A stretch of DNA of 64,000 nt from Bacteroidota bacterium (GTDB taxonomy: Bacteria; Bacteroidota; Ignavibacteria; Kapaibacteriales; UBA2268): contig SCSM01000027.1 in NCBI GenBank assembly GCA_004322215.1, positions 124,001 through 188,000 of the forward strand, read 5' to 3'. Under the pieces are notes generated by a model. It ran no database searches. It saw nothing but the letters and a program-made list of their open reading frames with translations, and was not told where the DNA came from. Position 1 is the first letter of the stretch, and each line of letters begins with the position of its first letter. The position numbers and the translations under genes were made by a program. Shown in pieces: positions 1 to 64,000 of the stretch.

Positions 1-1
1 A

Positions 2-904
2 ATTATTATAATTATGATTTTTAATGTATTATGTCTTTATGCTGTGGACGAACCAGAATATATGAACATCTACTTAAATTCCGGGAGTACAGTTCCTGTT
101 AAAATATCAGACCTAATCAGAATGGAGATAATCAAGGGTGAAAGTTCTTCCATGATGATTGTCTATAATCAGGATAGTGCATTGGGATATTATCCGACAT
201 CAACTTTAGATAGTATAAATTATTCTTTTGATAGTGTACCAAAGATTAATATTTATCCGGTTGGTATAAAATTCAGTTTTTCACTCAATAATCTGGATAC
301 AATAAAATTGATATTGATGGAGGATTTTAAAGAAATAAAAATCGGCAATCAAATTTGGATGACAAAGAATCTTGACGTAACTACATATAGAAATGGTGAT
401 ATAATTCCCGAGGTGAAGGAAGCAAATATTTGGGATACACTTACGACGGGTGCATGGAGTTACTTAGATAACAAACCTGAATACGGAAAGCTATACGGAA
501 AATTATATAATTGGTATGCAGTGAGTGACCCCCGTGGCTTGGCACCTGAGGGATGGAGAGTTCCGACTATGGCTGAAGCAGATACTTTGCGGTCTTTCCT
601 AGGAAGAGAAAATGGATATAATGCAGGTATAGTGATGAAAGAAGCCGGACATGCCAATTGGGTATATTATGATAGTACGGTTTTCAGTACAAATGAATCG
701 GGGTTTACAGCCCTACCCGGAGGTATGCGATTACCGGCGGGTTCTTTTTTCGACTGGAGTTATTGTGGTTGGTGGACTTCTACATTGGGAGGAGATGAAG
801 ACCATGTTTATGGTTTTGGATTAGGATATAACTACAATACAGTACAATCATCAGCGGCATGGAACAGGAATACCGGATTTAGTATAAGATGTATTAAGGA
901 ATGA
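2..904 (+). CDS. FISUMP-domain secreted protein (5' partial)
   Basis: The reading frame is open from the first bases of the window. The residues before the first ATG (position 14) are a run of isoleucines leading into IMIFNVLCLYA, which looks like the core of a signal peptide. The true start is therefore probably just upstream of the window. The C-terminal two thirds match the Fibrobacter succinogenes major paralogous (FISUMP) domain: IGNQIWMTKNLDVTTYRNGD, GKLYNWYAV, PEGWRVPT, GFTALPGGMR, WWTST and FSIRCIKE follow in the usual order. Such domains occur in exported proteins of Fibrobacteres and Bacteroidota; no biochemical role is established. The N-terminal ~100 residues are not recognised. 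The stop at 902-904 is followed directly by copy 1 of an intergenic repeat. Confidence 0.75.
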   Translation: MIIIMIFNVLCLYAVDEPEYMNIYLNSGSTVPVKISDLIRMEIIKGESSSMMIVYNQDSALGYYPTSTLDSINYSFDSVPKINIYPVGIKFSFSLNNLDTIKLILMEDFKEIKIGNQIWMTKNLDVTTYRNGDIIPEVKEANIWDTLTTGAWSYLDNKPEYGKLYGKLYNWYAVSDPRGLAPEGWRVPTMAEADTLRSFLGRENGYNAGIVMKEAGHANWVYYDSTVFSTNESGFTALPGGMRLPAGSFFDWSYCGWWTSTLGGDEDHVYGFGLGYNYNTVQSSAAWNRNTGFSIRCIKE

Positions 905-923
905 GAAATTAAGTATTTAAATT

Positions 924-995
924 AATAAGGTTGGTTGGACCGGATTAGTTTTGTTATTAAGTTTATTAAGTAATATATAAGGTTTTATTATATTA
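924..995 (+). repeat. ~72-bp intergenic repeat, copy 1
   Basis: This is the first of four related sequences (also at 2326, 3061 and 3999) sharing the order AATAAGGTTGGTTGG, then GGGATGAGGTTTTGTTATTAAGGTT, here with substitutions, then ATAAGGTTT. It begins about 20 bases after a stop codon. No ORF or strong hairpin is seen in it. Confidence 0.75.
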
Positions 996-1056
996 CACTT
1001 TATATGCAATAATAACGTTTAAACGATTACCTGTTTATTCCATAAAAGGGAGATTT

Positions 1057-2322
1057 ATGAAATCACACACGAAAAGATTGATTCTCATCAACCTGTTGAT
1101 AATTTTTGTCTTCTCGTCTCTAAATTCGCAGGTGATTTATTTCAGCGGAAAGGATAAGCAGACAAGTGAATCTGTTAAATTGGATAGTATTAAGATTATT
1201 AATAATACACTTCAGCGTGATACTACAATAATCGGTGATTCAATTGATTTGTCGGTACTGACCGCAGTAATGGAAACTGAGAATGTCATCAATTCGGACT
1301 TTTTAGTCGAAAATATTTCCGAATCAGGGAGTGATGCATTATCATTCAGGGTAAAAGCGAATAAAGATGTTAATTTGTGTATCAATTTATATAACATCGT
1401 TGGTAGAACAATTCTTTCTCACGACCGGAACTTTCCTGAAGGTAATCAAAATTTTAAAATCAATGAATTTCTTATTCCAGGGATTTACTTTGCCTCGTTC
1501 TGTGACGGCAGAACGACACAAACTATAAAGGTACTCAAAACTGACGGGTTGTTTGGCAACTATGGTTTAGGGAATGACAAGCCTCAAGAAACAAAAATAG
1601 TTTTGAGTAATGATTCTTATACTTTTATCGGATATGCGAAAGGATTCAGGAGGGATACGATTAATGCAATTGCTGAAGATGGAAAGATGTATGAGTTTCA
1701 GTTGGTGAAATTGGGAGATTGGGAGTTTAATGACTGGAGTATTTATTTGAGTTCGATGAGTTTTCCATCTACAATAAAAGAATACTGGAGTACAGGTAAC
1801 CCGCCAAATATGGGTGTGGATTCAAATATATACATAGGTAGTAATGAATCCAGAGAAATTAATTATAAGAATAGTGACATTATTTCAGATGAATGTAATG
1901 ATGATGATACAATAAGATTAAAATATAACTGCAATTTTTGTTTTAATATCCAAGAATCAGGTGATATATATATTAAAATAATATTTTATTTTAATATTGA
2001 TACAAACAGTAATATAATTAGTGAATTAAAACTTAATTACTATTTAAATCATCATTGTTCAAATTATTTTAGTGAGGATTTAGATGAATCATACAATTTT
2101 ACATTTATTAATATAGCATATAATTATTTAAATGATGGTACCATACTTGCAGAAGTAATAGCCAGTGATTACAAAAGTGTTTTAAAAGAATTTGAAAATG
2201 ATTATGAATATTGGAGCGCAACCGGGATGAGCGGGAATCATTGGTTTAAGAGATATATAGAATGGAATAAACTTAGCAGTGTGAAAAATGATATTTTCTT
2301 CAGATTGGTATTGAGAAAATAA
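1057..2322 (+). CDS. secreted protein with internal T9SS-like domain
   Basis: The protein has 421 residues. The N-terminus (KRLILINLLIIFVFSSLNSQ) is a typical signal peptide, and the start is supported by a GGGAG Shine-Dalgarno just before the ATG. Residues ~90-165 look like a type A sorting or carbohydrate-module beta-sandwich (NLYNIVGRTILS, GIYFASFCDGRTTQTIKVL). That domain normally forms the extreme C-terminus of T9SS cargo, yet here ~250 residues follow it. The tail is rich in Asn, Asp, Ser and Tyr and has a strongly AT-biased stretch at 1900-2150 with no recognisable family. The function is unknown. It could be a surface protein carrying an early adhesion-type beta domain rather than a true sorting signal. 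Repeat copy 2 begins four bases after the stop. Confidence 0.65.
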   Translation: MKSHTKRLILINLLIIFVFSSLNSQVIYFSGKDKQTSESVKLDSIKIINNTLQRDTTIIGDSIDLSVLTAVMETENVINSDFLVENISESGSDALSFRVKANKDVNLCINLYNIVGRTILSHDRNFPEGNQNFKINEFLIPGIYFASFCDGRTTQTIKVLKTDGLFGNYGLGNDKPQETKIVLSNDSYTFIGYAKGFRRDTINAIAEDGKMYEFQLVKLGDWEFNDWSIYLSSMSFPSTIKEYWSTGNPPNMGVDSNIYIGSNESREINYKNSDIISDECNDDDTIRLKYNCNFCFNIQESGDIYIKIIFYFNIDTNSNIISELKLNYYLNHHCSNYFSEDLDESYNFTFINIAYNYLNDGTILAEVIASDYKSVLKEFENDYEYWSATGMSGNHWFKRYIEWNKLSSVKNDIFFRLVLRK

Positions 2323-2325
2323 AGT

Positions 2326-2395
2326 AATAAGGTTGGTTGGGCGGGATGAGGTTTTGTTATTAAGGTTTGGAGGATTTGATAAGGTTTTAAAAAAT
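2326..2395 (+). repeat. ~72-bp intergenic repeat, copy 2
   Basis: It carries AATAAGGTTGGTTGG, GCGGGATGAGGTTTTGTTAT, TAAGGTTTGGAGGATTTGAT and AAGGTTT in the same order as copies 1, 3 and 4, again directly after a stop codon. Confidence 0.75.
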
Positions 2396-2426
2396 TTTTA
2401 ATTCAATAGAAATTCAAATTATAAAC

Positions 2427-2434
2427 TATATTTG
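2427..2434 (+). promoter_or_regulatory. candidate -7 element for the first toxin-antitoxin pair
   Basis: TATATTTG matches the Bacteroidota -7 consensus TAnnTTTG and lies about 54 bases before the antitoxin start. No good TTTG -33 element stands at the usual spacing, so this is weak support. Confidence 0.25.
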
Positions 2435-2487
2435 TATATCAATCGTTTTTTTTAATGTATTTTTTCTCATAATTATTTTTATAAAAA

Positions 2488-2733
2488 ATGTTTGCTACTT
2501 ATACACTTACAAAGGATGAACTCAATTATGAGTTTCTGGATAATTTAAAAAAAATGCTGGACGAAGGAGAAATTCGATTAACAATCGAGCATCTTGACGA
2601 AACCGAATATTTGATGAAATCCGGAAAGAATCATGAGCATTTGATGAGAGGTATAAATGATGCCAGGAATCATTCTAATTTAATCGAAGTTCCGTACGAA
2701 GATATACTAAAGACTGCTAATGAAAAAGATTAA
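2488..2733 (+). CDS. antitoxin of a YoeB-type toxin
   Basis: This is an 81-residue acidic protein directly upstream of a clear YoeB homologue, with the two frames overlapping by 14 bases. That is the usual antitoxin-first, translationally coupled arrangement. It does not show the canonical YefM N-terminal opening with its Phd-fold motif, so it is called from position, size and the YoeB partner rather than from recognised sequence. The C-terminal half (NHEHLMRGINDARNHSN) is helical and could wrap the toxin. In known pairs such a protein neutralises the toxin and represses its own promoter; here that is inference. Confidence 0.65.
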   Translation: MFATYTLTKDELNYEFLDNLKKMLDEGEIRLTIEHLDETEYLMKSGKNHEHLMRGINDARNHSNLIEVPYEDILKTANEKD

Positions 2734-2977
2734 ATTTTGGCAGGAAGCTTTAGAAGATTACAAAGAATGGGCAAATACAGACACAAAAATTTACCGAAAA
2801 ATCGCTAAACTCATTGAGGACATTCAAAATCAACCTTTCGAAGGATTAGGAAAACCTGAACCGTTAAAACATGATTATCAGGGTTTTTGGTCCAGGCGTA
2901 TCACACAAGAACACCGATTGGTTTATAAAGTAACAGATGAGGAAATAATAATTGTTTCTTGTAAGTATCATTATTAA
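2720..2977 (+). CDS. yoeB: YoeB-family mRNA interferase toxin
   Basis: The protein has 85 residues, almost the length of E. coli YoeB (84), and its second half is close to it: PFEGLGKPEPLKHDYQGFWS, RRITQEHRLVY and the C-terminal KYHY. YoeB is a RelE-fold endoribonuclease that cuts mRNA in the ribosomal A site. The residues corresponding to the catalytic Glu46 (in KPEPL), Arg65 (in RRIT...EHR) and His83-Tyr84 (HY terminus) are present, so it looks active. It overlaps the antitoxin gene by 14 bases. Confidence 0.92.
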   Translation: MKKIKFWQEALEDYKEWANTDTKIYRKIAKLIEDIQNQPFEGLGKPEPLKHDYQGFWSRRITQEHRLVYKVTDEEIIIVSCKYHY

Positions 2978-3384
2978 TTCTCAACTGAAATGAGACTGTA
3001 AAATATACTCTGTATAAAGAAAAACAATTAATTTTATATTCCTCTGTGATTGGGATAAGCTAATAAGTTTCGTTGAACGGGATGAGGTTTTGTTATTAAG
3101 GTTCAGAGTGAAAAATAAGGTTTGTTATAATATTAAAAGAAAAACCCCCGAATCTCCTTTGAAAAAGGGGGAATATGATTTAAGAATAATGATTAACGAT
3201 TTGTGATTTGAGGAATGGCACCCCTCCTGAATCCAACTTTGAGAAAGGGAGCTGAGATGCTTCGACAAGCTAATAATGAAAATAATTCAAAGATTAAATC
3301 ATTCTATATGTATTATAAAAATAAAAATTATCTATTTCGTTTAAGATATTATGAATTGTTTTAAAATTATTTTTTGGAAGAAAA
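2978..3384. other. 407-bp intergenic region, repeats only
   Basis: It contains repeat copy 3 (3061-3135). Two short elements with C-run/G-run pairing follow, at 3140-3172 (CCCCC ... GGGGG) and 3219-3252. These resemble the dispersed CCCCTnAATCCn...GAAAAAGGGG sequences seen elsewhere in the window (4083-4112, 26603-26650). A fragment GCTTCGACAAGCT lies near 3259. No gene or RNA was recognised. Confidence 0.6.
3061..3135 (+). repeat. ~72-bp intergenic repeat, copy 3
   Basis: TAATAAGTTTCGTTGAACGG, GATGAGGTTTTGTTATTAAG and AATAAGGTTTGTTATAATAT follow the family order. It continues directly into a C-rich/G-rich hairpin element, as copy 4 also does. Confidence 0.75.
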
Positions 3385-3597
3385 ATGAACGTCTTACAAT
3401 CTGATTTAGTAAAAATTGCAAATGATATACCTTATTATTACCTTCAGGATTTATTGGATTATGCCAATTTCCTAAAAGAGAAATCCAAAAAAGATAGTGA
3501 TACTGAATATTTGGAGAGTATCCCGGGAATGGTTGATTCAATAGTCAAAGCTTCAAAGGAAGATTTAAAAGATTGCTCAAAAACTCCGGGCTGGTAA
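3385..3597 (+). CDS. antitoxin of a Txe/YoeB-like toxin
   Basis: This is a 70-residue protein preceded by a GGAAG-type ribosome binding site. Its stop codon abuts the ATG of the toxin with no gap. The N-terminal part (NDIPYYYLQDLLDYANFLKE) resembles small DUF2281-type antitoxins, and the rest is a charged linker ending in a short toxin-binding-like helix. The assignment rests mainly on pairing with the downstream toxin. Confidence 0.65.
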   Translation: MNVLQSDLVKIANDIPYYYLQDLLDYANFLKEKSKKDSDTEYLESIPGMVDSIVKASKEDLKDCSKTPGW

Positions 3598-3858
3598 ATG
3601 TGGGATATTTATTTTACTCATCAGGCACAGCAGGATGCAAAAAAAATTGCTGAATCAAATCTAAAATACAAGGTTGAGAGATTGCTCGATATAATAAAAG
3701 AAGACCCATTAGCGTATCCTCCAAAATATGAAATATTAAAAGGTAAAATGAAAGGATTTGTATCGAGAAGGATTAATAAACAACACAGATTAGTTTACCA
3801 GGTTTATGAAAAAAGTAAAGTAATAAAAATACTTAAGATGTGGACACATTATGAGTAG
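3598..3858 (+). CDS. Txe/YoeB-like RelE-superfamily toxin
   Basis: The 86-residue protein has the Txe/YoeB layout: FTHQAQQDAKKI opening, helical middle, PPKYEILKGKMKGFVSRRIN, KQHRLVYQV and the terminal WTHYE. The SRRIN...HRLVY segment carries the basic RNA-binding and catalytic residues of the RelE fold, and the His-Tyr near the end corresponds to the YoeB terminus. It probably cleaves mRNA at the ribosome. It is only distantly similar to the YoeB copy 600 bases upstream, so the two pairs are independent acquisitions or old paralogs. Confidence 0.85.
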   Translation: MWDIYFTHQAQQDAKKIAESNLKYKVERLLDIIKEDPLAYPPKYEILKGKMKGFVSRRINKQHRLVYQVYEKSKVIKILKMWTHYE

Positions 3859-4291
3859 ATATCTATGTATTCCAATTCACAACTTATCATCTTTTTAAGT
3901 CCAGTATTGATTATCAATTTAAGAAGAAATTTTCAATTTCTAATTTTCAATTTTCAATGAATTTATAATGTTGTAATTTTATAAAATTGTTATTCTAAAA
4001 TAAGGTTGGATGGACGGGATAAGGGTTTGTTACTAAGGTTAGGAGGATGTGATAAGGTTTGTTATTATATTTAAAAAGAAAATCCCCTAACACATTTTGA
4101 GAAAAAGGGGGCTGATTTCTCAATTACACCGGCATGACAAAAGCAATTCATATAAAAAAGATTCAATATGCATTTCGGAATTATATTCAAATTTATTAGT
4201 GGCTGCTAAATTTTTTTGCAACTTTTCCTTAATTTTTGTGTTATTATTTATAAATGGGATTTAATAACAATGATGATTTGGGAAGGTTATT
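3859..4291. other. 433-bp intergenic region, repeats only
   Basis: It holds an AT-rich dispersed repeat (~3926-3967, with TTTTCAATTTTCAATGAATTT), repeat copy 4 (3999-4072) and a CCCC...GGGGG hairpin element (4083-4112). The 3' end must contain the promoter of the DUF5666 gene, but no convincing -33/-7 pair was found. No gene is seen. Confidence 0.6.
3999..4072 (+). repeat. ~72-bp intergenic repeat, copy 4
   Basis: AATAAGGTTGGATGGACGGG, ATAAGGGTTTGTTACTAAGG and GATAAGGTTTGTTATTATAT follow the family order. It is followed by a C-rich/G-rich hairpin as in copy 3. Confidence 0.75.
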
Positions 4292-6310
4292 ATGAAAAAT
4301 TATAAAATAAAATACTTGATGTCATTATTAATGGTAATGCTTGTGTTACCAATAATGAATTACAATCTATACTGTGACCATGGCGATGGCGGGGACGGTC
4401 ATGGTCACGGTAACGTTGATGTAAAGGTTACCGGAACAATTACTGCGATTACATTATTTTCAATTACAGTTGACAGTACAGAGTTTGCTGTTAACAGCGA
4501 TACAAAGATAAAAGCAGATGGAAATATAGGATTTGACTTATTACAGTTAGGAGATACTGTCAAGGTTGAAGGAAATTATATTGACAGTGTTCTAACAGCC
4601 ACAGAAATTAAATTGTTGACTAACGGTGATGACAATGGCGACGAAGACGGAGAAGATACCGAATTTGAAGTCAAAGGATTGATAACTGATTTATCCGATT
4701 CTGCTCTTACTGTAAACGGTCAAAACATCTTAATGACAGATTCTACGGTTATAAGGATAGAAGGACAGGACAGTGCATCAAAATCCGACCTTTCAGTAGG
4801 TTTAATGGTCGAGGTTGAAGGTAATATAGTTGACAGCACATATTATGCTCAGAAAATTAAAATCGAGTCAGAGGGTGAGCATCATAATGGGCAGGAATTT
4901 GAAATCAGCGGTACAGTGTCTGCAATCGGTGCTGATAATTTTACCATAGATACTTTAACTATATATGTTGATTCAAATACGGGAGTTGTGAAAGAACATG
5001 CAGGAGTCATCAGTTTCGCAGACCTGGCTGTAGGAGATTCAGTCAGGGTAAAGGGAACAATTGACAGCAATGGATTATACACTGCAGAAAAAGTAAAAGT
5101 TATTGTTAATGAGCAGTTAAAAGTCGAGGAGGAAGGATTAATCAGCGATGTTACAGACAGTACGATAACTGTTAATATCAGTACATTTGTGATTACTGCA
5201 GACACAAGAATAAGGAAAGGTGATTCAACTGTTGATAAAACTGCATTGACAGTCGGAGAACAGGTACATGTTAAAGGAATGATGACAGACAGCAATCTCA
5301 TAGCAATTGAAATTAAAATTCAGAATGATGATAATCATAATGACAGTTTAATAACATTTGAATTGAAGGGTGCAATCGAATCAATAAATAATGATTCAGT
5401 AACAGTTGACGGGACAACTTTTTTAGTTGATTCAAACACCATGATAAAAATGGAAGGTACCGGATTGATTCTACTCAGCGATTTAACTATTGGAATGAAT
5501 GTAGAAGTACACGGTACGATAGTTAACGATGTATATATAGCAAGCAAGATTGAAGTGTCATCGGATATGTCAGAGGACACTGAAATCAAGGGGGAAATAA
5601 CTGCAATCCAGGACAGTACATTCACTGTGAATAACACTGTAATAACAGTAACTGCCGAAACAATGATATACGATAAAGACAGAAATACACTTTCTTTTGC
5701 AGATTTATCAGTTGGAAATTTTGTTAAGGTAAAGCTGAATATTGTTGATAGCAGCAATTTTGCACTCGAGGTAAAAGTTAAGGAAAACCATAGCAGCCAT
5801 TCAGACAGCGATGAAGTTTCCAGCATTGATATTGTAACGGAAACAAATTTTACTGCAAATAACAAGACCTTTGCTGTTGATGGGGCTACACAGGTATTTG
5901 ACCAATATGGGAATCAAATAGCATACAGCGAATTGAAGCAAAGCATGAAGGTTTACATATATGAGGACATAAAGAATAATCAATTGTATGCAAGCAGAAT
6001 AGATGTTTTGCAGGCAGGAGTATCGGATGTAACATCTGATGTTTCAGCAATGATTGAACTCGTCAATGAGCCGAATCCGTTCAGCGATGCTACAACCTTG
6101 AAGCTAATTGTTCCGAATGACGGTAATATCGAATGTGCATTATATAATGAATCAGGAAGGAAAGTACTGGATATATATAATGGATTTGCGGGCAAGGGAG
6201 AAAATGATTTTGTAATAACTGAAAATTCAAACCTGGCAACAGGGACATATTATATCAATGTGTTTTATAATGGTAGTTCATACACAAGAGCCGTTATAAA
6301 AATAAAATAA
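4292..6310 (+). CDS. DUF5666 tandem-repeat protein with T9SS sorting domain
   Basis: This is a 672-residue secreted protein. After a signal peptide and a His/Gly/Asp-rich stretch (HGDGGDGHGHG) come about seven repeats of ~70 residues (starting near 42, 122, 201, 276, 352, 430 and 510). Each has the pattern GxIxxIxxxxxTVxxxxxxVxxxTxI...LxVGxxVxVxGxxxDSxxxAxxIxI, which is the DUF5666 beta-rich module. Residues ~595-672 (NEPNPF, YNESGRKVLDI, GTYYINVFYNG, RAVIKIK) are a type A T9SS C-terminal domain, so the protein is probably exported by T9SS and attached to the cell surface. The binding partner is unknown; the His-rich segment could bind metal. A GGAAGG Shine-Dalgarno supports the start. Confidence 0.85.
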   Translation: MKNYKIKYLMSLLMVMLVLPIMNYNLYCDHGDGGDGHGHGNVDVKVTGTITAITLFSITVDSTEFAVNSDTKIKADGNIGFDLLQLGDTVKVEGNYIDSVLTATEIKLLTNGDDNGDEDGEDTEFEVKGLITDLSDSALTVNGQNILMTDSTVIRIEGQDSASKSDLSVGLMVEVEGNIVDSTYYAQKIKIESEGEHHNGQEFEISGTVSAIGADNFTIDTLTIYVDSNTGVVKEHAGVISFADLAVGDSVRVKGTIDSNGLYTAEKVKVIVNEQLKVEEEGLISDVTDSTITVNISTFVITADTRIRKGDSTVDKTALTVGEQVHVKGMMTDSNLIAIEIKIQNDDNHNDSLITFELKGAIESINNDSVTVDGTTFLVDSNTMIKMEGTGLILLSDLTIGMNVEVHGTIVNDVYIASKIEVSSDMSEDTEIKGEITAIQDSTFTVNNTVITVTAETMIYDKDRNTLSFADLSVGNFVKVKLNIVDSSNFALEVKVKENHSSHSDSDEVSSIDIVTETNFTANNKTFAVDGATQVFDQYGNQIAYSELKQSMKVYIYEDIKNNQLYASRIDVLQAGVSDVTSDVSAMIELVNEPNPFSDATTLKLIVPNDGNIECALYNESGRKVLDIYNGFAGKGENDFVITENSNLATGTYYINVFYNGSSYTRAVIKIK

Positions 6311-6330
6311 ATTAAATTATTCAAAGGGAG

Positions 6331-6372
6331 TGAAGGATTCGCATAAGATTTGCGGGTCCTTCATTTTTTTTT
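6331..6372 (+). terminator. Rho-independent terminator
   Basis: TGAAGGATTCGCA pairs with TTGCGGGTCCTTCA across a short loop, followed by eight T residues. It lies 20 bases after the stop of the DUF5666 gene. Confidence 0.8.
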
Positions 6373-6461
6373 CTACTTATTATACAACAACTAAGGTAAA
6401 TGAATAGTACAGGAGAAGTTGTATATGTATTATTTCTAAAATATAAAGGTTGACATAAGAT

Positions 6462-7373
6462 TTAAGAAATAATATTTGATAATGCTTTTTCTAATACTTC
6501 GTATTTAAAATGGAAATTATTATCCAGGGCTACTCCCGGCACTACCCTTTTAGAATTAACAATCATACCGGCTGATTCGCCAACAGCAATACGGAGCAAA
6601 AATTCCGGTAGTGGGAGTATTGAAGGGCGATGCATAGTATACCCAAGTGTTTTTGCAAATTGTTTCATTGTTACCTGATAGGGTGAGACAAAATTAATTG
6701 GACCATTAATATCAGGATTTTCAATTATCCATTTGCACATTTCTACGACATCATCTATGTGAATCCATGGGAACCACTGTCTGCCATTGCCGAGAGGACC
6801 GCCGATGAATAATTTGAAGGGCAGTAACAATCGCTTTATAGCGAGTGCATCGGGTGCAAGTACAAGACCCATACGTGCAGCAACAACTCTTGTCTTTGGT
6901 AATGCTTTGAATGCTGCTTCTTCCCATCGGCGGCAGACCGAAGCAAGAAAGCCATCGCCTGCGGGAGAAGATTCATCAACTTTGATATCACCTGTATTAC
7001 CATAATAATCTACACCTGAAGCATTGATAAGTACACGGGGTGGACTTCCGGATTTTATTATTTCTTCTACAAGAGCATTTGTTGAAGTAAGCCGGCTATC
7101 CAGGATTTCCTGTTTATATTTTTTAGTCCAGCGTTTACCACCTATTGAAACACCGGCGAGATTGATAATGCCAAAAGCATCAATGATATAATCTTTCCAT
7201 GATTCGTGATTTCCGACATCCCATTTAATGTGGATGTATTCCGGATTAAGTTTTGAATATTTTTCTGGATTACGTGAAAAAATGATAACATCAGACCCAT
7301 TGTGTTTCAGTTGACGGGCAAGCCGTTTACCGATTAAGCCGGAGCCGCCGAGAATGATGATTCTGCTTTGCAT
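6462..7373 (-). CDS. TIGR01777 family NAD(P)-binding epimerase-like protein
   Basis: The 303-residue protein is related to YfcH/SDR39U1. An N-terminal Rossmann motif GGSGLIGKRLARQL is followed by INLAGVSIGGKRWT, the ASGVDYYGNTG segment containing the SDR-like Tyr, PWIHIDDV, and a C-terminal DUF1731-like part (PLPEFLLRIAVGE). The family is an atypical extended SDR; its substrate is not established. It is alone on this strand, with converging transcription from the DUF5666 gene. The ATG is the natural start, since the Rossmann strand begins at residue 4. Confidence 0.9.
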   Translation of the reverse strand: MQSRIIILGGSGLIGKRLARQLKHNGSDVIIFSRNPEKYSKLNPEYIHIKWDVGNHESWKDYIIDAFGIINLAGVSIGGKRWTKKYKQEILDSRLTSTNALVEEIIKSGSPPRVLINASGVDYYGNTGDIKVDESSPAGDGFLASVCRRWEEAAFKALPKTRVVAARMGLVLAPDALAIKRLLLPFKLFIGGPLGNGRQWFPWIHIDDVVEMCKWIIENPDINGPINFVSPYQVTMKQFAKTLGYTMHRPSILPLPEFLLRIAVGESAGMIVNSKRVVPGVALDNNFHFKYEVLEKALSNIIS

Positions 7374-7486
7374 AATGATTTTTACTTAGCTACTTCCACC
7401 TCATTTAAGAGGGGGGAAATTATAATAAAAAAAAGCACAAGAATTAATTAAAATTCCTATGCTAATTTAATAATAATTTTGATAAC

Positions 7487-7933
7487 TTATTCTTCGCTAA
7501 TAACCCAAACCTTGAGATTGGCAGTTACATCGGTAAAGAGTTTTACTTTTACGGAAAATACACCGAGAGATTTAATCGGCTCATCAATACTAATGTGTTT
7601 TTTATCGATTTTATAACCTTTGAGAGCAAGTTCGTCAGAAATCATTTGGTTGGTAACCGAACCATAGAGTTTTCCTTCTTCACCGACTTTCATGGCGATG
7701 GAGATTTGAAGCTCGGAAAGAGAGGTTGCCAATATTTCAGCATCACCTTTTTCTTTTAATCGGCGTTTAGCAAATTGCTTTTTCTCGACTTCGAGGGCTT
7801 TGATTGCACCGGGTGAGGCGATGTAAGCAATATCACGCGGGACGAGGAAATTTCTCGCATAGCCGTTTTTTACATTAACAACATCGCCCATCAAACCTAA
7901 GTTATCTACATCTTTACGAAGAATTACTTTCAT
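7487..7933 (-). CDS. rplI: 50S ribosomal protein bL9
   Basis: The protein has 148 residues, the usual length. The N-terminal RNA-binding domain is clear (MKVILRKDVDNLG, VVNVKNGYARNFLVPR), followed by the long connecting helix and a C-terminal domain (EEGKLYGSVTNQMISD). bL9 binds 23S rRNA near the L1 stalk. It lies 41 bases downstream of rpsF on the same strand. The usual rpsR between the two is absent. Confidence 0.97.
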   Translation of the reverse strand: MKVILRKDVDNLGLMGDVVNVKNGYARNFLVPRDIAYIASPGAIKALEVEKKQFAKRRLKEKGDAEILATSLSELQISIAMKVGEEGKLYGSVTNQMISDELALKGYKIDKKHISIDEPIKSLGVFSVKVKLFTDVTANLKVWVISEE

Positions 7934-7974
7934 TTTATATATCCTTAATTAAAAAGTATCTTGATTTCAAATAA

Positions 7975-8430
7975 TTATACAATAGTTGCAACCGGTTCAT
8001 CTTCTAATTCATCTTCAATAACAGGTACGGGAATTTCTTCCTTTTCGGGTAATTTCTCAGGGACTTTGCCGGATAAAGTATCGTGAATAGAGATGCCGCG
8101 TTCCAAAGCTCTTTTTACCCTGTAGTCAGCCAATTTCTTCGGCAATACCAAAGTAAGATGGCGTAGGACAGTGTCTTCGAGAACGAGAAATCGTTCGAGA
8201 ATAGGAACCGTGTTGGAAGTTGCCTCGAAAACAATATGAGCATAGAAGCCGTTATACTTTTTATTAATAGCATAGGCAAGGCGGCGCCTGCCCCACTTGT
8301 TAATTTCTTTAATTGTACCGCCATGGTTTTCAATGTATGAAGAAACCTTCTGGATTACCGATTCAACATCGGGGTCTTCGAGGGCAGCATTTATAATAAA
8401 TGTCGTTTCATAAACTCTTCGAACGCTCAT
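7975..8430 (-). CDS. rpsF: 30S ribosomal protein bS6
   Basis: The 151-residue protein opens with RRVYETTFIINAALEDPDVE and carries WGRRRLAYAINKKYNGFYAH and VLRHLTLVL, typical of bS6. An extra ~35-residue acidic, proline-rich C-terminal tail (KEEIPVPVIEDELEDE) follows the core fold. bS6 normally binds 16S rRNA as a pair with bS18. rplI follows in the same operon, and the divergent upstream region is shared with rpsA. Confidence 0.96.
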   Translation of the reverse strand: MSVRRVYETTFIINAALEDPDVESVIQKVSSYIENHGGTIKEINKWGRRRLAYAINKKYNGFYAHIVFEATSNTVPILERFLVLEDTVLRHLTLVLPKKLADYRVKRALERGISIHDTLSGKVPEKLPEKEEIPVPVIEDELEDEPVATIV

Positions 8431-8600
8431 AATTTCTCCGGCTAACTTAAAATGAAATCAATAATAGTATTTATAAATAATACAGTTTAGAGAACTTCAA
8501 AATTAAAACTTTTTTTTAATATGTCAAAATTTTTTAAAAGGGGTATTGCTAATTTGTAATTCAAAACATTCAAATTGAAGTTTAATCATATTAAAGTCAT

Positions 8601-8657
8601 ACTTCGACAGCCACAGTATGACAAGCAGGTTGTCACTCTGAGTTAATCGAAGAGTGG
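8601..8657. repeat. dispersed CTTCGAC...GTCGAAG-type repeat
   Basis: The termini ACTTCGACAG and TCGAAGAGTGG form an imperfect inverted repeat around CAGTATGACAAG and TTGTCACTCTGAG. Related fragments occur near 3259 and at 40030-40062. Confidence 0.55.
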
Positions 8658-8950
8658 TTAGAAAATGTATGAATTTTAGGAATACCTTAACAGGCAGCTT
8701 TCAACACATATTATATTGAAAAAAGTGTGATAATGAATTTGTTGTAAATATTTAACCTCAGTCGTGTTATAAACCAAAGGGATGAAATGTTGAGTTACAG
8801 ATGCGCAACAACTGCGAATTCAGTGATAATAGTTTGGTTTGAATTAACAAAACAGGTATCATTTGCTTTGCTGGTGATGAATTCAAATATAAAGTGAAGT
8901 AAAAGAAGAAATTCAACATTAAAAAAAATTGAACCAAAATTTTAAAAAAT

Positions 8951-8981
8951 TTTAACTATTAATAAAATATATGTAATTTTG
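8951..8981 (+). promoter_or_regulatory. candidate Bacteroidota promoter of rpsA
   Basis: TTTA at 8951-8954, a 19-base spacer, then TAATTTTG at 8974-8981 (consensus TTTG-N19-TAnnTTTG). It would give a leader of about 75 bases before the rpsA ATG. Confidence 0.45.
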
Positions 8982-9062
8982 TTTTCTATAATAATCTTAT
9001 TTAATAATTAATGGTTGGAATATGAAAATATTCCTGAGCGTCAACTTTATCGGTGAATCAGT

Positions 9063-10577
9063 ATGAATAATGATGAAACATTGCAAATCAGCGAAGCAGG
9101 AAATGCTTCAGAGACAACAGAATTAACAGAAACAATCGTACAAACATCAGGTGAAATCAGTTTACAAACGGAAGAAATTCCCGAAGCGACAACAGAAGAA
9201 CCAAAAAATGAAATAACAGAAACACCTGCAGATGTTATTGAAGAAGTTAAACCAATTGAACCGGAACAAATAGCACCTATTGAAACGGCTGCAGAATCAG
9301 TGCACCCCGCCAGTGAAACAGTAACAAACGAGGAAGCAACAGCCGAAGAGATTAGGGAGCAGAAAAGATTAAGTCAAAGGCAGCAGCATTATGAACGTGT
9401 CATGGCTGAAATAATGGATGTTAAAGAGAAAAAGGGTTCAATTGATATTATTCTAAATGCGCGCATTAAGGGTGGTATGAGGGTATTATACAAAGACGTA
9501 CCTATGTTTCTGCCAACATCACATTTTGCATTGAAAAGAACACCGAGCGAACAGGAGATGCAATCATCCGTAGGACAAAGAGTCAAGGCGATGATTCACG
9601 AGATACAGGAATATGAAGAAGGAAAAAAAGCTGTAATAGTAAGCAGAAAGAAAATATTATTAGACGAGTTCTGGAATAAAATTAATGTCGGTGATATTGT
9701 TGAAGGCAGAGTTACATCAGTAGCAAGTTTTGGAGTATTCGTCGACATAGGCGGGGTGGAAGGTTTAATACATATATCGAGACTTTCAAAGATTAAAATG
9801 GACGACCCGTCCAAGTATTTCAAGAAGGGAGACATTGTAAGGTCTGCTATAATAGAAATAGATAAAGAAAAAAACAAGATAGCCCTAAGCCGCAAAGAAC
9901 TCGAAGATTCACCATGGAAAAATGCGGAAGAACTATTTAAAGCCGGTACTCAGTATAAGGGCAGAGTAAGAAGAACGACAGATTTTGGTGTTTATGTAGA
10001 ATTGAAACCGGGAGTTGACGGATTGATAAGGTCATCCGAATTATCCTGGACAAAGAGAATCAAACAGCCGTCAGATTTGCTTCAGCCGGGAATGGAAATC
10101 ATGGTTGAGGTTCTTTCAGTGAATGAGGAGAAGCAAAACATATCGCTGAGTTACAAGAGAACACAGCCGAATACCTGGTTAACAATGACTGACAGATTTC
10201 CGGTAGGAGTGGAAGTTCCGGGAGTGGTAGTACAGGTAATGCCGCAAGGTGCAATTGTAAGCATATCGGATGATGTTGACGGATTCATGCCACGAAGCAA
10301 GATGAGACAACTGATGAGAGGGAGGAAAATACCTTTCAAATCGGGGGATAAGATGGATGTAATTATAGCAGATGTAAATCCAGATGAGGAATCGCTGATT
10401 CTGGCACCGGTTGTAACAGAGGAACTGCTTGCATCGACAATGCCGCCAAGAAACGAAAGAAGACAGCAACCGAGACGTGACGATTCAAAACAGAAACCCT
10501 CGGGTAACGGCTCTTTTTCTTTAGAGGATTTGCTTTCAGACAAGGAAAAAGAAAGATTAAACAATATGTCAAAATAA
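9063..10577 (+). CDS. rpsA: 30S ribosomal protein bS1, four S1 domains
   Basis: The protein has 504 residues. The first ~100 are an acidic Glu/Thr-rich extension (many TETxE, EEIPEATTEEPK-like runs) without a fold assignment. Four S1 OB-fold domains follow at ~108-195, 208-277, 294-362 and 378-440. The second is the clearest (VGDIVEGRVTSVASFGVFVD, GLIHISRLS). The C-terminus is a basic linker (RNERRQQPRRDDSKQ) and a short acidic helix. bS1 brings mRNA to the ribosome. Four domains is fewer than the six of E. coli, and the long acidic N-terminal tail is unusual. A strong terminator follows. Confidence 0.9.
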   Translation: MNNDETLQISEAGNASETTELTETIVQTSGEISLQTEEIPEATTEEPKNEITETPADVIEEVKPIEPEQIAPIETAAESVHPASETVTNEEATAEEIREQKRLSQRQQHYERVMAEIMDVKEKKGSIDIILNARIKGGMRVLYKDVPMFLPTSHFALKRTPSEQEMQSSVGQRVKAMIHEIQEYEEGKKAVIVSRKKILLDEFWNKINVGDIVEGRVTSVASFGVFVDIGGVEGLIHISRLSKIKMDDPSKYFKKGDIVRSAIIEIDKEKNKIALSRKELEDSPWKNAEELFKAGTQYKGRVRRTTDFGVYVELKPGVDGLIRSSELSWTKRIKQPSDLLQPGMEIMVEVLSVNEEKQNISLSYKRTQPNTWLTMTDRFPVGVEVPGVVVQVMPQGAIVSISDDVDGFMPRSKMRQLMRGRKIPFKSGDKMDVIIADVNPDEESLILAPVVTEELLASTMPPRNERRQQPRRDDSKQKPSGNGSFSLEDLLSDKEKERLNNMSK

Positions 10578-10603
10578 AGACAAATACAATATAAGTATTT
10601 TCT

Positions 10604-10640
10604 AACCGATATTGTTTCAATAATATCGGTTATTTTTTTT
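10604..10640 (+). terminator. Rho-independent terminator of rpsA
   Basis: AACCGATATTGTTTCAATAA followed by TATCGGTT gives a stem AACCGATATT/AATATCGGTT with a short loop, and eight T residues follow. It begins 26 bases after the rpsA stop. Confidence 0.88.
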
Positions 10641-10702
10641 AGTTAAAAATGCGGCTTGTGTAAGTTTGTAAAATGAAATATAGAAAATAAAAATATTAAG
10701 AG

Positions 10703-11500
10703 TTGATATACACCTTCGAAATATTGCAAATAAGAAACAGATTCATTATTGGTTTAATAATATTATTATATACAATAATAGCATCATTACCTGTTCACAG
10801 TGCAGACAATGACACAGTCAATAAGACAATAATACAAAAGAATACAAATCCCACAACACTTCAAAAGATATACGGAGACACAGTAATAAAAAATGTACCT
10901 GATGCAGATAATGTGAAGCCGGGATATTTCGAGAGAGATTATTCGGCGAAGCAGGATAGTGCATATTTTCGGGCTATGAGATTAAGGTTGCCTACTGAAG
11001 TGAGATTATCCACTGACTTGAATAATTTTGCAGATGGCTGGAGATTAAAGCAGGAGATAGCTAAAGGTCTGCCATGGCAGATAGCAGTCAGGAATATAAA
11101 TAATATACCAACTTCGCTATTCATACCGACGGGTGTGGAAAAAATGCAATATGTTACTAATCTTGTGATGTCGCAGTATGTGCCGGGAATTAGACCTCTT
11201 AATCCCGGACAGGGATTGGCTTCCGTAAATGATATTGCCACGTTTCTCGGATTTGCCGAGGATGTGTCAGCAACAATAAAATTTACTGTGGAATATGCCG
11301 ATGAAATTGAAATCACAATTTATTCCATACAGGCAATCGCTGTCTCGACAATTTTCAAAGGGAACCTGATGCCTGGGAATTATAAATATGTATGGAACGG
11401 AAGAGATGATAAAGGCAAGAAGATGCAATCAGGTGATTATATTGCCGAGGTGAGAATGGGTAAATATAAATTTTTCAGAAAAAGAATTGTGGTGCCTTAG
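10703..11500 (+). CDS. secreted protein with FlgD-type Ig domain, TTG start
   Basis: The product has about 265 residues. The only in-frame start before the hydrophobic signal sequence (IIGLIILLYTIIASLPVHSA) is TTG, at 10703 or 10724; no ATG is available there. The C-terminal ~75 residues (GNLMPGNYKYVWNGRDDKGK, KMQSGDYIAEVRMG, FRKRIVV) match the FlgD Ig-like domain often found at the end of exported FCB-group proteins. The middle part is not recognised. It may be a periplasmic or surface protein. The weak start suggests low expression or a mis-placed 5' end. Confidence 0.7.
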   Translation: MIYTFEILQIRNRFIIGLIILLYTIIASLPVHSADNDTVNKTIIQKNTNPTTLQKIYGDTVIKNVPDADNVKPGYFERDYSAKQDSAYFRAMRLRLPTEVRLSTDLNNFADGWRLKQEIAKGLPWQIAVRNINNIPTSLFIPTGVEKMQYVTNLVMSQYVPGIRPLNPGQGLASVNDIATFLGFAEDVSATIKFTVEYADEIEITIYSIQAIAVSTIFKGNLMPGNYKYVWNGRDDKGKKMQSGDYIAEVRMGKYKFFRKRIVVP

Positions 11501-11629
11501 TTAAATTTTCAATAAATATAAATTTGAAAAATTCTTATAAAAAAGAAAAAATATTTTACAAAAACAATCTTAAAATAAAATCATTTAACCGATGAGAAGA
11601 AAAATTATTCAATAACATAAATTTTAGTG

Positions 11630-13138
11630 ATGGAAGAACTGACATTAAACGACCAGGAACAAAGACGGCTCGAGGAACTTGAAATACTCGAGAAAGCGGG
11701 AATAAATCCTTATCCATACTCATACGACAAGACACATAACGCAAATGCAATTCTGACGGAATTCCTGGATGAAAACCCGGGACTGCTGTCAAATGTATCA
11801 GTTGCGGGTAGATTGATGAGCATTCGCAAAATGGGAAAAGCAACTTTTGCACATATACAGGATGAATCCGGGAAAATACAGGTTTATTTTAAGAAGGATG
11901 ACCTGAATGAATTTTATGAACAATTAAAAAACCTCGACATCGGGGATATAATAGGTGTGCAGGGTTATGTTTTCAGGACAAGAATGGGAGAAATATCAGT
12001 TCATGCAAAAGATGCAATCGTATTATGCAAATCGGTGAAAATGCTTCCGACACCAAAAGAAGAAACCGATGAAACCGGAAACAAAATAGTACATGACGCA
12101 TTTGCTGATAAGGAACAAAGATACAGGAGACGATATTTAGACCTGATAGTCAATTCCCATATAAGAGATACATTTATAAAAAGAGCAAAGATAATTTCTT
12201 ATATCAGAAAATATTATGACGAGAAGGGCTGGCTCGAGGTGGAAACACCTATACTTCAGCCATTGTACGGAGGAGCTACTGCAAGACCGTTCACCACTCA
12301 TCATAATGCACTCGATATAGATTTGTACATGCGGATTGCTGATGAGCTGTATCTTAAGAGATTGATTGTAGGAGGATTCGAAGGGGTGTATGAAATCAGC
12401 AAGAATTTCAGAAACGAGGGAATGGACAAGATGCATAACCCCGAATACACTGCACTCGAAATTTACGTTGCATACAAGGATTATAACTGGATGATGGACA
12501 TGACCGAAGACCTGGTATGGAACTTAGTAAATCTTATCCATAATAAGTCAGAAATAGAATATAACGGAGCAAAAATAAATTTCGGAAAGCCGTTCCGAAG
12601 AGCAAAGATGTTCGATTTGTTCAGGGAGTATGTAGGTAAGGAACTAAAAGGACTATCAAGAGATGAATTACAAAAAATAACCGGTGAAATAGGTGTGGAG
12701 ATTGACCCGAAGGCGAGTGCGATGAAAATCCTGGATGAAATATTCAGCGTTAAAGTGCAGCCGAATTTGATACAGCCGACTTTTGTGATTGATTATCCTG
12801 TCGAAATGTCTCCATTGGCAAAGAAACACAGAAGCGAAGAAGGTTTGGTGGAAAGATTTGAACTTTTCATATATGGTTCAGAAATTGCGAATGCTTTTTC
12901 GGAGTTGAATGACCCAAGAGACCAAAGGGCGAGGTTAGAAGAACAATCGAGAATTCGTGCAGCCGGCGATGACGAAGCGATGACACTCGATGAGGATTTC
13001 CTTTATTCAATAGAAATCGGGATGCCTCCGACAGCCGGATTGGGTATCGGAATTGACCGCCTGGTAATGCTTTTGACAGGAGAGAAATCCATAAGGGATG
13101 TAATTTTCTTTCCGCAGATGAAACCGGAAAAACAATAA
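11630..13138 (+). CDS. lysS: lysyl-tRNA synthetase, class II
   Basis: The protein has 502 residues from the ATG at 11630; the GTG just before is less likely. It charges tRNA-Lys with lysine. The N-terminal OB-fold anticodon-binding domain (~55-150, [20 protein letters not shown]) precedes the class II core: motif 2 ([20 protein letters not shown]) and motif 3 ([15 protein letters not shown]). [14 protein letters not shown] is the LysS-specific block. Length is as usual for the family, and no defect was seen. Confidence 0.97.
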
Positions 13139-13180
13139 TAAAAATTAATAATTCACAATTAATTTGAGAATTTTAGAGAA

Positions 13181-13585
13181 ATGAAAATAATATTTATTCT
13201 TTGCGGGTTATTATGGATAGTGTATGGTTTGGGATTCCTTGCATTGAGTGCAAGCGTGGTATCTGCACCGACACACCTGATGACACTAAGGAATATTTCA
13301 TATATAATAATCGGAATATTTTTTGTTGCCGGGATATATTTTATAAAGACCGGAATGAATGAAAATAAAAAGAAGATACACAAGTTATGCAGCCGTTCAT
13401 TTTATAAGCTGATGATAAAAAATAAATACAAGATGCATATAAGTGAATTTGCAAATAAAATGAATATAAGAGTTGACCAGGCAGCCGAATATATCGGAAC
13501 GAGAAAGAAAATTACGGAAGGCATCCTGAGCTTCAGCGACAGCGGACATATAATAATTAGTAAGTATAATGCAAATAAGAAATAG
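13181..13585 (+). CDS. small membrane protein of unknown function
   Basis: The 134-residue protein has two predicted membrane segments (IIFILCGLLWIVYGLGFLAL and ISYIIIGIFFVAGIYFI). A cytoplasmic C-terminal domain (SEFANKMNIRVDQAAEYIGT, then KITEGILSFSDSGHII) resembles a small winged-helix or PCI-like fold. It abuts the site-2 protease gene (stop at 13585, ATG at 13586), so the two are co-translated and may act together. Family not recognised. Confidence 0.7.
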   Translation: MKIIFILCGLLWIVYGLGFLALSASVVSAPTHLMTLRNISYIIIGIFFVAGIYFIKTGMNENKKKIHKLCSRSFYKLMIKNKYKMHISEFANKMNIRVDQAAEYIGTRKKITEGILSFSDSGHIIISKYNANKK

Positions 13586-14671
13586 ATGAGTGAACAATCG
13601 CAATTAAATGACGAAATAATTTTTACAAATATTCAAAAGCCAAAAAAGAAACCCGGACTTTGGGTATATATAGTACTTTTCATCGGGACTTTTTTTTCCA
13701 CGGCAATAGCCGGAGCGCAATGGGCAAATGTAGATTTCCTGAATTTATTGAACTGGCATTATGGATTGACTTATGCCATATTAATAATGACATTCTTATC
13801 GGCACATGAATTCGGACATTATTTTGCTTCGAAGATACACAAAGTAGATGCAACACTGCCCTATTTTCTGCCTATGCCGGTGGTTTACCTGAGTCCATTC
13901 GGGACATTTGGAGCAGTAATAAAAACAAGGACACCGATTCTAACGAGAAGAGCATTATTTGATATTGGTGCAGCGGGACCGATAGCAGGATTCATTGTCA
14001 GTTTGGGATTTTTGATTTACGGTTTGATGACATTGCCGGGAATTGATTTTATTTATCACCTGCATCCGCATTACCTGACAGAGTATGGAGGAAAGATACC
14101 ACACACAAGTTTGTTTTTCGGAGATACATTATTATTCAGTTTCCTTGCAGAAATATTCAAGAATCCAACCGGATTTTTACCGCCTATGAATGAGATATAT
14201 CATTACCCGTTCCTTAATGTGGGCTGGTTCGGACTATTTGTAACATCAATCAATATGCTGCCGATGGGACAGCTTGACGGGGGGCATATAATATACGCAA
14301 TGTTCGGAAGCAAGGCACAGGGTAAAATAGGGAAAACGGTATGGTGGCTGCTGATTGTCATCAGCAGCGGAGCGGCATTAAATTTTCTATATGATATATT
14401 AAAAGTTGATAGCCCTGGAAGTTTTTATATATTTTTACAGAGTACAATGATACCCATATTGAAATGGCTGAAAACATATACACCATGGTATATGGCGGGT
14501 TGGGGCGGCTGGCTGTTTTGGGTTATTATCGGTAAATTTTTCATCAAAATAAATCATCCGCAGGTTGCCGGTGACGAGAAATTAGATACAAAAAGGATGA
14601 TAATCGGATGGATAGCGATATTGATATTCATATTGTCGTTTTCGTATAACGGTATATATTATATTGAATAG
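13586..14671 (+). CDS. site-2 protease family metalloprotease
   Basis: The 361-residue polytopic membrane protein carries the zinc-binding HEFGH motif (SAHEFGHYFASK, ~residues 71-82) and the second S2P signature NMLPMGQLDGGHI (~226-238), whose Asp is the third zinc ligand. Members cut transmembrane segments of anti-sigma factors or other regulators. This form resembles the EGY1-like branch more than RseP, because no PDZ domain is visible. It shares an operon with the small membrane protein upstream. Substrate unknown. Confidence 0.9.
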   Translation: MSEQSQLNDEIIFTNIQKPKKKPGLWVYIVLFIGTFFSTAIAGAQWANVDFLNLLNWHYGLTYAILIMTFLSAHEFGHYFASKIHKVDATLPYFLPMPVVYLSPFGTFGAVIKTRTPILTRRALFDIGAAGPIAGFIVSLGFLIYGLMTLPGIDFIYHLHPHYLTEYGGKIPHTSLFFGDTLLFSFLAEIFKNPTGFLPPMNEIYHYPFLNVGWFGLFVTSINMLPMGQLDGGHIIYAMFGSKAQGKIGKTVWWLLIVISSGAALNFLYDILKVDSPGSFYIFLQSTMIPILKWLKTYTPWYMAGWGGWLFWVIIGKFFIKINHPQVAGDEKLDTKRMIIGWIAILIFILSFSYNGIYYIE

Positions 14672-14692
14672 TTTTTTTAATAATTCAATCAA

Positions 14693-14732
14693 ATTATCAG
14701 TTAACACAACGTGAATCTTTTTAATTGATAAT
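14693..14732. terminator. weak AT-rich hairpin between converging genes
   Basis: ATTATCAGTTAA pairs with TTAATTGATAAT (one G-T pair) over a 16-base loop, between the 3' ends of the site-2 protease gene and nusB. It could end transcription in both directions but is A/T only. Confidence 0.3.
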
Positions 14733-14738
14733 ATGATT

Positions 14739-15323
14739 CTATTCTTCTTGCAGGCCTCTGCCGGTTTTATGGATTTTATCCTCATTTTTTAATTGAATTG
14801 CAATTTGGTCTAATATACCATTGATGAAGCCGCCACTTTTGACGGTTGAATATTTTTTCCCCAGTTCGATTGCTTCATTAATACTGACTTTAATAGGAAT
14901 TTCTTCACAGTAAAGCAGTTCTGCAACAGCGATACTAATCAGGATTCTTTCAACATTGATAATTCGCTCGAGTTCCCAATTGTCGGCATATTTTTCAATT
15001 AATTCGTTGGCAAAGGACTTTAATGCCATAGTATGATGAATTAATGATTTGGCAAATTCAACTTCAGAATCATCCCAAATAATCGGGATATCCGATTCGA
15101 GCTCATAGATTTCGTCAGGTGTTAAAAGTTTATCGGAGGTTTGTTCGAAATCACCGAAATTAAATTTACGAAAGAAAATATGATTGAAAATCTGGTCAAA
15201 AGGAATGTCGGACACTTCGATAGCAGAAATAATTTGCAGAACTTTTTCCCGGGCAAGCCGCCGGGTACCTTTAGCATTCTTTGTCCTGCTCAAAGGGAAA
15301 ATATCTTGTTTCTCAATGTCCAT
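14739..15323 (-). CDS. nusB: transcription antitermination factor NusB
   Basis: The protein has 194 residues, longer than the ~140 of E. coli NusB because of a ~20-residue N-terminal extension and an inserted region (~40-85). It has the all-helical NusB fold, with the signatures RRLAREKVLQIISAIEV near the N-terminus, NVERILISIAVAELLYCEEIP and SINEAIELGKKYS, then GGFINGILDQIA at the C-terminus. NusB pairs with NusE (S10) on boxA RNA in rRNA antitermination. It is transcribed away from the mla genes. Confidence 0.93.
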   Translation of the reverse strand: MDIEKQDIFPLSRTKNAKGTRRLAREKVLQIISAIEVSDIPFDQIFNHIFFRKFNFGDFEQTSDKLLTPDEIYELESDIPIIWDDSEVEFAKSLIHHTMALKSFANELIEKYADNWELERIINVERILISIAVAELLYCEEIPIKVSINEAIELGKKYSTVKSGGFINGILDQIAIQLKNEDKIHKTGRGLQEE

Positions 15324-15455
15324 ATTAAAAAAGAACGATTATTTAAACATAATAAACTAATAAATGCTAAACTAAGCAAAAAATTTGCAATTTTTTATTT
15401 TTATTATACTTAAGTTTTTTTATTTTAAACCTGAGCAGGTTGTGTTATATTACTT

Positions 15456-16649
15456 TTGTTGATTTCAAATAAACATCTTTCACTAATCAAAGATGAAATC
15501 TTGAGTAGCAAATCGCAAAGAGCAGGGACATATTTTAATATCTCTTTTTCAGAAAGAGAGATAGTTTTGACATTTGCCGAACCGATTACTCTCGACAATT
15601 CTGAATATTATGGGATAGATGCACTAATAAAATTAATAAATGATAAAATTGAAATCCTGACCTGCGATTTTTCAAACATAAAACATTATGATTCCTATCT
15701 GATTCTCCTGATTAATAATTTGAAGGAGCTAAGCAAATCAAAAAGATTAGCGATAAACCTGATAGGTGTAACTCCGAAAATGGCAAAGTTCATAGAGCTT
15801 TTCGGCAAGGAACAATCAGCAGAAATCAACAATATAATATCAACAGGTTTTTGGGAAAATTACTTTTCACATATAGGTCAATTAACACTTACCGGTTTGA
15901 CAGATGTAAAACTATTTATCGAGTTTCTCGGTGAGATTATATCGAAATTCTTTTCATTGTTCATTCATCCCGGGAAAATGAGATGGAAGGAATTCCCATT
16001 TCACCTGACAAAATCGGGGGTAAATGCAGTGCCGATTGTATTCCTTATAGTTTTCCTGATTGGAATGATTTCGGGATACCAGGGAGCGATGCAGTTGAGA
16101 CAGGTGGGAGCGGATATATACATAGCGGATTTAATAGGAATATCAATTACAAGGGAATTGGCACCACTAATGACAGCAATATTAGTGGCAGGAAGGTCCG
16201 GCTCCGCTTTTGCAGCGGAACTTGGAACGATGAAAGTATCGGATGAAATAGATGCATTGAAGTCAATGGGATTCGACCATATACATTTCCTGATATTACC
16301 GAGAATAATAGCAGTTATGTTTGCAATGCCTTTTCTCGTGATGCTCGCAAATTTTGCAGGGATTTTAGGAGGTATGCTGGCGGCACTATCAACATTGGAA
16401 TTAACGATGGTAGGATATTTGAATGAGATGCAGACTGCCTTGAGCTTCGGAGATGTTTTTTCAGGATTAATCAAAAGTATAGTATTCGGATTTCTTGTAT
16501 CGTCAATCGGATGCTTCAGGGGGCTGCAGGTACATGGAGGAGCGGAAAGCGTAGGAAAATACACAACTGCGGCAGTCGTGACAGGCGTATTGACAATAAT
16601 AGTTGCAGATGCGATTTTTACATTGATTTTTCAGTCTCTTGGGATTTGA
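15456..16649 (+). CDS. mlaE: MlaE-type lipid ABC permease with N-terminal STAS domain
   Basis: Residues ~25-135 form a STAS-like domain (CDFSNIKHYDSYLILLINNL). The rest is an MlaE permease with about five membrane segments and the motifs LIGMISGYQGAMQLRQVGAD, ITRELAPLMTAILVAGRSGS and AAELGTMKVSDEIDAL. MlaE works with MlaF (ATPase) and MlaD (MCE protein) to move phospholipids between inner and outer membranes. Fusion of STAS to the permease takes the place of a separate MlaB. The start is unsettled: only TTG codons (15456, 15459) precede the domain, and a TACTTTTG promoter-like box overlaps them, so the true start may be downstream. The stop overlaps the mlaF start by one base. Confidence 0.9.
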   Translation: MLISNKHLSLIKDEILSSKSQRAGTYFNISFSEREIVLTFAEPITLDNSEYYGIDALIKLINDKIEILTCDFSNIKHYDSYLILLINNLKELSKSKRLAINLIGVTPKMAKFIELFGKEQSAEINNIISTGFWENYFSHIGQLTLTGLTDVKLFIEFLGEIISKFFSLFIHPGKMRWKEFPFHLTKSGVNAVPIVFLIVFLIGMISGYQGAMQLRQVGADIYIADLIGISITRELAPLMTAILVAGRSGSAFAAELGTMKVSDEIDALKSMGFDHIHFLILPRIIAVMFAMPFLVMLANFAGILGGMLAALSTLELTMVGYLNEMQTALSFGDVFSGLIKSIVFGFLVSSIGCFRGLQVHGGAESVGKYTTAAVVTGVLTIIVADAIFTLIFQSLGI

Positions 16650-17401
16650 TGATGAAAAAGCCGATTATAGAGGTGAAAGATGTATGTGTAAAGTATAGTG
16701 AAAACACTATACTTGAAAATATAACATTCGATGTTTATGAAGGCGAGATACTTGTAATAGTGGGAGGAAGCGGATGCGGAAAGAGTGTATTATTAAAGCA
16801 AATCACGGGACTGGAAATGCCGACATCAGGTGATGTGAAAATCCATGGGGAGAATCTGACAAACGCTAACGATGAAATCAAAAGAAAAATACAAAAGAAA
16901 TTCGGGATACTTTTTCAATCGAGCGGCCTGTTTGCTTCGATGACGCTTGCTGAAAACATAGCATTACTATTGGAATCATTCACAGATTTAACAGAAGATG
17001 AGATTTCCGATATCATCGATATAAAACTAAGTGCAGTCGGATTGGATGGGTACAGGAATTACCTGCCATCTGAAATAAGCGGAGGAATGAAGAAAAGAGC
17101 TGCACTTGCAAGAGCATTGGCACTCGACCCTGATATATTATTTTTCGATGAGCCGTCATCGGGACTTGACCCGGTAACCGCAGCATCGCTCGACAACCTG
17201 ATTAAGAACCTGAATGAATCGCTTGGAATGACAATGGTGGTTGTATCACATGACCTTGCAAGCATAGGTAATATAGCACACAGGGTGATATTACTGGATA
17301 AAGAAGCAAAAGGGATAATAGCAACCGGTACAGCAGAAGAAATGAAGAGAAACAGAGAAAATGAAAAGGTTTATAATTTTTTTAATAGAATAGCTAATTA
17401 A
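16649..17401 (+). CDS. mlaF: MlaF-type ABC ATPase
   Basis: The 250-residue protein starts at the ATG that overlaps the mlaE stop (TGATG); a second ATG follows immediately. It has Walker A GGSGCGKS, a Q-loop, the ABC signature SGGMKKRAALARALAL, Walker B DILFFDEPSSGLDP and the switch His in VVVSHD. It is the energising subunit of the MlaFED lipid transporter. An open frame extends ~46 codons upstream, but that part lies inside mlaE and is not coding here. Confidence 0.95.
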   Translation: MMKKPIIEVKDVCVKYSENTILENITFDVYEGEILVIVGGSGCGKSVLLKQITGLEMPTSGDVKIHGENLTNANDEIKRKIQKKFGILFQSSGLFASMTLAENIALLLESFTDLTEDEISDIIDIKLSAVGLDGYRNYLPSEISGGMKKRAALARALALDPDILFFDEPSSGLDPVTAASLDNLIKNLNESLGMTMVVVSHDLASIGNIAHRVILLDKEAKGIIATGTAEEMKRNRENEKVYNFFNRIAN

Positions 17402-17406
17402 GAAAT

Positions 17407-17455
17407 TTTCAATTTTAAAATTATCAATTTTCAATGAATTTGAAATGATGAAATT
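17407..17455. repeat. AT-rich dispersed repeat
   Basis: TTTTCAATTTTAAAATTATC continues into AATTTTCAATGAATTTGAAA, the same motif family as at 3926, 33912, 38464, 49499 and 56846. Confidence 0.5.
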
Positions 17456-17512
17456 TAAATGATAGTATATAAAATGATTAAAAAAATTAATCAATAAAAT
17501 AAAGGTGAGGCA

Positions 17513-18487
17513 ATGGGAAAGATACATACAAGAAAATTGTCGAGTACATTTTTAATAGGATTATTCGTACTTGCCGGCTCGGCAATTTTAATATTCGTCA
17601 TCATCTGGCTTGGTGCAAGTCAGTTTCTCAAAGAAAATGTGTTATATGTAACATATTTCGATTCTTCGGTGGAAGGATTGAATACAGGTTCAGCAGTAAA
17701 GTATCTTGGTGTCCCGATTGGTACAGTTAAGGAAATAAGAGTAGCACCGGACGGCAAGTTGATTGAAGTAATAATGCAGGTGGAGAAAGGAGTATCGCTG
17801 AGCGATAGTCTTAGGGTTAAAGCGGAATTATCGGGATTAGCAGGAGGAAAGTTTTTGCAGATGTATTTTCCTGAAAATACACAGATGGCAGAGATGTATC
17901 CAAAATTAAGCTTCCAGCCGTCTTACCCGCTGATTAAATCATCACCATCGGGGATACAGGAAATCGAACTTGCAATGAAGGATGTGCTGGATAATCTACG
18001 CAGAATCAGGTTTTACGACATATCGAACCAGACGATTGCTTTTTTAGAGTCATCATCTAAGTTTTTCAATAACCCGGAACTTTACAATATAGTAGCGAAG
18101 ATTGACAGCTCAGCAATAAGCTTGCACCGACTTATGAAAGGAGCGGATACATCCGATATAATAGATAATGTACAGCTGACAAGTCAAAAACTTTTGCAGA
18201 TTGCGGTAGAACTTGAGTATTTTACGAATAATCTGAATAACCAAATTGATAATCTTGATATGGCGCACAAGGTTGATAATGTATTTGTCCAGCTCGATTC
18301 GGCAATAATCGAAGCGAGAAAAGTGATTGACGGTTTGGGATTCAGGACCGAATCATTGATGTACGGCCTGAACGAAACGATTGAAGACGTGAAGGTAACA
18401 AACAAGCAGGTAAGAAAATCGCTGAGGGTGGTATCGGATAATCCATCGCAGGTTTTTTTCAGTGAGCCGCCTCCTAAAGAAAAATAG
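17513..18487 (+). CDS. mlaD: MlaD/MCE-domain lipid transport protein
   Basis: The 324-residue protein has one N-terminal membrane anchor (TFLIGLFVLAGSAILIFVII). One MCE domain follows (~45-120: VTYFDSSVEGLNTGSAVKYLGVPIGTVKEI, with LSGLAGGKFLQM). A long helical C-terminal region rich in heptad-like repeats (~130-300) could form the periplasmic tunnel seen in longer MCE proteins. It is 111 bases after mlaF, and a GGTGAGG ribosome binding site is present. It completes the permease-ATPase-MCE set. Confidence 0.92.
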   Translation: MGKIHTRKLSSTFLIGLFVLAGSAILIFVIIWLGASQFLKENVLYVTYFDSSVEGLNTGSAVKYLGVPIGTVKEIRVAPDGKLIEVIMQVEKGVSLSDSLRVKAELSGLAGGKFLQMYFPENTQMAEMYPKLSFQPSYPLIKSSPSGIQEIELAMKDVLDNLRRIRFYDISNQTIAFLESSSKFFNNPELYNIVAKIDSSAISLHRLMKGADTSDIIDNVQLTSQKLLQIAVELEYFTNNLNNQIDNLDMAHKVDNVFVQLDSAIIEARKVIDGLGFRTESLMYGLNETIEDVKVTNKQVRKSLRVVSDNPSQVFFSEPPPKEK

Positions 18488-18515
18488 TATTTATAAACTA
18501 TAGAGAAGAAGGGTT

Positions 18516-19538
18516 ATGAGTATTATCAAAAGCCAAAATTTAAGAAAATGGGAATGCAATATTTTAAATATTTTTAAAGGATGTATTGCATTAACAGCGA
18601 TAGTATTATTGTCCTCTTGCGGAACATCAAAAAATGTAATTACATGGAATGTCGAGTTGAAGGATTCGGAAATGCCAATTACCGACAAATGCAACCCGGG
18701 AACGAAGATGCAATCTATCAAATCGGCTGAGAAACCGATGCTGATTCCGGCAGATGAGGAAACTGAGTCGAGAGTAAGAGTTTTGGGAGTACCATGTTCT
18801 CCTGATGCTGACGCTCAAACTTATGATGTCCCAATATCGAGGGTGAAAAGAATTACTTATGTAAGCGACCCGCTCGAACCACCGTCACAGGTAGAATTTA
18901 ATGAGCTACAACCGTTATTAGGTTGTTGCAGCGAGAGAGACGGAATTGTAATGTTTGACAAGTTCGAATTGCGGGGTGTATTGGGATACAGAGGTATTCA
19001 GGAGGAATATTATAAGCCGGGAGTATTAACACCATTTAAATCTACATTCTTCGGGTTCGATGAGGGGGGTTCGACAATGATTATAGGATTGGAATTTGCC
19101 GGCTTATGGAATGTGCCATTCATTGATAAAAGCGAAAAATTTCAACTCGGATTCATAACAGGTCTCTGGCCCTGGGATGGTTCAATGTTTGTTCCGCTCG
19201 GATTGCATGGCAGATACACATTCAATCCACATCCTAAGCCAAGTTCCGACAATTGTAATTCATGGTATCTATACGGGAATCTCGGATTGCCTTTGGATTT
19301 TCAGACAAAAGCGCCATTATTCGCAAGCAAAATAGAATTCCAAAGATATTTTTATGGCTTGGGAATTGGATATGACTGGGCAATTACATGCAATATGGAT
19401 TTGTCATTTGATTTAGGATTCAGAGCAATGAATCTGCCACTGCCAGCATGCGAAAGCTGTCCAACAACACCGATTGATGAAAGATACCCATACAGGTATT
19501 CAAGAGCATTATTGTTCAGATTCGGATTGACTTTTTAA
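18516..19538 (+). CDS. lipoprotein-anchored outer-membrane barrel-like protein
   Basis: The protein has 340 residues. The N-terminal hydrophobic segment ends in a lipobox-like LLSSCGTS. The second half alternates in the way of outer-membrane beta strands and ends in an aromatic (ALLFRFGLTF), as barrel proteins usually do. The first half contains a Cys pair (GCCSERDG) and no known domain. It follows mlaD by 28 bases and begins an envelope gene block, so a role in outer-membrane or lipid homeostasis is plausible but unproven. Confidence 0.6.
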   Translation: MSIIKSQNLRKWECNILNIFKGCIALTAIVLLSSCGTSKNVITWNVELKDSEMPITDKCNPGTKMQSIKSAEKPMLIPADEETESRVRVLGVPCSPDADAQTYDVPISRVKRITYVSDPLEPPSQVEFNELQPLLGCCSERDGIVMFDKFELRGVLGYRGIQEEYYKPGVLTPFKSTFFGFDEGGSTMIIGLEFAGLWNVPFIDKSEKFQLGFITGLWPWDGSMFVPLGLHGRYTFNPHPKPSSDNCNSWYLYGNLGLPLDFQTKAPLFASKIEFQRYFYGLGIGYDWAITCNMDLSFDLGFRAMNLPLPACESCPTTPIDERYPYRYSRALLFRFGLTF

Positions 19539-19569
19539 TGATATTGTATAACATAAAAAAGAATATAAA

Positions 19570-20934
19570 ATGAAAAAAATAATAAACCATATTTTGGAAT
19601 TCAAGAGAATTTATTTGTTATTGCTTGTTATAGGAACAATGTTTTATCTGTTAGCAGGATGTATGGATACGACAATGCCAGGCGAGGCGAATAAACGAAT
19701 TCTTGCAGTTAATACATACGTAGCAGATTCTGCAAACCCATCTGACAGAGCTCCGTTAAGCGGTGTCACTGTGAGAGTGTATGACCTTGATGCAAATCCA
19801 AATGTTCCGATACAAGAAGCAACAACAGACAACATGGGAATCGCAGGATTTAATCTGCAGATTCCACTTATCGGGAGAACATACCGTGTAGTAGCAGAGT
19901 ATAATTCACTTTCACAGGATTCAACAATCGTGATATGTGATGACCGCGGAGTTGATTTTGTATTTTTGAAAACAGGATGCTTAAATGTTTGCCCGAGGAT
20001 TAACAATAATGATTTCGGTTCAGGAGGAATGATAAGCGATACGATTTCGAACAGAGGTGACAACAGGGTTTACATATCTCCTTCATTACAGAATCCTTCA
20101 ACAGCAATCATAACTTATGACATTTTCAATCCTGACACATCATGTTCGGCGATTTCTTTCAATGTTACGATAGAATCAGCAGCGGGAGTGATTTATGAAA
20201 ACCCAACTCAATATTATACTATAGACCCAATGAATTTTGTGATACAGCCCGGTCAACACAAGCAATTGACAATAACATTCAGGGCACCAATTAAGGATAC
20301 TTTAGACAGAGTTGTTTTAAGAAGAAATACACAATCGAAGATAGACAGTATGTTTGCAGTAAGGTTGAGAATTTCTACATCAGTAAATTGCACCCAGGAT
20401 TTGGATTTATATTCGATTGTAACTGCTGTTCCGGATTTAAGTCCGATTATAAATCTAAGGGCATATAATCAGAAGACACCGCAAAAACCGACACCTGAAC
20501 ACGAGGTATATTTCTTCGGGAATGCATCGAGAACAATTAATAATACAGGGGAATATCCCCCACTGAAAGGGAATATTTGGGTAGATGTGGATGACAATAA
20601 TCCGACAGCAATTCCTCCATTGGAGCCGATATTGAAAATTGTGCCAAATACCGGGATAATAGGAATGAAAGTGTGGAGGAGCGGTTTCCCCGAAAACGAT
20701 TTCTATAATGTAGTTCAGTTGATTGCAAATTTTCAGAATGACCCTACACATTCATCCGGATATACAAGTACAGAATTGAGGGGAATACAGGTAGGAGATG
20801 TCATAGCATTCCAGCTTGGACCCGATTCATATACACTGATATACATCAGGCGGGTTGACAATGGTACAGAACAAACATCGAGCAAGCAGTCAGGAATAGA
20901 ATTCCGGGCAATTTCCGGCATTTATGTTAATTAA
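19570..20934 (+). CDS. lipoprotein with carboxypeptidase-regulatory-like domain
   Basis: The protein has 454 residues. The signal sequence ends in the lipobox LLAGC, followed by MDTTMPGEANKR. Residues ~45-135 (PLSGVTVRVYDLD, NMGIAGFNLQIP, YRVVAEYN) resemble a carboxypeptidase-regulatory-like or Ig-type domain of the kind used in surface lipoproteins. The rest has beta-sandwich character with no family assignment. The gene sits between the barrel-like protein and the PD40/OmpA-like protein and is probably co-transcribed with both. Confidence 0.65.
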   Translation: MKKIINHILEFKRIYLLLLVIGTMFYLLAGCMDTTMPGEANKRILAVNTYVADSANPSDRAPLSGVTVRVYDLDANPNVPIQEATTDNMGIAGFNLQIPLIGRTYRVVAEYNSLSQDSTIVICDDRGVDFVFLKTGCLNVCPRINNNDFGSGGMISDTISNRGDNRVYISPSLQNPSTAIITYDIFNPDTSCSAISFNVTIESAAGVIYENPTQYYTIDPMNFVIQPGQHKQLTITFRAPIKDTLDRVVLRRNTQSKIDSMFAVRLRISTSVNCTQDLDLYSIVTAVPDLSPIINLRAYNQKTPQKPTPEHEVYFFGNASRTINNTGEYPPLKGNIWVDVDDNNPTAIPPLEPILKIVPNTGIIGMKVWRSGFPENDFYNVVQLIANFQNDPTHSSGYTSTELRGIQVGDVIAFQLGPDSYTLIYIRRVDNGTEQTSSKQSGIEFRAISGIYVN

Positions 20935-20950
20935 TCGGCAGGGGATGAAA

Positions 20951-23563
20951 ATGGAACAAACATTTAAATTGATATTAAAAAAGTTTTTCTTATTGTTATC
21001 CTTAATACTCATTCTATTTGTTCCTTTAGAGGCAAAAGAGGATATTAAAGGTGGAATATTAGACAGGAATGTCAATTCAGGCGATGAGGATTACGGCTCG
21101 TATTTAGTATTTGGAGATGTTACCGATACTTTATTTTTCACGAGTTCAAGACCTGTTCCAAACAGGAGACCAATTGCACTCGCAGCAGAAATCTTTTACT
21201 GTACGCGTCCTGCTGAATTCAGGAAAGCAGGAAAGCCGATTAATGAGGGGTGGTCACAAGCAAAACAGATTGTAGCGGAAGCATCGAGGATAGCACAGTT
21301 CACACGCGGCTCGCAAGCAATAAGCCCGGAAAGAATTATTTTTGCGGCAGAAAGAGACCTGTCAACATCGATGGCATCAGGTTCAAGTTATCTCTTCGAT
21401 TTATGGCAGATGACCAGGACATCAAAGGGTTTTACATCGCCAGAGCCATTGACTCTTGTTAATGACGCAGATGGATGGGATTCACAACCGGCATTATCTT
21501 CAGACGGCAAAATTCTTTACTTTGTAACGAACAGAGCTGGTGGTAAGGGAGGACTTGATATCTGGTATTCCATAATGGATGTAACCGGTGCCTGGTCGAA
21601 GCCGAAGCCGGTTCCGAATATTAATACACCCGGAAATGAAGTATCGCCGCATTGCGGAGCAGACGGTAAATTCTATTTTTCGAGTGAATGGAATTATTTA
21701 AAAAATGAAAAGGGAACGACAGGTAAAGATATTTACAGGGCAGATTACCAGGACGAGAATGGGATTCCGGTTCCTGTCAATCCTGTTAATTTCGATGAAG
21801 CGATGAAGAAGGACGCTGAAACTTATGGGATTGAAATTCCTGAAAATATTCAGTTCAATTCAGAAAATGATGACGAATTCCCGTTTATCAGCCCTGACAG
21901 AAAATTTATTTTCATAACATCAAACCGCAAAGCAGATTTTGGAAAAAGAAATTTATATGCATTTGCATTGCCAAAGTCAAAAATCAAATTATTGGTGAAT
22001 GTTACAGAGCAAATATTCGATGCAAATAACAATCTCGTTGTTCCACCTACATTAAAAATAGGATTGCCACTCTCACTCGTTGACAGTATAACAGGAGTTA
22101 CGCAGGAAATTAGTTCAGGAAATAAATATGAGATTGATGCAGACAGAACATATTTAATCAGATTCACAAAATTTGTCGAGGAGGAGTGTTATCAAAATAA
22201 AATAGAGGGACCGCAGGAATTAAAAGTATTTTCCAAAAAGCCGTTTGGCTTCGATACTCTTTATGTGAGGGACGCATTGATTTCGAGAAAAAAAGTGGAG
22301 ATTCCACCTATTATTTTCCATTCGACAGATACACTCCCCTATTTTATTACGGGATACTGGTACCCGATTACAACAGAGAATATGAAAGAGTACAGGCAAC
22401 GGGAACAGAACGGATTTTTCGATAATACCGGATTTGTTGATTCGACAGGGCATGATTACGAAATGCTTTCGAAAAAGATTGATGGTATATTTGATGACCA
22501 AATATACAAACCGCTTGAAAAATTATTACCATCATTCCAGGAGTTTTGCCGCGACACATTGATACTTAAAATTACAATACACGGATACACAGACCCAAGA
22601 GGACTATCGTCGGGGGAGGAACATCCATACAGACAAAAATCAAAATACAAGAGGAATTATCCCGATGATACAGTTACAATTGGCGTTGATGAAAGAGGGA
22701 GCCCTGTGACAATTCCATCAGGTCAGGATATGTGGAAGCAGGGATGGCCCAAAGACCAGAATAATCCCGATGGACCATGGATTAAATTACCGGATGAAGG
22801 AGAAAACGGGAATGTCCTGCTTTCAAAATTGCGTTCGTATTTTACATTCGTTACATTCGATAAAATTATGCAAAAGCGTTCGCCAATATATAAGCAAATG
22901 AAATATAATAACAGAGTAGTATTGGATGCCGAGGGATTCGGAGTTGATAAAGCAGGATTAAAAGAGAGGAATCTTCGTGATGACCCGATGAGCAGGAGAA
23001 TAGAGATATACATTGACATTCTTCGTCCGGAGGAACTTGCATATCACAAAAGGCAAATGGGCGGTTCACTTGCAGGAGTTCAAAAAGAAAATAAACCAGA
23101 AGTGAAACCAAAGGAAGAAGAAAAGCCGGTAGAAAAAGTTATTATAAAGGATGAAGCTGTAACCGAAAAGCCGGAAATTAAAGAAATAAAAAAAGATGAA
23201 ACAGTCAAGCCGGCAGATAAAACAAAAGATGTAATTGTCACAAAAAAAGAAGTTGACAAAACACCGCCGAAGATGACAGAACCTGTTAAACCGCAGGAGA
23301 CACAAGCGGCAAAACCATGTTATATGATTCACTATAATACTTATGACAATGAAGTTGATGCCCAGAATGCACTGAATATACTGAAATCGAGAGGTTTGCT
23401 CGAATCGCAGATTACATCATATTTCGATGCGTTCGGTTATGAGAGTTTTCGGCTTCGTTCTCAATGCTATCCGACTGCAGAAGAAGCAGTGAATGCAATG
23501 AAATCACAGAATTGGGTTTACAGGGAGTTGGACCTGAGTAAGATGCCTGTTATTGTAAAATGA
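20951..23563 (+). CDS. PD40 / OmpA-like / SPOR-like envelope protein
   Basis: The chosen start (20951) has GGGG seven bases upstream; earlier in-frame ATGs at 20924 and 20945 are possible. After a signal peptide (LILKKFFLLLSLILILFVPLEA) come PD40 beta-propeller blades (PALSSDGKILYFVTNRAGGKGGLDIW; SPDRKFIFITSNR). A divergent OmpA-C-like region follows (KITIHGYTDPRGLS ... DDPMSRRIEIYIDI), then a Lys/Glu/Pro-rich linker (~705-790) and a C-terminal SPOR-like domain (CYMIHYNTYDNEVDAQNALN). OmpA-C and SPOR domains both bind peptidoglycan, so the protein is likely periplasmic. The PD40 plus OmpA-C order recalls PorE of the type IX secretion system, but no TPR part or lipobox is present. Confidence 0.7.
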   Translation: MEQTFKLILKKFFLLLSLILILFVPLEAKEDIKGGILDRNVNSGDEDYGSYLVFGDVTDTLFFTSSRPVPNRRPIALAAEIFYCTRPAEFRKAGKPINEGWSQAKQIVAEASRIAQFTRGSQAISPERIIFAAERDLSTSMASGSSYLFDLWQMTRTSKGFTSPEPLTLVNDADGWDSQPALSSDGKILYFVTNRAGGKGGLDIWYSIMDVTGAWSKPKPVPNINTPGNEVSPHCGADGKFYFSSEWNYLKNEKGTTGKDIYRADYQDENGIPVPVNPVNFDEAMKKDAETYGIEIPENIQFNSENDDEFPFISPDRKFIFITSNRKADFGKRNLYAFALPKSKIKLLVNVTEQIFDANNNLVVPPTLKIGLPLSLVDSITGVTQEISSGNKYEIDADRTYLIRFTKFVEEECYQNKIEGPQELKVFSKKPFGFDTLYVRDALISRKKVEIPPIIFHSTDTLPYFITGYWYPITTENMKEYRQREQNGFFDNTGFVDSTGHDYEMLSKKIDGIFDDQIYKPLEKLLPSFQEFCRDTLILKITIHGYTDPRGLSSGEEHPYRQKSKYKRNYPDDTVTIGVDERGSPVTIPSGQDMWKQGWPKDQNNPDGPWIKLPDEGENGNVLLSKLRSYFTFVTFDKIMQKRSPIYKQMKYNNRVVLDAEGFGVDKAGLKERNLRDDPMSRRIEIYIDILRPEELAYHKRQMGGSLAGVQKENKPEVKPKEEEKPVEKVIIKDEAVTEKPEIKEIKKDETVKPADKTKDVIVTKKEVDKTPPKMTEPVKPQETQAAKPCYMIHYNTYDNEVDAQNALNILKSRGLLESQITSYFDAFGYESFRLRSQCYPTAEEAVNAMKSQNWVYRELDLSKMPVIVK

Positions 23564-23592
23564 GAATATTAAATTTCAGAAAGGATAGAGTT

Positions 23593-24171
23593 ATGAAAAG
23601 GATAAAAATATTATGGGTATTATTAATTGCTTTAACACTATGGTCATGCAGTACATACCGTGAGACCGAAAGGGAAGCAACAGGAACGGAAAATATAAAG
23701 GTATCGAAAAGCGTGATTGTACCAAAGGACGAGGGGGCTGCTCCGATTGCAGGTGTGGCAGAATTGCCGAGCCCGGGGCAAGTCGTTACATTCAACGGAA
23801 TAGGTCAGAAAGTTCACGTCAAAACAGGAGAGTCAGTTAATTTCATCTATGACGGGATTGACCCGGAAAAAACATATATCATTTATGAATCCACAGATGA
23901 CGGATATAATCTCGAGCTTGCCTGGAGAAACGAGCCGGTTATAATACACTTCTGGAAGCTGTGCCAGATTTATGTAGTTGCCTCACCATCCCTGACTAAT
24001 GTTGACATACCCGGTAATCTGAATTTAGAGCAGGTTATCTGGACACCGAGGTCTGATGGTACATGGGAAGTGCGAATCGGGACAGTAGAACGTGGCTGTA
24101 AGAGCAAGGCACTCGATGATTTACAGAAGATGAGAGATAAGGATTACGAGAAGGGAGTACCGAGAAAGTGA
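23593..24171 (+). CDS. lipoprotein of unknown function
   Basis: The 192-residue product starts at the ATG at 23593, which has AGGATAGAG upstream. The signal sequence ends LTLWSCSTYRE, a lipobox. A serine/lysine linker follows and then one beta-rich domain (GQKVHVKTGESVNFIYDGID, WEVRIGTVERGC) with two Cys. It is the last gene of the envelope block. A GTGAATAGTG-type repeat starts immediately after its stop. Confidence 0.65.
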   Translation: MKRIKILWVLLIALTLWSCSTYRETEREATGTENIKVSKSVIVPKDEGAAPIAGVAELPSPGQVVTFNGIGQKVHVKTGESVNFIYDGIDPEKTYIIYESTDDGYNLELAWRNEPVIIHFWKLCQIYVVASPSLTNVDIPGNLNLEQVIWTPRSDGTWEVRIGTVERGCKSKALDDLQKMRDKDYEKGVPRK

Positions 24172-24210
24172 AAATCAGTGAATAGTGAATAGTGAATAAT
24201 GAATAATTTC
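24172..24210 (+). repeat. GTGAATAGTG-type dispersed repeat
   Basis: AAATCAGTGAATAGTGAATA continues into GTGAATAATGAATAATTTC. Its first 16 bases recur at 25595-25610 inside the 3' end of the radical SAM gene, and a related sequence in reverse lies at 53458-53500. Confidence 0.65.
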
Positions 24211-24379
24211 TGAAAAAATTTATTTAAAAAAAACCTTTTCGGTAAAGCGGGTTAATTGATTCGGAATTAAGTACTGAACAATAGAGATTATGTTTTGACT
24301 TTCTTAACTAATTCAGCTATTATAATCCAAAGTTTTTTTATTTTTGCTCTATTATTTTTTCAATAATCACAATTATATA

Positions 24380-25633
24380 ATGGATAAGAATTTGGATTAT
24401 TCACCTCAAACAATTTACCGGCTGCCATGGAATCTTGCGGATAATGCAATTTCATGGCTGGAGCCGACAAGCAAATGCAATCTTTACTGCGACGGATGTT
24501 ATCGTGAAAACAGGGATGGCTCACACAAATCAATCGAGGAAATCAAGCATGAATTAGATGTTTTCGAAAAGCTGAGGAAATGCGACAGCGTTTCGATTAC
24601 AGGCGGAGACCCTCTGACTCATCCTCAAATCAAGGAGATTGTAAGATTAGCTAAAATGAAAAACTGGAAGCCGGTGATTAATACTAATGGAGCTTTGCTG
24701 ACTAAAGAATTGCTTCATGAATTGAAGCAGGCAGGTGTTTTCGGATTTACATTTCACGTTGACAGCGGACAGCAAAGACCACACTGGAAAGGGAAAAATG
24801 AACTCGAATTGAATGAACTGCGTTTGCAACTTGCAAATATGCTTGCAGAAGAAGGGGGATTGACTTGTTCTTTCAATGCGACTGTATATCCTGAAAATCT
24901 GAAATACATACCCGACCTTGTGAAATGGGCCCAGGAACATATAGATAAAGTGCATATCATGGTGTTCATTATTTATAGGATGGCAGTGCTCGATAAGGAT
25001 TACGATTATTACTTAGGCGATAAAAAGCTAACTTTCGACAACATAACTTATTCTAAATTTGAAGACCAGCGTAGAATTGACATTAAGTCGCAGGAGGTGG
25101 TAGATGAAATCAGGAAAGTTTATCCCGACTTCATGCCGTGTGCATACCTGAATGGTACAGTAAAGCCGGATTCATACAAGTGGCTTCTGACGGGAAGAAT
25201 GGGAAACAAGCACGAGATATTCGGTTATCTTGGTCCAAAATTCATGGAGTTCGTTCAGACAATTAAGCATCTTTTTTCCGGAAGCTATCTTGCTTATGCA
25301 AAATCGAAATACAACAGAATGGGCAGATTGTATTTCCTGATGGCACCATTCGATAGGGGTATAAGAAGTATCGCAAAAAATTACTTTAAATCATTTTTAG
25401 AGAATCCGAAAGCATTTTTCAGCAAGGTTCATTATCAGTCAGTGATGATTATTCAACCTGCTGATGTTATGGCTAACGGAGACCAGAATATGTGTGACGG
25501 ATGTCCTGACATTACGGTTTGGAATGACCAACTTATTTGGTCATGCCGGATGGAAGAGCAGTTGCATTGGGGACAGAATGTGAGAACGGTGCCGAAATCA
25601 GTGAATAGTGGAAAGTTATGGAAAGTGTTCTGA
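24380..25633 (+). CDS. radical SAM protein, 3' end altered by an inserted element
   Basis: The product has about 417 residues from the ATG at 24380. The SAM-binding cluster motif is CNLYCDGC near residue 26, with SITGGDPLTHP and INTNGALLT as following radical SAM blocks. A C-terminal CDGCPDITVWNDQLIWSC (~374-391) may bind a further iron-sulfur cluster. The last ~12 residues are encoded by a sequence shared with an intergenic repeat (AAATCAGTGAATAGTG at 25595). The frame then runs 16 bases into the next gene, so the original C-terminus was probably replaced. The substrate is not evident. Confidence 0.8.
   Translation: MDKNLDYSPQTIYRLPWNLADNAISWLEPTSKCNLYCDGCYRENRDGSHKSIEEIKHELDVFEKLRKCDSVSITGGDPLTHPQIKEIVRLAKMKNWKPVINTNGALLTKELLHELKQAGVFGFTFHVDSGQQRPHWKGKNELELNELRLQLANMLAEEGGLTCSFNATVYPENLKYIPDLVKWAQEHIDKVHIMVFIIYRMAVLDKDYDYYLGDKKLTFDNITYSKFEDQRRIDIKSQEVVDEIRKVYPDFMPCAYLNGTVKPDSYKWLLTGRMGNKHEIFGYLGPKFMEFVQTIKHLFSGSYLAYAKSKYNRMGRLYFLMAPFDRGIRSIAKNYFKSFLENPKAFFSKVHYQSVMIIQPADVMANGDQNMCDGCPDITVWNDQLIWSCRMEEQLHWGQNVRTVPKSVNSGKLWKVF
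25595..25612 (+). repeat. GTGAATAGTG repeat at the edge of the four-helix-bundle gene
   Basis: AAATCAGTGAATAGTG here equals 16 bases of the intergenic repeat at 24172. It marks the likely left border of the inserted gene. Confidence 0.6.
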
Positions 25634-25959
25634 AAAATAAGAGTTATGATTTTGCGATAAGAGTTGTGAAGTTGAATCAATATTTGATAAAGAATAAAAA
25701 GGAATTTGTTTTGAGCAAACAAGTGTTGAGGAGTGGAACGGGAATTTGTGCATTTGTACGGGAAGCGGAATTCGGGCAGAGTAAAGCAGATTTTACATCT
25801 AAGATGAGTATAGCATTGAAGGAAGCGAATGAAACTGATTACCTGATAGCAGTTTTGAAGGGCACTAAATATTTAAAAGATAAAGAATACAATAGTTTAA
25901 AATCTGAAATTGATGAATTGATAAAACTATTATTTACATCAGTCAAAACTTCCAAATAG
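25618..25959 (+). CDS. four-helix-bundle protein (23S rRNA intervening-sequence family)
   Basis: The 113-residue protein has the family signature almost complete: KSYDFAIRVVKLNQYL, FVLSKQVLRSGTGICAFVRE, AEFGQSKADFTSKMSIALKE, ANETDYLIAVL. Such proteins were first noticed in intervening sequences of 23S rRNA genes and are scattered through Bacteroidota-group genomes as solitary, apparently mobile copies; their role is unknown. It starts inside the end of the radical SAM gene and has a GTGAATAGTG repeat at its left edge, consistent with insertion there. Confidence 0.9.
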   Translation: MESVLKNKSYDFAIRVVKLNQYLIKNKKEFVLSKQVLRSGTGICAFVREAEFGQSKADFTSKMSIALKEANETDYLIAVLKGTKYLKDKEYNSLKSEIDELIKLLFTSVKTSK

Positions 25960-25982
25960 AATAAAACAATATAATTTTTTAT

Positions 25983-26588
25983 ATGGATATAGCAACATCA
26001 CCGGCTTCGATTATTGTATTTTTGGTAACTATTGCAATTAGTCTGTATGCAATGTCAGGGAGGTCGAATATTTATGATTCGTGGGCACTGTCTCCGTGGC
26101 GGCTGGTGCATGAGAACAAATGGTATCTGACTATTACAAAAGGATTCATACATGCAGATTTTATGCATCTCATATTCAATATGCTCACATACTACTTCTT
26201 TGCTTTCAGATTAGAATCCATTGTCGGTTCTGCCAGTTTTCTAATAATATATTTTGCGAGTCTGGTTCTGAGCGATATTTCAACGATAATTAAGAATAAA
26301 GACAATAGCGGATACAGGGCTGTGGGGGCATCCGGTGCGATTGCCGGTGTTTTGTTCAGCTATATTTTATTCGACCCGACAAGCAAGATGATGATGTTTC
26401 CTTTTCCGATTGGCATACCTTCGCCGATATTTGCACTTCTCTATCTTGCATACTGCTACTTTGCATCGAAGAGGTCTATGGATGAAATCAATCACGAGGC
26501 ACATTTATGGGGTGCATTGACGGGATTGCTCGTAACGATTATATTAATTCCTCAGAGTGTAGAGTATTTTATTGAGAAGGTGTTTTGA
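25983..26588 (+). CDS. rhomboid family intramembrane serine protease
   Basis: The 201-residue protein has about six membrane segments. It shows the rhomboid features: FIHADFMHLIFNMLTYYFF in the second helix, catalytic serine in GASGAIAG, and catalytic histidine in HEAHLWGALTG of the last helix. It cuts transmembrane segments of membrane proteins. The start lies 23 bases after the four-helix-bundle stop; that gene may have separated it from the radical SAM gene. Confidence 0.93.
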   Translation: MDIATSPASIIVFLVTIAISLYAMSGRSNIYDSWALSPWRLVHENKWYLTITKGFIHADFMHLIFNMLTYYFFAFRLESIVGSASFLIIYFASLVLSDISTIIKNKDNSGYRAVGASGAIAGVLFSYILFDPTSKMMMFPFPIGIPSPIFALLYLAYCYFASKRSMDEINHEAHLWGALTGLLVTIILIPQSVEYFIEKVF

Positions 26589-26602
26589 GAAGTAGTTGGG
26601 TT

Positions 26603-26650
26603 GTATTCCCTCACCCTAAATCCCACTCCCGGAGGGCGAGAGACTTTTCA
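26603..26650. repeat. CCCTCACCCTAAATCCC / GGGCGAG dispersed element
   Basis: CCCTCACCCTAAATCCCACT and CCGGAGGGCGAG form an imperfect hairpin between converging genes. It is related to the C-rich/G-rich elements at 3140, 3219 and 4083, and may act as a transcription terminator. Confidence 0.5.
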
Positions 26651-26658
26651 AATCAGAT

Positions 26659-27822
26659 TTATCTGTTAACAATGAATTTCTTGCAAACATTTCCAATTCT
26701 AAGAAAATAAATGCCGGGTGATAAACAGCCAATATCAATCTTATCCTTGTAATCAGTTTCAATCACATTTTCTCCAAATACTGAATATATTTTGATTTTA
26801 GCCGGATAAATTTCATCAACATCAAATTTAATTTTTAAATAGCTGTTCACCGGATTCGGATATAATGTTAATATATTTTCGTCAGAATTATCCTCGACAC
26901 CTGTATAAATATCACGATAATATATATTTCCATCATCAGCACGGACAAAAATCTTGGTGTCGGAAAAACGCAGTTCCTGATATTTACATGTTGTAAGAGG
27001 CAGGTTCTCTGTAATATCAGTCCAATTCACTCCATCATCATAAGAACAGAAAATTTTGTTAGATGTCCTCAAATAAAAATTGTCATGGTAATCAATATTC
27101 AAATATCCTAATCCGGTAAGATTCAGGTTCATCCTCTGCCAGGTCCAGCCTGAATCAATTGAGATAAAGACAGTGTCATGAACAAGCATATATAGTTTTC
27201 CTTTGCTGTTTTCTTCGCAAAGACCGAGCTCGGAGATGCCGGGATTTTCAAGTAAAGAAAATGTCTTATTTGTATCATTAGTTATGAAAAGTGAATCATT
27301 AAATTTATAAATGAAATTATAATCATAAAATACTATGAATCTTCCAAAATGATGTTCTTCACTATACATTGATGTGAAATCTATTCCATTCTTAGAAATA
27401 TAAAATGCATATGCCCAATCAAATGTTGCTGATATACCAAAATATCGTGAATTAATTCTACTAAAATCATCTGAATTATATTCTGGTTGACTAATAATTG
27501 ATTTATCAATAAAAGTATTTCCAAAATCCGTCGATGTTTTTAAAATAATTCCCATTGGATAAAGACTGATTACAAGATTCCCATCTCTTGTAACAAATGA
27601 ACTATTAACAAAAGGAATATATGGAGAATTATAATTAATCCAATTAATACCAAAATTTGTTGATAAATAATTTGAATAATTTTTTTGGAAACTAAATATT
27701 GTATCGCCTCTGTTTCCGAATACTTCTATATTGGCAGTGTCAGGATGATTTACATTGAACCATTCGGCATAAGCAGAGAATTGAATAGCAAATAACAATA
27801 AAAGAGAAAAAAGATTTTTCAT
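26659..27822 (-). CDS. secreted beta-propeller protein with T9SS sorting domain
   Basis: The protein has 387 residues. A signal peptide (LFSLLLLFAIQFSAYA) is followed by BNR/sialidase-like propeller repeats (SIDSGWTWQRMNLN; SYDDGVNWTDIT; TSTDFGNTF), ~30-300. The C-terminal domain (LTLYPNPVNSYLKIKFDV, SVFGENV, LSPGIYFLRIGNVCKKFIVNR) is a clear type A T9SS signal, so the protein should be surface-exposed or released. The binding target is unknown. Confidence 0.85.
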   Translation of the reverse strand: MKNLFSLLLLFAIQFSAYAEWFNVNHPDTANIEVFGNRGDTIFSFQKNYSNYLSTNFGINWINYNSPYIPFVNSSFVTRDGNLVISLYPMGIILKTSTDFGNTFIDKSIISQPEYNSDDFSRINSRYFGISATFDWAYAFYISKNGIDFTSMYSEEHHFGRFIVFYDYNFIYKFNDSLFITNDTNKTFSLLENPGISELGLCEENSKGKLYMLVHDTVFISIDSGWTWQRMNLNLTGLGYLNIDYHDNFYLRTSNKIFCSYDDGVNWTDITENLPLTTCKYQELRFSDTKIFVRADDGNIYYRDIYTGVEDNSDENILTLYPNPVNSYLKIKFDVDEIYPAKIKIYSVFGENVIETDYKDKIDIGCLSPGIYFLRIGNVCKKFIVNR

Positions 27823-27934
27823 TTTTGTTTTCCCGATTTATTTATATTCAATCTCAAAGGGATATTAATTTCTCGGTTTTACTTTTTTATTGACATAGAT
27901 ATATTAAGATTATTGTATGTTACTGAGATTTACT

Positions 27935-28009
27935 GACGTTCAACTCCTATGGAGTTGTAATTGAGTATAATTTACTGAATGTTACAGACGTTCAACTCCT
28001 ATGGAGTTG
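27935..28009. repeat. two copies of a CAACTCC-TAT-GGAGTTG hairpin
   Basis: The element GACGTTCAACTCCTATGGAG(TTG) occurs at 27935-27957 and again at 27987-28009, each with a 7-bp stem and a TAT loop. TTACTGA or GTTACA flanks are also similar. It is probably part of a dispersed palindromic family. Confidence 0.7.
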
Positions 28010-28022
28010 GTGTTTTTATCAT

Positions 28023-28110
28023 AATTTACGATTGGAATCGCCAAAATATATATATTTTTTCGATTTGATTCGGAAAATATTATAATAATTTCCGATTTGA
28101 TTCGTAAATT
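28023..28110 (+). promoter_or_regulatory. three palindromes at exact 32-bp spacing (operator-like)
   Basis: Cores CGATTGGAATCG (28029), CGATTTGATTCG (28061) and CGATTTGATTCG (28093) are each 32 bases apart. The flanks extend the dyad to AATTTnCGA...TCGnAAATT; copy 3 is the most complete. The last copy ends 31 bases before the ATG of the AAA/DUF4143 gene. They could bind a dimeric regulator on one face of the helix. Confidence 0.55.
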
Positions 28111-28141
28111 TATATAAAATTAATGGTATAAGGTGAGAAAA

Positions 28142-29272
28142 ATGATAAAAAGGGTTATCGAAAAGCAGATTGTGACTAAGTTTTTTAAAGGAAAGGCAAT
28201 TATTTTGCTTGGTCCGAGGCAATCTGGAAAATCAACACTGATTGAAAGTATATTAAATAAAAGAAAGGAAAAAATCCTGTGGCTTAATGGGGATGATTCA
28301 GATACAAGAACATTGCTTTCGGAAACTAATTCAACAAAGTTGAAAAATATAACATCGGGTTATAAAATTGTATTTATTGACGAGGCACAGCGAATAACAA
28401 ATATCGGGTTGACTATTAAAATCATTGTTGACAAACTGAAAGATGTTCAGCTTATAGCAACAGGTTCATCAGCATTTGAATTGACAGCTAAAATCAATGA
28501 ACCACTGACAGGAAGAAAATATGTATTTATGCTTTACCCGTTGAGCTTTCAGGAAATGTGTGATGAACACGGATTGCTTGAAGAAAAAAGACAAATTGAA
28601 TATCGAATGGTTTTCGGTTCTTTTCCTGAAATTGTAACGAAGCCGGAGGAATCAGAAGATTTGCTGAAAACGATGGCTGAAAGCTATCTTTACAAAGACC
28701 TTCTGTCGCTTGAACAGATTAACAAACCTATTTTGCTTGAAAAAATTGTGAAAGCACTTGCTCTTCAGGTGGGGAGTGAAGTCAAATTTCATGAGGTTGG
28801 GCAGATTGTAAGTGCAGACCCATTAACAGTAGAAAAGTATATTGATTTATTGGAAAAAGCTTATGTTTTATTTCGATTGCCTGCTCTGAACCGAAATATT
28901 AGAAATGAAATTAAGAAGGGTAAGAAAATATATTTTTTTGATAATGGAATTAGGAATGCTGTGATTGGAAATTTCAGAAATTTGTCGTCAAGAGAAGATA
29001 AAGGAGCATTGTGGGAAAATTATTTGATGAGCGAAAGAATGAAATATCTGATGTATAATAAAAAGGATGTTTTCAAATATTTCTGGAGAACTGCTCTTCA
29101 ACAAGAGATAGATTACATTGAAGAAACAGGAGGCACTTTTGATATTTTTAAATTTAAATGGAGTCCTTCAGCAAGAGCTAAGTTTTCAAAATCATTTACG
29201 GGTAATTACCTTGTTAAGGAAAAGAGATTGGTAAATTTTGATAATGTAGAGGAATTTCTATTGCAAAGTTAA
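28142..29272 (+). CDS. AAA ATPase with DUF4143 domain
   Basis: The 376-residue product starts at the ATG at 28142, which has AAGGTGAG upstream. The N-terminal AAA_14 domain has Walker A GPRQSGKST and Walker B IVFIDEAQ, with the sensor-like LIATGSSAFEL. The C-terminal DUF4143 part (~190-340; LLEKIVKALALQVGSEV, YIDLLEKAYVLFRLPALNRN, KIYFFDNGIRNAVIG) ends in a nuclease-like fold (WRTALQQEIDYIEE). These genes are common, solitary and often transferred; their role is unsettled. It stands alone between the palindromes and a strong terminator. Confidence 0.92.
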   Translation: MIKRVIEKQIVTKFFKGKAIILLGPRQSGKSTLIESILNKRKEKILWLNGDDSDTRTLLSETNSTKLKNITSGYKIVFIDEAQRITNIGLTIKIIVDKLKDVQLIATGSSAFELTAKINEPLTGRKYVFMLYPLSFQEMCDEHGLLEEKRQIEYRMVFGSFPEIVTKPEESEDLLKTMAESYLYKDLLSLEQINKPILLEKIVKALALQVGSEVKFHEVGQIVSADPLTVEKYIDLLEKAYVLFRLPALNRNIRNEIKKGKKIYFFDNGIRNAVIGNFRNLSSREDKGALWENYLMSERMKYLMYNKKDVFKYFWRTALQQEIDYIEETGGTFDIFKFKWSPSARAKFSKSFTGNYLVKEKRLVNFDNVEEFLLQS

Positions 29273-29274
29273 TG

Positions 29275-29312
29275 AAACCCTGTCAGGTGTTACACCTGAC
29301 AGGGTTCGATTT
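29275..29312. terminator. strong bidirectional hairpin terminator
   Basis: AACCCTGTCAGGTGT and ACACCTGACAGGGTT form a perfect 15-bp inverted repeat with almost no loop, between the converging AAA/DUF4143 gene and the aromatic locus. A run of T follows on the plus strand at 29309. The same sequence type is often a dispersed element. Confidence 0.75.
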
Positions 29313-31391
29313 TTATACCACCATTGTTTTTGTGTATTCACTTCCTATGAAACCGTGCTGACAATGTTTTGTTGTCATAAATGCCCCGGAATGTTTTGAT
29401 TGAATTGTGATTGCTTCATTCAAATCGACATTGCAAGAGTTAAGGACACAATCCAATATTGCTTTTACAGCCGGATTTGATGGAGAAGCTAAACCAGAGA
29501 TATCAGTTGTTATTCCTGTTAATTTACCTTCGTTGAGAATCCTTTTTGGTAAAACTTTTTCATCATTCAAGGCAATGTCATAAGCAATTTTAATTGCATT
29601 CTCCACAGGTCCCGCATAGTCAGTGAGCCAACCGACAGTTTCGGATGCTTTAACAGATTTTCCTGATAGTAACAATTTGAGGAGTTTTTCCCAATCCTGA
29701 GATTTTGCTTTTCTGAATGTCCAGTGGCACATTTCCATTCCGGGAACGACAGGCAGAGTTACTTCGGGAGCACCGAGTTGTGCATCATCAACAGATACTA
29801 AATAATGGCAGTGTACCATTAATTCAAGCATACCGCCGAGGCAACGTTTACCGTTTATAAATCCCACTGATGTTTTAAATTCATTATGAAGACGGCGTGC
29901 TGTCTTTGACCATTCATAAGAAACACGAAATCCTTCTTTTTCATCATTCAATGCCGGGAAAAACTCATTTGTATCTGCACCGACAAGCTGAGTGGATAAA
30001 TGAAAATCACCAGTAACTATTACTCGTTCAATCTTTTCTGATTTGAGCCAGTCAATTGCTCTATTCATTTCTTCATTGACATCCCAGTTATAGCTTTCGC
30101 GTGCAATTGAAATCACTCCGACTTTTCCGTCATGCTCTGCATTGACATAAAGCTGCTGCCATTCAGGTTTATTAAGATTATTGAATACATCGGGATGCCA
30201 TGTTTTAGCAGAAGCATCAGGAAATAATTTATGAAAAGATTCGACAATTTTAATTGAATTATCTATGCCTAATCTGCGAATTTGAGCAATTATTCCGCTC
30301 CTGAATTGTGCACAGAGTTCACCGATTGAATTCATATAAGTAAGGTGAGACCTGTTTTCATGAAGCATTAAAGAAGTCATTTGAATAAGAGAGCCGAGAA
30401 TCCATGTCTCAAATTCTTTCAATTCATTTTCATCTGCTGTCCAATTAACCATAGGCCTAAGATGATTTAAGGGATACCAGTTTTGACCTCCGTCCTTATG
30501 TTCAACAAGTGAGGCAGTCGGCTCGAACACTTTACCATAATGTAAACTTAAATGATGGAGGCAAGACCATGTAAGAAAGTTTGCACCCTTTGCTCCTATT
30601 ACATCATGTGCCCTGAAAGGATTAGGTCCAAATAATTTTCTCACATATTTATCAATTTTCCAGAAGGGCATGTTTGTAGCTTCGTGGAAACGAAGTGCTG
30701 ATAAAGTTAATCCGCAGAACAGAACATCGAGCACAAAAGCCCAGTTGTCACTAACTGGCATTGGAAGCATACCCAAAGCCCAAAACAGTTGTGTTACTTT
30801 TGACGGTTTGCTTTCCACCACTTCCCAAATTTTATTAATCTGATGAGGGAATGCAGGATGATAGATATCAACCCCCAACTCTGATGAAGGAAAGCCAGAT
30901 GTAACCGATTTAATCTCGATTCCGGGGAATGTTTCCCTGAAAATTTTATAATGCGATTTTTTCACTTCAAGAATCTCCGGAATAGCTTCGATTAGGAGTT
31001 TGGGCTTGAATTTACTTAATTGTCCGGGTAATTTTGAGCCATCATAATTAAACCTTATTACACTGCTCATTATATCGTCAGCCTGCTTTTTCCCGAATGA
31101 GGAAGCCAGTCCGGCATATTGAAAGCCAATGCCATCGGGAACACCGGGGAAGTCAATCCCTATCAAAGGTATTCCATAAGGTTGAAGTCGTGAACCAAGC
31201 TGCATCATTTTTCCAGCACCGACAATACCATTTGCACCTGATATAACTAACGCACCGCGTTCGCTTTCTTTACCAAAAACCTGCTCGACAAGTTCACTAG
31301 CTTGTACGGGTAGTATACCATTCTTAAATATGTCAATAACATATCCCAGTCCCAGGGTATCGAGTGTTGATTGTCTCATTGATTTTGTCAT
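29313..31391 (-). CDS. 3-hydroxyacyl-CoA dehydrogenase / enoyl-CoA hydratase fusion
   Basis: The product has 692 residues. The start is the ATG overlapping the thiolase stop (TGATG), with GGAGGG upstream. Residues ~40-330 form an NAD-binding hydroxyacyl-CoA dehydrogenase-like domain with a modified dinucleotide motif (ISGANGIVGAGKMMQLGSRL). Residues ~430-640 are a crotonase fold (GVISIARESYNW; TGDFHLSTQLVGAD; CLGGMLELMVHC; LGAPEVTLP) with its two acidic positions present. The order is the reverse of FadB and like FadN. In this locus it probably oxidises 3-hydroxypimelyl-CoA, and the crotonase half may hydrate an enoyl-CoA or even stand in for the missing dienoyl-CoA hydratase (inference). It is coupled to the thiolase upstream. 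Confidence 0.8.
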   Translation of the reverse strand: MTKSMRQSTLDTLGLGYVIDIFKNGILPVQASELVEQVFGKESERGALVISGANGIVGAGKMMQLGSRLQPYGIPLIGIDFPGVPDGIGFQYAGLASSFGKKQADDIMSSVIRFNYDGSKLPGQLSKFKPKLLIEAIPEILEVKKSHYKIFRETFPGIEIKSVTSGFPSSELGVDIYHPAFPHQINKIWEVVESKPSKVTQLFWALGMLPMPVSDNWAFVLDVLFCGLTLSALRFHEATNMPFWKIDKYVRKLFGPNPFRAHDVIGAKGANFLTWSCLHHLSLHYGKVFEPTASLVEHKDGGQNWYPLNHLRPMVNWTADENELKEFETWILGSLIQMTSLMLHENRSHLTYMNSIGELCAQFRSGIIAQIRRLGIDNSIKIVESFHKLFPDASAKTWHPDVFNNLNKPEWQQLYVNAEHDGKVGVISIARESYNWDVNEEMNRAIDWLKSEKIERVIVTGDFHLSTQLVGADTNEFFPALNDEKEGFRVSYEWSKTARRLHNEFKTSVGFINGKRCLGGMLELMVHCHYLVSVDDAQLGAPEVTLPVVPGMEMCHWTFRKAKSQDWEKLLKLLLSGKSVKASETVGWLTDYAGPVENAIKIAYDIALNDEKVLPKRILNEGKLTGITTDISGLASPSNPAVKAILDCVLNSCNVDLNEAITIQSKHSGAFMTTKHCQHGFIGSEYTKTMVV

Positions 31392-32602
31392 CACTTTTTC
31401 CCTCCTTCCGACACTTTGTATATTGCAGCAATGCCAACATCACCAGCGGCACAACCGAAAATCAGTACATAACCGCCACCCAAATCAACTGCTTCTTCGA
31501 TTGCTTCCATCGAGACACGTGTAAGTGTAGGTCCCTGCGGATGTCCCCAGACAAGAGGACAGCCGGTATTATTCATCTTGTGCCAGTCATATTTAAATTC
31601 CTTTGCAAAAATCGCATCATTAACTGCAAATGGATTGTGATTTTTCACAACTGCAATATCATCCAAAGTCAAGCTGGTTTGATTTAATAGTTTTTTAATT
31701 GTTAATACAGGTGCTTCGGGCATGAGACTTGGCAATGTTCTGACTTCTGCCCTTCCGACAATTTGAATATCAATTTCGGGACGGGAACTTAATTCTTTCG
31801 CCTTATCTTTATTAGTAACGAGTAAAGTTGCCATGCCGTCTGAAGCATGAGTTTGCGTACCCGAAGTGACACAGGAATCAAGCTCACGCATTGCCCGTAA
31901 GCCATCAAGTGTTATTTTTCTTACTCCTGCATCTGAATCAATTACACCCATCACTTTTCCCTGAAGATTTAAAACTTCCAAAGGAACAAGAACGCGATTA
32001 AGGAAACCCGATTCCAATGATTTGAAATATTGTTCATACCTGTAAAAAGTCAATTCATCAACTTCTTTTTTGTCAATTTTATATTTTCGGGCGGCGAGTC
32101 CTGCAGTTGCCAACATTGCATTTCCGGTAGCAGGGTCAAAACCGAAATTATCCCAGACATCGCTCAGTGCAATAGTTCGTTCATAAGAACGGCGTTCAGG
32201 AAAAACACCGACAGGAGAATCGCTTGTGCGGTCGAATGTCAGAACACCAACTGTATCAGAAGAACCCGATTGAACTTCTGCTGCAGCAAGAAGTATTGCT
32301 TTCAATCCTGTGGCACATGCCTGCTCAACATGATATCCGGGTAACCTGAATCCCGCACATGATGAAACAAAGGGTGATGTCCAGAATTTCCAGTGCCAGG
32401 GGATTGTAGAACCGGTGACGAGATAATCAAGATTTTTCATTTGAACCTTTCTCTTGCTCATTATTTTACTCATTGCCTCACCTGCGAACTGCCCTATGTT
32501 TACTTCTGCAAGAGGAGACATTTGCCAGGCAGGGAAATAACTGCTCCCCCATGTGCCGTAAGGGATTCGTGCATTAGGATAAATTGACTCAATTTTTTTC
32601 AT
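31391..32602 (-). CDS. thiolase (3-oxoacyl-CoA thiolase)
   Basis: The 403-residue protein has a nucleophilic Cys96 in VEQACATGLKAIL, the histidine in GHPQG (~362) and the second cysteine in FGCAAG (~386). NTGCPLVWGHP replaces the common NGGAIALGHP, so this is a divergent branch, unlike the second thiolase at 56993. From its place between Had and the hydroxyacyl-CoA dehydrogenase fusion, it probably cleaves 3-oxopimelyl-CoA to glutaryl-CoA and acetyl-CoA. It is translationally coupled to the next gene. Confidence 0.85.
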   Translation of the reverse strand: MKKIESIYPNARIPYGTWGSSYFPAWQMSPLAEVNIGQFAGEAMSKIMSKRKVQMKNLDYLVTGSTIPWHWKFWTSPFVSSCAGFRLPGYHVEQACATGLKAILLAAAEVQSGSSDTVGVLTFDRTSDSPVGVFPERRSYERTIALSDVWDNFGFDPATGNAMLATAGLAARKYKIDKKEVDELTFYRYEQYFKSLESGFLNRVLVPLEVLNLQGKVMGVIDSDAGVRKITLDGLRAMRELDSCVTSGTQTHASDGMATLLVTNKDKAKELSSRPEIDIQIVGRAEVRTLPSLMPEAPVLTIKKLLNQTSLTLDDIAVVKNHNPFAVNDAIFAKEFKYDWHKMNNTGCPLVWGHPQGPTLTRVSMEAIEEAVDLGGGYVLIFGCAAGDVGIAAIYKVSEGGKK

Positions 32603-32624
32603 TTACTTACTCCATTTTTTTTAT

Positions 32625-32755
32625 TGAATAGCCACGATTTTTAAATCGTGGACTTATAGCGAGCCACAATATAGGATTTACCCTCTTATAATTAGAGACT
32701 AAAGTCGGTATGTGGTGTTACAAGAGTCCCACTATCTAAAGATAGTGGCTATTCA
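32625..32755. mobile_element. 131-bp MITE/REPIN-like element
   Basis: Perfect 11-bp terminal inverted repeats TGAATAGCCAC / GTGGCTATTCA enclose two hairpins, CCACGATTT-TT-AAATCGTGG (32632-32651) and CCACTATC-TAAA-GATAGTGG (32729-32748). It has no coding capacity. It fills most of the gap between the Had gene and the thiolase, inside the operon. The two-hairpin layout resembles REP doublets moved by RAYT/IS200-like transposases. Confidence 0.7.
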
Positions 32756-32793
32756 TCATATAAAAAGAACAATCAAATTATTTCCATTAATTT

Positions 32794-33849
32794 TCAATCA
32801 GGAATTAAAATAGAACGCTTTGTGTATTTATGTTCAAGCGTATTCCTGAACACTTCATTTATTTTCGACATCTGAAATGTTTCGATGAAATTCTCAATTT
32901 TTAATTTTCCTGATGCTACTAAATTCAGAACATCGGGATACAACTCAGGTTTACAACCCCATGTCCCAAGCATTGTCGCATCGAATGCCATAAGGTTGCT
33001 GAGCCGCACTTCGAGTTTATCGAGAGTAAAACCAACGATTGATAATGTTGATGCAAAGCTTAATAATGCGAAGCCAAGTTCCTGACCGGGTTTTGTACCT
33101 GACATTTCAAAAATCTTCCACATATATGGCGATGTTCCCAATTCTTTTGTAATTCCTTTTACAGAATTCTTAATATCTTTTATACCAAGCTCTTTAATGT
33201 TTAGTGTTGCATCTATGCCATTCTGCTTTGCAATTGCAAGTTTATTGTCATCAATATCCAATGCAAGAACTTTCGCTCCGAAAATTTTAGCAATTAATGC
33301 GGCGTAAATTCCAACTCCTCCGACACCTATTACAATCGCAAAATCATTTTGTTTCAAGCCCGATTTAACAATCACCTGGTATGGAGTAGAAACTGCATCT
33401 GCTATAACAGCCAGTTGTTCCAGCGAATATTTTGAAAGCACGTCATCATGCACCAAACATAAATTTTTATACGGCACTTTGATGTGTGATGCAAATCCGC
33501 CATCGAAGTCATTGCCGGGCATTAACTGTTTCTGACAGATATTGCTTCTTCCGTTTTTGCATAGTTCACATTCTCCGCATGGAAGAACTGCAGGAATGAT
33601 TACATTTTTGTTTAACCATTCCGAAGGACCCTTTACTACTGTACCGCTGATTTCATGACCGAGTGTTAAAGGAAGCGGATGTTTTGTCGGAACACCGAAA
33701 TACCAAAAACTCAAATCTGTGTGGCAAACACCGCATCCGGCAACCTTCACCAATACTTCGTTTTCATTAAGTTCAGCCATAGGTTTTTCAACAAGCTGAA
33801 AATCAGATTTCAGTTCAGTCATTTGCCATGAATAAAAATTATTTCCCAT
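32794..33849 (-). CDS. had: 6-hydroxycyclohex-1-ene-1-carbonyl-CoA dehydrogenase
   Basis: The 351-residue medium-chain zinc alcohol dehydrogenase has catalytic-zinc ligands C39 (GCGVCHTDL) and H65 (LGHEISG), structural-zinc cysteines 91, 94, 97 and 105 (CGECELCKNGRSNIC) and Rossmann motif GVGGVGIYAA. GVPTKHPLPLTLGHEISG and MPGNDFDGGFASHIKVP are near-identical to Had proteins of the benzoyl-CoA pathway. The enzyme oxidises 6-hydroxycyclohex-1-ene-1-carbonyl-CoA with NAD to the 6-oxo compound, the substrate of Oah. Its presence with Oah indicates the Thauera/Azoarcus route rather than the Rhodopseudomonas branch. Confidence 0.93.
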   Translation of the reverse strand: MGNNFYSWQMTELKSDFQLVEKPMAELNENEVLVKVAGCGVCHTDLSFWYFGVPTKHPLPLTLGHEISGTVVKGPSEWLNKNVIIPAVLPCGECELCKNGRSNICQKQLMPGNDFDGGFASHIKVPYKNLCLVHDDVLSKYSLEQLAVIADAVSTPYQVIVKSGLKQNDFAIVIGVGGVGIYAALIAKIFGAKVLALDIDDNKLAIAKQNGIDATLNIKELGIKDIKNSVKGITKELGTSPYMWKIFEMSGTKPGQELGFALLSFASTLSIVGFTLDKLEVRLSNLMAFDATMLGTWGCKPELYPDVLNLVASGKLKIENFIETFQMSKINEVFRNTLEHKYTKRSILIPD

Positions 33850-33911
33850 TGTTTTCCTCTAATTAAAATATATAATATTTTCAGAATTCATTATTTGTAA
33901 GGAATAATTTA

Positions 33912-33948
33912 TAATTTTTAATTTTTAATTTTCAATGAATTTTTAATG
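33912..33948. repeat. AT-rich dispersed repeat
   Basis: ATTTTTAATTTTTAATTTTC followed by AATGAATTTTTAATGT, in the gap between the extra ATPase and Had. Same family as at 17407 and 56846. Confidence 0.45.
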
Positions 33949-33968
33949 TATACAATTATATCAATTTC

Positions 33969-34730
33969 CTATTTATTGTTCTTTGCAAAAAGTGACGCCC
34001 CAAATGCATTTATATACTGCGGATTATCAGCCACAGTTACTTTTTGCATTAAATATTCTTCCATTATAACTTTAATATATGGGTGATATTTTGCCACACC
34101 TCCGACTAAGATTATAGGCAGTGTCTTATCCATTGGAATTTTTTTGATTCGATTCACGACAGAAATATAAATACCTTTTGCAATATCTTCGGCAGGTACA
34201 TTATCAAAAATCCACTGCATGACTTCTGTTTTTGCAAATACTGTGCAGAAGCTGTTCAGCTCTTTGTTGAAACTTGATTTCTCAGCTAATGCACTCATTT
34301 CCGACAATTCAATTTCTGCTTTATCAGCAACTTCTGTAATAAAAGCACCGGTACCTGCGGCACAACGTGTGTTCATATAAAAATCAATAACTTTTCCATT
34401 AGATGCACTCTTGATGATTTTAATATCTTCGCCTCCTATGTCAATAATATTTTTTTCAAAAGGATACAGTTCAGTTAACCCGGTAGAAGCACAGTAAAGC
34501 TCGGTTTTAATCACATTAGCATTCTTATAATAATTCCGCCCATATCCAGTTGCTCCGATTCCGGCAATTGAATAATTATCATTTATTGATTTTAGGATTC
34601 CATTTTCTTCATCCTTATTTCTTGTGAGAGTCTTAACTAAATTTTGAAAGACAATAGAATTCGATTCATCGAGCACAACAAATTTTGTGAACGATGAACC
34701 GGCATCTATACCTAAATAGTGTTTACTCAT
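33969..34730 (-). CDS. extra BcrA/BcrD/HgdC-type ATPase
   Basis: The 253-residue protein has the ASKHA fold of activator ATPases: LGIDAGSSFTKFVVL, ATGYGR, NIIDIGGEDIK and the cluster-binding cysteines in NTRCAAGTGAF and NSFCTVFAKTEV. These proteins form dimers with one [4Fe-4S] cluster and push an electron to a partner using ATP. It is separate from BzdP and BzdQ, and its start overlaps the stop of the molybdenum hydroxylase by one base. The single extra HgdB-like protein at 45929 is the obvious candidate partner (inference). Its role is unknown: a second reductase, a 2-hydroxyacyl-CoA dehydratase activator, or a double-cubane protein reductase. Confidence 0.85.
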   Translation of the reverse strand: MSKHYLGIDAGSSFTKFVVLDESNSIVFQNLVKTLTRNKDEENGILKSINDNYSIAGIGATGYGRNYYKNANVIKTELYCASTGLTELYPFEKNIIDIGGEDIKIIKSASNGKVIDFYMNTRCAAGTGAFITEVADKAEIELSEMSALAEKSSFNKELNSFCTVFAKTEVMQWIFDNVPAEDIAKGIYISVVNRIKKIPMDKTLPIILVGGVAKYHPYIKVIMEEYLMQKVTVADNPQYINAFGASLFAKNNK

Positions 34731-37540
34731 TAATTCTTTTCTTTCACTTTTTTTAAATTAATTGCTTCAAGAATTTTACCGGGAGTAATCGGTAAATTAT
34801 AAATTCTGACTCCAATCGCATCAGCAATTGCATTTGCCAATGCTCCGAACACGGGCAGTGTTGCACCTTCGCCGACTTCCTTAGCACCGAATGGTCCTTC
34901 GGGTTCATAACTATCAACTATAGAAGAATCAATATTCGGCATATCGGCGGAAGTAGCAATAATGTAATTATGAAGGTCGGCATTCAACATCTTTCCATTT
35001 TTATCGAATACTTCATCTTCAAACAGAACTTCACCCATTCCCATTACAATAGCACCTTCGACCTGTCCTTCCACTGCCATCGGATTGATTGCAGTGCCGC
35101 AATCGTGTGCATCCCAGAAATTAAGGACTTTCACTTTGCCGGTTTCCATGTCAACATCAACTTCACAGACTGTAGCTGAGTATGAATAAGCCGGTGATGT
35201 TCCAACAGCAGCACCTTTGTATTTTCCACCTAATCCTTCAGGTGGAGAGTAATGTCCTTTGCCGGTTAATGGTCCATTCTTCGAGAAATACGCAGTAGCG
35301 GCGGTTTCCCAAGGAACCGATGCGCCGTGATTATTTCTCACCGATATTATATTATTTTTAGCTACCAAATTTTCAACGTCTGTATTTAATAATTCAGCTG
35401 CGATAGAAAACACTTTCATTCTCACTTCATCACCTGCCATTTTGGAGGCATTGCCACCCATCAAAGTAACACGGCTCGAATAAGCACCGAAACCCAGCGG
35501 AGTAATATCACTGTCAGCAGAAATCACACTGATTCTATCGAATGAAATCCCCATTGCTTCTGCTGCGGCTTGTGCAAGGACAGTATCCGAACCTTGTCCT
35601 ATGTCAGCATCTCCGACAAAAAGGACTGCCTTTGAACCGTCCTCTTCTACTTTAATGGTAGCATTAGAATGTGGGAATTGCGAACGGTAAATCGGATAAC
35701 CTGCACCGGAAACAAATCCACCGCAACCGATTCCGATTCCTCTTCCTATTGGCATTTTACCTTTCTTCCTGTCCCATCCGGATTTCTTGCGAACTAATTC
35801 AAGACATGCTTTGAACTCGCATGAGTGAATATCAAGGTCGTTGCAAGTATGATATTCCGGAGTCATTGCATTTTTTAAACGTATATCTATATGGTCCATC
35901 CCTATTTCATCGGCAATCATCGAAAGCAATGATTCAAATGCAAACCGCGGGAATGGAGTTCCGTGTCCACGCATCGCACCGCAAGGAGGAAGGTTGGTAT
36001 TAACACGATACCCATCATATTTATAGTTAGGAAATTTGTACAGTGTTGCTATCATCGAACCTGCATAATATGTTGATACAATTCCGAAACTTGAATATGC
36101 TCCACCTTCGAGAATAGCTTTCTGTTTAACTGCAGTTATTGTTCCATCCTTTTTCACACCGATTTTCAATGTTATATATTGCTTATGCCTGCCTCTTCCA
36201 TACAAATACATTTCCTCCCTGCTATACCTCATCTTCACCGGTTTGCCTGTTTTCTTAGCAAGAAGGATTGATAGAATTTCAAGATAATTTGTCGCGGCTT
36301 TTGAACCAAATCCACCACCGCAATTAGTCATAATGATTCTGATATTACCGAGAGCCGTATTCAAAATTCTCGAAAGCTGATGATGAACGTAATGAACTAC
36401 CTGGGTTGAAGTATGCAAAGTAACCTTGCCGTGCCTGTCCCATTCAGCGATAGCACAGTGGGGCTCCATAGGATTCTGATAAACCCTGTTTCCGACAAAA
36501 GTAGCTTCCTTTATAAAGTCTGCTTCTGAAAAGCCCTTTTCAATGTCTCCAAAATGATGGTCAACGCGCGTATTAATATTGTTTTCATATTTATCATCAA
36601 ATAATCTTGGCGCACCATCTTTCATTGCTTCAAGAGGGTCAAATACGGCAGGAAGTTGTTCATATTCAACTTTGATGAGTTCAAGTGCTTTGTAGCAAGT
36701 CTCCTCATCAATAGCAGCTACAGCCGCTACAACGTCACCGACATAGCGTACTTTATCTTTTGCAAGAACGTTTTCATCATATCTCGGAGGTGAAGTTCCC
36801 CATGTAATATCTGTAACATCTTTTCCTGTAAGTACTGTTTTTACACCCTGCAAAGCTTCGGCTTTTGAAGTATCAACAGATAAAATCTTTGCGTGAGGAT
36901 AAGGACTATAAAGCAGTTTCCCATAGAGCATATCGGGAAGAACAATATCATCTGTATAAATGGCTCTGCCTGTTGCTTTATTGGGGGCGTCTTTCTTTGG
37001 CAGCCGCTTTCCGACAACTGATAAATCAATAGCAGATTTCTGAGGTGCATATTCAATTTCCTTTGGAGTTCTACCGTTAAGATATTCGACAGCAGTTTCA
37101 ATAGCCTCAACAATTTTTGTGTAGCCAGTACAACGGCACAGGTTACCGCTTATGGCATGTTTTATTTCTTCAGTATTTGGATTCGGATTTTCATCGAGGA
37201 ATGCTTTTGTTCTCATAATCATTCCGGGAGTGCAGTAACCGCATTGTATTCCGCCTTTCTCAACAAATGCTCTTTGCAGGGGATGCATCTCATTCTCATT
37301 AGCAAGACCTTCTATGGTCTGAATATTTTTCCCATCAACTTCCAAAGCAAGTACTAAGCAGGAGTTTACGGCTTTGCCATTCATGATAACCGTGCAGGCA
37401 CCACAGTCTCCCTGCTCACATCCTTTTTTTGTTCCTGTCATTCGCAATTCTTCACGGAGCAAATCCAATAGCGTTGTTCCGGGTTTTACTGCTACTTCGT
37501 AATCCGTTCCGTTTACATTTATGTTTATTATTTGTTTCAT
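34730..37540 (-). CDS. molybdenum hydroxylase, fused [2Fe-2S] and Mo subunit
   Basis: The 936-residue protein belongs to the xanthine dehydrogenase family. Residues 1-155 hold a plant-type [2Fe-2S] cluster (C41, C46, C49, C61) and a second one (QCGYCTPG and CRCTGYTK, ~100-140). The rest is the molybdopterin-binding part (GRAIYTDDI, CGGGFGSKA, GEVDVDMETG-like CEVDVDMETGKVKV) with the conserved glutamate (~891) in GAKEVGEG. The fused order is that of Desulfovibrio aldehyde oxidoreductase, but here a separate FAD subunit lies 11 bases upstream. The setting suggests hydroxylation or dehydroxylation of an aromatic or its CoA ester, or aromatic aldehyde oxidation. The substrate cannot be read from the sequence. 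Confidence 0.85.
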   Translation of the reverse strand: MKQIININVNGTDYEVAVKPGTTLLDLLREELRMTGTKKGCEQGDCGACTVIMNGKAVNSCLVLALEVDGKNIQTIEGLANENEMHPLQRAFVEKGGIQCGYCTPGMIMRTKAFLDENPNPNTEEIKHAISGNLCRCTGYTKIVEAIETAVEYLNGRTPKEIEYAPQKSAIDLSVVGKRLPKKDAPNKATGRAIYTDDIVLPDMLYGKLLYSPYPHAKILSVDTSKAEALQGVKTVLTGKDVTDITWGTSPPRYDENVLAKDKVRYVGDVVAAVAAIDEETCYKALELIKVEYEQLPAVFDPLEAMKDGAPRLFDDKYENNINTRVDHHFGDIEKGFSEADFIKEATFVGNRVYQNPMEPHCAIAEWDRHGKVTLHTSTQVVHYVHHQLSRILNTALGNIRIIMTNCGGGFGSKAATNYLEILSILLAKKTGKPVKMRYSREEMYLYGRGRHKQYITLKIGVKKDGTITAVKQKAILEGGAYSSFGIVSTYYAGSMIATLYKFPNYKYDGYRVNTNLPPCGAMRGHGTPFPRFAFESLLSMIADEIGMDHIDIRLKNAMTPEYHTCNDLDIHSCEFKACLELVRKKSGWDRKKGKMPIGRGIGIGCGGFVSGAGYPIYRSQFPHSNATIKVEEDGSKAVLFVGDADIGQGSDTVLAQAAAEAMGISFDRISVISADSDITPLGFGAYSSRVTLMGGNASKMAGDEVRMKVFSIAAELLNTDVENLVAKNNIISVRNNHGASVPWETAATAYFSKNGPLTGKGHYSPPEGLGGKYKGAAVGTSPAYSYSATVCEVDVDMETGKVKVLNFWDAHDCGTAINPMAVEGQVEGAIVMGMGEVLFEDEVFDKNGKMLNADLHNYIIATSADMPNIDSSIVDSYEPEGPFGAKEVGEGATLPVFGALANAIADAIGVRIYNLPITPGKILEAINLKKVKEKN

Positions 37541-37551
37541 AGCAACAATAA

Positions 37552-38439
37552 TTAATTAACAATTTTTGTTCTTTCAATAGCCAGAGCCAATGCCTGTTTT
37601 GTCAATACTTTTACAAGCTGGCGGCGGTAAGCGGCACTGCCGCGAATATCATCAATCGGTATTGTATCATTTGAAGCTGCAGAAACAACTGATTCGATTA
37701 ACAGGGCATTATTTGTCAGTTCATCAATAGTTTTTCCAAGAGTAAAGTAATTTGCATTTTCGCTGATTACCGGTGTTGGTGCACATGCACCAATTACAAT
37801 ATTAACATTATTACATACTCCTGAAACAAATTCAATCTTTACAGCCACTGAGGCAACAGAAATTGATGAAGCTTCTCTCAATCCGAATTTAACAAATGAA
37901 GCACCGGAAGATTTTTGTAGTTTAGGAACAATAATCCGCGTCATTATTTCATTTTTCTTTATGTCTGTTTTATGATGTGAAATGATAAATTTTCTCAAAG
38001 GAATTATTCTTTTACCTTTGTGCGAAGCTAATTCAACTTGTGAATCATACGCCAACAGGATAGGTGCTGTGTCGGCACAGGATGCACCTGTGCAAAGATT
38101 ACCACCGACTGTACCAGTATTGCGAATTTGCTCCGAACCTATTTTAGATGCAGCTCCCGAGAGAGCAGGAATTTTATTTTTGATTAGTTCTGAATAAACT
38201 AAACCGTTGTGAGTCAGACAGGCACCAATGTAAATATTCTGAGAGTCCTCTTCAATATTTTTTAATCCGGGAATACCAGAAAGAGAAACAAGGTCGTTGA
38301 ATTTTCTTAAACCTTTTTTCACTTCGACAAGCAAATCAGTCCCGCCGGCCAATGGGACAGCATTATAACTATGCTCCAATATTTTGGATGCTTCCTCTAA
38401 AGAAACCGGTTTATGATATTTGAAATCTGATATATACAT
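37552..38439 (-). CDS. molybdenum hydroxylase FAD subunit
   Basis: The 295-residue protein has the CoxM/XdhB FAD fold: LAGGTDLLVEVKKG (~31-44) and TVGGNLCTGASCADTAP (~108-124) are the FAD pyrophosphate motifs, and RGSAAYRRQLV lies in the C-terminal domain. It passes electrons between FAD and the iron-sulfur clusters of the fused subunit downstream. The length is standard and there is no ~40-residue cysteine-rich insertion. That insertion, with an extra [4Fe-4S] cluster, marks 4-hydroxybenzoyl-CoA reductase beta subunits (HcrB), so this is probably not that enzyme. Confidence 0.88.
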   Translation of the reverse strand: MYISDFKYHKPVSLEEASKILEHSYNAVPLAGGTDLLVEVKKGLRKFNDLVSLSGIPGLKNIEEDSQNIYIGACLTHNGLVYSELIKNKIPALSGAASKIGSEQIRNTGTVGGNLCTGASCADTAPILLAYDSQVELASHKGKRIIPLRKFIISHHKTDIKKNEIMTRIIVPKLQKSSGASFVKFGLREASSISVASVAVKIEFVSGVCNNVNIVIGACAPTPVISENANYFTLGKTIDELTNNALLIESVVSAASNDTIPIDDIRGSAAYRRQLVKVLTKQALALAIERTKIVN

Positions 38440-38463
38440 TACATAAATATAATTTTAAATTTA

Positions 38464-38510
38464 GAATTTTTAATTTTCTATATATTTTTTAATGTTTAAT
38501 TTTTAATGTT
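38464..38510. repeat. AT-rich dispersed repeat in a 204-bp gap
   Basis: AGAATTTTTAATTTTCTATA and TTTTTTAATGTTTAATTTTTAATGTT belong to the TTTTCAATnnATTTTTAATG family. The gap (38440-38643) separates kor from the molybdenum hydroxylase genes and probably holds a promoter. Confidence 0.4.
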
Positions 38511-38643
38511 AAAAATATTCCACCAAAATTATCCCTTAATTGTAATTTCACTTTTTGTTTATAAATTTAATATTTTAATACTCTTTTTTTAATTTAAAAT
38601 TGAAAATTATAAATTTATTACACGTATAAATATAAAATAACTC

Positions 38644-39159
38644 TTATATCAAACCCGCTCCCAGTCTGAATGCATTAATATTTGTATCGGCATATTTAGC
38701 CGGTACATATTGCTTAATACTCTTTTCAACTGCTTCGGGATTTATCAATCCTGTTTTTGCATTAAAAAAACCGAGCATTATAATATTAGCAAATAACTTC
38801 TGACCAAATTCTTTAAAGGCAAAGTCTGTAGCAGGAATTGAATGAGACACCGCTTCAAAGGAATTAATATTCACCAGGTCAGAATCAAAAAATAATATCC
38901 CGGTTTTCAATAATGATTTTTTATATTTCTCGAATGCCGGCTGAGAAAAAGCAACAAGAATATCATTGCCGCTTGGTACAAGTTCATATATATAGGAATC
39001 CTGGATAATGACATCACACTTGCATGCACCTCCTCTTGCAGAACTGCCGTAGGATTGTGTCTGAATGGCATTCTTATTGTCAAGAATAGCTGCCCATCCG
39101 TAAATTACCCCGGAAAGAATAATTCCCTGCCCCCCGAATCCTGTGAACCTTATATTCAT
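38644..39159 (-). CDS. korC: 2-oxoacid:ferredoxin oxidoreductase gamma subunit
   Basis: The 171-residue protein has the gamma-subunit opening RFTGFGGQGIILSGVIYGWA and TQSYGSSARGGACKCDVIIQ, typical of KorC/PorC. It overlaps korB by four bases. With KorA, KorB and KorD it forms an enzyme that decarboxylates a 2-oxoacid, usually 2-oxoglutarate, to the acyl-CoA and reduces ferredoxin in the cytoplasm. In Thauera aromatica such an enzyme recharges the ferredoxin used by benzoyl-CoA reductase. Confidence 0.92.
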   Translation of the reverse strand: MNIRFTGFGGQGIILSGVIYGWAAILDNKNAIQTQSYGSSARGGACKCDVIIQDSYIYELVPSGNDILVAFSQPAFEKYKKSLLKTGILFFDSDLVNINSFEAVSHSIPATDFAFKEFGQKLFANIIMLGFFNAKTGLINPEAVEKSIKQYVPAKYADTNINAFRLGAGLI

Positions 39160-39980
39160 GCTATCGCCTCATCAAACTTCATGTTTATTTTTCTGAGCAT
39201 TTCTGTAAACTCGGGTCTGGTTCTTTCTGCAAGTTTTCCTATTATAAGTTTACTATCAATATCATCGCCTTCATATTCGGCTGCCTTGCGAATATCAATC
39301 GAATTATCCCTGAAATCTTTTAGCTGGTCAATTCCTTCACGCATTCCAACCCGTTTGCCATAGCTCGTTGGGCATTGGGAACATATTTCTACAAATGAAA
39401 ATCCTTTATTCTGAATTGCATCCTTCATTGCTTTTTTCAGATGGAAGACATGATAAGTTGTCCATCTTGATACATAAGATGCTCCTGCAGCAGCGACAAG
39501 TTCAGCGATTTTGAACGGTTGTTCCGAATTTCCATAAGGAGTAGTTGATGTTGGGACTGATGATGGAGTTGTTGGACTTACCTGCCCACCCGTCATTCCA
39601 TATATATAATTGTTAACAAGAAACACAGTCAAGCCGATATTTCTGCGTGCTGCATGTATCAGGTGATTCCCACCAATACCTGCCAAATCACCATCACCTG
39701 CAATTACGATAACGTGCTTCTCCGGTTTCATCACTTTTACTCCTGTGGCAAACGCAATTGCTCTCCCATGTGTTGTATGCAAAGTATCTGCTGAAAAATA
39801 TGGTGATGGTATCCATGAAGAGCAGCCAATTCCTGTAACCATAATAATATCATCAGGATTTATTTTCATTTCATCAACCACATGGCAGAAGATATTCAGG
39901 ACAGTACCACAGCCGCAACCTGCGCAAAATTCTGTCGGCAGTATTTCAGTACGAAGATATTTTAGAAGATTATTTTTCAT
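39156..39980 (-). CDS. korB: 2-oxoacid:ferredoxin oxidoreductase beta subunit
   Basis: The 274-residue protein is the thiamine-diphosphate subunit. FCAGCGCGTVLN carries cluster cysteines, GIGCSSWIPSPYF and TTHGRAIAFATGVK are standard KorB blocks, and GDGDLAGIGGNH...NNYIYGMTGGQ is the TPP/Mg motif. The TxGRA segment and length fit 2-oxoglutarate-type KorB. A 104-bp gap with a dispersed repeat separates it from korA. Confidence 0.93.
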   Translation of the reverse strand: MKNNLLKYLRTEILPTEFCAGCGCGTVLNIFCHVVDEMKINPDDIIMVTGIGCSSWIPSPYFSADTLHTTHGRAIAFATGVKVMKPEKHVIVIAGDGDLAGIGGNHLIHAARRNIGLTVFLVNNYIYGMTGGQVSPTTPSSVPTSTTPYGNSEQPFKIAELVAAAGASYVSRWTTYHVFHLKKAMKDAIQNKGFSFVEICSQCPTSYGKRVGMREGIDQLKDFRDNSIDIRKAAEYEGDDIDSKLIIGKLAERTRPEFTEMLRKINMKFDEAIA

Positions 39981-40029
39981 TTATCTCATTTTTCCATTTT
40001 GTCATTCCGTACCTGATACAGAACCCATA

Positions 40030-40064
40030 GTCGTTATCCCATTTGGATGCTGAACCAAGTTCAG
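40030..40064. repeat. dispersed GCTGAACCAAGTTCAGCATGACA repeat between korA and korB
   Basis: GCTGAACCAAGTTCAGC (40049-40065 region) is an inverted repeat followed by ATGACAG. The preceding CATTCCGTACCTGATACAGAA is also typical of these elements. It occupies the only sizeable gap inside the kor operon. Confidence 0.55.
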
Positions 40065-40084
40065 CATGACAGTTTTGAATAAAA

Positions 40085-41236
40085 TTAAATCTTATTTACT
40101 CTACTTTCAATTTCATTTATTATCTCACTAATCGTATGTGGTACACCACCAATTTTGGATATAGAATGTACATCACAACTAACAAACCTCTCTATTTCCC
40201 TCGACATTTGTCCTAAGTTCATTTCAGGGACAAAAATCTTTTTAACTTTTTTCCCGAGTTCTTTGACTATTGAATTTGGAAAGGGCCAAATGGTTATTAA
40301 TCTTAAAAATCCAACTTTATATCCTTTTTCTCTCAGATTAAGGACAGCTCCCATTGAAGGTCTTGCGGATGCACCATAAGAAACTACAAGATAATCCAGT
40401 ACATCGGTAAATTGCAATTCAAATTTTGAAATTTCATTGCGGTTAGACTCGATCTTGTCGTTGAGCCGTCTGATGAGAGTATCATGTGCTTCCTGCGATA
40501 CGACATCACGCATTCCGTTGCTTTTATGTGTTGAGCCGGTAACATGGATTTTATGTCCCTGTCCGAACTCAATCATGGGAGGAATTCTTGTTCCACCGAA
40601 AACATCTGTTTTTACTTTGCTGATATTACGAGGATAAATATTTAATTCACTAATATCAGGAAAAACAACTTTCTCGCGAATATGTCCGACTTCCCCATCA
40701 AGCAGGAATATGACAGGGCTTCTGTATTTTTCGGATAAGTTGAATGCTTCAATCATTAAATCGAAAGATTCCTGCACAGAGCTTGGAGACAGTGCAATCA
40801 TCTCGTGGTCGCCATGTGTTCCCCATCTTGCCTGGAGCATATCACCCTGTGCTCCCATTGTTGCCTGTCCGGTAGAGGGACCCGAACGCTGAACATTAAC
40901 AATCACACAGGGGGTTTCAGTCATACAGCTATAGCCGATATTTTCCTGCATAAGAGAAAAGCCGGGACCAGAGGTAGCAGTCATAGATTTTCCGCCTGAC
41001 CATGCGGCTCCGATTAGAGCCCCCATACTTGCTATTTCGTCTTCCATCTGAATATAATAACCGCCGGATTTAGGTAATTCTCTTGCCATCAGTTCTGCAA
41101 CTTCGGATGCGGGAGTTATAGGATAACCTGCAAAGAAATTACACCCTGCATATAAAGCACCATAAGCCGCCGCCTCATCACCCTGTATGAAACGGGTTTG
41201 GTTTTTCAATTTATTCAGATAGTTTTCCCTTGTCAT
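40085..41236 (-). CDS. korA: 2-oxoacid:ferredoxin oxidoreductase alpha subunit
   Basis: The 383-residue protein has the KorA signatures: GDEAAAYGALYAGCNFFAGY, PITPASEVAELMA, QMEDEIASMGA, MTATSGPGFSLMQENIGY and TETPCVIVNVQRSGPSTG, with GTHGDHEMIALSPSSVQE. This is the pyrimidine/transketolase-like alpha subunit. The match is to 2-oxoglutarate-type enzymes rather than pyruvate or indolepyruvate types. Phenylglyoxylate-type activity cannot be excluded by eye. It follows the small ferredoxin subunit by two bases. Confidence 0.93.
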   Translation of the reverse strand: MTRENYLNKLKNQTRFIQGDEAAAYGALYAGCNFFAGYPITPASEVAELMARELPKSGGYYIQMEDEIASMGALIGAAWSGGKSMTATSGPGFSLMQENIGYSCMTETPCVIVNVQRSGPSTGQATMGAQGDMLQARWGTHGDHEMIALSPSSVQESFDLMIEAFNLSEKYRSPVIFLLDGEVGHIREKVVFPDISELNIYPRNISKVKTDVFGGTRIPPMIEFGQGHKIHVTGSTHKSNGMRDVVSQEAHDTLIRRLNDKIESNRNEISKFELQFTDVLDYLVVSYGASARPSMGAVLNLREKGYKVGFLRLITIWPFPNSIVKELGKKVKKIFVPEMNLGQMSREIERFVSCDVHSISKIGGVPHTISEIINEIESRVNKI

Positions 41237-41238
41237 AT

Positions 41239-41484
41239 TCAGACTGCTTCCTTCACTATTCCCGTTTTATTAATGATTACTGCTAACTCAGGGCATATCA
41301 ACTCACATATCATACAGCCGGTGCATTTATTCATCGAAGCCGGAACCGGCACATAATATCCCCTTGAATTTATTTTACCTGATTTCATAAATACATTCGG
41401 TCTGCAAAGTTCTATACAAATATCACAACCCTTACAAAGTTCATTGTCAATATATATTTCAATTTTGCTTTCTGATTTACCCAT
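41239..41484 (-). CDS. korD: 2-oxoacid:ferredoxin oxidoreductase delta (ferredoxin) subunit
   Basis: The 81-residue protein has two [4Fe-4S] motifs, CKGCDICIELCRP and CTGCMICELICPE, in the layout of KorD/PorD delta subunits. It carries electrons from the TPP site to free ferredoxin. It lies two bases from korA and one base from xdhC, so it is firmly inside the operon. Confidence 0.9.
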   Translation of the reverse strand: MGKSESKIEIYIDNELCKGCDICIELCRPNVFMKSGKINSRGYYVPVPASMNKCTGCMICELICPELAVIINKTGIVKEAV

Positions 41485-41485
41485 A

Positions 41486-42271
41486 TTATTCTTTAATATT
41501 TTCTTTCTCTGCTAATTTATTTTTTTCAAGCACCAATTTGGAAGCAATGCTTATTGCAATTTCATCAGGTCCTTCTGCTTTTATTTCCAGACCAATGGGA
41601 ATATCAATCCTGTCAAATTCGTTATCTGTAACAATTCCACCCAATACAAATTCTTTTCTTATTTCTGATGCTTTTCTTTTACTGCCAATCATTCCGATAT
41701 ACGCAGCATTAGATTTAATACAATTCTCAAGCACTTCACTATCAGTGTCGTGACCCTTAGTTACAATCACAATGAAAGTATTTTCATCAATCTTAAATTG
41801 AGAAAAGAAATCAGTAAATGTAATATTTAATTTTGTGAATCTCCCTTCCAGCCAACCATCAAAAATGTTTTCTCTCTCATCAATAATAATAACATCAAAA
41901 TCGAGATTTTCAGTATATTTTGCTAATGCTTTACCGATGTGTCCTGCACCGAATATATATAATTTATATTGGCTGAATAATGTCTCGATAAAAATATCAA
42001 CTGAGCCGCCGCATTTCATCCCGAGGTCTTTTGTCAGATTATAGCTTATTAAATCAGTTTTCGGTGATTTAATAATTTCCAATGATTTTTCAATAACATC
42101 CTTTTCGAGAGAACCCCCGCCAATTGTTCCGAAGATTTTTGAATCATCCATGACGAGCATCTTGGCGCCGATTTTTCTCGGCACAGATCCCTTAGTCGAA
42201 ACAATAGTGCAAAGCACCGCTTTCTGGCTGCTTTGACGGAGTTCAACTATTTTATCATAGATATTTTCCAT
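41486..42271 (-). CDS. xdhC: XdhC/CoxI family molybdenum cofactor insertion factor
   Basis: The 261-residue protein has the two XdhC domains: TIVSTKGSVPRKIGAKMLV and GTIGGGSLEKDVI near the N-terminus, then a Rossmann domain (YIFGAGHIGKALAKY; YIGMIGSKRKASEI; GLEIKAEGPDEIAISI). XdhC proteins bind and sulfurate the molybdenum cofactor before it is put into xanthine dehydrogenase-type enzymes. Its target here is almost certainly the hydroxylase at 34730-38439, although the kor genes lie between. Confidence 0.92.
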   Translation of the reverse strand: MENIYDKIVELRQSSQKAVLCTIVSTKGSVPRKIGAKMLVMDDSKIFGTIGGGSLEKDVIEKSLEIIKSPKTDLISYNLTKDLGMKCGGSVDIFIETLFSQYKLYIFGAGHIGKALAKYTENLDFDVIIIDERENIFDGWLEGRFTKLNITFTDFFSQFKIDENTFIVIVTKGHDTDSEVLENCIKSNAAYIGMIGSKRKASEIRKEFVLGGIVTDNEFDRIDIPIGLEIKAEGPDEIAISIASKLVLEKNKLAEKENIKE

Positions 42272-42277
42272 CGCACA

Positions 42278-42856
42278 TCAATTAAAATATTTCTGATATT
42301 CTTCCGGCGTATTAATGTTAATTAAAATTGATTCGTCGTCAATTTCAACTTTTTTATCCGGAAATTCACTTACAATATCCCTGAAATTAAGATTTAACTC
42401 TTTTTTTTCAGAAATACTTTTTATGACATCCTTTCCTAAGAGAACAGGATGTCCACCCTGCTCATTAAACACCGGAATTGTGCTTCCTTCAACAATTCTT
42501 TTAAAGTATAATTTTCTGAGAATAACTTCATTGACAAAAGGATTATCAATATTCTGTATATAACAAAATTCACAATTCCGAATTTTTTCAATACCCAATT
42601 TTATGGAATAAAATCTTTCGTAATCCAAATGCTCATTCACTACAACCGAAACATTTCCATTTAAATTCAATTTGGAATTTATATTATTATTTCCAACGAC
42701 AACGATATTATTGATTCCAAAATCCATGTATTCATCAATAATTTTATCAATAAACCTAAAATTTGAATTATACCTGAGAAACGGCTTCGGCACATTCATC
42801 CTACTCGATTCGCCTGCAGCCAAAATCACCACACCAAAATTCTTCAATTCCAACAT
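42278..42856 (-). CDS. MobA/MocA-like nucleotidyltransferase
   Basis: The 192-residue protein has the NTP-transferase opening VVILAAGESSRMNVPKPFL and the metal-binding QNIDNPFVNE, with GGHPVLLG, as in MocA-type enzymes. MocA attaches CMP to molybdopterin to make the dinucleotide form of the cofactor. Next to XdhC, it most likely matures the cofactor of the molybdenum hydroxylase. The KPFL in place of the common GxxK-Q motif and low overall similarity leave the exact nucleotide open. Confidence 0.85.
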   Translation of the reverse strand: MLELKNFGVVILAAGESSRMNVPKPFLRYNSNFRFIDKIIDEYMDFGINNIVVVGNNNINSKLNLNGNVSVVVNEHLDYERFYSIKLGIEKIRNCEFCYIQNIDNPFVNEVILRKLYFKRIVEGSTIPVFNEQGGHPVLLGKDVIKSISEKKELNLNFRDIVSEFPDKKVEIDDESILININTPEEYQKYFN

Positions 42857-42857
42857 A

Positions 42858-43811
42858 TCATTTCACCAAATTTTTATTTGTAATAGCTCTCACAAGATTA
42901 GTAAATGTCAAATTCAGAGGAGTTCTGACATAATGCTTTCTACCAAATTCGACAATTTTACCATTCATATATTCTATCTCTGTTTCGTGTTTATTCATAA
43001 GGTCAACTGCAAGTGACGGGAAATGGTCACCCGCGTTTTTCAGGTACCTGATACAAAGCTTAACGAAATTATCCGGTAATTTTATTTCTTCGGCTTTCGC
43101 AACTTCCATTGCCTCCAGTATCAATTTCTCGACAATTTCATTAGTATCCTTGTCCGACATTGCCTCTTTCATTGTTAACTTTGAAATGGCGCATAATGGG
43201 CTGAGAGCCGCATTCAGAATAGTTTTTTCCCACACTTTATTAGTTTGGGTGAATGAATCAGTGCTTTCGGTAGATAGCCCGACAGAATTAAGTACATCGG
43301 CATACCATTGGCTGACATCATTGCGTGAATCATCTTTCGATGCAATATAATTCGGAGGATTGAAGAAGGTAACATTAACCGTATTAGGTGCAAAAAGATT
43401 TCCGGCGAAATTAACTACCATTCTGAACACACGTGATTCAGCAAACCTTTCGGCATATTTTGTAGCAACACCTATTCCATTCTGGGCACTTATGATAAGG
43501 AGATTGTCGTTTTTATTGTGCTTAACAATCTGGTCTAATATATAATCAACGTGATATGCTTTAACCGAACAAATTAAAATGTCAATTCCGTGACTTAGAA
43601 TTTCATCCAGTGAGGAAAAAGCGTAATTAAAAAAACAATGCTTTTCCATCTTACCGACAAGCGTAATACCTTCATTGTGTATCAGGTTCATTTTTTCTTT
43701 AAGCATATCACAGATTGCGATATCACAATCCGCCTCTTTCAGAAAAGTAGAAAGTATAAGCCCGACGGGACCTAATCCAACAACTCCTATTTTATATTTT
43801 TTAGTGTCCAT
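42858..43811 (-). CDS. ketopantoate reductase (PanE/ApbA) family, paralog 1
   Basis: The 317-residue protein has the Rossmann motif GVVGLGPVGLILSTFL, SVKAY and SAQNG, the catalytic-lysine block VWEKTILNAALSPLCAIS, and the substrate glutamate in ETEIEYMNGKIVEFG, all as in active PanE. PanE reduces ketopantoate with NADPH; relatives reduce other 2-oxoacids to D-2-hydroxyacids. It is a clear paralog of the gene at 44933, with an aminotransferase between them. Two copies in a catabolic operon argue for a 2-oxoacid substrate of the pathway rather than pantothenate synthesis, but that is inference. Confidence 0.85.
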   Translation of the reverse strand: MDTKKYKIGVVGLGPVGLILSTFLKEADCDIAICDMLKEKMNLIHNEGITLVGKMEKHCFFNYAFSSLDEILSHGIDILICSVKAYHVDYILDQIVKHNKNDNLLIISAQNGIGVATKYAERFAESRVFRMVVNFAGNLFAPNTVNVTFFNPPNYIASKDDSRNDVSQWYADVLNSVGLSTESTDSFTQTNKVWEKTILNAALSPLCAISKLTMKEAMSDKDTNEIVEKLILEAMEVAKAEEIKLPDNFVKLCIRYLKNAGDHFPSLAVDLMNKHETEIEYMNGKIVEFGRKHYVRTPLNLTFTNLVRAITNKNLVK

Positions 43812-43828
43812 AACACAATAAATATTAT

Positions 43829-44914
43829 TTATAATACAGATTTCAAAGTATCAGCATAAATCTCATTTTCCTCGGGCAATCCGATAGTAACTCTTATGCA
43901 ATGAGGGAGTAAAAACGGCTTCAGTGCTCTCACAATAACACCCTTCCTCAAAAGCTTATCCGTTATATCATTCACACGCATTTCTGAATCGAAAATACTC
44001 ATAACAAAATTTGCCTCGGTATTTACATATTCGATACCGAGCCGGTCATAAACATCATAAATGAATTGCTTTCCGCATTTATTCAGATTCAGGTAATAAT
44101 CGAGAAATTGTTTATCGGTCAATGCGGCTACGCCTGCTGCCTGCGATGGGATACCCGGTTCAAACGGCAACCGAACCTTATGCATTTGCTTTATCAGTTC
44201 GGGGTGAGCAAAACCATAACCAATTCGGATTCCTGCCAAACCATAAGCTTTGGAGAAGGTTCTCGTTGTGATTACATTATCAAACCTGTAATCCATCGAG
44301 TCAGGGAAATCAGGATGGTCCATAACAAATTCAATATATGCCTCGTCAACCATTACTATTACTTCTGGCGGTACTGACTTCATAAATTCTTCGAATTCGG
44401 ATGTTGTATAAATTGTACCAGTCGGACTGTTGGGGTTTACAAGATATATCATTTTTGTCCTTGGAGTAATCGACGCAGCTATTGCTTTCAAGTCAAACCT
44501 GTAATCCTTCAACGGGACTAAATTCATTTTAATACCGCAAGCTTTTACCATTACATAGAATCCGACAAAAGTACCTTCTGCAGTAATGACCTCATCTCCG
44601 TTCATCAGAAAGGTTCTGACGGCAGTTTGCATTATTGCTTCCGAACCGTGGCCTGTAACAATGCAATCGAATCCTACGTCGAACATTTCTGCTAACTTAG
44701 AACGCAAGAGCAGACTTGCAATATCGGGATACCTGTTTATCTGGTGAATAGAGCCAATCATTGCCTGTATTGCAAGAGGAGATACGCCAAGCGGGTTTTC
44801 ATTCGAAGCCAGCTTGACAATTTTTTCCAATCCAAACTCACGCTTGACATCGTCAATCGGTTTCCCGGGTCTGTACGGCTCAAGGTTTTTTATATATTCT
44901 GCTACTAATGCCAT
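43829..44914 (-). CDS. HisC-like PLP aminotransferase
   Basis: The 361-residue fold-type I aminotransferase resembles histidinol-phosphate aminotransferase: LASNENPLGVSPLA, NPNSPTGTI, DEAYIEF and the PLP lysine in TRTFSKAYGLAGIRIGYG. HisC relatives also transaminate phenylalanine and tyrosine. No other histidine-biosynthesis gene is near. It is flanked on both sides by ketopantoate-reductase-like genes 17-18 bases away, so it may supply the 2-oxoacid those enzymes reduce, for example an aromatic one. This link is inferred from context. Confidence 0.85.
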   Translation of the reverse strand: MALVAEYIKNLEPYRPGKPIDDVKREFGLEKIVKLASNENPLGVSPLAIQAMIGSIHQINRYPDIASLLLRSKLAEMFDVGFDCIVTGHGSEAIMQTAVRTFLMNGDEVITAEGTFVGFYVMVKACGIKMNLVPLKDYRFDLKAIAASITPRTKMIYLVNPNSPTGTIYTTSEFEEFMKSVPPEVIVMVDEAYIEFVMDHPDFPDSMDYRFDNVITTRTFSKAYGLAGIRIGYGFAHPELIKQMHKVRLPFEPGIPSQAAGVAALTDKQFLDYYLNLNKCGKQFIYDVYDRLGIEYVNTEANFVMSIFDSEMRVNDITDKLLRKGVIVRALKPFLLPHCIRVTIGLPEENEIYADTLKSVL

Positions 44915-44932
44915 GTAAATTATTATTCCTTT

Positions 44933-45895
44933 TTATATAATATTTCCGTTCAAACAACATTTCTTCGTTATAGCTTTCACAAGATTAGTAAAAGTCAGAT
45001 TCAAGGGAGTCTGCTTGTAATGCTTCCTTCCGTATTCCACAATCTTGCCATTGAAATAATCAATTTCAGTCTGCCTGTTATTTGCAATGTCAACAGCAAG
45101 TGAAGGTATGTGGTCTCCGTAATTTTTCAGTTTTCTCAGTGATAATTTCACAAAATTTTCGTTGAATCTTATACCTTCAGCTTTGGCTACCTCCATTGAT
45201 TCCACTATTGACTGTTCTATGATTTCCACTGTATCGGGATTAGACATTGCCTCGCACATAGAAAGATTTGATAATCCGCAAATCGGTGATATAGAGGCAA
45301 TCAAAATTGTTTTTTTCCATACTTGTTCATTTATTAAGAAAGAATCGGTGTTTTCAGTGAACATATCGACACCCGATAAAGTATCGGCAATAATCTTAGC
45401 TATTTCGGGATGAGTGTCATTAATCGAGGCAATGTAATTCGGCGGCTCGAAGAAACTGACATTAACAACATTTGGGGAATGAAGAACCCCCGCAAAGTTG
45501 ATTACCATTCTTAGAATTTGCGATTCATCGAAATGACTCGTGTATTTCAATCCGATTTCAATTCCATTTTGAGCACAAAGAAGATAAAGATTACTGTGAG
45601 AATACTTTTCGACCTGGTCTAATATAGTATCAATCCTGTATGATTTTACGCAGCTGATTAATACATCAATATCATGAGTGAGAAGTTCCCTGACCGAAGA
45701 ATAATTGTAACCGAAAAAAGACGATTTCTTGAATGAGCCGATAAGCTCCACACCGTGATTGCGAATCAAATTCATCTTTTCTTTGTCGGTATCGCAGATT
45801 GCAACTTCACAACCCGCCTGCTTGAAATGAACGGCTAAAATAAGTCCGACAGGACCCAAGCCGATTATTCCGATTTTTAATTTTTTTTCTTCCAT
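44933..45895 (-). CDS. ketopantoate reductase (PanE/ApbA) family, paralog 2
   Basis: The 320-residue protein parallels the one at 42858 along its length (GIIGLGPVGLILAVHFKQAG, SCVKSYRIDTILDQV, CAQNGIE, VWKKTILIASISP, TEIDYFNGKIVEYGRKHYKQ, TPLNLTFTNLVKAIT). Catalytic Lys and Glu are retained, but the asparagine four residues after the Lys in paralog 1 (KTILN) is isoleucine here (KTILI), a difference at a substrate-contact position. The substrates may therefore differ. The two copies look like a duplication around the aminotransferase. Confidence 0.83.
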   Translation of the reverse strand: MEEKKLKIGIIGLGPVGLILAVHFKQAGCEVAICDTDKEKMNLIRNHGVELIGSFKKSSFFGYNYSSVRELLTHDIDVLISCVKSYRIDTILDQVEKYSHSNLYLLCAQNGIEIGLKYTSHFDESQILRMVINFAGVLHSPNVVNVSFFEPPNYIASINDTHPEIAKIIADTLSGVDMFTENTDSFLINEQVWKKTILIASISPICGLSNLSMCEAMSNPDTVEIIEQSIVESMEVAKAEGIRFNENFVKLSLRKLKNYGDHIPSLAVDIANNRQTEIDYFNGKIVEYGRKHYKQTPLNLTFTNLVKAITKKCCLNGNII

Positions 45896-45928
45896 TTTAT
45901 TACCGGCATTAATAATTAATTATTATTA

Positions 45929-47143
45929 TCAATTCATCTGCTCGATGAATGCCTCTATTTTTGTCGTTGTTTGTGCCTCAGAGAAAAATCTCAAATCGCA
46001 CAAATCCCCTTCAATAACAAGTGTCTCCACCCCGGTCTTTTCTTTTAACCGTTGTGGCATACCAAACCTTGAATTTGAATTATTGAAGCAGGTTTTCGAG
46101 TCGTGGAAAACTACACCATTAATTTTGTATTCATTAATAAGGTTCTCCATAACTTTTTGTTTTACTTTCTCGCTCCTGTTAATGAAGATTGTAGAATATG
46201 CCAGAGCGGTTGATTCGAATGGTTTATTCTCATCGAAGTCATCGAATATCCAGCTATTGCAATATGTCGAAGCAACTACTGCAGCATTATGCTTTGCAAA
46301 TAATTCCGACATATATCTCAGTTTTCCCCAAATCGGCATACCTTCCCAGTATATCCTTGTCTTCTCATTTTCGATTATACCCGAACTTTGCTTCACATGT
46401 CCTTCGAGTTCATTCAGCAGAACTTCGTAATAATGTTTTGCAATTTCAGTCCCTCTTAAAACAACTATGGGACCCATGTGGATTGTGCTGTCGAAAAAGC
46501 TAATCGGAGCAGGTATATTTTTGGCTGTCTCAAGCGAACGTTTCCAAAGAAATGTCGCTTCCTTGCTCAGTTTTAATGTTTCACGGAATTTGTCAATATC
46601 AAACTTTATTCCCGATGCTTTTTCAAAAACGGGAAGCATAGATTTGAACTGAGCAGTTACATTTTCAATATCTTCCTTTTTTACTTCATCCAGATGACGC
46701 GGAGATTGAACTCCAACAATCGGAGCATTAAATTCTTTTGCAAAAAACATCAGCCAGTCCTGAACTTCACGGCATTGATTCGTATTGTAAACAAGCACAG
46801 ATGGTTTGGGTACACCCTTTAATCCATAATGCTTCATCATTGGTGTATCTTTACTGAGATAAGAGCCGATATCACTTGTCAGGTATGAGCAAATGTCACT
46901 GGAATATCCAAGCTTGGATGCGACCGGGATGTAATCACCGGATGTACGGGTAGTACCGAGTAAAGCCCCGTGATTTTCGGGAAAATATACCTCAAACCCG
47001 AAACTGCGTAAAAGCTCAGCCGGTCCCACACTCGTACACCAGGCAATTTTTTTGCTTTCATCACCCATTCCAACAAAATAATTTGTCATCACTTCTTTTA
47101 ACAATTTTGCTGATTCTATCTTGTGCATAACACCTCTGTTCAA
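45929..47143 (-). CDS. extra HgdB/BcrB-family iron-sulfur protein
   Basis: The 404-residue protein (or 399 from the ATG at 47128) belongs to the 2-hydroxyacyl-CoA dehydratase / benzoyl-CoA reductase subunit family. PAELLRSFGFEVYFPENHGA, LGYSSDICSYL, YNTNQC, YWEGMPIWGKLRYM, VVASTYCNSW and VFHDSKTC appear in order. It has exactly six cysteines (36, 85, 124, 295, 352, 382); 85, 124 and 352 match the usual cluster ligands. Only one such subunit is present outside bzdNO, whereas dehydratases and reductases use two different ones, so it may work as a homodimer with the extra ATPase at 33969. Substrate unknown. Confidence 0.82.
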   Translation of the reverse strand: MNRGVMHKIESAKLLKEVMTNYFVGMGDESKKIAWCTSVGPAELLRSFGFEVYFPENHGALLGTTRTSGDYIPVASKLGYSSDICSYLTSDIGSYLSKDTPMMKHYGLKGVPKPSVLVYNTNQCREVQDWLMFFAKEFNAPIVGVQSPRHLDEVKKEDIENVTAQFKSMLPVFEKASGIKFDIDKFRETLKLSKEATFLWKRSLETAKNIPAPISFFDSTIHMGPIVVLRGTEIAKHYYEVLLNELEGHVKQSSGIIENEKTRIYWEGMPIWGKLRYMSELFAKHNAAVVASTYCNSWIFDDFDENKPFESTALAYSTIFINRSEKVKQKVMENLINEYKINGVVFHDSKTCFNNSNSRFGMPQRLKEKTGVETLVIEGDLCDLRFFSEAQTTTKIEAFIEQMN

Positions 47144-47149
47144 TTAAAT

Positions 47150-49225
47150 TCAAATACTGATTCTGGCATCAACGACAACGATTCTGTCTTCATAAGCAAG
47201 CAAAGGATTAAAGTCCAGCTCTTTTATTGAAGGATTTTCAGTTACAAGTTGTGAAAGCCGTTCAATGATTTCAACCACACCATCCTGATAAATACCTTTT
47301 TCTCCACGAAATCCTTTTAACAATTTTGCCATCTTGATTGATGACAACATTTCTTTTGCCTCGTCATTAGAAACAGGAGCTAATTCAAATGAAACATCCT
47401 TCAATATTTCAACATAGATTCCACCCATACCGAACATCAGCAAATGCCCGAGACCGGCTTCCTGCTTAGCTCCGATTATTAGTTCTTTTCCACCCGAATG
47501 AAATTTCTGAACAAAGAATTTCAAATCTTTCACAGAAAATTTATTTTGCATTTCACTTGCCTTCGCAAAAACATCATCTTTATTTTTCAGATTAACAGCA
47601 ACTCCACCAACATCGCTTTTGTGAATTATTTCTGAGGAATCCGCTTTAATCACAACAGGAAATCCGATTTCTTCTGCTGCTGAGACCGCATCCTGTACTT
47701 CATTTGCAATCTTCCATCCGGCTGATGGAATTTTATACGAATCGAGAATGCTATAAACTTCCCTGGCAGACAAAATAATTCGACCTGATGATTTTACTAC
47801 TGATATAATATTTTCAACTTCCCTCTTGCTGCAATCATCGAAATGTTTCACTATACCTTTCTCTCTTGTACGAAGTGCATTGTATCTGCAAAGTGAGACG
47901 AGTGCTTTAGCTGCCGTACCGGGGAAATCGTAACAGGGAATTCCACCTTCTTTCAGGATTTTTGTTGTACCTGTCCACTGTGCCTTGTCAGTCATATAAT
48001 TGCAGACAATCGGCTTTCTTCTTTGTTTGCTGATTTGGGCAAATTCCCGGGCAACCGCTTCACAATCTACGAAAGGTGGTGTAACGAAATTAATATACAC
48101 ACTGTCTATTTGCTCCTCATCCATCATTACTTCAACAGCACTGCGGAACTGGGGAGCTCCTGCGGTTGCTACTACATCAATCGGATTATTTATTGATGCA
48201 GCTTCAAACATAGTCTCTTTTAATCCAGCAATTGCTTTCTCTGAAAGTGGCGGCATTTCACATCCACCGCCAACAAGTTCATCGGTTGCAATGATTGCGG
48301 GACCACCCGTGTTTGTAATCATACCGACACGGTTGCCTTTCGGTATTGGCTGTGATGCAAATGCAACTGCCGCCTGGCACATTTCCTGTGCATCATTGAA
48401 AGCAAGAATTCCTGTTTTTTTGAAAATCAAATCAGTTGCTTTTCCGCCAGCGAGACCACCTGTGTGGGAAGTAGCGGCTTTAGCACCTTCTTCAGTCCTC
48501 CCTGCATTCATTGCAAGGAGCGGCTTTTTTGAGGCAACTTCATAAGCAACATCCATAAAGTATTTCGGGTCATCGAGACTTTCGACATATAACAAAATAA
48601 CACGAGTCTCATCATCATTTCCCCAATACTGAATTATTTCGGGTATTGATATATCGCAGGCATTTCCGTTAGATGCATACATTCTCATTCCGACATCCAG
48701 GTCAAAAAGGTTCTGCATTATAACCGCACCGACACCGCCGCTTTGAGCAACTATCGAAATATGTCCGGGCTTGGGATAAGTGAATGTAAAATCGCAATAA
48801 GCATTATACTCAGGGTCAGAGTTGATTATACCCTGACAGTTGGGACCGAAAATTCTAACACCATATTTTTTCCCTCTTGCCACAAAATCATTTTGAAGTG
48901 CTTCGCCTTCAACTCCCATTTCTTTGAAACCTGCTGTATTGATGATTACATTCTTCACACCTTTCTTACCGCAATCTTCAACTGCCTGAGGAACCATTTG
49001 CGGTGGAATTACTATGTGAGCTACATCTACTTCACCGGGAACATCAAAGATTGTCGGATATGCCTTAATGCCCCTTATGTCCGGTGCTTTAGGATTTATC
49101 GGATAAATCGGACCTGTAAAATTATATCTTTGCAAATTCTTTATAATAACATTTCCGATTGACAATTCTTTCGTTGATGCACCAATCAGTGCAACGGCTC
49201 TCGGTTTAAACAAGGAATCAAGCAT
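47150..49225 (-). CDS. ADP-forming acyl-CoA synthetase
   Basis: The 691-residue protein has alpha and beta parts fused. The start is the ATG at 49225; the open frame reaches a TTG five codons earlier. The CoA-binding domain (LFKPRAVALIGAS), ligase domain (FGPNCQGI; AQSGGVGAV) and the phosphohistidine motif SHTGGLAG form the alpha part. GFPVVIKADSSEIIHKSDVGGV is the ATP-grasp beta part. Such enzymes interconvert acyl-CoA, ADP and phosphate with acid, CoA and ATP. In this locus it may activate benzoate, or work backwards to make ATP from an acyl-CoA product. Specificity is not readable. Confidence 0.88.
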   Translation of the reverse strand: MLDSLFKPRAVALIGASTKELSIGNVIIKNLQRYNFTGPIYPINPKAPDIRGIKAYPTIFDVPGEVDVAHIVIPPQMVPQAVEDCGKKGVKNVIINTAGFKEMGVEGEALQNDFVARGKKYGVRIFGPNCQGIINSDPEYNAYCDFTFTYPKPGHISIVAQSGGVGAVIMQNLFDLDVGMRMYASNGNACDISIPEIIQYWGNDDETRVILLYVESLDDPKYFMDVAYEVASKKPLLAMNAGRTEEGAKAATSHTGGLAGGKATDLIFKKTGILAFNDAQEMCQAAVAFASQPIPKGNRVGMITNTGGPAIIATDELVGGGCEMPPLSEKAIAGLKETMFEAASINNPIDVVATAGAPQFRSAVEVMMDEEQIDSVYINFVTPPFVDCEAVAREFAQISKQRRKPIVCNYMTDKAQWTGTTKILKEGGIPCYDFPGTAAKALVSLCRYNALRTREKGIVKHFDDCSKREVENIISVVKSSGRIILSAREVYSILDSYKIPSAGWKIANEVQDAVSAAEEIGFPVVIKADSSEIIHKSDVGGVAVNLKNKDDVFAKASEMQNKFSVKDLKFFVQKFHSGGKELIIGAKQEAGLGHLLMFGMGGIYVEILKDVSFELAPVSNDEAKEMLSSIKMAKLLKGFRGEKGIYQDGVVEIIERLSQLVTENPSIKELDFNPLLAYEDRIVVVDARISI

Positions 49226-49263
49226 ATTTCTATCTCTCAAGTATCAAATAAAAAAACTTAAAT

Positions 49264-49476
49264 TTATTTTGGTTTAGTATATATAACTTTATATCTTCCT
49301 GCAAATCCTTTTATACACTCATTACATCCGTCTTCCTGAAAATCGCCTTCTGTACAGTCTTCCAGCCTAACCTCAAAACCCAGTTCCTCGTATAATTCTT
49401 TCAACTCACTTAAACGTGGTTCTTCAACTACATTCCTTTTTGTCCATTCTGTATTTTCAGTATTCTCATTCATCAT
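49264..49476 (-). CDS. small cysteine-containing conserved-looking protein
   Basis: The 70-residue protein has three cysteines in its second half (EDCTEGDFQEDGCNECIKGF) and ends RYKVIYTKPK. It lies 23 bases upstream of the acyl-CoA synthetase gene and 203 bases downstream of the BzdV-like gene, so it opens the second part of the locus. The cysteine pair CNEC could bind metal or a cluster, or act in redox. Similar tiny proteins of unknown role accompany some anaerobic aromatic clusters, but I cannot name a family. Confidence 0.65.
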   Translation of the reverse strand: MMNENTENTEWTKRNVVEEPRLSELKELYEELGFEVRLEDCTEGDFQEDGCNECIKGFAGRYKVIYTKPK

Positions 49477-49498
49477 TTATTATATTATAAATAATTAA

Positions 49499-49545
49499 AA
49501 TTTTTAATTTTCAATTAATTTTCAATATTAAATATCATATTTTTA
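49499..49545. repeat. AT-rich dispersed repeat in the 202-bp gap
   Basis: AATTTTTAATTTTCAATTAATTTTCAATATT is of the TTTTCAAT family. The gap (49477-49678) splits the bzd genes from the rest of the locus and is the likely place for a terminator and a second promoter; neither has a clear sequence. Confidence 0.4.
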
Positions 49546-49678
49546 ATTGTTATGGTAATTATTTTAACATTATCTCTCATATATCTGTGTTTTAATCATT
49601 TTAAAATTTATTTATTTTTAAATTTATTTATAAATTTCAAATTTTAAATTAAAAACAATATCCCCATAACACTATTAA

Positions 49679-52231
49679 TTAAAACAAATCATCCAACTCG
49701 TCCCCTGCATCAGGCATTTTACCATGCTTCTGCAAATACTGTTGAAGCAATTCGCTTTCACGCTTTGTGAACATAGGGTCAAGCTCGTAAATGAAATATG
49801 GATAATCTTTTTTTTCTTTTACCCACTCAAGCATAGTCTTCCTGATATTATCAGTACCTTTTATAATATCAACTTCTTTATCATTATTTAAAATCTGAAT
49901 TACACCTTCTGCTTCGGGTAATCCATCAATTATTTCCTTGTTGAAAGTAAGATATTTTTCCGGTGGCATAGGATTATGTCCCAAATGGAGCCGTAGGTCA
50001 CACTGAAGACATCTTGTAGATTCAACCAATGCTTCGACAGAAGTATAAGTTCTTTCATAAGGTTCGAAATTTTGAATTCTATATTCAGAAACATTCACCT
50101 TTGCTTCTGTTCTTTGCAGGGTATTGAAGCCATCATTTCTGCCTATGAACATATTATATTCTTTATTCAAACCGTCTTCGGTTTCGATAATACCATCGCC
50201 CCCGAGGTATAAGTCAATAGAACGGGCGGCTTTTCTTCCAGCCCCAACTGCCTCTATTACAGACTTTGGTCCATAGACAATATCACCGCCTGCATAAACT
50301 CCTTTTATACCTGTTTCGAGAGAATCTGAATTTGCTTTTATCAAACCTTTGTTTAATAATTTTGATAATTCAGTTTCATCGGAAATGTCTGCTTCCTGTC
50401 CAACACAAATAATTACCGAATCCGTAATTAATTTATCAGTAATTGATTCATCATAAACAGGAGAGAATTCTAGCTTCTCATCAAATACTCTCGTGCATTT
50501 CTTTAATATTATTCCGGTTTTATTTTCTGTATTGCAAATCGTTGAAATTCCCCAACCATTGAGAATTTTGATACCTTCTTCCTGTGCTTCTCTTATTTCA
50601 TCCTCGTATGCAGGCATTTCGTTGAATTGTTCGAGGCAGACAATAGTTACATCTTTTGCTTTCAATCTGACTGCACATCGTGCGGCATCGGTAGCCACAT
50701 TACCACCACCAATAACAACAACGGATTTCCCTTCAAAATAATCATCCGGTAAGCTTTTCTTTGCCAGTGAATTTAAAAACTCCACACCATAATTGACAGA
50801 AACATCATCGGATATTTGAATTGGCAATCGTCTGCTTTTTGATAGTCCGACACTTATAAATACAGAATCCGTGCCATTACCGAGCAATGCATCGAGTGTT
50901 ATATCTTTTCCAAATATTGTATTGGTTTTAACATTAATACCGGAACTTAAAATCCAATTTGTATCTCTATTTAACACATCTTCTGATAATCTGTATCGGG
51001 GAATACCATATCTTAGCATGCCACCTATTTCGCTTTCTTTTTCATAAAGGATAACATTATGTCCTTTCAGTGAAAGAAAATGTGCGGCTGAAAGACCGGC
51101 AGGACCTGCTCCTATTACTGTAACATTCTTCCCGGTGTTCTCTTTTAATTTTTTTGGAGGTTTCAATACACTGTTTGTCATGGCATAATCTTTAATCAAT
51201 CTTATGCTCATTGCATTTTTATTTGTATTAGGCACTGACAGCAAATCATTCTTCTTGCAGGCAGTTTCGCAAGGATGGAAGCATACCTTACCCAGAACCG
51301 AAGGAAGTGGAAGACTTGCTGAAATCACATCCGCAGCATCCTGTGGCTTTCCTTCCCGAACCAGCCGTACATACTGTGGAATATCAACTTCACCGGGACA
51401 ACTTGCTTTGCAGGGAACAAAATCTTTGTATTCCTTCAATCTTGGACTCACCTTATCCATAATTGCACCTGTCGGGCAAACCTCAACGCATGAGCCGCAG
51501 AACCGGCATGCCGCATTATCGAGTAAAGAACCATCAACAGTCCCTACAACTAATTTCCCATTGTTAATAACAGCGCCGAGAGCATATACTCCTTTTACCT
51601 GCTGGCAAACTCTTACACATCTGCCACATCCAATACATAAATTATAATCACGATTGAATAGCGGGTCTTCTGTAATTCTCGGTAAATTTCTGAACTGGTA
51701 TCTCGGTGTTTCAGGAGCTATTCCGACATAATCTGAAACTCTCTGAATTTCGCAATTGTTCAATAATGCACAACATCTTTCATTGAATACAACATTTCCG
51801 GGGCATACATCGGTCATCGGGATACATCCTTCTCTCTGGGCGCAGGTCAGGCAGGAATGAGGATGTGTTGCAAGTATTTTCGAAAGATTTTCTCTCCGTC
51901 TTGTTATGATTGATTCATTTTCCGTAATGATTTTCATTCCTTGCCGCACAGGTATTTTGCATGATGGTAACATTTCAGATTTATCTTCATCCATAACAAG
52001 ACAAACACCACAGCCCCTTATGGAATCAATCGTAGCTCCGGCATCATTCTCTATTTTATTTTCACCCTGGTAAATGAAAGGTGATAATTCGACGGTATTA
52101 AAATGCCCTAAATCGGGATGACTGCACAATACGGGAATATATATACCTACGGAAGCTGCTGCATCCAGTACAGTCATGCCTTCCGGGACATTAATCTCTA
52201 TATTGTTAATTGTTAAACTTATCTGATTCAT
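49679..52231 (-). CDS. BzdV-like fused iron-sulfur flavoprotein NAD(P) oxidoreductase
   Basis: This is an 850-residue multidomain protein. The order is a NuoG-type [2Fe-2S] domain (C36, C74, C77, C91), a His-Cys3 cluster region (H123, C127, C130, C136), two [4Fe-4S] motifs (C199-C209 and C242-C252), then a GltD/glutamate-synthase small-subunit-like part. That part has extra cysteines (274, 278, 317, 321, 325), FAD motif VIGAGPAGLS (372) and NAD(P) motif VVIGGGNVA (505). It lies directly after the ferredoxin gene of the bzd operon, where Azoarcus has bzdV, thought to reduce ferredoxin with NAD(P)H. The added N-terminal half recalls bifurcating hydrogenase and formate dehydrogenase subunits. 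Confidence 0.82.
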   Translation of the reverse strand: MNQISLTINNIEINVPEGMTVLDAAASVGIYIPVLCSHPDLGHFNTVELSPFIYQGENKIENDAGATIDSIRGCGVCLVMDEDKSEMLPSCKIPVRQGMKIITENESIITRRRENLSKILATHPHSCLTCAQREGCIPMTDVCPGNVVFNERCCALLNNCEIQRVSDYVGIAPETPRYQFRNLPRITEDPLFNRDYNLCIGCGRCVRVCQQVKGVYALGAVINNGKLVVGTVDGSLLDNAACRFCGSCVEVCPTGAIMDKVSPRLKEYKDFVPCKASCPGEVDIPQYVRLVREGKPQDAADVISASLPLPSVLGKVCFHPCETACKKNDLLSVPNTNKNAMSIRLIKDYAMTNSVLKPPKKLKENTGKNVTVIGAGPAGLSAAHFLSLKGHNVILYEKESEIGGMLRYGIPRYRLSEDVLNRDTNWILSSGINVKTNTIFGKDITLDALLGNGTDSVFISVGLSKSRRLPIQISDDVSVNYGVEFLNSLAKKSLPDDYFEGKSVVVIGGGNVATDAARCAVRLKAKDVTIVCLEQFNEMPAYEDEIREAQEEGIKILNGWGISTICNTENKTGIILKKCTRVFDEKLEFSPVYDESITDKLITDSVIICVGQEADISDETELSKLLNKGLIKANSDSLETGIKGVYAGGDIVYGPKSVIEAVGAGRKAARSIDLYLGGDGIIETEDGLNKEYNMFIGRNDGFNTLQRTEAKVNVSEYRIQNFEPYERTYTSVEALVESTRCLQCDLRLHLGHNPMPPEKYLTFNKEIIDGLPEAEGVIQILNNDKEVDIIKGTDNIRKTMLEWVKEKKDYPYFIYELDPMFTKRESELLQQYLQKHGKMPDAGDELDDLF

Positions 52232-52263
52232 AATTTATTACCAGCCTAACAACTTTCTAAATC

Positions 52264-52551
52264 TCACCACGAATGTACGATAGCATCCAGCTTGCAAGCC
52301 ATTATGCAGGGAATATTTTTCATATTCGCTTCCGGTTTGCAGGGTGAACAGGAATATTTAATTTTTTTCCTTTCAGATTCTTTAACTGCAGCCATTTTGT
52401 CATCAGCCATCGGGTCGAAATCATTATCCCTGATTTCAAGCACACCGGCAGGACAAACAGGCACACAATCGCCGCAACCATTGCATTTGTCGGTGTCAAT
52501 ACTAATGAAGTAATCACCCGAGCCATCTTTATATCCGAAATTTGCAATCAT
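52264..52551 (-). CDS. bzdM: 2[4Fe-4S] ferredoxin of the benzoyl-CoA reductase operon
   Basis: The 95-residue protein has a first cluster motif CNGCGDCVPVCP and a second, atypical CSPC-x11-CIMAC near the C-terminus, with an insertion of ~30 residues between them. It lies 15 bases after bzdQ and 32 before the BzdV-like gene, the bzdM position in Azoarcus. It should carry low-potential electrons from the BzdV-like protein or KorABCD to BzdNOPQ. Confidence 0.88.
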   Translation of the reverse strand: MIANFGYKDGSGDYFISIDTDKCNGCGDCVPVCPAGVLEIRDNDFDPMADDKMAAVKESERKKIKYSCSPCKPEANMKNIPCIMACKLDAIVHSW

Positions 52552-52566
52552 ACTTTTCCTTATTAA

Positions 52567-53433
52567 TTATTTTCTTTCTTTTTCAACGAGTGCTTTTGCA
52601 AATAATGCCGCACCCAAAGCACCTGCAATCTGCGAATCGTAGTTTGTCTGCAAAGTTTCAATTCCAAGTTCTTTGAGCAGTCTTCTTACAACACCCGAAT
52701 TTTTTGCAATGCCGCCTGTAATAACAAAATCTTTTTCAACTCCGATTCTGTCGAGTAAAGTTACAACTCTGTGAGCCATCGCTGAACAATAGGCAGCAAT
52801 AACCTTATTCTTGGGCCAACCTTCTCTCAGCAATCCGGTAGCTTCTGTTTTTGCGAACACGACACAAGTGCTGCTGACAGGTGGAGGTTCCTCCTCGACA
52901 CCAAAAGATAAATCACCGATTTCTTCAATCGGAACAGATAATAAATCAGCAAAAACTTCCATGCCTCTGCCGGTTCCGGCAGCGCATTTATCATTCATCA
53001 GAAAATTAGCAACTTTTCCTTTTTCATCACAGCGGATTGCCTTGCAGTCCTGTCCGCCCATATCGAGAATTGTTCTTACCGAGCCGCCATACATCAGGTT
53101 TGCTCCTCTTGCGTGGCAGGCAATTTCTGTTATTGTTTTATTGGCAAACGGAACATTTACTCTGCCATAACCTGTTCCGATTACATAGTGTATATTCTCA
53201 AGTTTCATTCCTGAGCCATCCAGAGCCCAGTTCATTGCATTGACTGCACTCTGCGGGCTGTCGGAGCCGGTTCTCATGCTTGAATAAGCATATAATTCTC
53301 CATCGACAAGGATCACTGCCTGTGAGCTCACAGAGCCGACATCAACGCCACTGCTGATAATTGAACCGCCCTTCCAGTCAATATTTTCATTCTTCCAGTT
53401 ATATTCTTTCCAACGCCAGAACTCCTGTGCCAT
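52567..53433 (-). CDS. bzdQ: benzoyl-CoA reductase ATPase subunit (BzdQ/BcrD type)
   Basis: The 288-residue ASKHA ATPase has an N-terminal extension typical of BzdQ/BcrD (FWRWKEYNWK), nucleotide motifs SSGVDVGSVSSQAVIL and GTGYGR, TILDMGGQD, and the two cluster-binding cysteines in NDKCAAGTGRG and STCVVFAKTEA. With BzdP it forms the ATP-driven electron-activation module, one [4Fe-4S] cluster at their interface, in the cytoplasmic reductase. Confidence 0.93.
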   Translation of the reverse strand: MAQEFWRWKEYNWKNENIDWKGGSIISSGVDVGSVSSQAVILVDGELYAYSSMRTGSDSPQSAVNAMNWALDGSGMKLENIHYVIGTGYGRVNVPFANKTITEIACHARGANLMYGGSVRTILDMGGQDCKAIRCDEKGKVANFLMNDKCAAGTGRGMEVFADLLSVPIEEIGDLSFGVEEEPPPVSSTCVVFAKTEATGLLREGWPKNKVIAAYCSAMAHRVVTLLDRIGVEKDFVITGGIAKNSGVVRRLLKELGIETLQTNYDSQIAGALGAALFAKALVEKERK

Positions 53434-53457
53434 TTACTTCTCCATTTATATTATTAA

Positions 53458-53500
53458 TATTTTCATTATTCACTGTTAGTTATTCATTATTCACTAATAA
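53458..53500 (-). repeat. GTGAATAATG-type repeat at the bzdP 3' end
   Basis: Read on the minus strand, AGTGAATAATGAATAACTAA then CAGTGAATAATGAAAATATT. The stop codon of bzdP lies inside it. It is related to the repeats at 24172 and 25595. Confidence 0.5.
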
Positions 53501-54248
53501 GAGCTGCCCCGTAAGCCGAGATATATTCAGGATTATCGGGTATTATTATTTCGGATTCGAGTGCTTTTTTCAATGATTGCACAAAGCCGATATTTTTCGC
53601 CATTCCACCAATTAACTCAATATCCTTTTCAAAGCCGACTTTTCTTGCCATCGAAGTTATACGGGATGCAACTGCATCATTCACTGCTTTTGCAATATCT
53701 TTCTTTTCAGTTTTTGCGTGAAGAAGCGATACAACTTCCGATTCTGCAAATACTGCACACTGTGCATTTAATGGAATTTCCTTATCGGATTGCAGTGATA
53801 TAGAACCGAAATCTTCAACGGGAATTTCCAATGCCCTCGACATTGCTTCGATAAAAGCCCCTGCACCGGCTGCACATTTTTCGTTCAGAGCAAAATCTAT
53901 AATCTTTCCATCGGCATCGCATCTTATTGTTCTGCCTTCTTCGGCACCTACGTCAATCACACATCTTACCGAAGGGAGCAATGCTGCTGCACCTTTTGAT
54001 GCCGCTGTTACTTCAGTTACACTTTTATTTGCAAAATCTGCGGCTTTTCTTCCGCTTCCGGTTGATGTTATTGAATTAATCTGTTCCGGCGTTATTCCGG
54101 CTTGCTTTACAACATCATCAAAAAGTTGCTTTGTAGTTATTTGCGTTTCAAAACCGGCAAGAGTCAGCCCCTTTGCAAGAATTTCACCATCCTTCAAAAC
54201 AACGATTTTTATATTTTTTGCACCTACATCTATTCCTACATTTATCAT
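53487..54248 (-). CDS. bzdP: benzoyl-CoA reductase ATPase subunit (BzdP type)
   Basis: The 253-residue ASKHA ATPase has GIDVGAKNIKIVVL, STGSGRKAADFANK, VIDVGAEEGRTI, and cluster cysteines in NEKCAAGAGAF and NAQCAVFAESEV. Its short length assigns the enzyme to the Bzd (Azoarcus) subtype, since BcrA/BadF of the Bcr subtype are ~430 residues. The last residues and stop codon fall within a dispersed GTGAATAATG repeat. It pairs with BzdQ. Confidence 0.92.
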   Translation of the reverse strand: MINVGIDVGAKNIKIVVLKDGEILAKGLTLAGFETQITTKQLFDDVVKQAGITPEQINSITSTGSGRKAADFANKSVTEVTAASKGAAALLPSVRCVIDVGAEEGRTIRCDADGKIIDFALNEKCAAGAGAFIEAMSRALEIPVEDFGSISLQSDKEIPLNAQCAVFAESEVVSLLHAKTEKKDIAKAVNDAVASRITSMARKVGFEKDIELIGGMAKNIGFVQSLKKALESEIIIPDNPEYISAYGAALISE

Positions 54249-54275
54249 ATATACCTCATAAATTTTATTATACTT

Positions 54276-55586
54276 TTAATGAATTTGGTTCATACCTAAG
54301 GTTTCCATAAAAGAATCTATTCTGCCCATAGTTTTTGCTTCGTCGAATTCTCTCTCGTCACCCATATTTCCTTCAAAAGTCATTACCGGGTAACCGGCAT
54401 CAATCAGTGCTAAACGGTTTTCTGCAATACCAAGCGAAAGACCTTCGCAGCCACGGTTGTAGTGGAGCATTATTCCGTCGAGCTTCCATTCCTTAGCAAT
54501 TCTAATCATCATATCACTCTTGATATGCGGTGAATAGAAATGCTGCCACTCGGGTTTGCTCAGATTCCAGTCTGCAAGTATTCTCAAAGCCTGGTCACGG
54601 GTTTCAATCTTTATTCCATTCTGTTGAGGAGTTGTTCTTGGTCCCCAGGTGCCATCGGGTTTATCTTCCCAAACACCAATCAATCCGAATGTATAAAGTG
54701 AGCCGATTGAAACTGCCCCGAAATTTTCGAGGTACCTGAATACATTCAGAAATCCCCAGGGTGGTTGTGTGTCGGACATCAATCTGCACCTTTCGTGGGC
54801 TGTTGCTGCTATTTGGTTTTCTGCCCTGTATTTGACCTCATCACGCAATTCCTCGTAAAAGTCGGCAGTGGTTTTAGCATGTTTCTCCAATGTTCCGAGA
54901 ACGTAAAGCGAGTACATGGATTTTTCATCGAGTGGTGCAGGAATACCTTTGTTCAACCGGCAAACTTCAGCCCAGACTGAAGTCGCTCTGCACTCGTTAT
55001 TCACGGCCTCAATCAACAAATCATCATTGTATCTTCTGCCTGTAACTTTCTCGAGCCATTCAATTCCCTCATGCATTTGACTGACTAAATAATCAATCCT
55101 GCTTTCTGTTACGTCCTGATAGGGACCGACAGCTACATCAATGCTGTAAGTAGGGACACCTCCACCTTCGAGTTCATTTGCGACCTGGTACCATTTGGCA
55201 TGACTGCAGCATATATGGTCCTGCCACATAAAATCGGGCTTTGGAAATTTACCGCCGTATAAAAATTCATCGAGAATTATAGAACCCCAATAGGTACGCA
55301 TATAGGAACATAAATCCCTTGCATAACCTTTCTTTTCCGTTGCTTCGAGACAACGCAAAGAAAATTCTTTATTGAATGCAATTCCAGCGGCATAAGGTTC
55401 TCCGGTAATCGGGAAGATGTCGTTTCCCAATCCGGCAGGTATGGCGCCGAAGCTCCACGCACCGCCAGCCCAGCGAAGTCCTCCATTATCGTGGGCATTT
55501 GCATATCTTTTATAAAAATTCGCTCTTAGCTCTTTTGCTTTATTCCAGCATTTCAATTGTTCGGTTTTATATGTTGGTATTGCCAT
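54276..55586 (-). CDS. bzdO: benzoyl-CoA reductase catalytic subunit (BzdO/BcrB type)
   Basis: The start is the ATG at 55586, where AAGGAG stands six bases upstream; an in-frame ATG at 55601 would overlap that site. The product has 436 residues. Blocks of the subunit are [50 protein letters not shown] and [14 protein letters not shown], which carry the cluster-ligand cysteines. Together with BzdN it holds the active-site [4Fe-4S] clusters and binds benzoyl-CoA, which it reduces to cyclohexa-1,5-diene-1-carbonyl-CoA with two electrons and ATP. It follows bzdN almost directly. Confidence 0.94.
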
Positions 55587-55601
55587 TATTTTCTCCTTCA
55601 T

Positions 55602-56732
55602 TTAAAATAAATCTTCTTCCTGGAGCATTTCCAGAAATGCCTCAACGCGTATCTTGAACTGCCCTATAGGAACCGTCACGTCAAATTCCAGGAACAATGT
55701 TTTTATGTCATTTTCATTGAATGTTTTAATTATAGCCGGAATATCGAGTTCGTGAGGGTCACAGAATTTTTGCTGAATTACTATAGCACCCTTTGCATCG
55801 AAATCCTTCGCAAGTTTTAACAAATGCGGAATCCTGTTCCTTTCAATCCAGTCCTTGCTCGGACAGGCAGGACGCTCAATATACCGTTTAGCTATTGATT
55901 CAAGCAAATCTCCCCTGTTAACATTTACGTTATTCCAGAAGTATCTTGTACCTACACAATGGTCGTCAATCACAACCGTTCCGCCAACAGATTCCACCAT
56001 GCGGACAAAAGGAATGTCGTCATCTTCACTGCCAAGTATCATTAAACGGGTTCCTTTATTGACAGAATTGATAGCTCCTCCTTCAAGCTGCTCGACAAGA
56101 CTTTTCAGCAATGGTGAATGTTCTCTTTTGTCAACCATCTGCTGAGACATGGCAACCTGCATTGCTTCTTCACCTGATACAGGAGGTGTATCATTTTTTC
56201 TGAACGAATAAAGTTTATGCATCAAACTTCTGTTTTCGTTCATTATTTCTATCCCTTTTTTCAAATCATCGTTAGTTATTTCCCTGCCTGTCCATTTTTC
56301 AACCGCACTTTTGAATTGCTTTAATTCTGCAGTCAGATATGGCACTGCATGCTTGCTTTGTACATTATTAGGCATGGGAAGATAATATGAGAAACTTTGT
56401 GGAATATGCTTCACCCAGCTTGTGTATGCCTGTCGTATATGAAGACAGGATTGCGAAATCATCACTCCGTCCAGATAATCATATCTTCCTTTCAAACCCT
56501 GTGCAAGACAATCCCTGCAGAACGGACAAAACATTCCGAATATATGTGGTTCAGTTACATCCTGTGGTTCGTGGCTCCCTAAAATCCTTATAGGAAGAAT
56601 ATCGGCAGCATACAAAATCTCTTCAGGTACATAAGTGCAGAAGTATCCTAAAACTTTTCCTCCTGTTTTTTCCTTCCAATTTTTAGCGTATGCGTGTCTG
56701 TTTTCTTCCCAATCCCGAAACTGAGAAATCAT
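55602..56732 (-). CDS. bzdN: benzoyl-CoA reductase catalytic subunit (BzdN/BcrC type)
   Basis: The 376-residue protein has GYFCTYVPEEILYAADILPI, MFCPFCRDCLAQG, GVMISQSCLHIRQAY, IDDHCVGTRYFW and QQKFCDPHELD with the conserved cysteines of BcrC/BzdN. It is the partner of BzdO in the catalytic half of the reductase and comes first in bzdNOPQM, as in Azoarcus. The ATG has GGAGAT upstream. The 260-bp region before it (56733-56992) contains an AT-rich repeat and may hold its own promoter. Confidence 0.94.
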   Translation of the reverse strand: MISQFRDWEENRHAYAKNWKEKTGGKVLGYFCTYVPEEILYAADILPIRILGSHEPQDVTEPHIFGMFCPFCRDCLAQGLKGRYDYLDGVMISQSCLHIRQAYTSWVKHIPQSFSYYLPMPNNVQSKHAVPYLTAELKQFKSAVEKWTGREITNDDLKKGIEIMNENRSLMHKLYSFRKNDTPPVSGEEAMQVAMSQQMVDKREHSPLLKSLVEQLEGGAINSVNKGTRLMILGSEDDDIPFVRMVESVGGTVVIDDHCVGTRYFWNNVNVNRGDLLESIAKRYIERPACPSKDWIERNRIPHLLKLAKDFDAKGAIVIQQKFCDPHELDIPAIIKTFNENDIKTLFLEFDVTVPIGQFKIRVEAFLEMLQEEDLF

Positions 56733-56845
56733 GAAATCTCCTTTCCAAAAAATATATAGCAGTTATTGAACTATTCTTACTTTAATTATTCAAATTCAAT
56801 TTATATCCGGGTTATGAGAGTTTACGTAATTAGTATGATATATAA

Positions 56846-56886
56846 AATTTATAATTTTCAATTTTCAATAAATTTTAAATGTTCAA
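56846..56886. repeat. AT-rich dispersed repeat upstream of bzdN
   Basis: ATTTATAATTTTCAATTTTC continues into AATAAATTTTAAATGTTCAA, the same family as at 33912 and 49499. Confidence 0.45.
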
Positions 56887-56992
56887 TGTAAAATATTTAA
56901 TAAATATTATTATCTCTTTCCTGTTTAAAATTAATTTAAAATCGGTCATTGAAAATTTACCTCTAACATAAACAATCATTTTGTATCATATT

Positions 56993-58183
56993 TTATAATT
57001 CTCTCTTAATAACTGTTGCAATACTAACACCTCCACCGCCGCATATAGCTGCAATGCCGAAGGTCTTATCCAATCTTTTTAATGCATGATATAGCGTAAC
57101 AATAATCCTTGCTCCGCTTATACCTGTCGGATGACCAAGAGCAATAGCACCACCATGTACATTCAACTTTGTCCTATCCCATTTCAGTTCTCTTTCATTT
57201 GCCAGAACCTGAATGGCAAATGCTTCATTCACTTCAATTAAATCCATATCATCGAGATTCATTTTTGCATTTTTCAATGCTGCGGGAATCGAAAATGCAG
57301 GTCCCTCTCCCATTACTGATGGAGCCACAGCTATCTGTCCATACGATACAATCGAGAACAATGGCTTTGCTCCTATTTCTTCAGCATGTTTCCTGTGAGT
57401 GATTACCAGGGCAGTTGAACCGTCGCTCAGTCCACATGAATTACCGGCAGAGACTGTCCCGTCCTTACGAAATGCAGGTGGTATCTTTGCCATTTTTCCT
57501 TTATCTATTTCATATCTAATCGTTTCATCTTTGTCGAATATTACAGGAGGGTTTTTACCAATGGCTGGTATTTCGACATGTGTAATCTCATCATTGAACC
57601 AGCCGTTCTTTTGAGCTGCAGCGGCTTTCAGGTGACTGCTTACTGCAAATTCATCCTGCTCTTCTCTCGGAATTTTATATTTGTCGTAAAGGTTTTCAGC
57701 GGTTTCGCCCATTCCCTGCCCGATAAGCGGGTCAATGCTGTCGCTCCAACCGTCTTCGAGAGTTTTGTTACCCATCTTGAAGCCGTCCCATCTGGCTCCT
57801 TTTAATAAATAAGGTATTGTACTCATGCTGTCGAATCCGCCGATGAGAACCGTATCAGCTTCACCAAGACGGATTGCCTGGGAAGCAAAAACCAAAGCTT
57901 TCATACCAGACGGGCAAGCCATATTGAGTGTAACTACCGGAACAGAAATATCCACTCCTCCACGAACGGATGCAGACCTTGCGGGATTCGGACCATTACC
58001 TGCCTGGCGGCAGCTTCCGAGGATTACTTCGTCAATTTGATTACCTTTTAGATTTGCGCGGCTCAGCGCTTCACGAATTGATACTGCACCCAAATCATAA
58101 GATGCAATAGATTTCAAACTACCGCCGAATTTTCCCATCGGCGTTCTCACTGCCGAAACGGCAACGATGTCATTAAGTTCCAT
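56993..58183 (-). CDS. acetyl-CoA C-acetyltransferase (thiolase)
   Basis: The 396-residue classic thiolase has nucleophile Cys in NMACPSGMKALVF (~89), NEAFAIQVLAN, HGGAIALGHPTGISGAR with catalytic His, and CGGGGVSIA with the second Cys. It splits acetoacetyl-CoA or another 3-oxoacyl-CoA with CoA, or condenses two acetyl-CoA. In the bzd operon it probably serves the last step from glutaryl/crotonyl-CoA to acetyl-CoA. It is distinct from the divergent thiolase at 31391. Confidence 0.93.
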   Translation of the reverse strand: MELNDIVAVSAVRTPMGKFGGSLKSIASYDLGAVSIREALSRANLKGNQIDEVILGSCRQAGNGPNPARSASVRGGVDISVPVVTLNMACPSGMKALVFASQAIRLGEADTVLIGGFDSMSTIPYLLKGARWDGFKMGNKTLEDGWSDSIDPLIGQGMGETAENLYDKYKIPREEQDEFAVSSHLKAAAAQKNGWFNDEITHVEIPAIGKNPPVIFDKDETIRYEIDKGKMAKIPPAFRKDGTVSAGNSCGLSDGSTALVITHRKHAEEIGAKPLFSIVSYGQIAVAPSVMGEGPAFSIPAALKNAKMNLDDMDLIEVNEAFAIQVLANERELKWDRTKLNVHGGAIALGHPTGISGARIIVTLYHALKRLDKTFGIAAICGGGGVSIATVIKREL

Positions 58184-58247
58184 GGTGTCCTTTCTATAAA
58201 GTAAACTCTTTATAGATTTGGAATTGCTATCCGATATGCCATGCTCT

Positions 58248-58265
58248 GTTTGTAAGATTACAAAC
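58248..58265. promoter_or_regulatory. perfect inverted repeat upstream of the thiolase-bzd genes
   Basis: GTTTGTAA-GA-TTACAAAC, an 8-bp perfect dyad, 65 bases upstream of the thiolase ATG in the 273-bp gap 58184-58456. It could be an operator for the bzd genes or a dispersed palindrome. Confidence 0.4.
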
Positions 58266-58456
58266 TCATTAAATCAAAGTTTATATTAAACTTCAACTTC
58301 TATTACATCCAATTGAAATGATATTTCCTTCTAAACAACCTCTGTTATATATTATGAAATATATTTTTTTATAAATGGATGCCAAAATTTTCCTCACTTA
58401 CGTTCGGCTTTTTTCAGCATGGTATATTTTCATGGGAATTTATCCCAAATCTATAT

Positions 58457-59200
58457 TTATATATACTGTCCACCATCAACCTTAATGACTTCGCCTGTAA
58501 TATGCCTCGATAATTCACAACAAAGAAAACATACGACATCAGCGACTTCATCCGGCTGGCCCATCCTGTTTAAAACAATTTCCTGTAATGCCGCAGAACG
58601 CACATTTTCGGGTGCATCTTTCATCATATCCGTTTCGATTAAACCCGGTGCAACTGCATTTACATTTACAGAATATTTTCCTAATTCTTTTGCTACTGCT
58701 TTTGTTAAGCCAATGATTCCCGCTTTTGAGGCAGAGTAATTCGATTGCCCGAACTTACCTCTCAGTCCGTTAATTGAAGTAACATTAACAATTTTGCCTG
58801 ATTGCTGTTCGCGAAAGTGAGGAGAAACCGCACGTATGTAGTTAAAGTAGCCCTTCAGATTAATATCCAACACCTTATCCCACTGCTCTTCCGTCATCTT
58901 CCAAATCACTCCATCCCAATTTATCCCCGCATTATTGACCAAAATGTCAATTCTTCCGAAACGGGAAATCACTTCACTAACCATTTTGTCTGCATCGTTA
59001 AAATTAGAAACATCTGACTGGACTGCAATACCCTGTCTGCCAATAGCTTCTATTTTCTTTATTGTCTCATCGGCTTCATCTTTATGCTTCCGATAATTCA
59101 AAGCTACATTAGCACCGTATTCTGCCAGTTTCAGAGAAATCGCATTTCCGATTCCAATGCTTCCTCCTGTAACGATTGCAGATTTACCTTCAAGATTCAT
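58457..59200 (-). CDS. short-chain dehydrogenase, FabG/PhaB-like
   Basis: The 247-residue SDR has TGGSIGIGNAISLKLAE, NNAGINWDGVIWKMTEEQWD, catalytic Ser in VNVTSINGLRGKFGQ, Tyr-Lys in YSASKAG, and VAPGLIETDM. WKMTEEQWDKVLDINLKGYF and DGGQYI are close to acetoacetyl-CoA reductases (PhaB) and to SDR-type 3-hydroxyacyl-CoA dehydrogenases. With the adjacent thiolase it could oxidise 3-hydroxybutyryl-CoA or make 3-hydroxybutyryl-CoA. AAGGAA stands before the ATG. It is the first gene of the minus-strand locus. Confidence 0.9.
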   Translation of the reverse strand: MNLEGKSAIVTGGSIGIGNAISLKLAEYGANVALNYRKHKDEADETIKKIEAIGRQGIAVQSDVSNFNDADKMVSEVISRFGRIDILVNNAGINWDGVIWKMTEEQWDKVLDINLKGYFNYIRAVSPHFREQQSGKIVNVTSINGLRGKFGQSNYSASKAGIIGLTKAVAKELGKYSVNVNAVAPGLIETDMMKDAPENVRSAALQEIVLNRMGQPDEVADVVCFLCCELSRHITGEVIKVDGGQYI

Positions 59201-59472
59201 TTAAATTTCCTTAATATTTTTCAATGAACGTACAATTTTCAAGTTAATAAATTATTTTCTTTAAAACAACAAATAACTATTCAAAAAGGGTACTAAAAAC
59301 TGTAATATTTGTGTTGTTGTAGTATAATCAATTACACTGTTATTGATTTTTATAAGTTTGAAAAGACACTCATCAAGATTATCAATAATTATTATTATTT
59401 TGATTTTTGATTGTTGTGAATAATATCAAACTTTGGTAAATTGATTTTACAAAATTTCGAATAAAAAGAACA
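59201..59472. promoter_or_regulatory. 272-bp divergent promoter region
   Basis: It lies between the SDR gene (minus) and the methyltransferase gene (plus). It must carry promoters for both directions, but no full TTTG-N19-TAnnTTTG pair was found. It is AT-rich and without hairpins of note. Confidence 0.4.
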
Positions 59473-60186
59473 ATGAAAAATAGTCTAGAAATATATAATC
59501 AAATGGATTGGTGGAATCCGAAACATTCGCTTCTTCAAATGGTGCCTGTCAAATACAATTATTTTAAAGATAAGATTGTAAATTTAAAAGGTTTAAAAAT
59601 TTTAGATGTCGGATGTGGAGGAGGGCTTTTATCCGAAGAATTTGCAAGGCAGGGTGCTATGGTAACAGGGATTGATATTTCAGAGCCAGCTTTGATAATT
59701 GCCAGAAAACATGCTTTATTGAATAATTTAAATATAGAATATAAAATCGGCAGTGCTGAAGAAATCCCCGTTTCAAATGATAAATTTGATATCGTTATTT
59801 GTGCCGATTGCCTGGAGCATGTGAATAATTTGGAAAAGGTTATATCAGAGATTTCAAGAGTATTGAATGCCGGCGGAATTTTTTGTTACGATACAATAAA
59901 TAAAAACTTTATTTCAAGAATTTCAGTCGTTTGGGTAATGGATAAAATTCTAAGACATCAGTACAAAAAATTAAATGTCAGCGAAAAAGATTATTCTGTT
60001 CATGAATGGAAAAAATTCATAAAACCGGAATATCTTTTTCAAGTAATGGAAAAGTATGGATTAAAAAATTCCGAACTTAAAGGTATCCAATTCGGAGGCA
60101 TCAACAAGCATGGAATTAAAACAAAAATCGGTAATAATACAAAAATTGCTTATATAGGTTTTGCCAAAAAAATATTGAATGGTTAA
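59473..60186 (+). CDS. UbiG-like SAM-dependent methyltransferase
   Basis: The 237-residue class I methyltransferase opens with a UbiG-like MDWWNPKHSLLQMVPVKYNY. SAM motif I is LKILDVGCGGGLLSEEFARQ, motif II-like IVICADCLEHV, and LNAGGIFCYDTINKNF follows. UbiG O-methylates ubiquinone precursors; most FCB-group bacteria use menaquinone, so another substrate is possible. It starts a plus-strand run with the DUF4405 protein (two bases later) and Oah. Confidence 0.85.
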   Translation: MKNSLEIYNQMDWWNPKHSLLQMVPVKYNYFKDKIVNLKGLKILDVGCGGGLLSEEFARQGAMVTGIDISEPALIIARKHALLNNLNIEYKIGSAEEIPVSNDKFDIVICADCLEHVNNLEKVISEISRVLNAGGIFCYDTINKNFISRISVVWVMDKILRHQYKKLNVSEKDYSVHEWKKFIKPEYLFQVMEKYGLKNSELKGIQFGGINKHGIKTKIGNNTKIAYIGFAKKILNG

Positions 60187-60188
60187 GT

Positions 60189-60533
60189 ATGAATAATGAA
60201 AAAATCAAAGCTGCAAAAAAATTTAATATGAGAGCTTTCATATCTTCGGGAATGATAATCTCGGTTATAGGTTTACCCTTGTCTGGTCTAATGAATCATT
60301 ACTTTGCATTCGATAATATGACAATTGAAAGACATGAATGGATGTCAGCTCATAATATCTTAGGACTATTCTTTACGGTTTTTTTGATACTTCATATTAT
60401 TTATAATCGAAAATTGTTGACCGGTTATTTAAGAAATTTCTCAAAACTTTTTATAAGTAAAGAAGCACTTGTGGCATCATTAATAGTAATCTTTTTTTTA
60501 GTACTTGTATTGTCACATGTATATTTTGTTTAA
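60189..60533 (+). CDS. DUF4405 membrane protein
   Basis: The 114-residue protein has three membrane segments (AFISSGMIISVIGLPLSGLM, HNILGLFFTVFLILHIIYN, ALVASLIVIFFLVLVLSHVY). Histidines lie at helix positions (HEWMSAHNILG; LHIIYNRK), which could bind haem as in cytochrome-b-like DUF4405 proteins. It starts two bases after the methyltransferase stop. Its role is unknown; a membrane redox function is possible. Confidence 0.8.
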   Translation: MNNEKIKAAKKFNMRAFISSGMIISVIGLPLSGLMNHYFAFDNMTIERHEWMSAHNILGLFFTVFLILHIIYNRKLLTGYLRNFSKLFISKEALVASLIVIFFLVLVLSHVYFV

Positions 60534-60576
60534 AAAAAGATAAAAAAATGATTTTTAATAAATATTAGGATATAAA

Positions 60577-61665
60577 ATGTTAGCATCTCATGACTTGGTA
60601 GAAAAAATTGATTTAAAAGGTGGAGTTATTTATGAAAAGCGTCCCTGTCTCGACGCAAAGGGAAAGCCATGTGAAGGCATATACAATGCTTGGATTATTC
60701 TTAATAATCCTTCCCAATTTAACTCTTACACAACAGATATGGTCAAGGAAGTTATTCTATTAATGCGCCAGGCATCGAATGACAGGAGTGTTGTTGCGGT
60801 TGTGTTCACTGCTGTCGGTGATAAGGCATTCTGTACGGGTGGAAACACAAAAGAATATGCTGAGTACTATTCTGGAAATCCTCAAGAGTACAAGCAATAT
60901 ATGCGATTATTCAATGATATGGTTTCGTCAATTCTTATGAATGACAAACCAGTGATTTGCAGGGTTAACGGAATGAGAATCGCAGGAGGACAGGAAATCG
61001 GAATGGCTTGTGATTTTACGATTGCATCTGACCTTGCCCGTTTCGGACAAGCCGGTCCCAAGCACGGTAGCGCTCCCGATGGCGGCTCTACTGACTTTCT
61101 TCCTTTGTTTGTAGGAATAGAAAATGCAATGTATTCTTGCACGGTTTGTGAACCCTGGTCAGCTCACGAAGCAATGAGATATGGATTAATAACGAAAATT
61201 GTTCCGGCTTTAAAAGTAAACGGTGAGTATATCCCTAATCCTCTTGTTTACACAGACCGATGGGTGAATGCTCAGGGTGAAATGATTTATGGTAAAGCTA
61301 AAACCGGCGATGACCTTGCCAAAGGAAAAGAAATTCTAAAAAGCGGCGTTGTTGACCTAGCACTACTTGACAAAACTGTTGAAGATTTTTGTACCCGGTT
61401 GATGCTCACAATGCCAAACTGCCTTAGTAAAACTCTGAATTCAGTACGTAAGCACAAACTCGAACATTGGGATAAAAATAAGGAAAGTAACCGCGACTGG
61501 CTTGCATTAAATATGATGACAGAAGGAAAAGCCGGTTTCAGGGCATTCAATGAAGGACCGAAAGACAACAGGGAATGTGACTTCGTTAAGCTGCGCCAAA
61601 TGTTAGCCGAAGGACATGAATGGAATGATGAACTTATAAAGGCGATTTCGCCTCAATATAAATAG
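60577..61665 (+). CDS. oah: 6-oxocyclohex-1-ene-1-carbonyl-CoA hydrolase
   Basis: The 362-residue crotonase-fold enzyme is almost colinear with BamA/Oah/BzdY. NNPSQFNSYTTDMVKEVI, VFTAVGDKAFCTGGNTKEYA, VNGMRIAGGQEIGMACDF and GQAGPKHGSAPDGGSTDFLP are diagnostic. It adds water to the 6-oxo substrate and opens the ring to 3-hydroxypimelyl-CoA. It is the widely used marker of anaerobic aromatic degradation. Unlike the other pathway genes it is on the plus strand, after a methyltransferase and a DUF4405 gene, so it is regulated separately from bzd. TAGGAT stands before the ATG. Confidence 0.96.
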   Translation: MLASHDLVEKIDLKGGVIYEKRPCLDAKGKPCEGIYNAWIILNNPSQFNSYTTDMVKEVILLMRQASNDRSVVAVVFTAVGDKAFCTGGNTKEYAEYYSGNPQEYKQYMRLFNDMVSSILMNDKPVICRVNGMRIAGGQEIGMACDFTIASDLARFGQAGPKHGSAPDGGSTDFLPLFVGIENAMYSCTVCEPWSAHEAMRYGLITKIVPALKVNGEYIPNPLVYTDRWVNAQGEMIYGKAKTGDDLAKGKEILKSGVVDLALLDKTVEDFCTRLMLTMPNCLSKTLNSVRKHKLEHWDKNKESNRDWLALNMMTEGKAGFRAFNEGPKDNRECDFVKLRQMLAEGHEWNDELIKAISPQYK

Positions 61666-61790
61666 GTATTAAAAAAATTTTTTTGGTAATTTAAACCTTA
61701 TCACTCATAATTTTGTCGAAGAATTAACAAATTCACATTTTCACAAAGTTATGAATGAGTATGTGTTTATTTATTATTATGGATTAAGCT

Positions 61791-62114
61791 ATGAAAATTT
61801 TTACAATATTTCTCTTGTCAATCATACTTTTTCTTTCATCTTGTAGCGATTCAACAAATACAAACGACAATTACATAACCTCGGACGGAGTAATTACAGG
61901 ATATGATTTAGCTGAATGTGTCTGTTGCGGGGGTTGGTTTGTAGAAATTGAAAAGGATACACTGAGGATTTGGAACATGCCCGAGGAATTTAATAAAATT
62001 CTCAGTGAGAAGGAAATGCCGGTTGAAGTTCGATTAAGCTGGAAAAAAATGACTGACAACTGCGGTGCTTCGATGAATAATATTATACTAGTGAATTCAA
62101 TTAGTTTGAGGTAA
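61791..62114 (+). CDS. small lipoprotein
   Basis: The 107-residue protein has a signal peptide with lipobox (LSIILFLSSCSDST). The mature part contains CVCCGGW and a further cysteine (DNCGAS), three beta-like strands and no known domain. It is common for FCB genomes to hold such small cysteine-bearing lipoproteins of unknown role. It probably has its own transcript with the following gene. Confidence 0.7.
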   Translation: MKIFTIFLLSIILFLSSCSDSTNTNDNYITSDGVITGYDLAECVCCGGWFVEIEKDTLRIWNMPEEFNKILSEKEMPVEVRLSWKKMTDNCGASMNNIILVNSISLR

Positions 62115-62136
62115 TATATTTTATATAAGGATAGTT

Positions 62137-64000
62137 ATGAGTAAAAGTAATTTTTGGTTGTTTATTTTAGTTGCAATTATAATTTTTGGTATTAGTAATG
62201 ATTCAATTCAAAGTAAAGTTATTGTTGTTCCCGATGATTTCATATCAATTCAAATAGCAATAAATTCCGCAAGAGGACACGATACAGTGCTTGTCAAACC
62301 GGGAAGTTACCATGAATTTCTAGTATTAAAAGATTCTGTTGTTCTTATGTCCGATGGAGAAGACGACGGCAATTGGAACCGTGCTTCGGTTACGATAATT
62401 CACTCGGAAGGATTGAGAGATTCACTTGGTGGTGTACCTCCTGTTGTCAACTGTGCCGATGGTGCTGTATTGGATGGATTTGAAATCACCGGAATGGATA
62501 CTGTTAATCACCACCTGCCCGGACATAGCCACGCTGTGCAGAATAGAGGTACATCATCCACAATAAAAAATTGTATTGTTCACAATAACGGTTCAACCGG
62601 TATTGGTTCACACGAAAAAGACGGACGTCCTGCTGTTCCGACAATAATTCATAACAAAGTTTACAGGAATTTTGGAATAGGAATCGGATTCAATCATTTC
62701 GCAAAAGGGGAAGCTAAGCGTAATGTTGTATATGAAAACCGCGAAGTCGGTATAGGCATTCAGAACGGAGCCGCTCCTCTTGTTGATAACAACTTTGTTT
62801 ACAGTAACGGATGGAATGGGATTTCAGCACGCGAAGGTTCAAAGCCAATAATACGGAATAATATAGTTTATTCAAATGGAATTGAATTAACAGGTGACGA
62901 GATGCCGGAAGGAGCCGGAGCAGGAATCGGAGCCGATTCCACCGGTTGGATGGTTAAGCCAGGTGATACTCCCGGTCCGGCAATAATTGATAATAATTAC
63001 GTTTATGATAATCCCTCAGGCGGAATAATGACGAGAAACAATGCCATCACATTAATCACCGAAAACAGGGTATTTAATAATTCAAATTTCCAGGTTTCGG
63101 TGAACGATTCATCACAATCATCTGTTCATTCAAATGTTATTTATCTTGAAGATACAAGCAAATACAATGGAGGAGGTGTTGTTGTTATTAGAGGAAGTTC
63201 TGCTAACGTTTGGGAAAACAATATATCAAATGTTGATTTGGCAGGAATTATGATTGGAGTTGACAGCCATAGCGAAGTCCACGATAATGAAATCTTCTCA
63301 TGTAAACAATCAGGGATTCGTGCTGACAGTACTGCTTCGACAATTAATATTTTCAATAATTCACTGAAAGACAATGCCGCATTGGGCATCCTGATTAAAT
63401 CTACAACATCAAATGTTCATCACAATTTGTTGGTTAATAATGCAAGCGGAGGTATTTCGAGCGATAGTTCATCTATCAGCCACATATATAATAATACGGT
63501 TGTCAACAAAATCGACCCCCCTTCCGGGAGAGGAATTTTTGCATCCGGCAGTGAATCAAAAATTATGAACAACATAGTGTGGGGTTATACACTTGGTATA
63601 TTCAAAGATAACAATTCAGTAATTGATTACAACTGCACTTTCAATAACACAGGTTACAATGGACCATCCGGAACCGGCGGCCAAAATGCAGTAAATGAAA
63701 ATCCTGAATTTATTGATTTTGACAATGATGATTATCATTTAAAAGCTAATTCGCCCTGTATAAACACAGGGAATCCTGACCCTTTTTACAATGACACTAA
63801 CGGCAGCAGGGCTGATATTGGCTGTTATCCTTATGGGATAATTGGTGGTACTAAAGACTATACAGATAAGTTGAATTCTTTTCAGGTTTATCCGACAATT
63901 GCTAATGATATTTTAACCATCAAATTTTTGGGTGAAAATAATGCTTCGGAAAAAACAATAATCAATGTTTACAATGTTCTTGGAAATAAAGTTGATGAAA
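62137..64000 (+). CDS. secreted parallel beta-helix protein with T9SS domain (3' partial)
   Basis: The frame runs from the ATG at 62137 (AAGGATAG upstream) to the end of the window without a stop; 621 codons are visible. A signal-like segment (FWLFILVAIIIFGISNDSIQS) is followed by VPDDFISIQIAINSARGHDT and many PbH1 coils (NNFVYSNGWNGISAREGSKP; HNLLVNNASGGISSDSSSIS) to ~540, the fold of right-handed parallel beta-helix proteins. The last visible part (SFQVYPTIANDILTIKF, VYNVLGNKVDE) is the beginning of a type A T9SS sorting domain. ADIGCYPYG is the usual end of the helix part. Its likely substrate is a polysaccharide, but no catalytic site can be assigned. Confidence 0.85.
   Translation, partial: MSKSNFWLFILVAIIIFGISNDSIQSKVIVVPDDFISIQIAINSARGHDTVLVKPGSYHEFLVLKDSVVLMSDGEDDGNWNRASVTIIHSEGLRDSLGGVPPVVNCADGAVLDGFEITGMDTVNHHLPGHSHAVQNRGTSSTIKNCIVHNNGSTGIGSHEKDGRPAVPTIIHNKVYRNFGIGIGFNHFAKGEAKRNVVYENREVGIGIQNGAAPLVDNNFVYSNGWNGISAREGSKPIIRNNIVYSNGIELTGDEMPEGAGAGIGADSTGWMVKPGDTPGPAIIDNNYVYDNPSGGIMTRNNAITLITENRVFNNSNFQVSVNDSSQSSVHSNVIYLEDTSKYNGGGVVVIRGSSANVWENNISNVDLAGIMIGVDSHSEVHDNEIFSCKQSGIRADSTASTINIFNNSLKDNAALGILIKSTTSNVHHNLLVNNASGGISSDSSSISHIYNNTVVNKIDPPSGRGIFASGSESKIMNNIVWGYTLGIFKDNNSVIDYNCTFNNTGYNGPSGTGGQNAVNENPEFIDFDNDDYHLKANSPCINTGNPDPFYNDTNGSRADIGCYPYGIIGGTKDYTDKLNSFQVYPTIANDILTIKFLGENNASEKTIINVYNVLGNKVDE

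Follow-up and report, generated by a model that had tools for sequence, protein, structure and literature searches.

A probable Bzd-type ATP-dependent benzoyl-CoA reductase, accompanied by most of the pathway, in an uncultured bacterium of the Ignavibacteriota/Kapaibacterium group

Does a bacterium outside the Proteobacteria carry a genuine ATP-dependent class I benzoyl-CoA reductase and, if so, where did the genes come from? The question was raised by a sequence-only reading of the 64,000-nucleotide stretch of DNA analyzed here (the window), which assigned six minus-strand ORFs at 49679-56732 to a Bzd-type operon. All six are present:

55602..56732, minus strand: bzdN, electron-storing subunit of class I benzoyl-CoA reductase (TIGR03190, 480.7 bits > 453.8)
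54276..55601, minus strand: bzdO, catalytic subunit (TIGR03191, 676.2 > 448.6)
53487..54248, minus strand: bzdP, activase subunit of 253 aa (TIGR00241, CoA_E_activ, 216.4 > 125.4, and operon position)
52567..53433, minus strand: bzdQ, activase subunit of 288 aa (TIGR03192, 455.1 > 380.2)
52264..52551, minus strand: ferredoxin in the BzdM position (Pfam Fer4 families)
49679..52231, minus strand: BzdV-like flavoprotein, whose N-terminal Fe-S part resembles NuoG/hydrogenases and is joined to an NAD(P)-binding part resembling GltD

We consider it very likely (probability about 0.92) that these genes encode a genuine ATP-dependent class I benzoyl-CoA reductase of the Bzd type, accompanied by most of the pathway, in an uncultured Ignavibacteriota/Kapaibacterium-group bacterium. 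BzdN, BzdO and BzdQ each score above their curated NCBIfam cut-offs, in agreement with the Bzd subtype proposed from the sequence. BzdP passed the generic activase model alone, with no BzdP model among its NCBIfam matches, and its place in the operon is conserved. Its 253 residues had been taken to mark the subtype, but they are no marker by themselves, as the BcrD model has 262 positions. The discriminator is instead the short BzdQ, compared with 432 positions in the BcrA model and 487 aa in the BcrA-like protein of a relative (G336). The Bcr/Bad-type enzymes of Thauera and Rhodopseudomonas belong to the same enzyme class, but the window BzdO scores only 56.3 on the BcrB model, far under the cut-off of 486.55. 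All 25 NCBIfam matches listed for the BzdV-like flavoprotein lie under their cut-offs. It is exceedingly improbable that the subunits form a 2-hydroxyacyl-CoA dehydratase, a type of enzyme that shares its superfamily with benzoyl-CoA reductases and whose HadC model BzdN also matches (186 bits; cut-off 700), since BzdO reaches only 139.8 bits on the HadB model, and so does not group with the dehydratases, and has the reductase-site His134 (Aromatoleum His131; Ala in HadB according to the available part of PMC11971306). A grouping with the dehydratases, which the earlier reading had named as a result that would refute it, did not occur.

We compared the active site with the residues named for Aromatoleum BzdNO in the available part of PMC11971306, and 10 out of 11 checked BzdO positions match in the alignment with the window. 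Cys95, Cys128, Cys380, Glu65, His131, Trp46, Tyr97, Gln274 and Tyr298 of Aromatoleum BzdO are identical in 81 out of 81 other loci, and Gln124 is retained in 78 of them. In the window, Cys98, Cys131, Cys385, Glu68 and His134 are the conserved [4Fe-4S]-OH2 ligands and acid/base residues. All six double-cubane cysteines of BzdN are present, as they are in 75-78 of 78 loci, the remainder being gaps. Gly replaces Ser44 of Aromatoleum BzdO, a residue described in the same part of PMC11971306 as hydrogen-bonding the catalytic Glu65, both in the window and in 81 out of 81 loci.

Overall, the locus resembles that of Aromatoleum (Azoarcus) sp. CIB (BzdNOPQ-M-V; PDB 8S02; available parts of PMC11971306 and PMC6678401) in subunit types, N-O-P-Q-ferredoxin order, cluster ligands, catalytic Glu and His, and V-type flavoprotein. 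It differs in the Ser44 position and in sequence, with 62% identity for BzdO (over 428 aa) and 52% for BzdN. The gene order had been described as that of Azoarcus, which is correct from N to the ferredoxin but not for the adjacency of M and V. The published operon is bzdNOPQMSTUVWXYZA in the available part of PMC6678401; M and V are therefore separated there by S, T and U, which the window does not have between ferredoxin and V.

The rpsA gene on the window's contig shares 82%, 77% and 77% identity with the three other genomes of its genus and no more than 59% with the rest of the 40 searched. The host therefore belongs to the FCB group, as had been proposed, and not to the Proteobacteria; it is an uncultured member of the Ignavibacteriota/Kapaibacterium group. 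Within the host family, BzdO is above cut-off in 8 out of 54 genomes, counting the window's own and including all four of the genus; an additional genome (G030) has bzdO divided over two contigs. Six family genera, including the one with the split bzdO, carry the bzd core genes alongside common neighbours. Only 2 out of 395 phylum-sample genomes, one being the window's own, exceed the BzdO cut-off, which makes the trait patchy. The operon is a conserved trait of several genera in the host lineage and not a recent proteobacterial import.

More widely, we surveyed the best 80 of 127 BzdO loci confirmed in genome contigs. They cover Planctomycetota, Gemmatimonadota, Aminicenantes, Elusimicrobia, Zixibacteria, KSB1, Bacillota, Chloroflexota, Asgard archaea, Thermoplasmata and others; none of these 80 is titled Proteobacteria, and a few titles read merely 'bacterium'. 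The clusters of uncultured Planctomycetota, Gemmatimonadota, Asgard archaea and others share the N-O-P-Q-ferredoxin-V core (61 of the 80 named loci) but have other accessory genes. Of the 19 loci without the full order, about 12 reach a contig end, judging from coordinates, and about seven (L066, L071, L096, L097, L100, L120 and L121 among them) have a gene missing or rearranged inside the stretch. Class I genes have already been published for several uncultured phyla (PMC6472368, PMC8163825, PMC10936416), with Bzd-type clusters in Hermodarchaeota (PMC8163825), and benzoate-degradation genes for a Melioribacter MAG (PMC8115662). Given this breadth, the earlier suggestion that the locus extends class I reductases to a group without them is not supported.

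In the trees of BzdN+BzdO, the 10 Ignavibacterial rows form a single clade (SH-aLRT 100 with 80 rows; 100/100 with 33 rows) amid Planctomycetota, Gemmatimonadota, KSB1 and Zixibacteria. The odds are about even that the genes moved among uncultured FCB, Planctomycetota and Gemmatimonadota lineages instead of coming from Proteobacteria. Planctomycetota, Gemmatimonadota, KSB1 and Zixibacteria are intermingled in the nearest rows, the 16 labelled groups require 24 changes against a minimum of 15, and different genomes within the host family, order and class carry a Bzd- or a Bcr-type reductase alongside the same companions. However, the deep branches are weak (57/22 for which rows are the exact sister to the Ignavibacterial clade), the unrooted tree gives no direction, and bins may contain foreign contigs. 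Recent acquisition from Azoarcus/Aromatoleum-type Proteobacteria is highly improbable, despite the core order N-O-P-Q-ferredoxin common to the Azoarcus operon in the available part of its description: BzdO is 76-78% identical to the nearest non-Ignavibacterial loci among the best 80 of 127 compared with 62% to Aromatoleum (52% for BzdN), and the six family genera share core genes and neighbours. A joint clade of Ignavibacteria and Aromatoleum, the one proteobacterial sequence in the sample, is rejected (p-AU 0.0007), and in this small sample the proteobacterial sequence lies separate from the remainder of the tree. Moreover, GC3 of the host rpsA (0.35) falls inside the range of the bzd genes (0.27-0.42), which gives no sign of recent arrival, so that the earlier suggestion of transfer, as far as it concerned Proteobacteria, finds no support.

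The pathway reaches well past the reductase genes, over about 29.3-61.7 kb plus a dch-like ORF beyond the window end:

29313..31394, minus strand: 693-aa protein with a C-terminal crotonase fold (ECH matches at about 414-630)
31391..32602, minus strand: divergent thiolase (Pfam Thiolase_N/C)
32794..33849, minus strand: had (TIGR03201, 454.3 > 338.65)
33969..34730, minus strand: activase paired with the third HGD-D protein (TIGR00241, 181.3 > 125.4; one-base overlap with the Mo-enzyme gene)
34730..37540, minus strand: fused FeS and Mo subunits, 4-hydroxybenzoyl-CoA reductase-like (TIGR03194, 959.9, slightly < 994.55)
37552..38439, minus strand: FAD subunit of a molybdenum hydroxylase, HcrB/XdhB-like (NF043083, 222.1 < 310; TIGR03195, 129.5 < 404.55)
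38644..41236, minus strand: korA, korB and korC, 2-oxoacid:ferredoxin oxidoreductase (alpha NF006412, 544.5 > 411; B and C under cut-offs)
41486..42271, minus strand: XdhC-like maturation factor (NF045664, 232.1 < 350)
42278..42856, minus strand: MocA-like nucleotidyltransferase, Mo cofactor (NF045665, 103.8 < 315)
42858..43811, minus strand: panE1, PanE-like dehydrogenase (TIGR00745, 152.3 > 141.35)
43829..44914, minus strand: hisC-like aminotransferase (TIGR01141, 304.5 > 276.55)
44933..45895, minus strand: panE2, PanE-like 2-oxoacid/2-hydroxyacid dehydrogenase (TIGR00745, 147.3 > 141.35)
45929..47143, minus strand: third HGD-D (PF06050) protein, HgdB/HadB-like (NF052455, 223.7, cut-off 750; PF06050, 203 bits)
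47150..49240, minus strand: acl, ADP-forming-type acyl-CoA ligase of 696 aa (best NF045493, 526.7 < 1300; TIGR02717, 458 < 567)
56993..58183, minus strand: acetyl-CoA acyltransferase, a thiolase (TIGR01930, 421.7 > 240.55)
58457..59200, minus strand: SDR 3-oxoacyl reductase-like protein (TIGR01830, 289.2 < 297.75; subfamily NF009466, 252.5 > 222)
60577..61665, plus strand: oah (TIGR03200, 591.3 > 464.45)

The dch-like ORF starts 144 bases beyond the window end; its protein scores below the dch cut-off (226.6 < 292.5), yet dch is its top NCBIfam match, and none of the 12 genomes searched has dch above cut-off. Read by eye, the N-terminus of the 693-aa protein appears 3-hydroxyacyl-CoA dehydrogenase-like. 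The Mo-enzyme falls under all three 4-hydroxybenzoyl-CoA reductase cut-offs (alpha as listed, beta as listed for the FAD subunit, gamma 184.4 < 257.8). Compared with Aromatoleum sp. CIB, the cluster adds korABC, the molybdenum hydroxylase, the ADP-forming-type ligase and a module of third HGD-D protein, activase and PanE. Unlike in Azoarcus-type operons, a BzdA-type benzoate-CoA ligase above the TIGR02262 cut-off is absent (0 out of 13 genomes; control above cut-off in 1 out of 14), the best score in the window's genome being 221.3 < 375.25.

Gene content, gene order and residues are directly observed; taking the conserved residues together with what is published on the Aromatoleum enzyme, we infer how the system may work. 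KorABC and/or the BzdV-like flavoprotein would reduce the ferredoxin, and ATP hydrolysis by BzdPQ would drive its electrons first to BzdN, with its [8Fe-9S] cluster, and then to BzdO, whose aqua-[4Fe-4S] site would reduce benzoyl-CoA and yield the 1,5-dienoyl-CoA. Ring opening by Dch, Had and Oah would follow, and thiolases and dehydrogenases would oxidize the product.

The companion module is a new observation. The third HGD-D protein and its own activase occur in 13 out of 13 family and phylum-sample genomes that have a class I reductase, whether Bzd- or Bcr-type, mostly close to PanE-like genes. In three relatives (G045, G336, G433), a Bcr-type set lies amid the same companion genes, and a homologue of the activase adjoins the hgdB-like gene in G010, G030 and G433. 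Like HadBC/HadI ((R)-2-hydroxyisocaproyl-CoA dehydratase) and DCCP, the protein has three cluster cysteines, a partner activase and, in its predicted model, a similar fold; unlike them, it falls under both curated cut-offs and a second subunit was not found. The four PF06050 matches in the window's genome are BzdN, BzdO, the protein itself and a short 273-aa frame.

One tentative reading, which we hold with low confidence, is that the third HGD-D protein, activase, PanE-like, hisC-like and acyl-CoA ligase genes form a feeder route. It would lead from an aromatic amino acid through the 2-oxoacid, (R)-2-hydroxyacid, 2-hydroxyacyl-CoA and cinnamoyl/coumaroyl-CoA to (4-hydroxy)benzoyl-CoA. In the window, as in G001, G002, G003, G007, G015 and G018, hisC has a panE gene on either side, and it is the sole TIGR01141-type match in the window's genome at E<=1e-40; hisD was not found in 13 genomes at E<=1e-20 (control 13 out of 14; G015 outside the 13). 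PanE and the activase are fused in G045, and the window has two separate thiolases. HadB is the best sequence match of the third HGD-D protein among solved structures, and the protein keeps the W-x-x-S-V-x-P and P-E-N stretches of HadB, unlike BzdO and BcrB. However, the fold comparison of its predicted model (mean pLDDT 76) ties HadB (Z 37.0, rmsd 2.7, 386 aligned) with BzdO (Z 36.0). To our knowledge, characterized 2-hydroxyacyl-CoA dehydratases have two subunits, whereas PF06050 matches reveal no second full-length one here. Neighbourhoods also vary: panE was not found in the stretches read of G012, the second G009 copy and an Acidobacteria locus; hisC is absent from the stretches read of Bcr-type genomes (in G433 its position is some 4 kb ahead of that stretch), lies on a different contig in G010 and G012, and has no match in G009 at E<=1e-40. 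Among the 80 named bzd loci, with flanks of up to 10 kb, the module is seen in just 10, half of which are Ignavibacterial.

A broader combination is doubtful: HGD-D and its activase as an obligate, phylum-wide companion of class I reductases, with Bzd and Bcr exchanged, forming with the PanE-like protein and aminotransferase an undescribed anaerobic route. HGD-D would then be self-sufficient, a single kind of polypeptide uniting dehydratase-like motifs with most double-cubane-type cysteines, and phenylalanine/tyrosine or other aromatic 2-hydroxyacids would pass through cinnamoyl-type CoA esters to benzoyl-CoA. It is also unlikely that the protein belongs to the double-cubane kind and uses ATP to reduce another aryl- or acyl-CoA. 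Of its five invariant cysteines, four align with BzdN double-cubane ligands and one is displaced by a single alignment column, but the equivalent of BzdN Cys293, the sixth ligand, is missing and the score on the double-cubane model NF040772 is 58.4 against a cut-off of 350.

Returning to the Bzd-type reductase, its core adds a new member to a known enzyme class. We found only brief reports of benzoate-degradation genes for the lineage, and the locus further supports the view that ATP-dependent ring reduction is distributed across uncultured phyla. With the apparent exchange of Bzd and Bcr sets amid the same companions, both reductase types could be compared in a natural setting. The companion module is a candidate entry of aromatic side chains to the benzoyl-CoA pathway that would bypass the canonical benzoate-CoA ligase.

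The sequence-only reading had described a bzd operon of six ORFs and assigned it to the Bzd subtype of class I (ATP-dependent) benzoyl-CoA reductases. All six ORFs are found at 49679-56732 on the minus strand, and BzdN, BzdO and BzdQ each score above the curated NCBIfam cut-offs, in agreement with that subtype:

within 49679-56732, minus strand: BzdN, NCBIfam 480.7 bits (cut-off 453.8)
within 49679-56732, minus strand: BzdO, NCBIfam 676.2 bits (cut-off 448.6)
within 49679-56732, minus strand: BzdP, passing the general NCBIfam activase model only
within 49679-56732, minus strand: BzdQ, NCBIfam 455.1 bits (cut-off 380.2)
within 49679-56732, minus strand: ferredoxin, with Fer4 motifs
minus strand: BzdV-like protein, 850 aa, a NuoG/hydrogenase-like Fe-S region fused to a GltD-like flavoprotein (NCBIfam)

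The operon is real and of the Bzd type, and its core adds a new member to an enzyme class already known. The gene order in Azoarcus (now Aromatoleum) is given in passages of PMC5658619 and PMC6678401, and PMC11971306 lists which residues of Aromatoleum BzdNO bind the clusters or act in catalysis. BzdO and BzdN of the window are 62% and 52% identical to their Aromatoleum counterparts, respectively. Among the 11 BzdO positions compared, 10 are identical; Ser44 of Aromatoleum is replaced by Gly in the window and in all 81 other loci, Gln124 is retained in 78 of these 81, and the remaining nine matching positions in 81 of 81. All six cysteines of BzdN are conserved. Short high-scoring matches between BzdP and TAL repeats in the PDB were set aside as compositional.

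The pathway extends far beyond 49679-56732, with genes on both sides of bzd:

56993-59200, minus strand: thiolase and SDR
near bzd, minus strand: ADP-forming-type acyl-CoA ligase, a third HGD-D protein (PF06050, besides BzdN and BzdO), panE2, hisC-like aminotransferase, panE1
near bzd, minus strand: MocA-like and XdhC-like maturation factors, korABC
near bzd, minus strand: molybdenum hydroxylase resembling 4-hydroxybenzoyl-CoA reductase, scoring below its cut-offs
33969-34730, minus strand: activase assigned to the third HGD-D protein
near bzd, minus strand: had, divergent thiolase
29313-31394, minus strand: 693-aa protein with a crotonase-fold C-terminus
60577-61665, plus strand: oah
G000:C37:188174-188914, in the window's own genome (G000): dch-like, 226.6 bits (cut-off 292.5)

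The dch-like ORF begins 144 bases beyond the end of the window, which speaks against the loss of dch suspected from its absence in the window. The 693-aa protein shares 62% identity with one encoded near bzd in Acidobacteria, and its N-terminal 400 residues have no Pfam or NCBIfam match at the thresholds applied. A search of 13 genomes returned no benzoate-CoA ligase above the cut-off. The electron suppliers in Rhodopseudomonas are AadN or KorAB, according to passages of PMC9973337. The catabolic region is flanked by a T9SS type A sorting-domain protein (26659-27822) and by an open-ended ORF (62137-63999) that by eye resembles a secreted repeat protein; a gene for a 23S rRNA-intervening-sequence family protein (25618-25959) lies amid protein-coding genes.

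The proposed FCB-group host is borne out by rpsA together with the lineage of a congener. The window lies on a contig of 238 kb, in a genome of 4.2 Mb that is 96.7% complete. The rpsA encoded there shares 77-82% identity with its counterparts in the genus's three other genomes, and no more than 59% with those in the remainder of the 40 genomes searched. NCBI places Ignavibacteria bacterium RIFOXYC2_FULL_35_21, which is probably the congener G003, in the FCB group, Ignavibacteriota; Candidatus Kapaibacterium sp., carrying locus L060, is probably another member of the host family, G012. GC content is 0.383 in 29-60 kb compared to 0.361 in the rest of the window, and in GC3 the bzd genes overlap with the other genes of the window.

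BzdO above the cut-off occurs in 8 of the 54 family genomes, among them all four members of the genus, and in 2 of the 395 genomes of the phylum sample; a ninth family genome, G030, has bzdO split across two contigs. The cluster of the congener G002 is collinear with the window over about 30 kb. Gene order is mostly retained in two further genomes, G007 and G018, with oah, the divergent thiolase and the 693-aa gene relocated in one or both and korABC absent from the G007 cluster. Of 127 confirmed loci in genome contigs, the best 80 come from many phyla, none titled Proteobacteria: 61 of these 80 retain the N-O-P-Q-ferredoxin-V order, about 12 others stop at a contig end, and in about 7 a gene is missing or rearranged. 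All matches in plasmid records have less than 25% identity. The sister genomes G001 (L039:10810-12141) and G003 (L043:15318-16307) carry between bzdO and bzdP an extra gene not present in the window, whose product appears WD40-like by eye and has a T9SS-like C-terminal tail; G003 additionally has a second copy of the 3' end of bzdO (L043:16313-16576). Directly downstream of bzd, a Gemmatimonadota locus (L087:16200-20235) bears a second, divergent four-gene set resembling reductases or dehydratases.

Passages of PMC6472368 place class I genes in Dehalococcoidia, Anaerolineae, Deltaproteobacteria, Aminicenantes, TA06, Thermoplasmata and Bathyarchaeota, and passages of PMC10936416 report class I bcrABCD in MAGs of Krumholzibacteriota and Deltaproteobacteria. 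Those of PMC8163825 describe a Bzd cluster in Hermodarchaeota and count Bcr genes in other Asgard genomes. A Melioribacter MAG has benzoate-degradation genes, with bcr, bzd or a reductase not named in the passages of PMC8115662, and a Bacteroidota MAG (apparently MAG 18) expresses benzoyl-CoA degradation enzymes (passages of PMC8099898). The passages of PMC5648843 and PMC10766756 report no class I reductase in Ignavibacteria, and among the matches listed, which leave most subscription journals uncovered, we found no description of a Bzd-type reductase in Ignavibacteriota or Kapaibacteria.

To place the enzyme we built a BzdN+BzdO tree of 80 rows, excluding 3 of 83 BzdO rows that had no usable BzdN, and a second tree of 33 rows taken from those 80. 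The ten Ignavibacterial rows form one clade in the 80-row tree (SH-aLRT 100), near KSB1, Zixibacteria, Planctomycetota and Gemmatimonadota, and Aromatoleum is a long branch next to LCP-89. The clade recurs in the 33-row tree (100/100), where its exact sister is weakly supported (57/22). Transfer from a proteobacterial source, raised earlier as a possibility, is unsupported: forcing Aromatoleum together with the Ignavibacterial clade in the 33-row tree costs 42 log units (p-AU 0.0007). The sample was selected by similarity to Ignavibacterial BzdO and its sole proteobacterial rows are the Aromatoleum PDB chains, one row in the trees, and the deeper order is therefore unsure.

A Bcr-type reductase stands in place of the Bzd type in the family members G433 and G009 and in the more distant G045 and G336. 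BcrB exceeds its cut-off in 2 of 54 family and 2 of 395 phylum-sample genomes; in G336 the C, B and D subunits do so and A does not (430.8 < 578). The Bcr-type set is flanked by the same companion genes in G045, G336 and G433, and in G009 these lie on contigs other than that of the reductase. The third HGD-D protein (45929-47143, minus strand) is present in all 13 family and phylum-sample genomes with either reductase type, an association whose exact p-values are descriptive only, these genomes being related. In the phylum sample its carriers are the four reductase genomes; in the family it occurs in 11 of 11 reductase genomes, counting the split bzdO of G030, and in 1 of 43 without reductase (G015, 76% complete), near a bzdV fragment. 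Its tree requires three changes of reductase type, at least two of them forced by starred branches, when G015 is left out of the labels. PanE is encoded near it in G000-G003, G007, G015, G018, G030, G336, G433 and one G009 copy. The portions examined of G012, of the other G009 copy and of the Acidobacteria locus L091 contain no PanE gene, and the G010 contig is cut off too soon to show whether one follows. In G045 a PanE-like dehydrogenase is fused to a CoA-dehydratase activase (601 aa, L148:4324-6129). Among the best 80 of 127 bzd loci, ten have the third HGD-D protein in their flanks: five Ignavibacterial loci, L091 (Acidobacteria), L103 and L104 (Hodarchaeota), L115 (Heimdallarchaeota) and L125 (Lokiarchaeota).

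A PF06050 search of G000 returned four matches, namely BzdN, BzdO, the third HGD-D protein and a short 273-aa frame, and no separate second subunit for the third HGD-D protein. The structure predicted for the third HGD-D protein (mean pLDDT 76) most resembles HadB, at Z 37.0, with BzdO level at 36.0. It has the W-x-x-S-V-x-P and P-E-N stretches of HadB, which we take to line the HadB active site and which BzdO and BcrB lack. Of its five invariant cysteines, four align with double-cubane ligands of BzdN and one is shifted by one column; the sixth BzdN cysteine is absent. Every solved relative of panE1 carries the label 2-dehydropantoate 2-reductase, and some PanE-type enzymes are D-2-hydroxyacid dehydrogenases. 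A search for hisD at E<=1e-20 was negative in all 13 genomes, against 13 of 14 positive for the control; a part in histidine synthesis is therefore improbable for the hisC-like gene that panE1 and panE2 enclose. This gene is nevertheless the sole HisC-like match in G000 (E<=1e-40), and aromatic transamination, our first reading of it, is one possible role. The missing hisD in G000 and 12 relatives suggests histidine auxotrophy in the group.

The whole cluster with its companion module is a variant of this class with a putative extra function. The companion findings fit a tentative reading, to which we give a probability of about one in four, in which the module would feed aromatic amino or 2-hydroxy acids into benzoyl-CoA.
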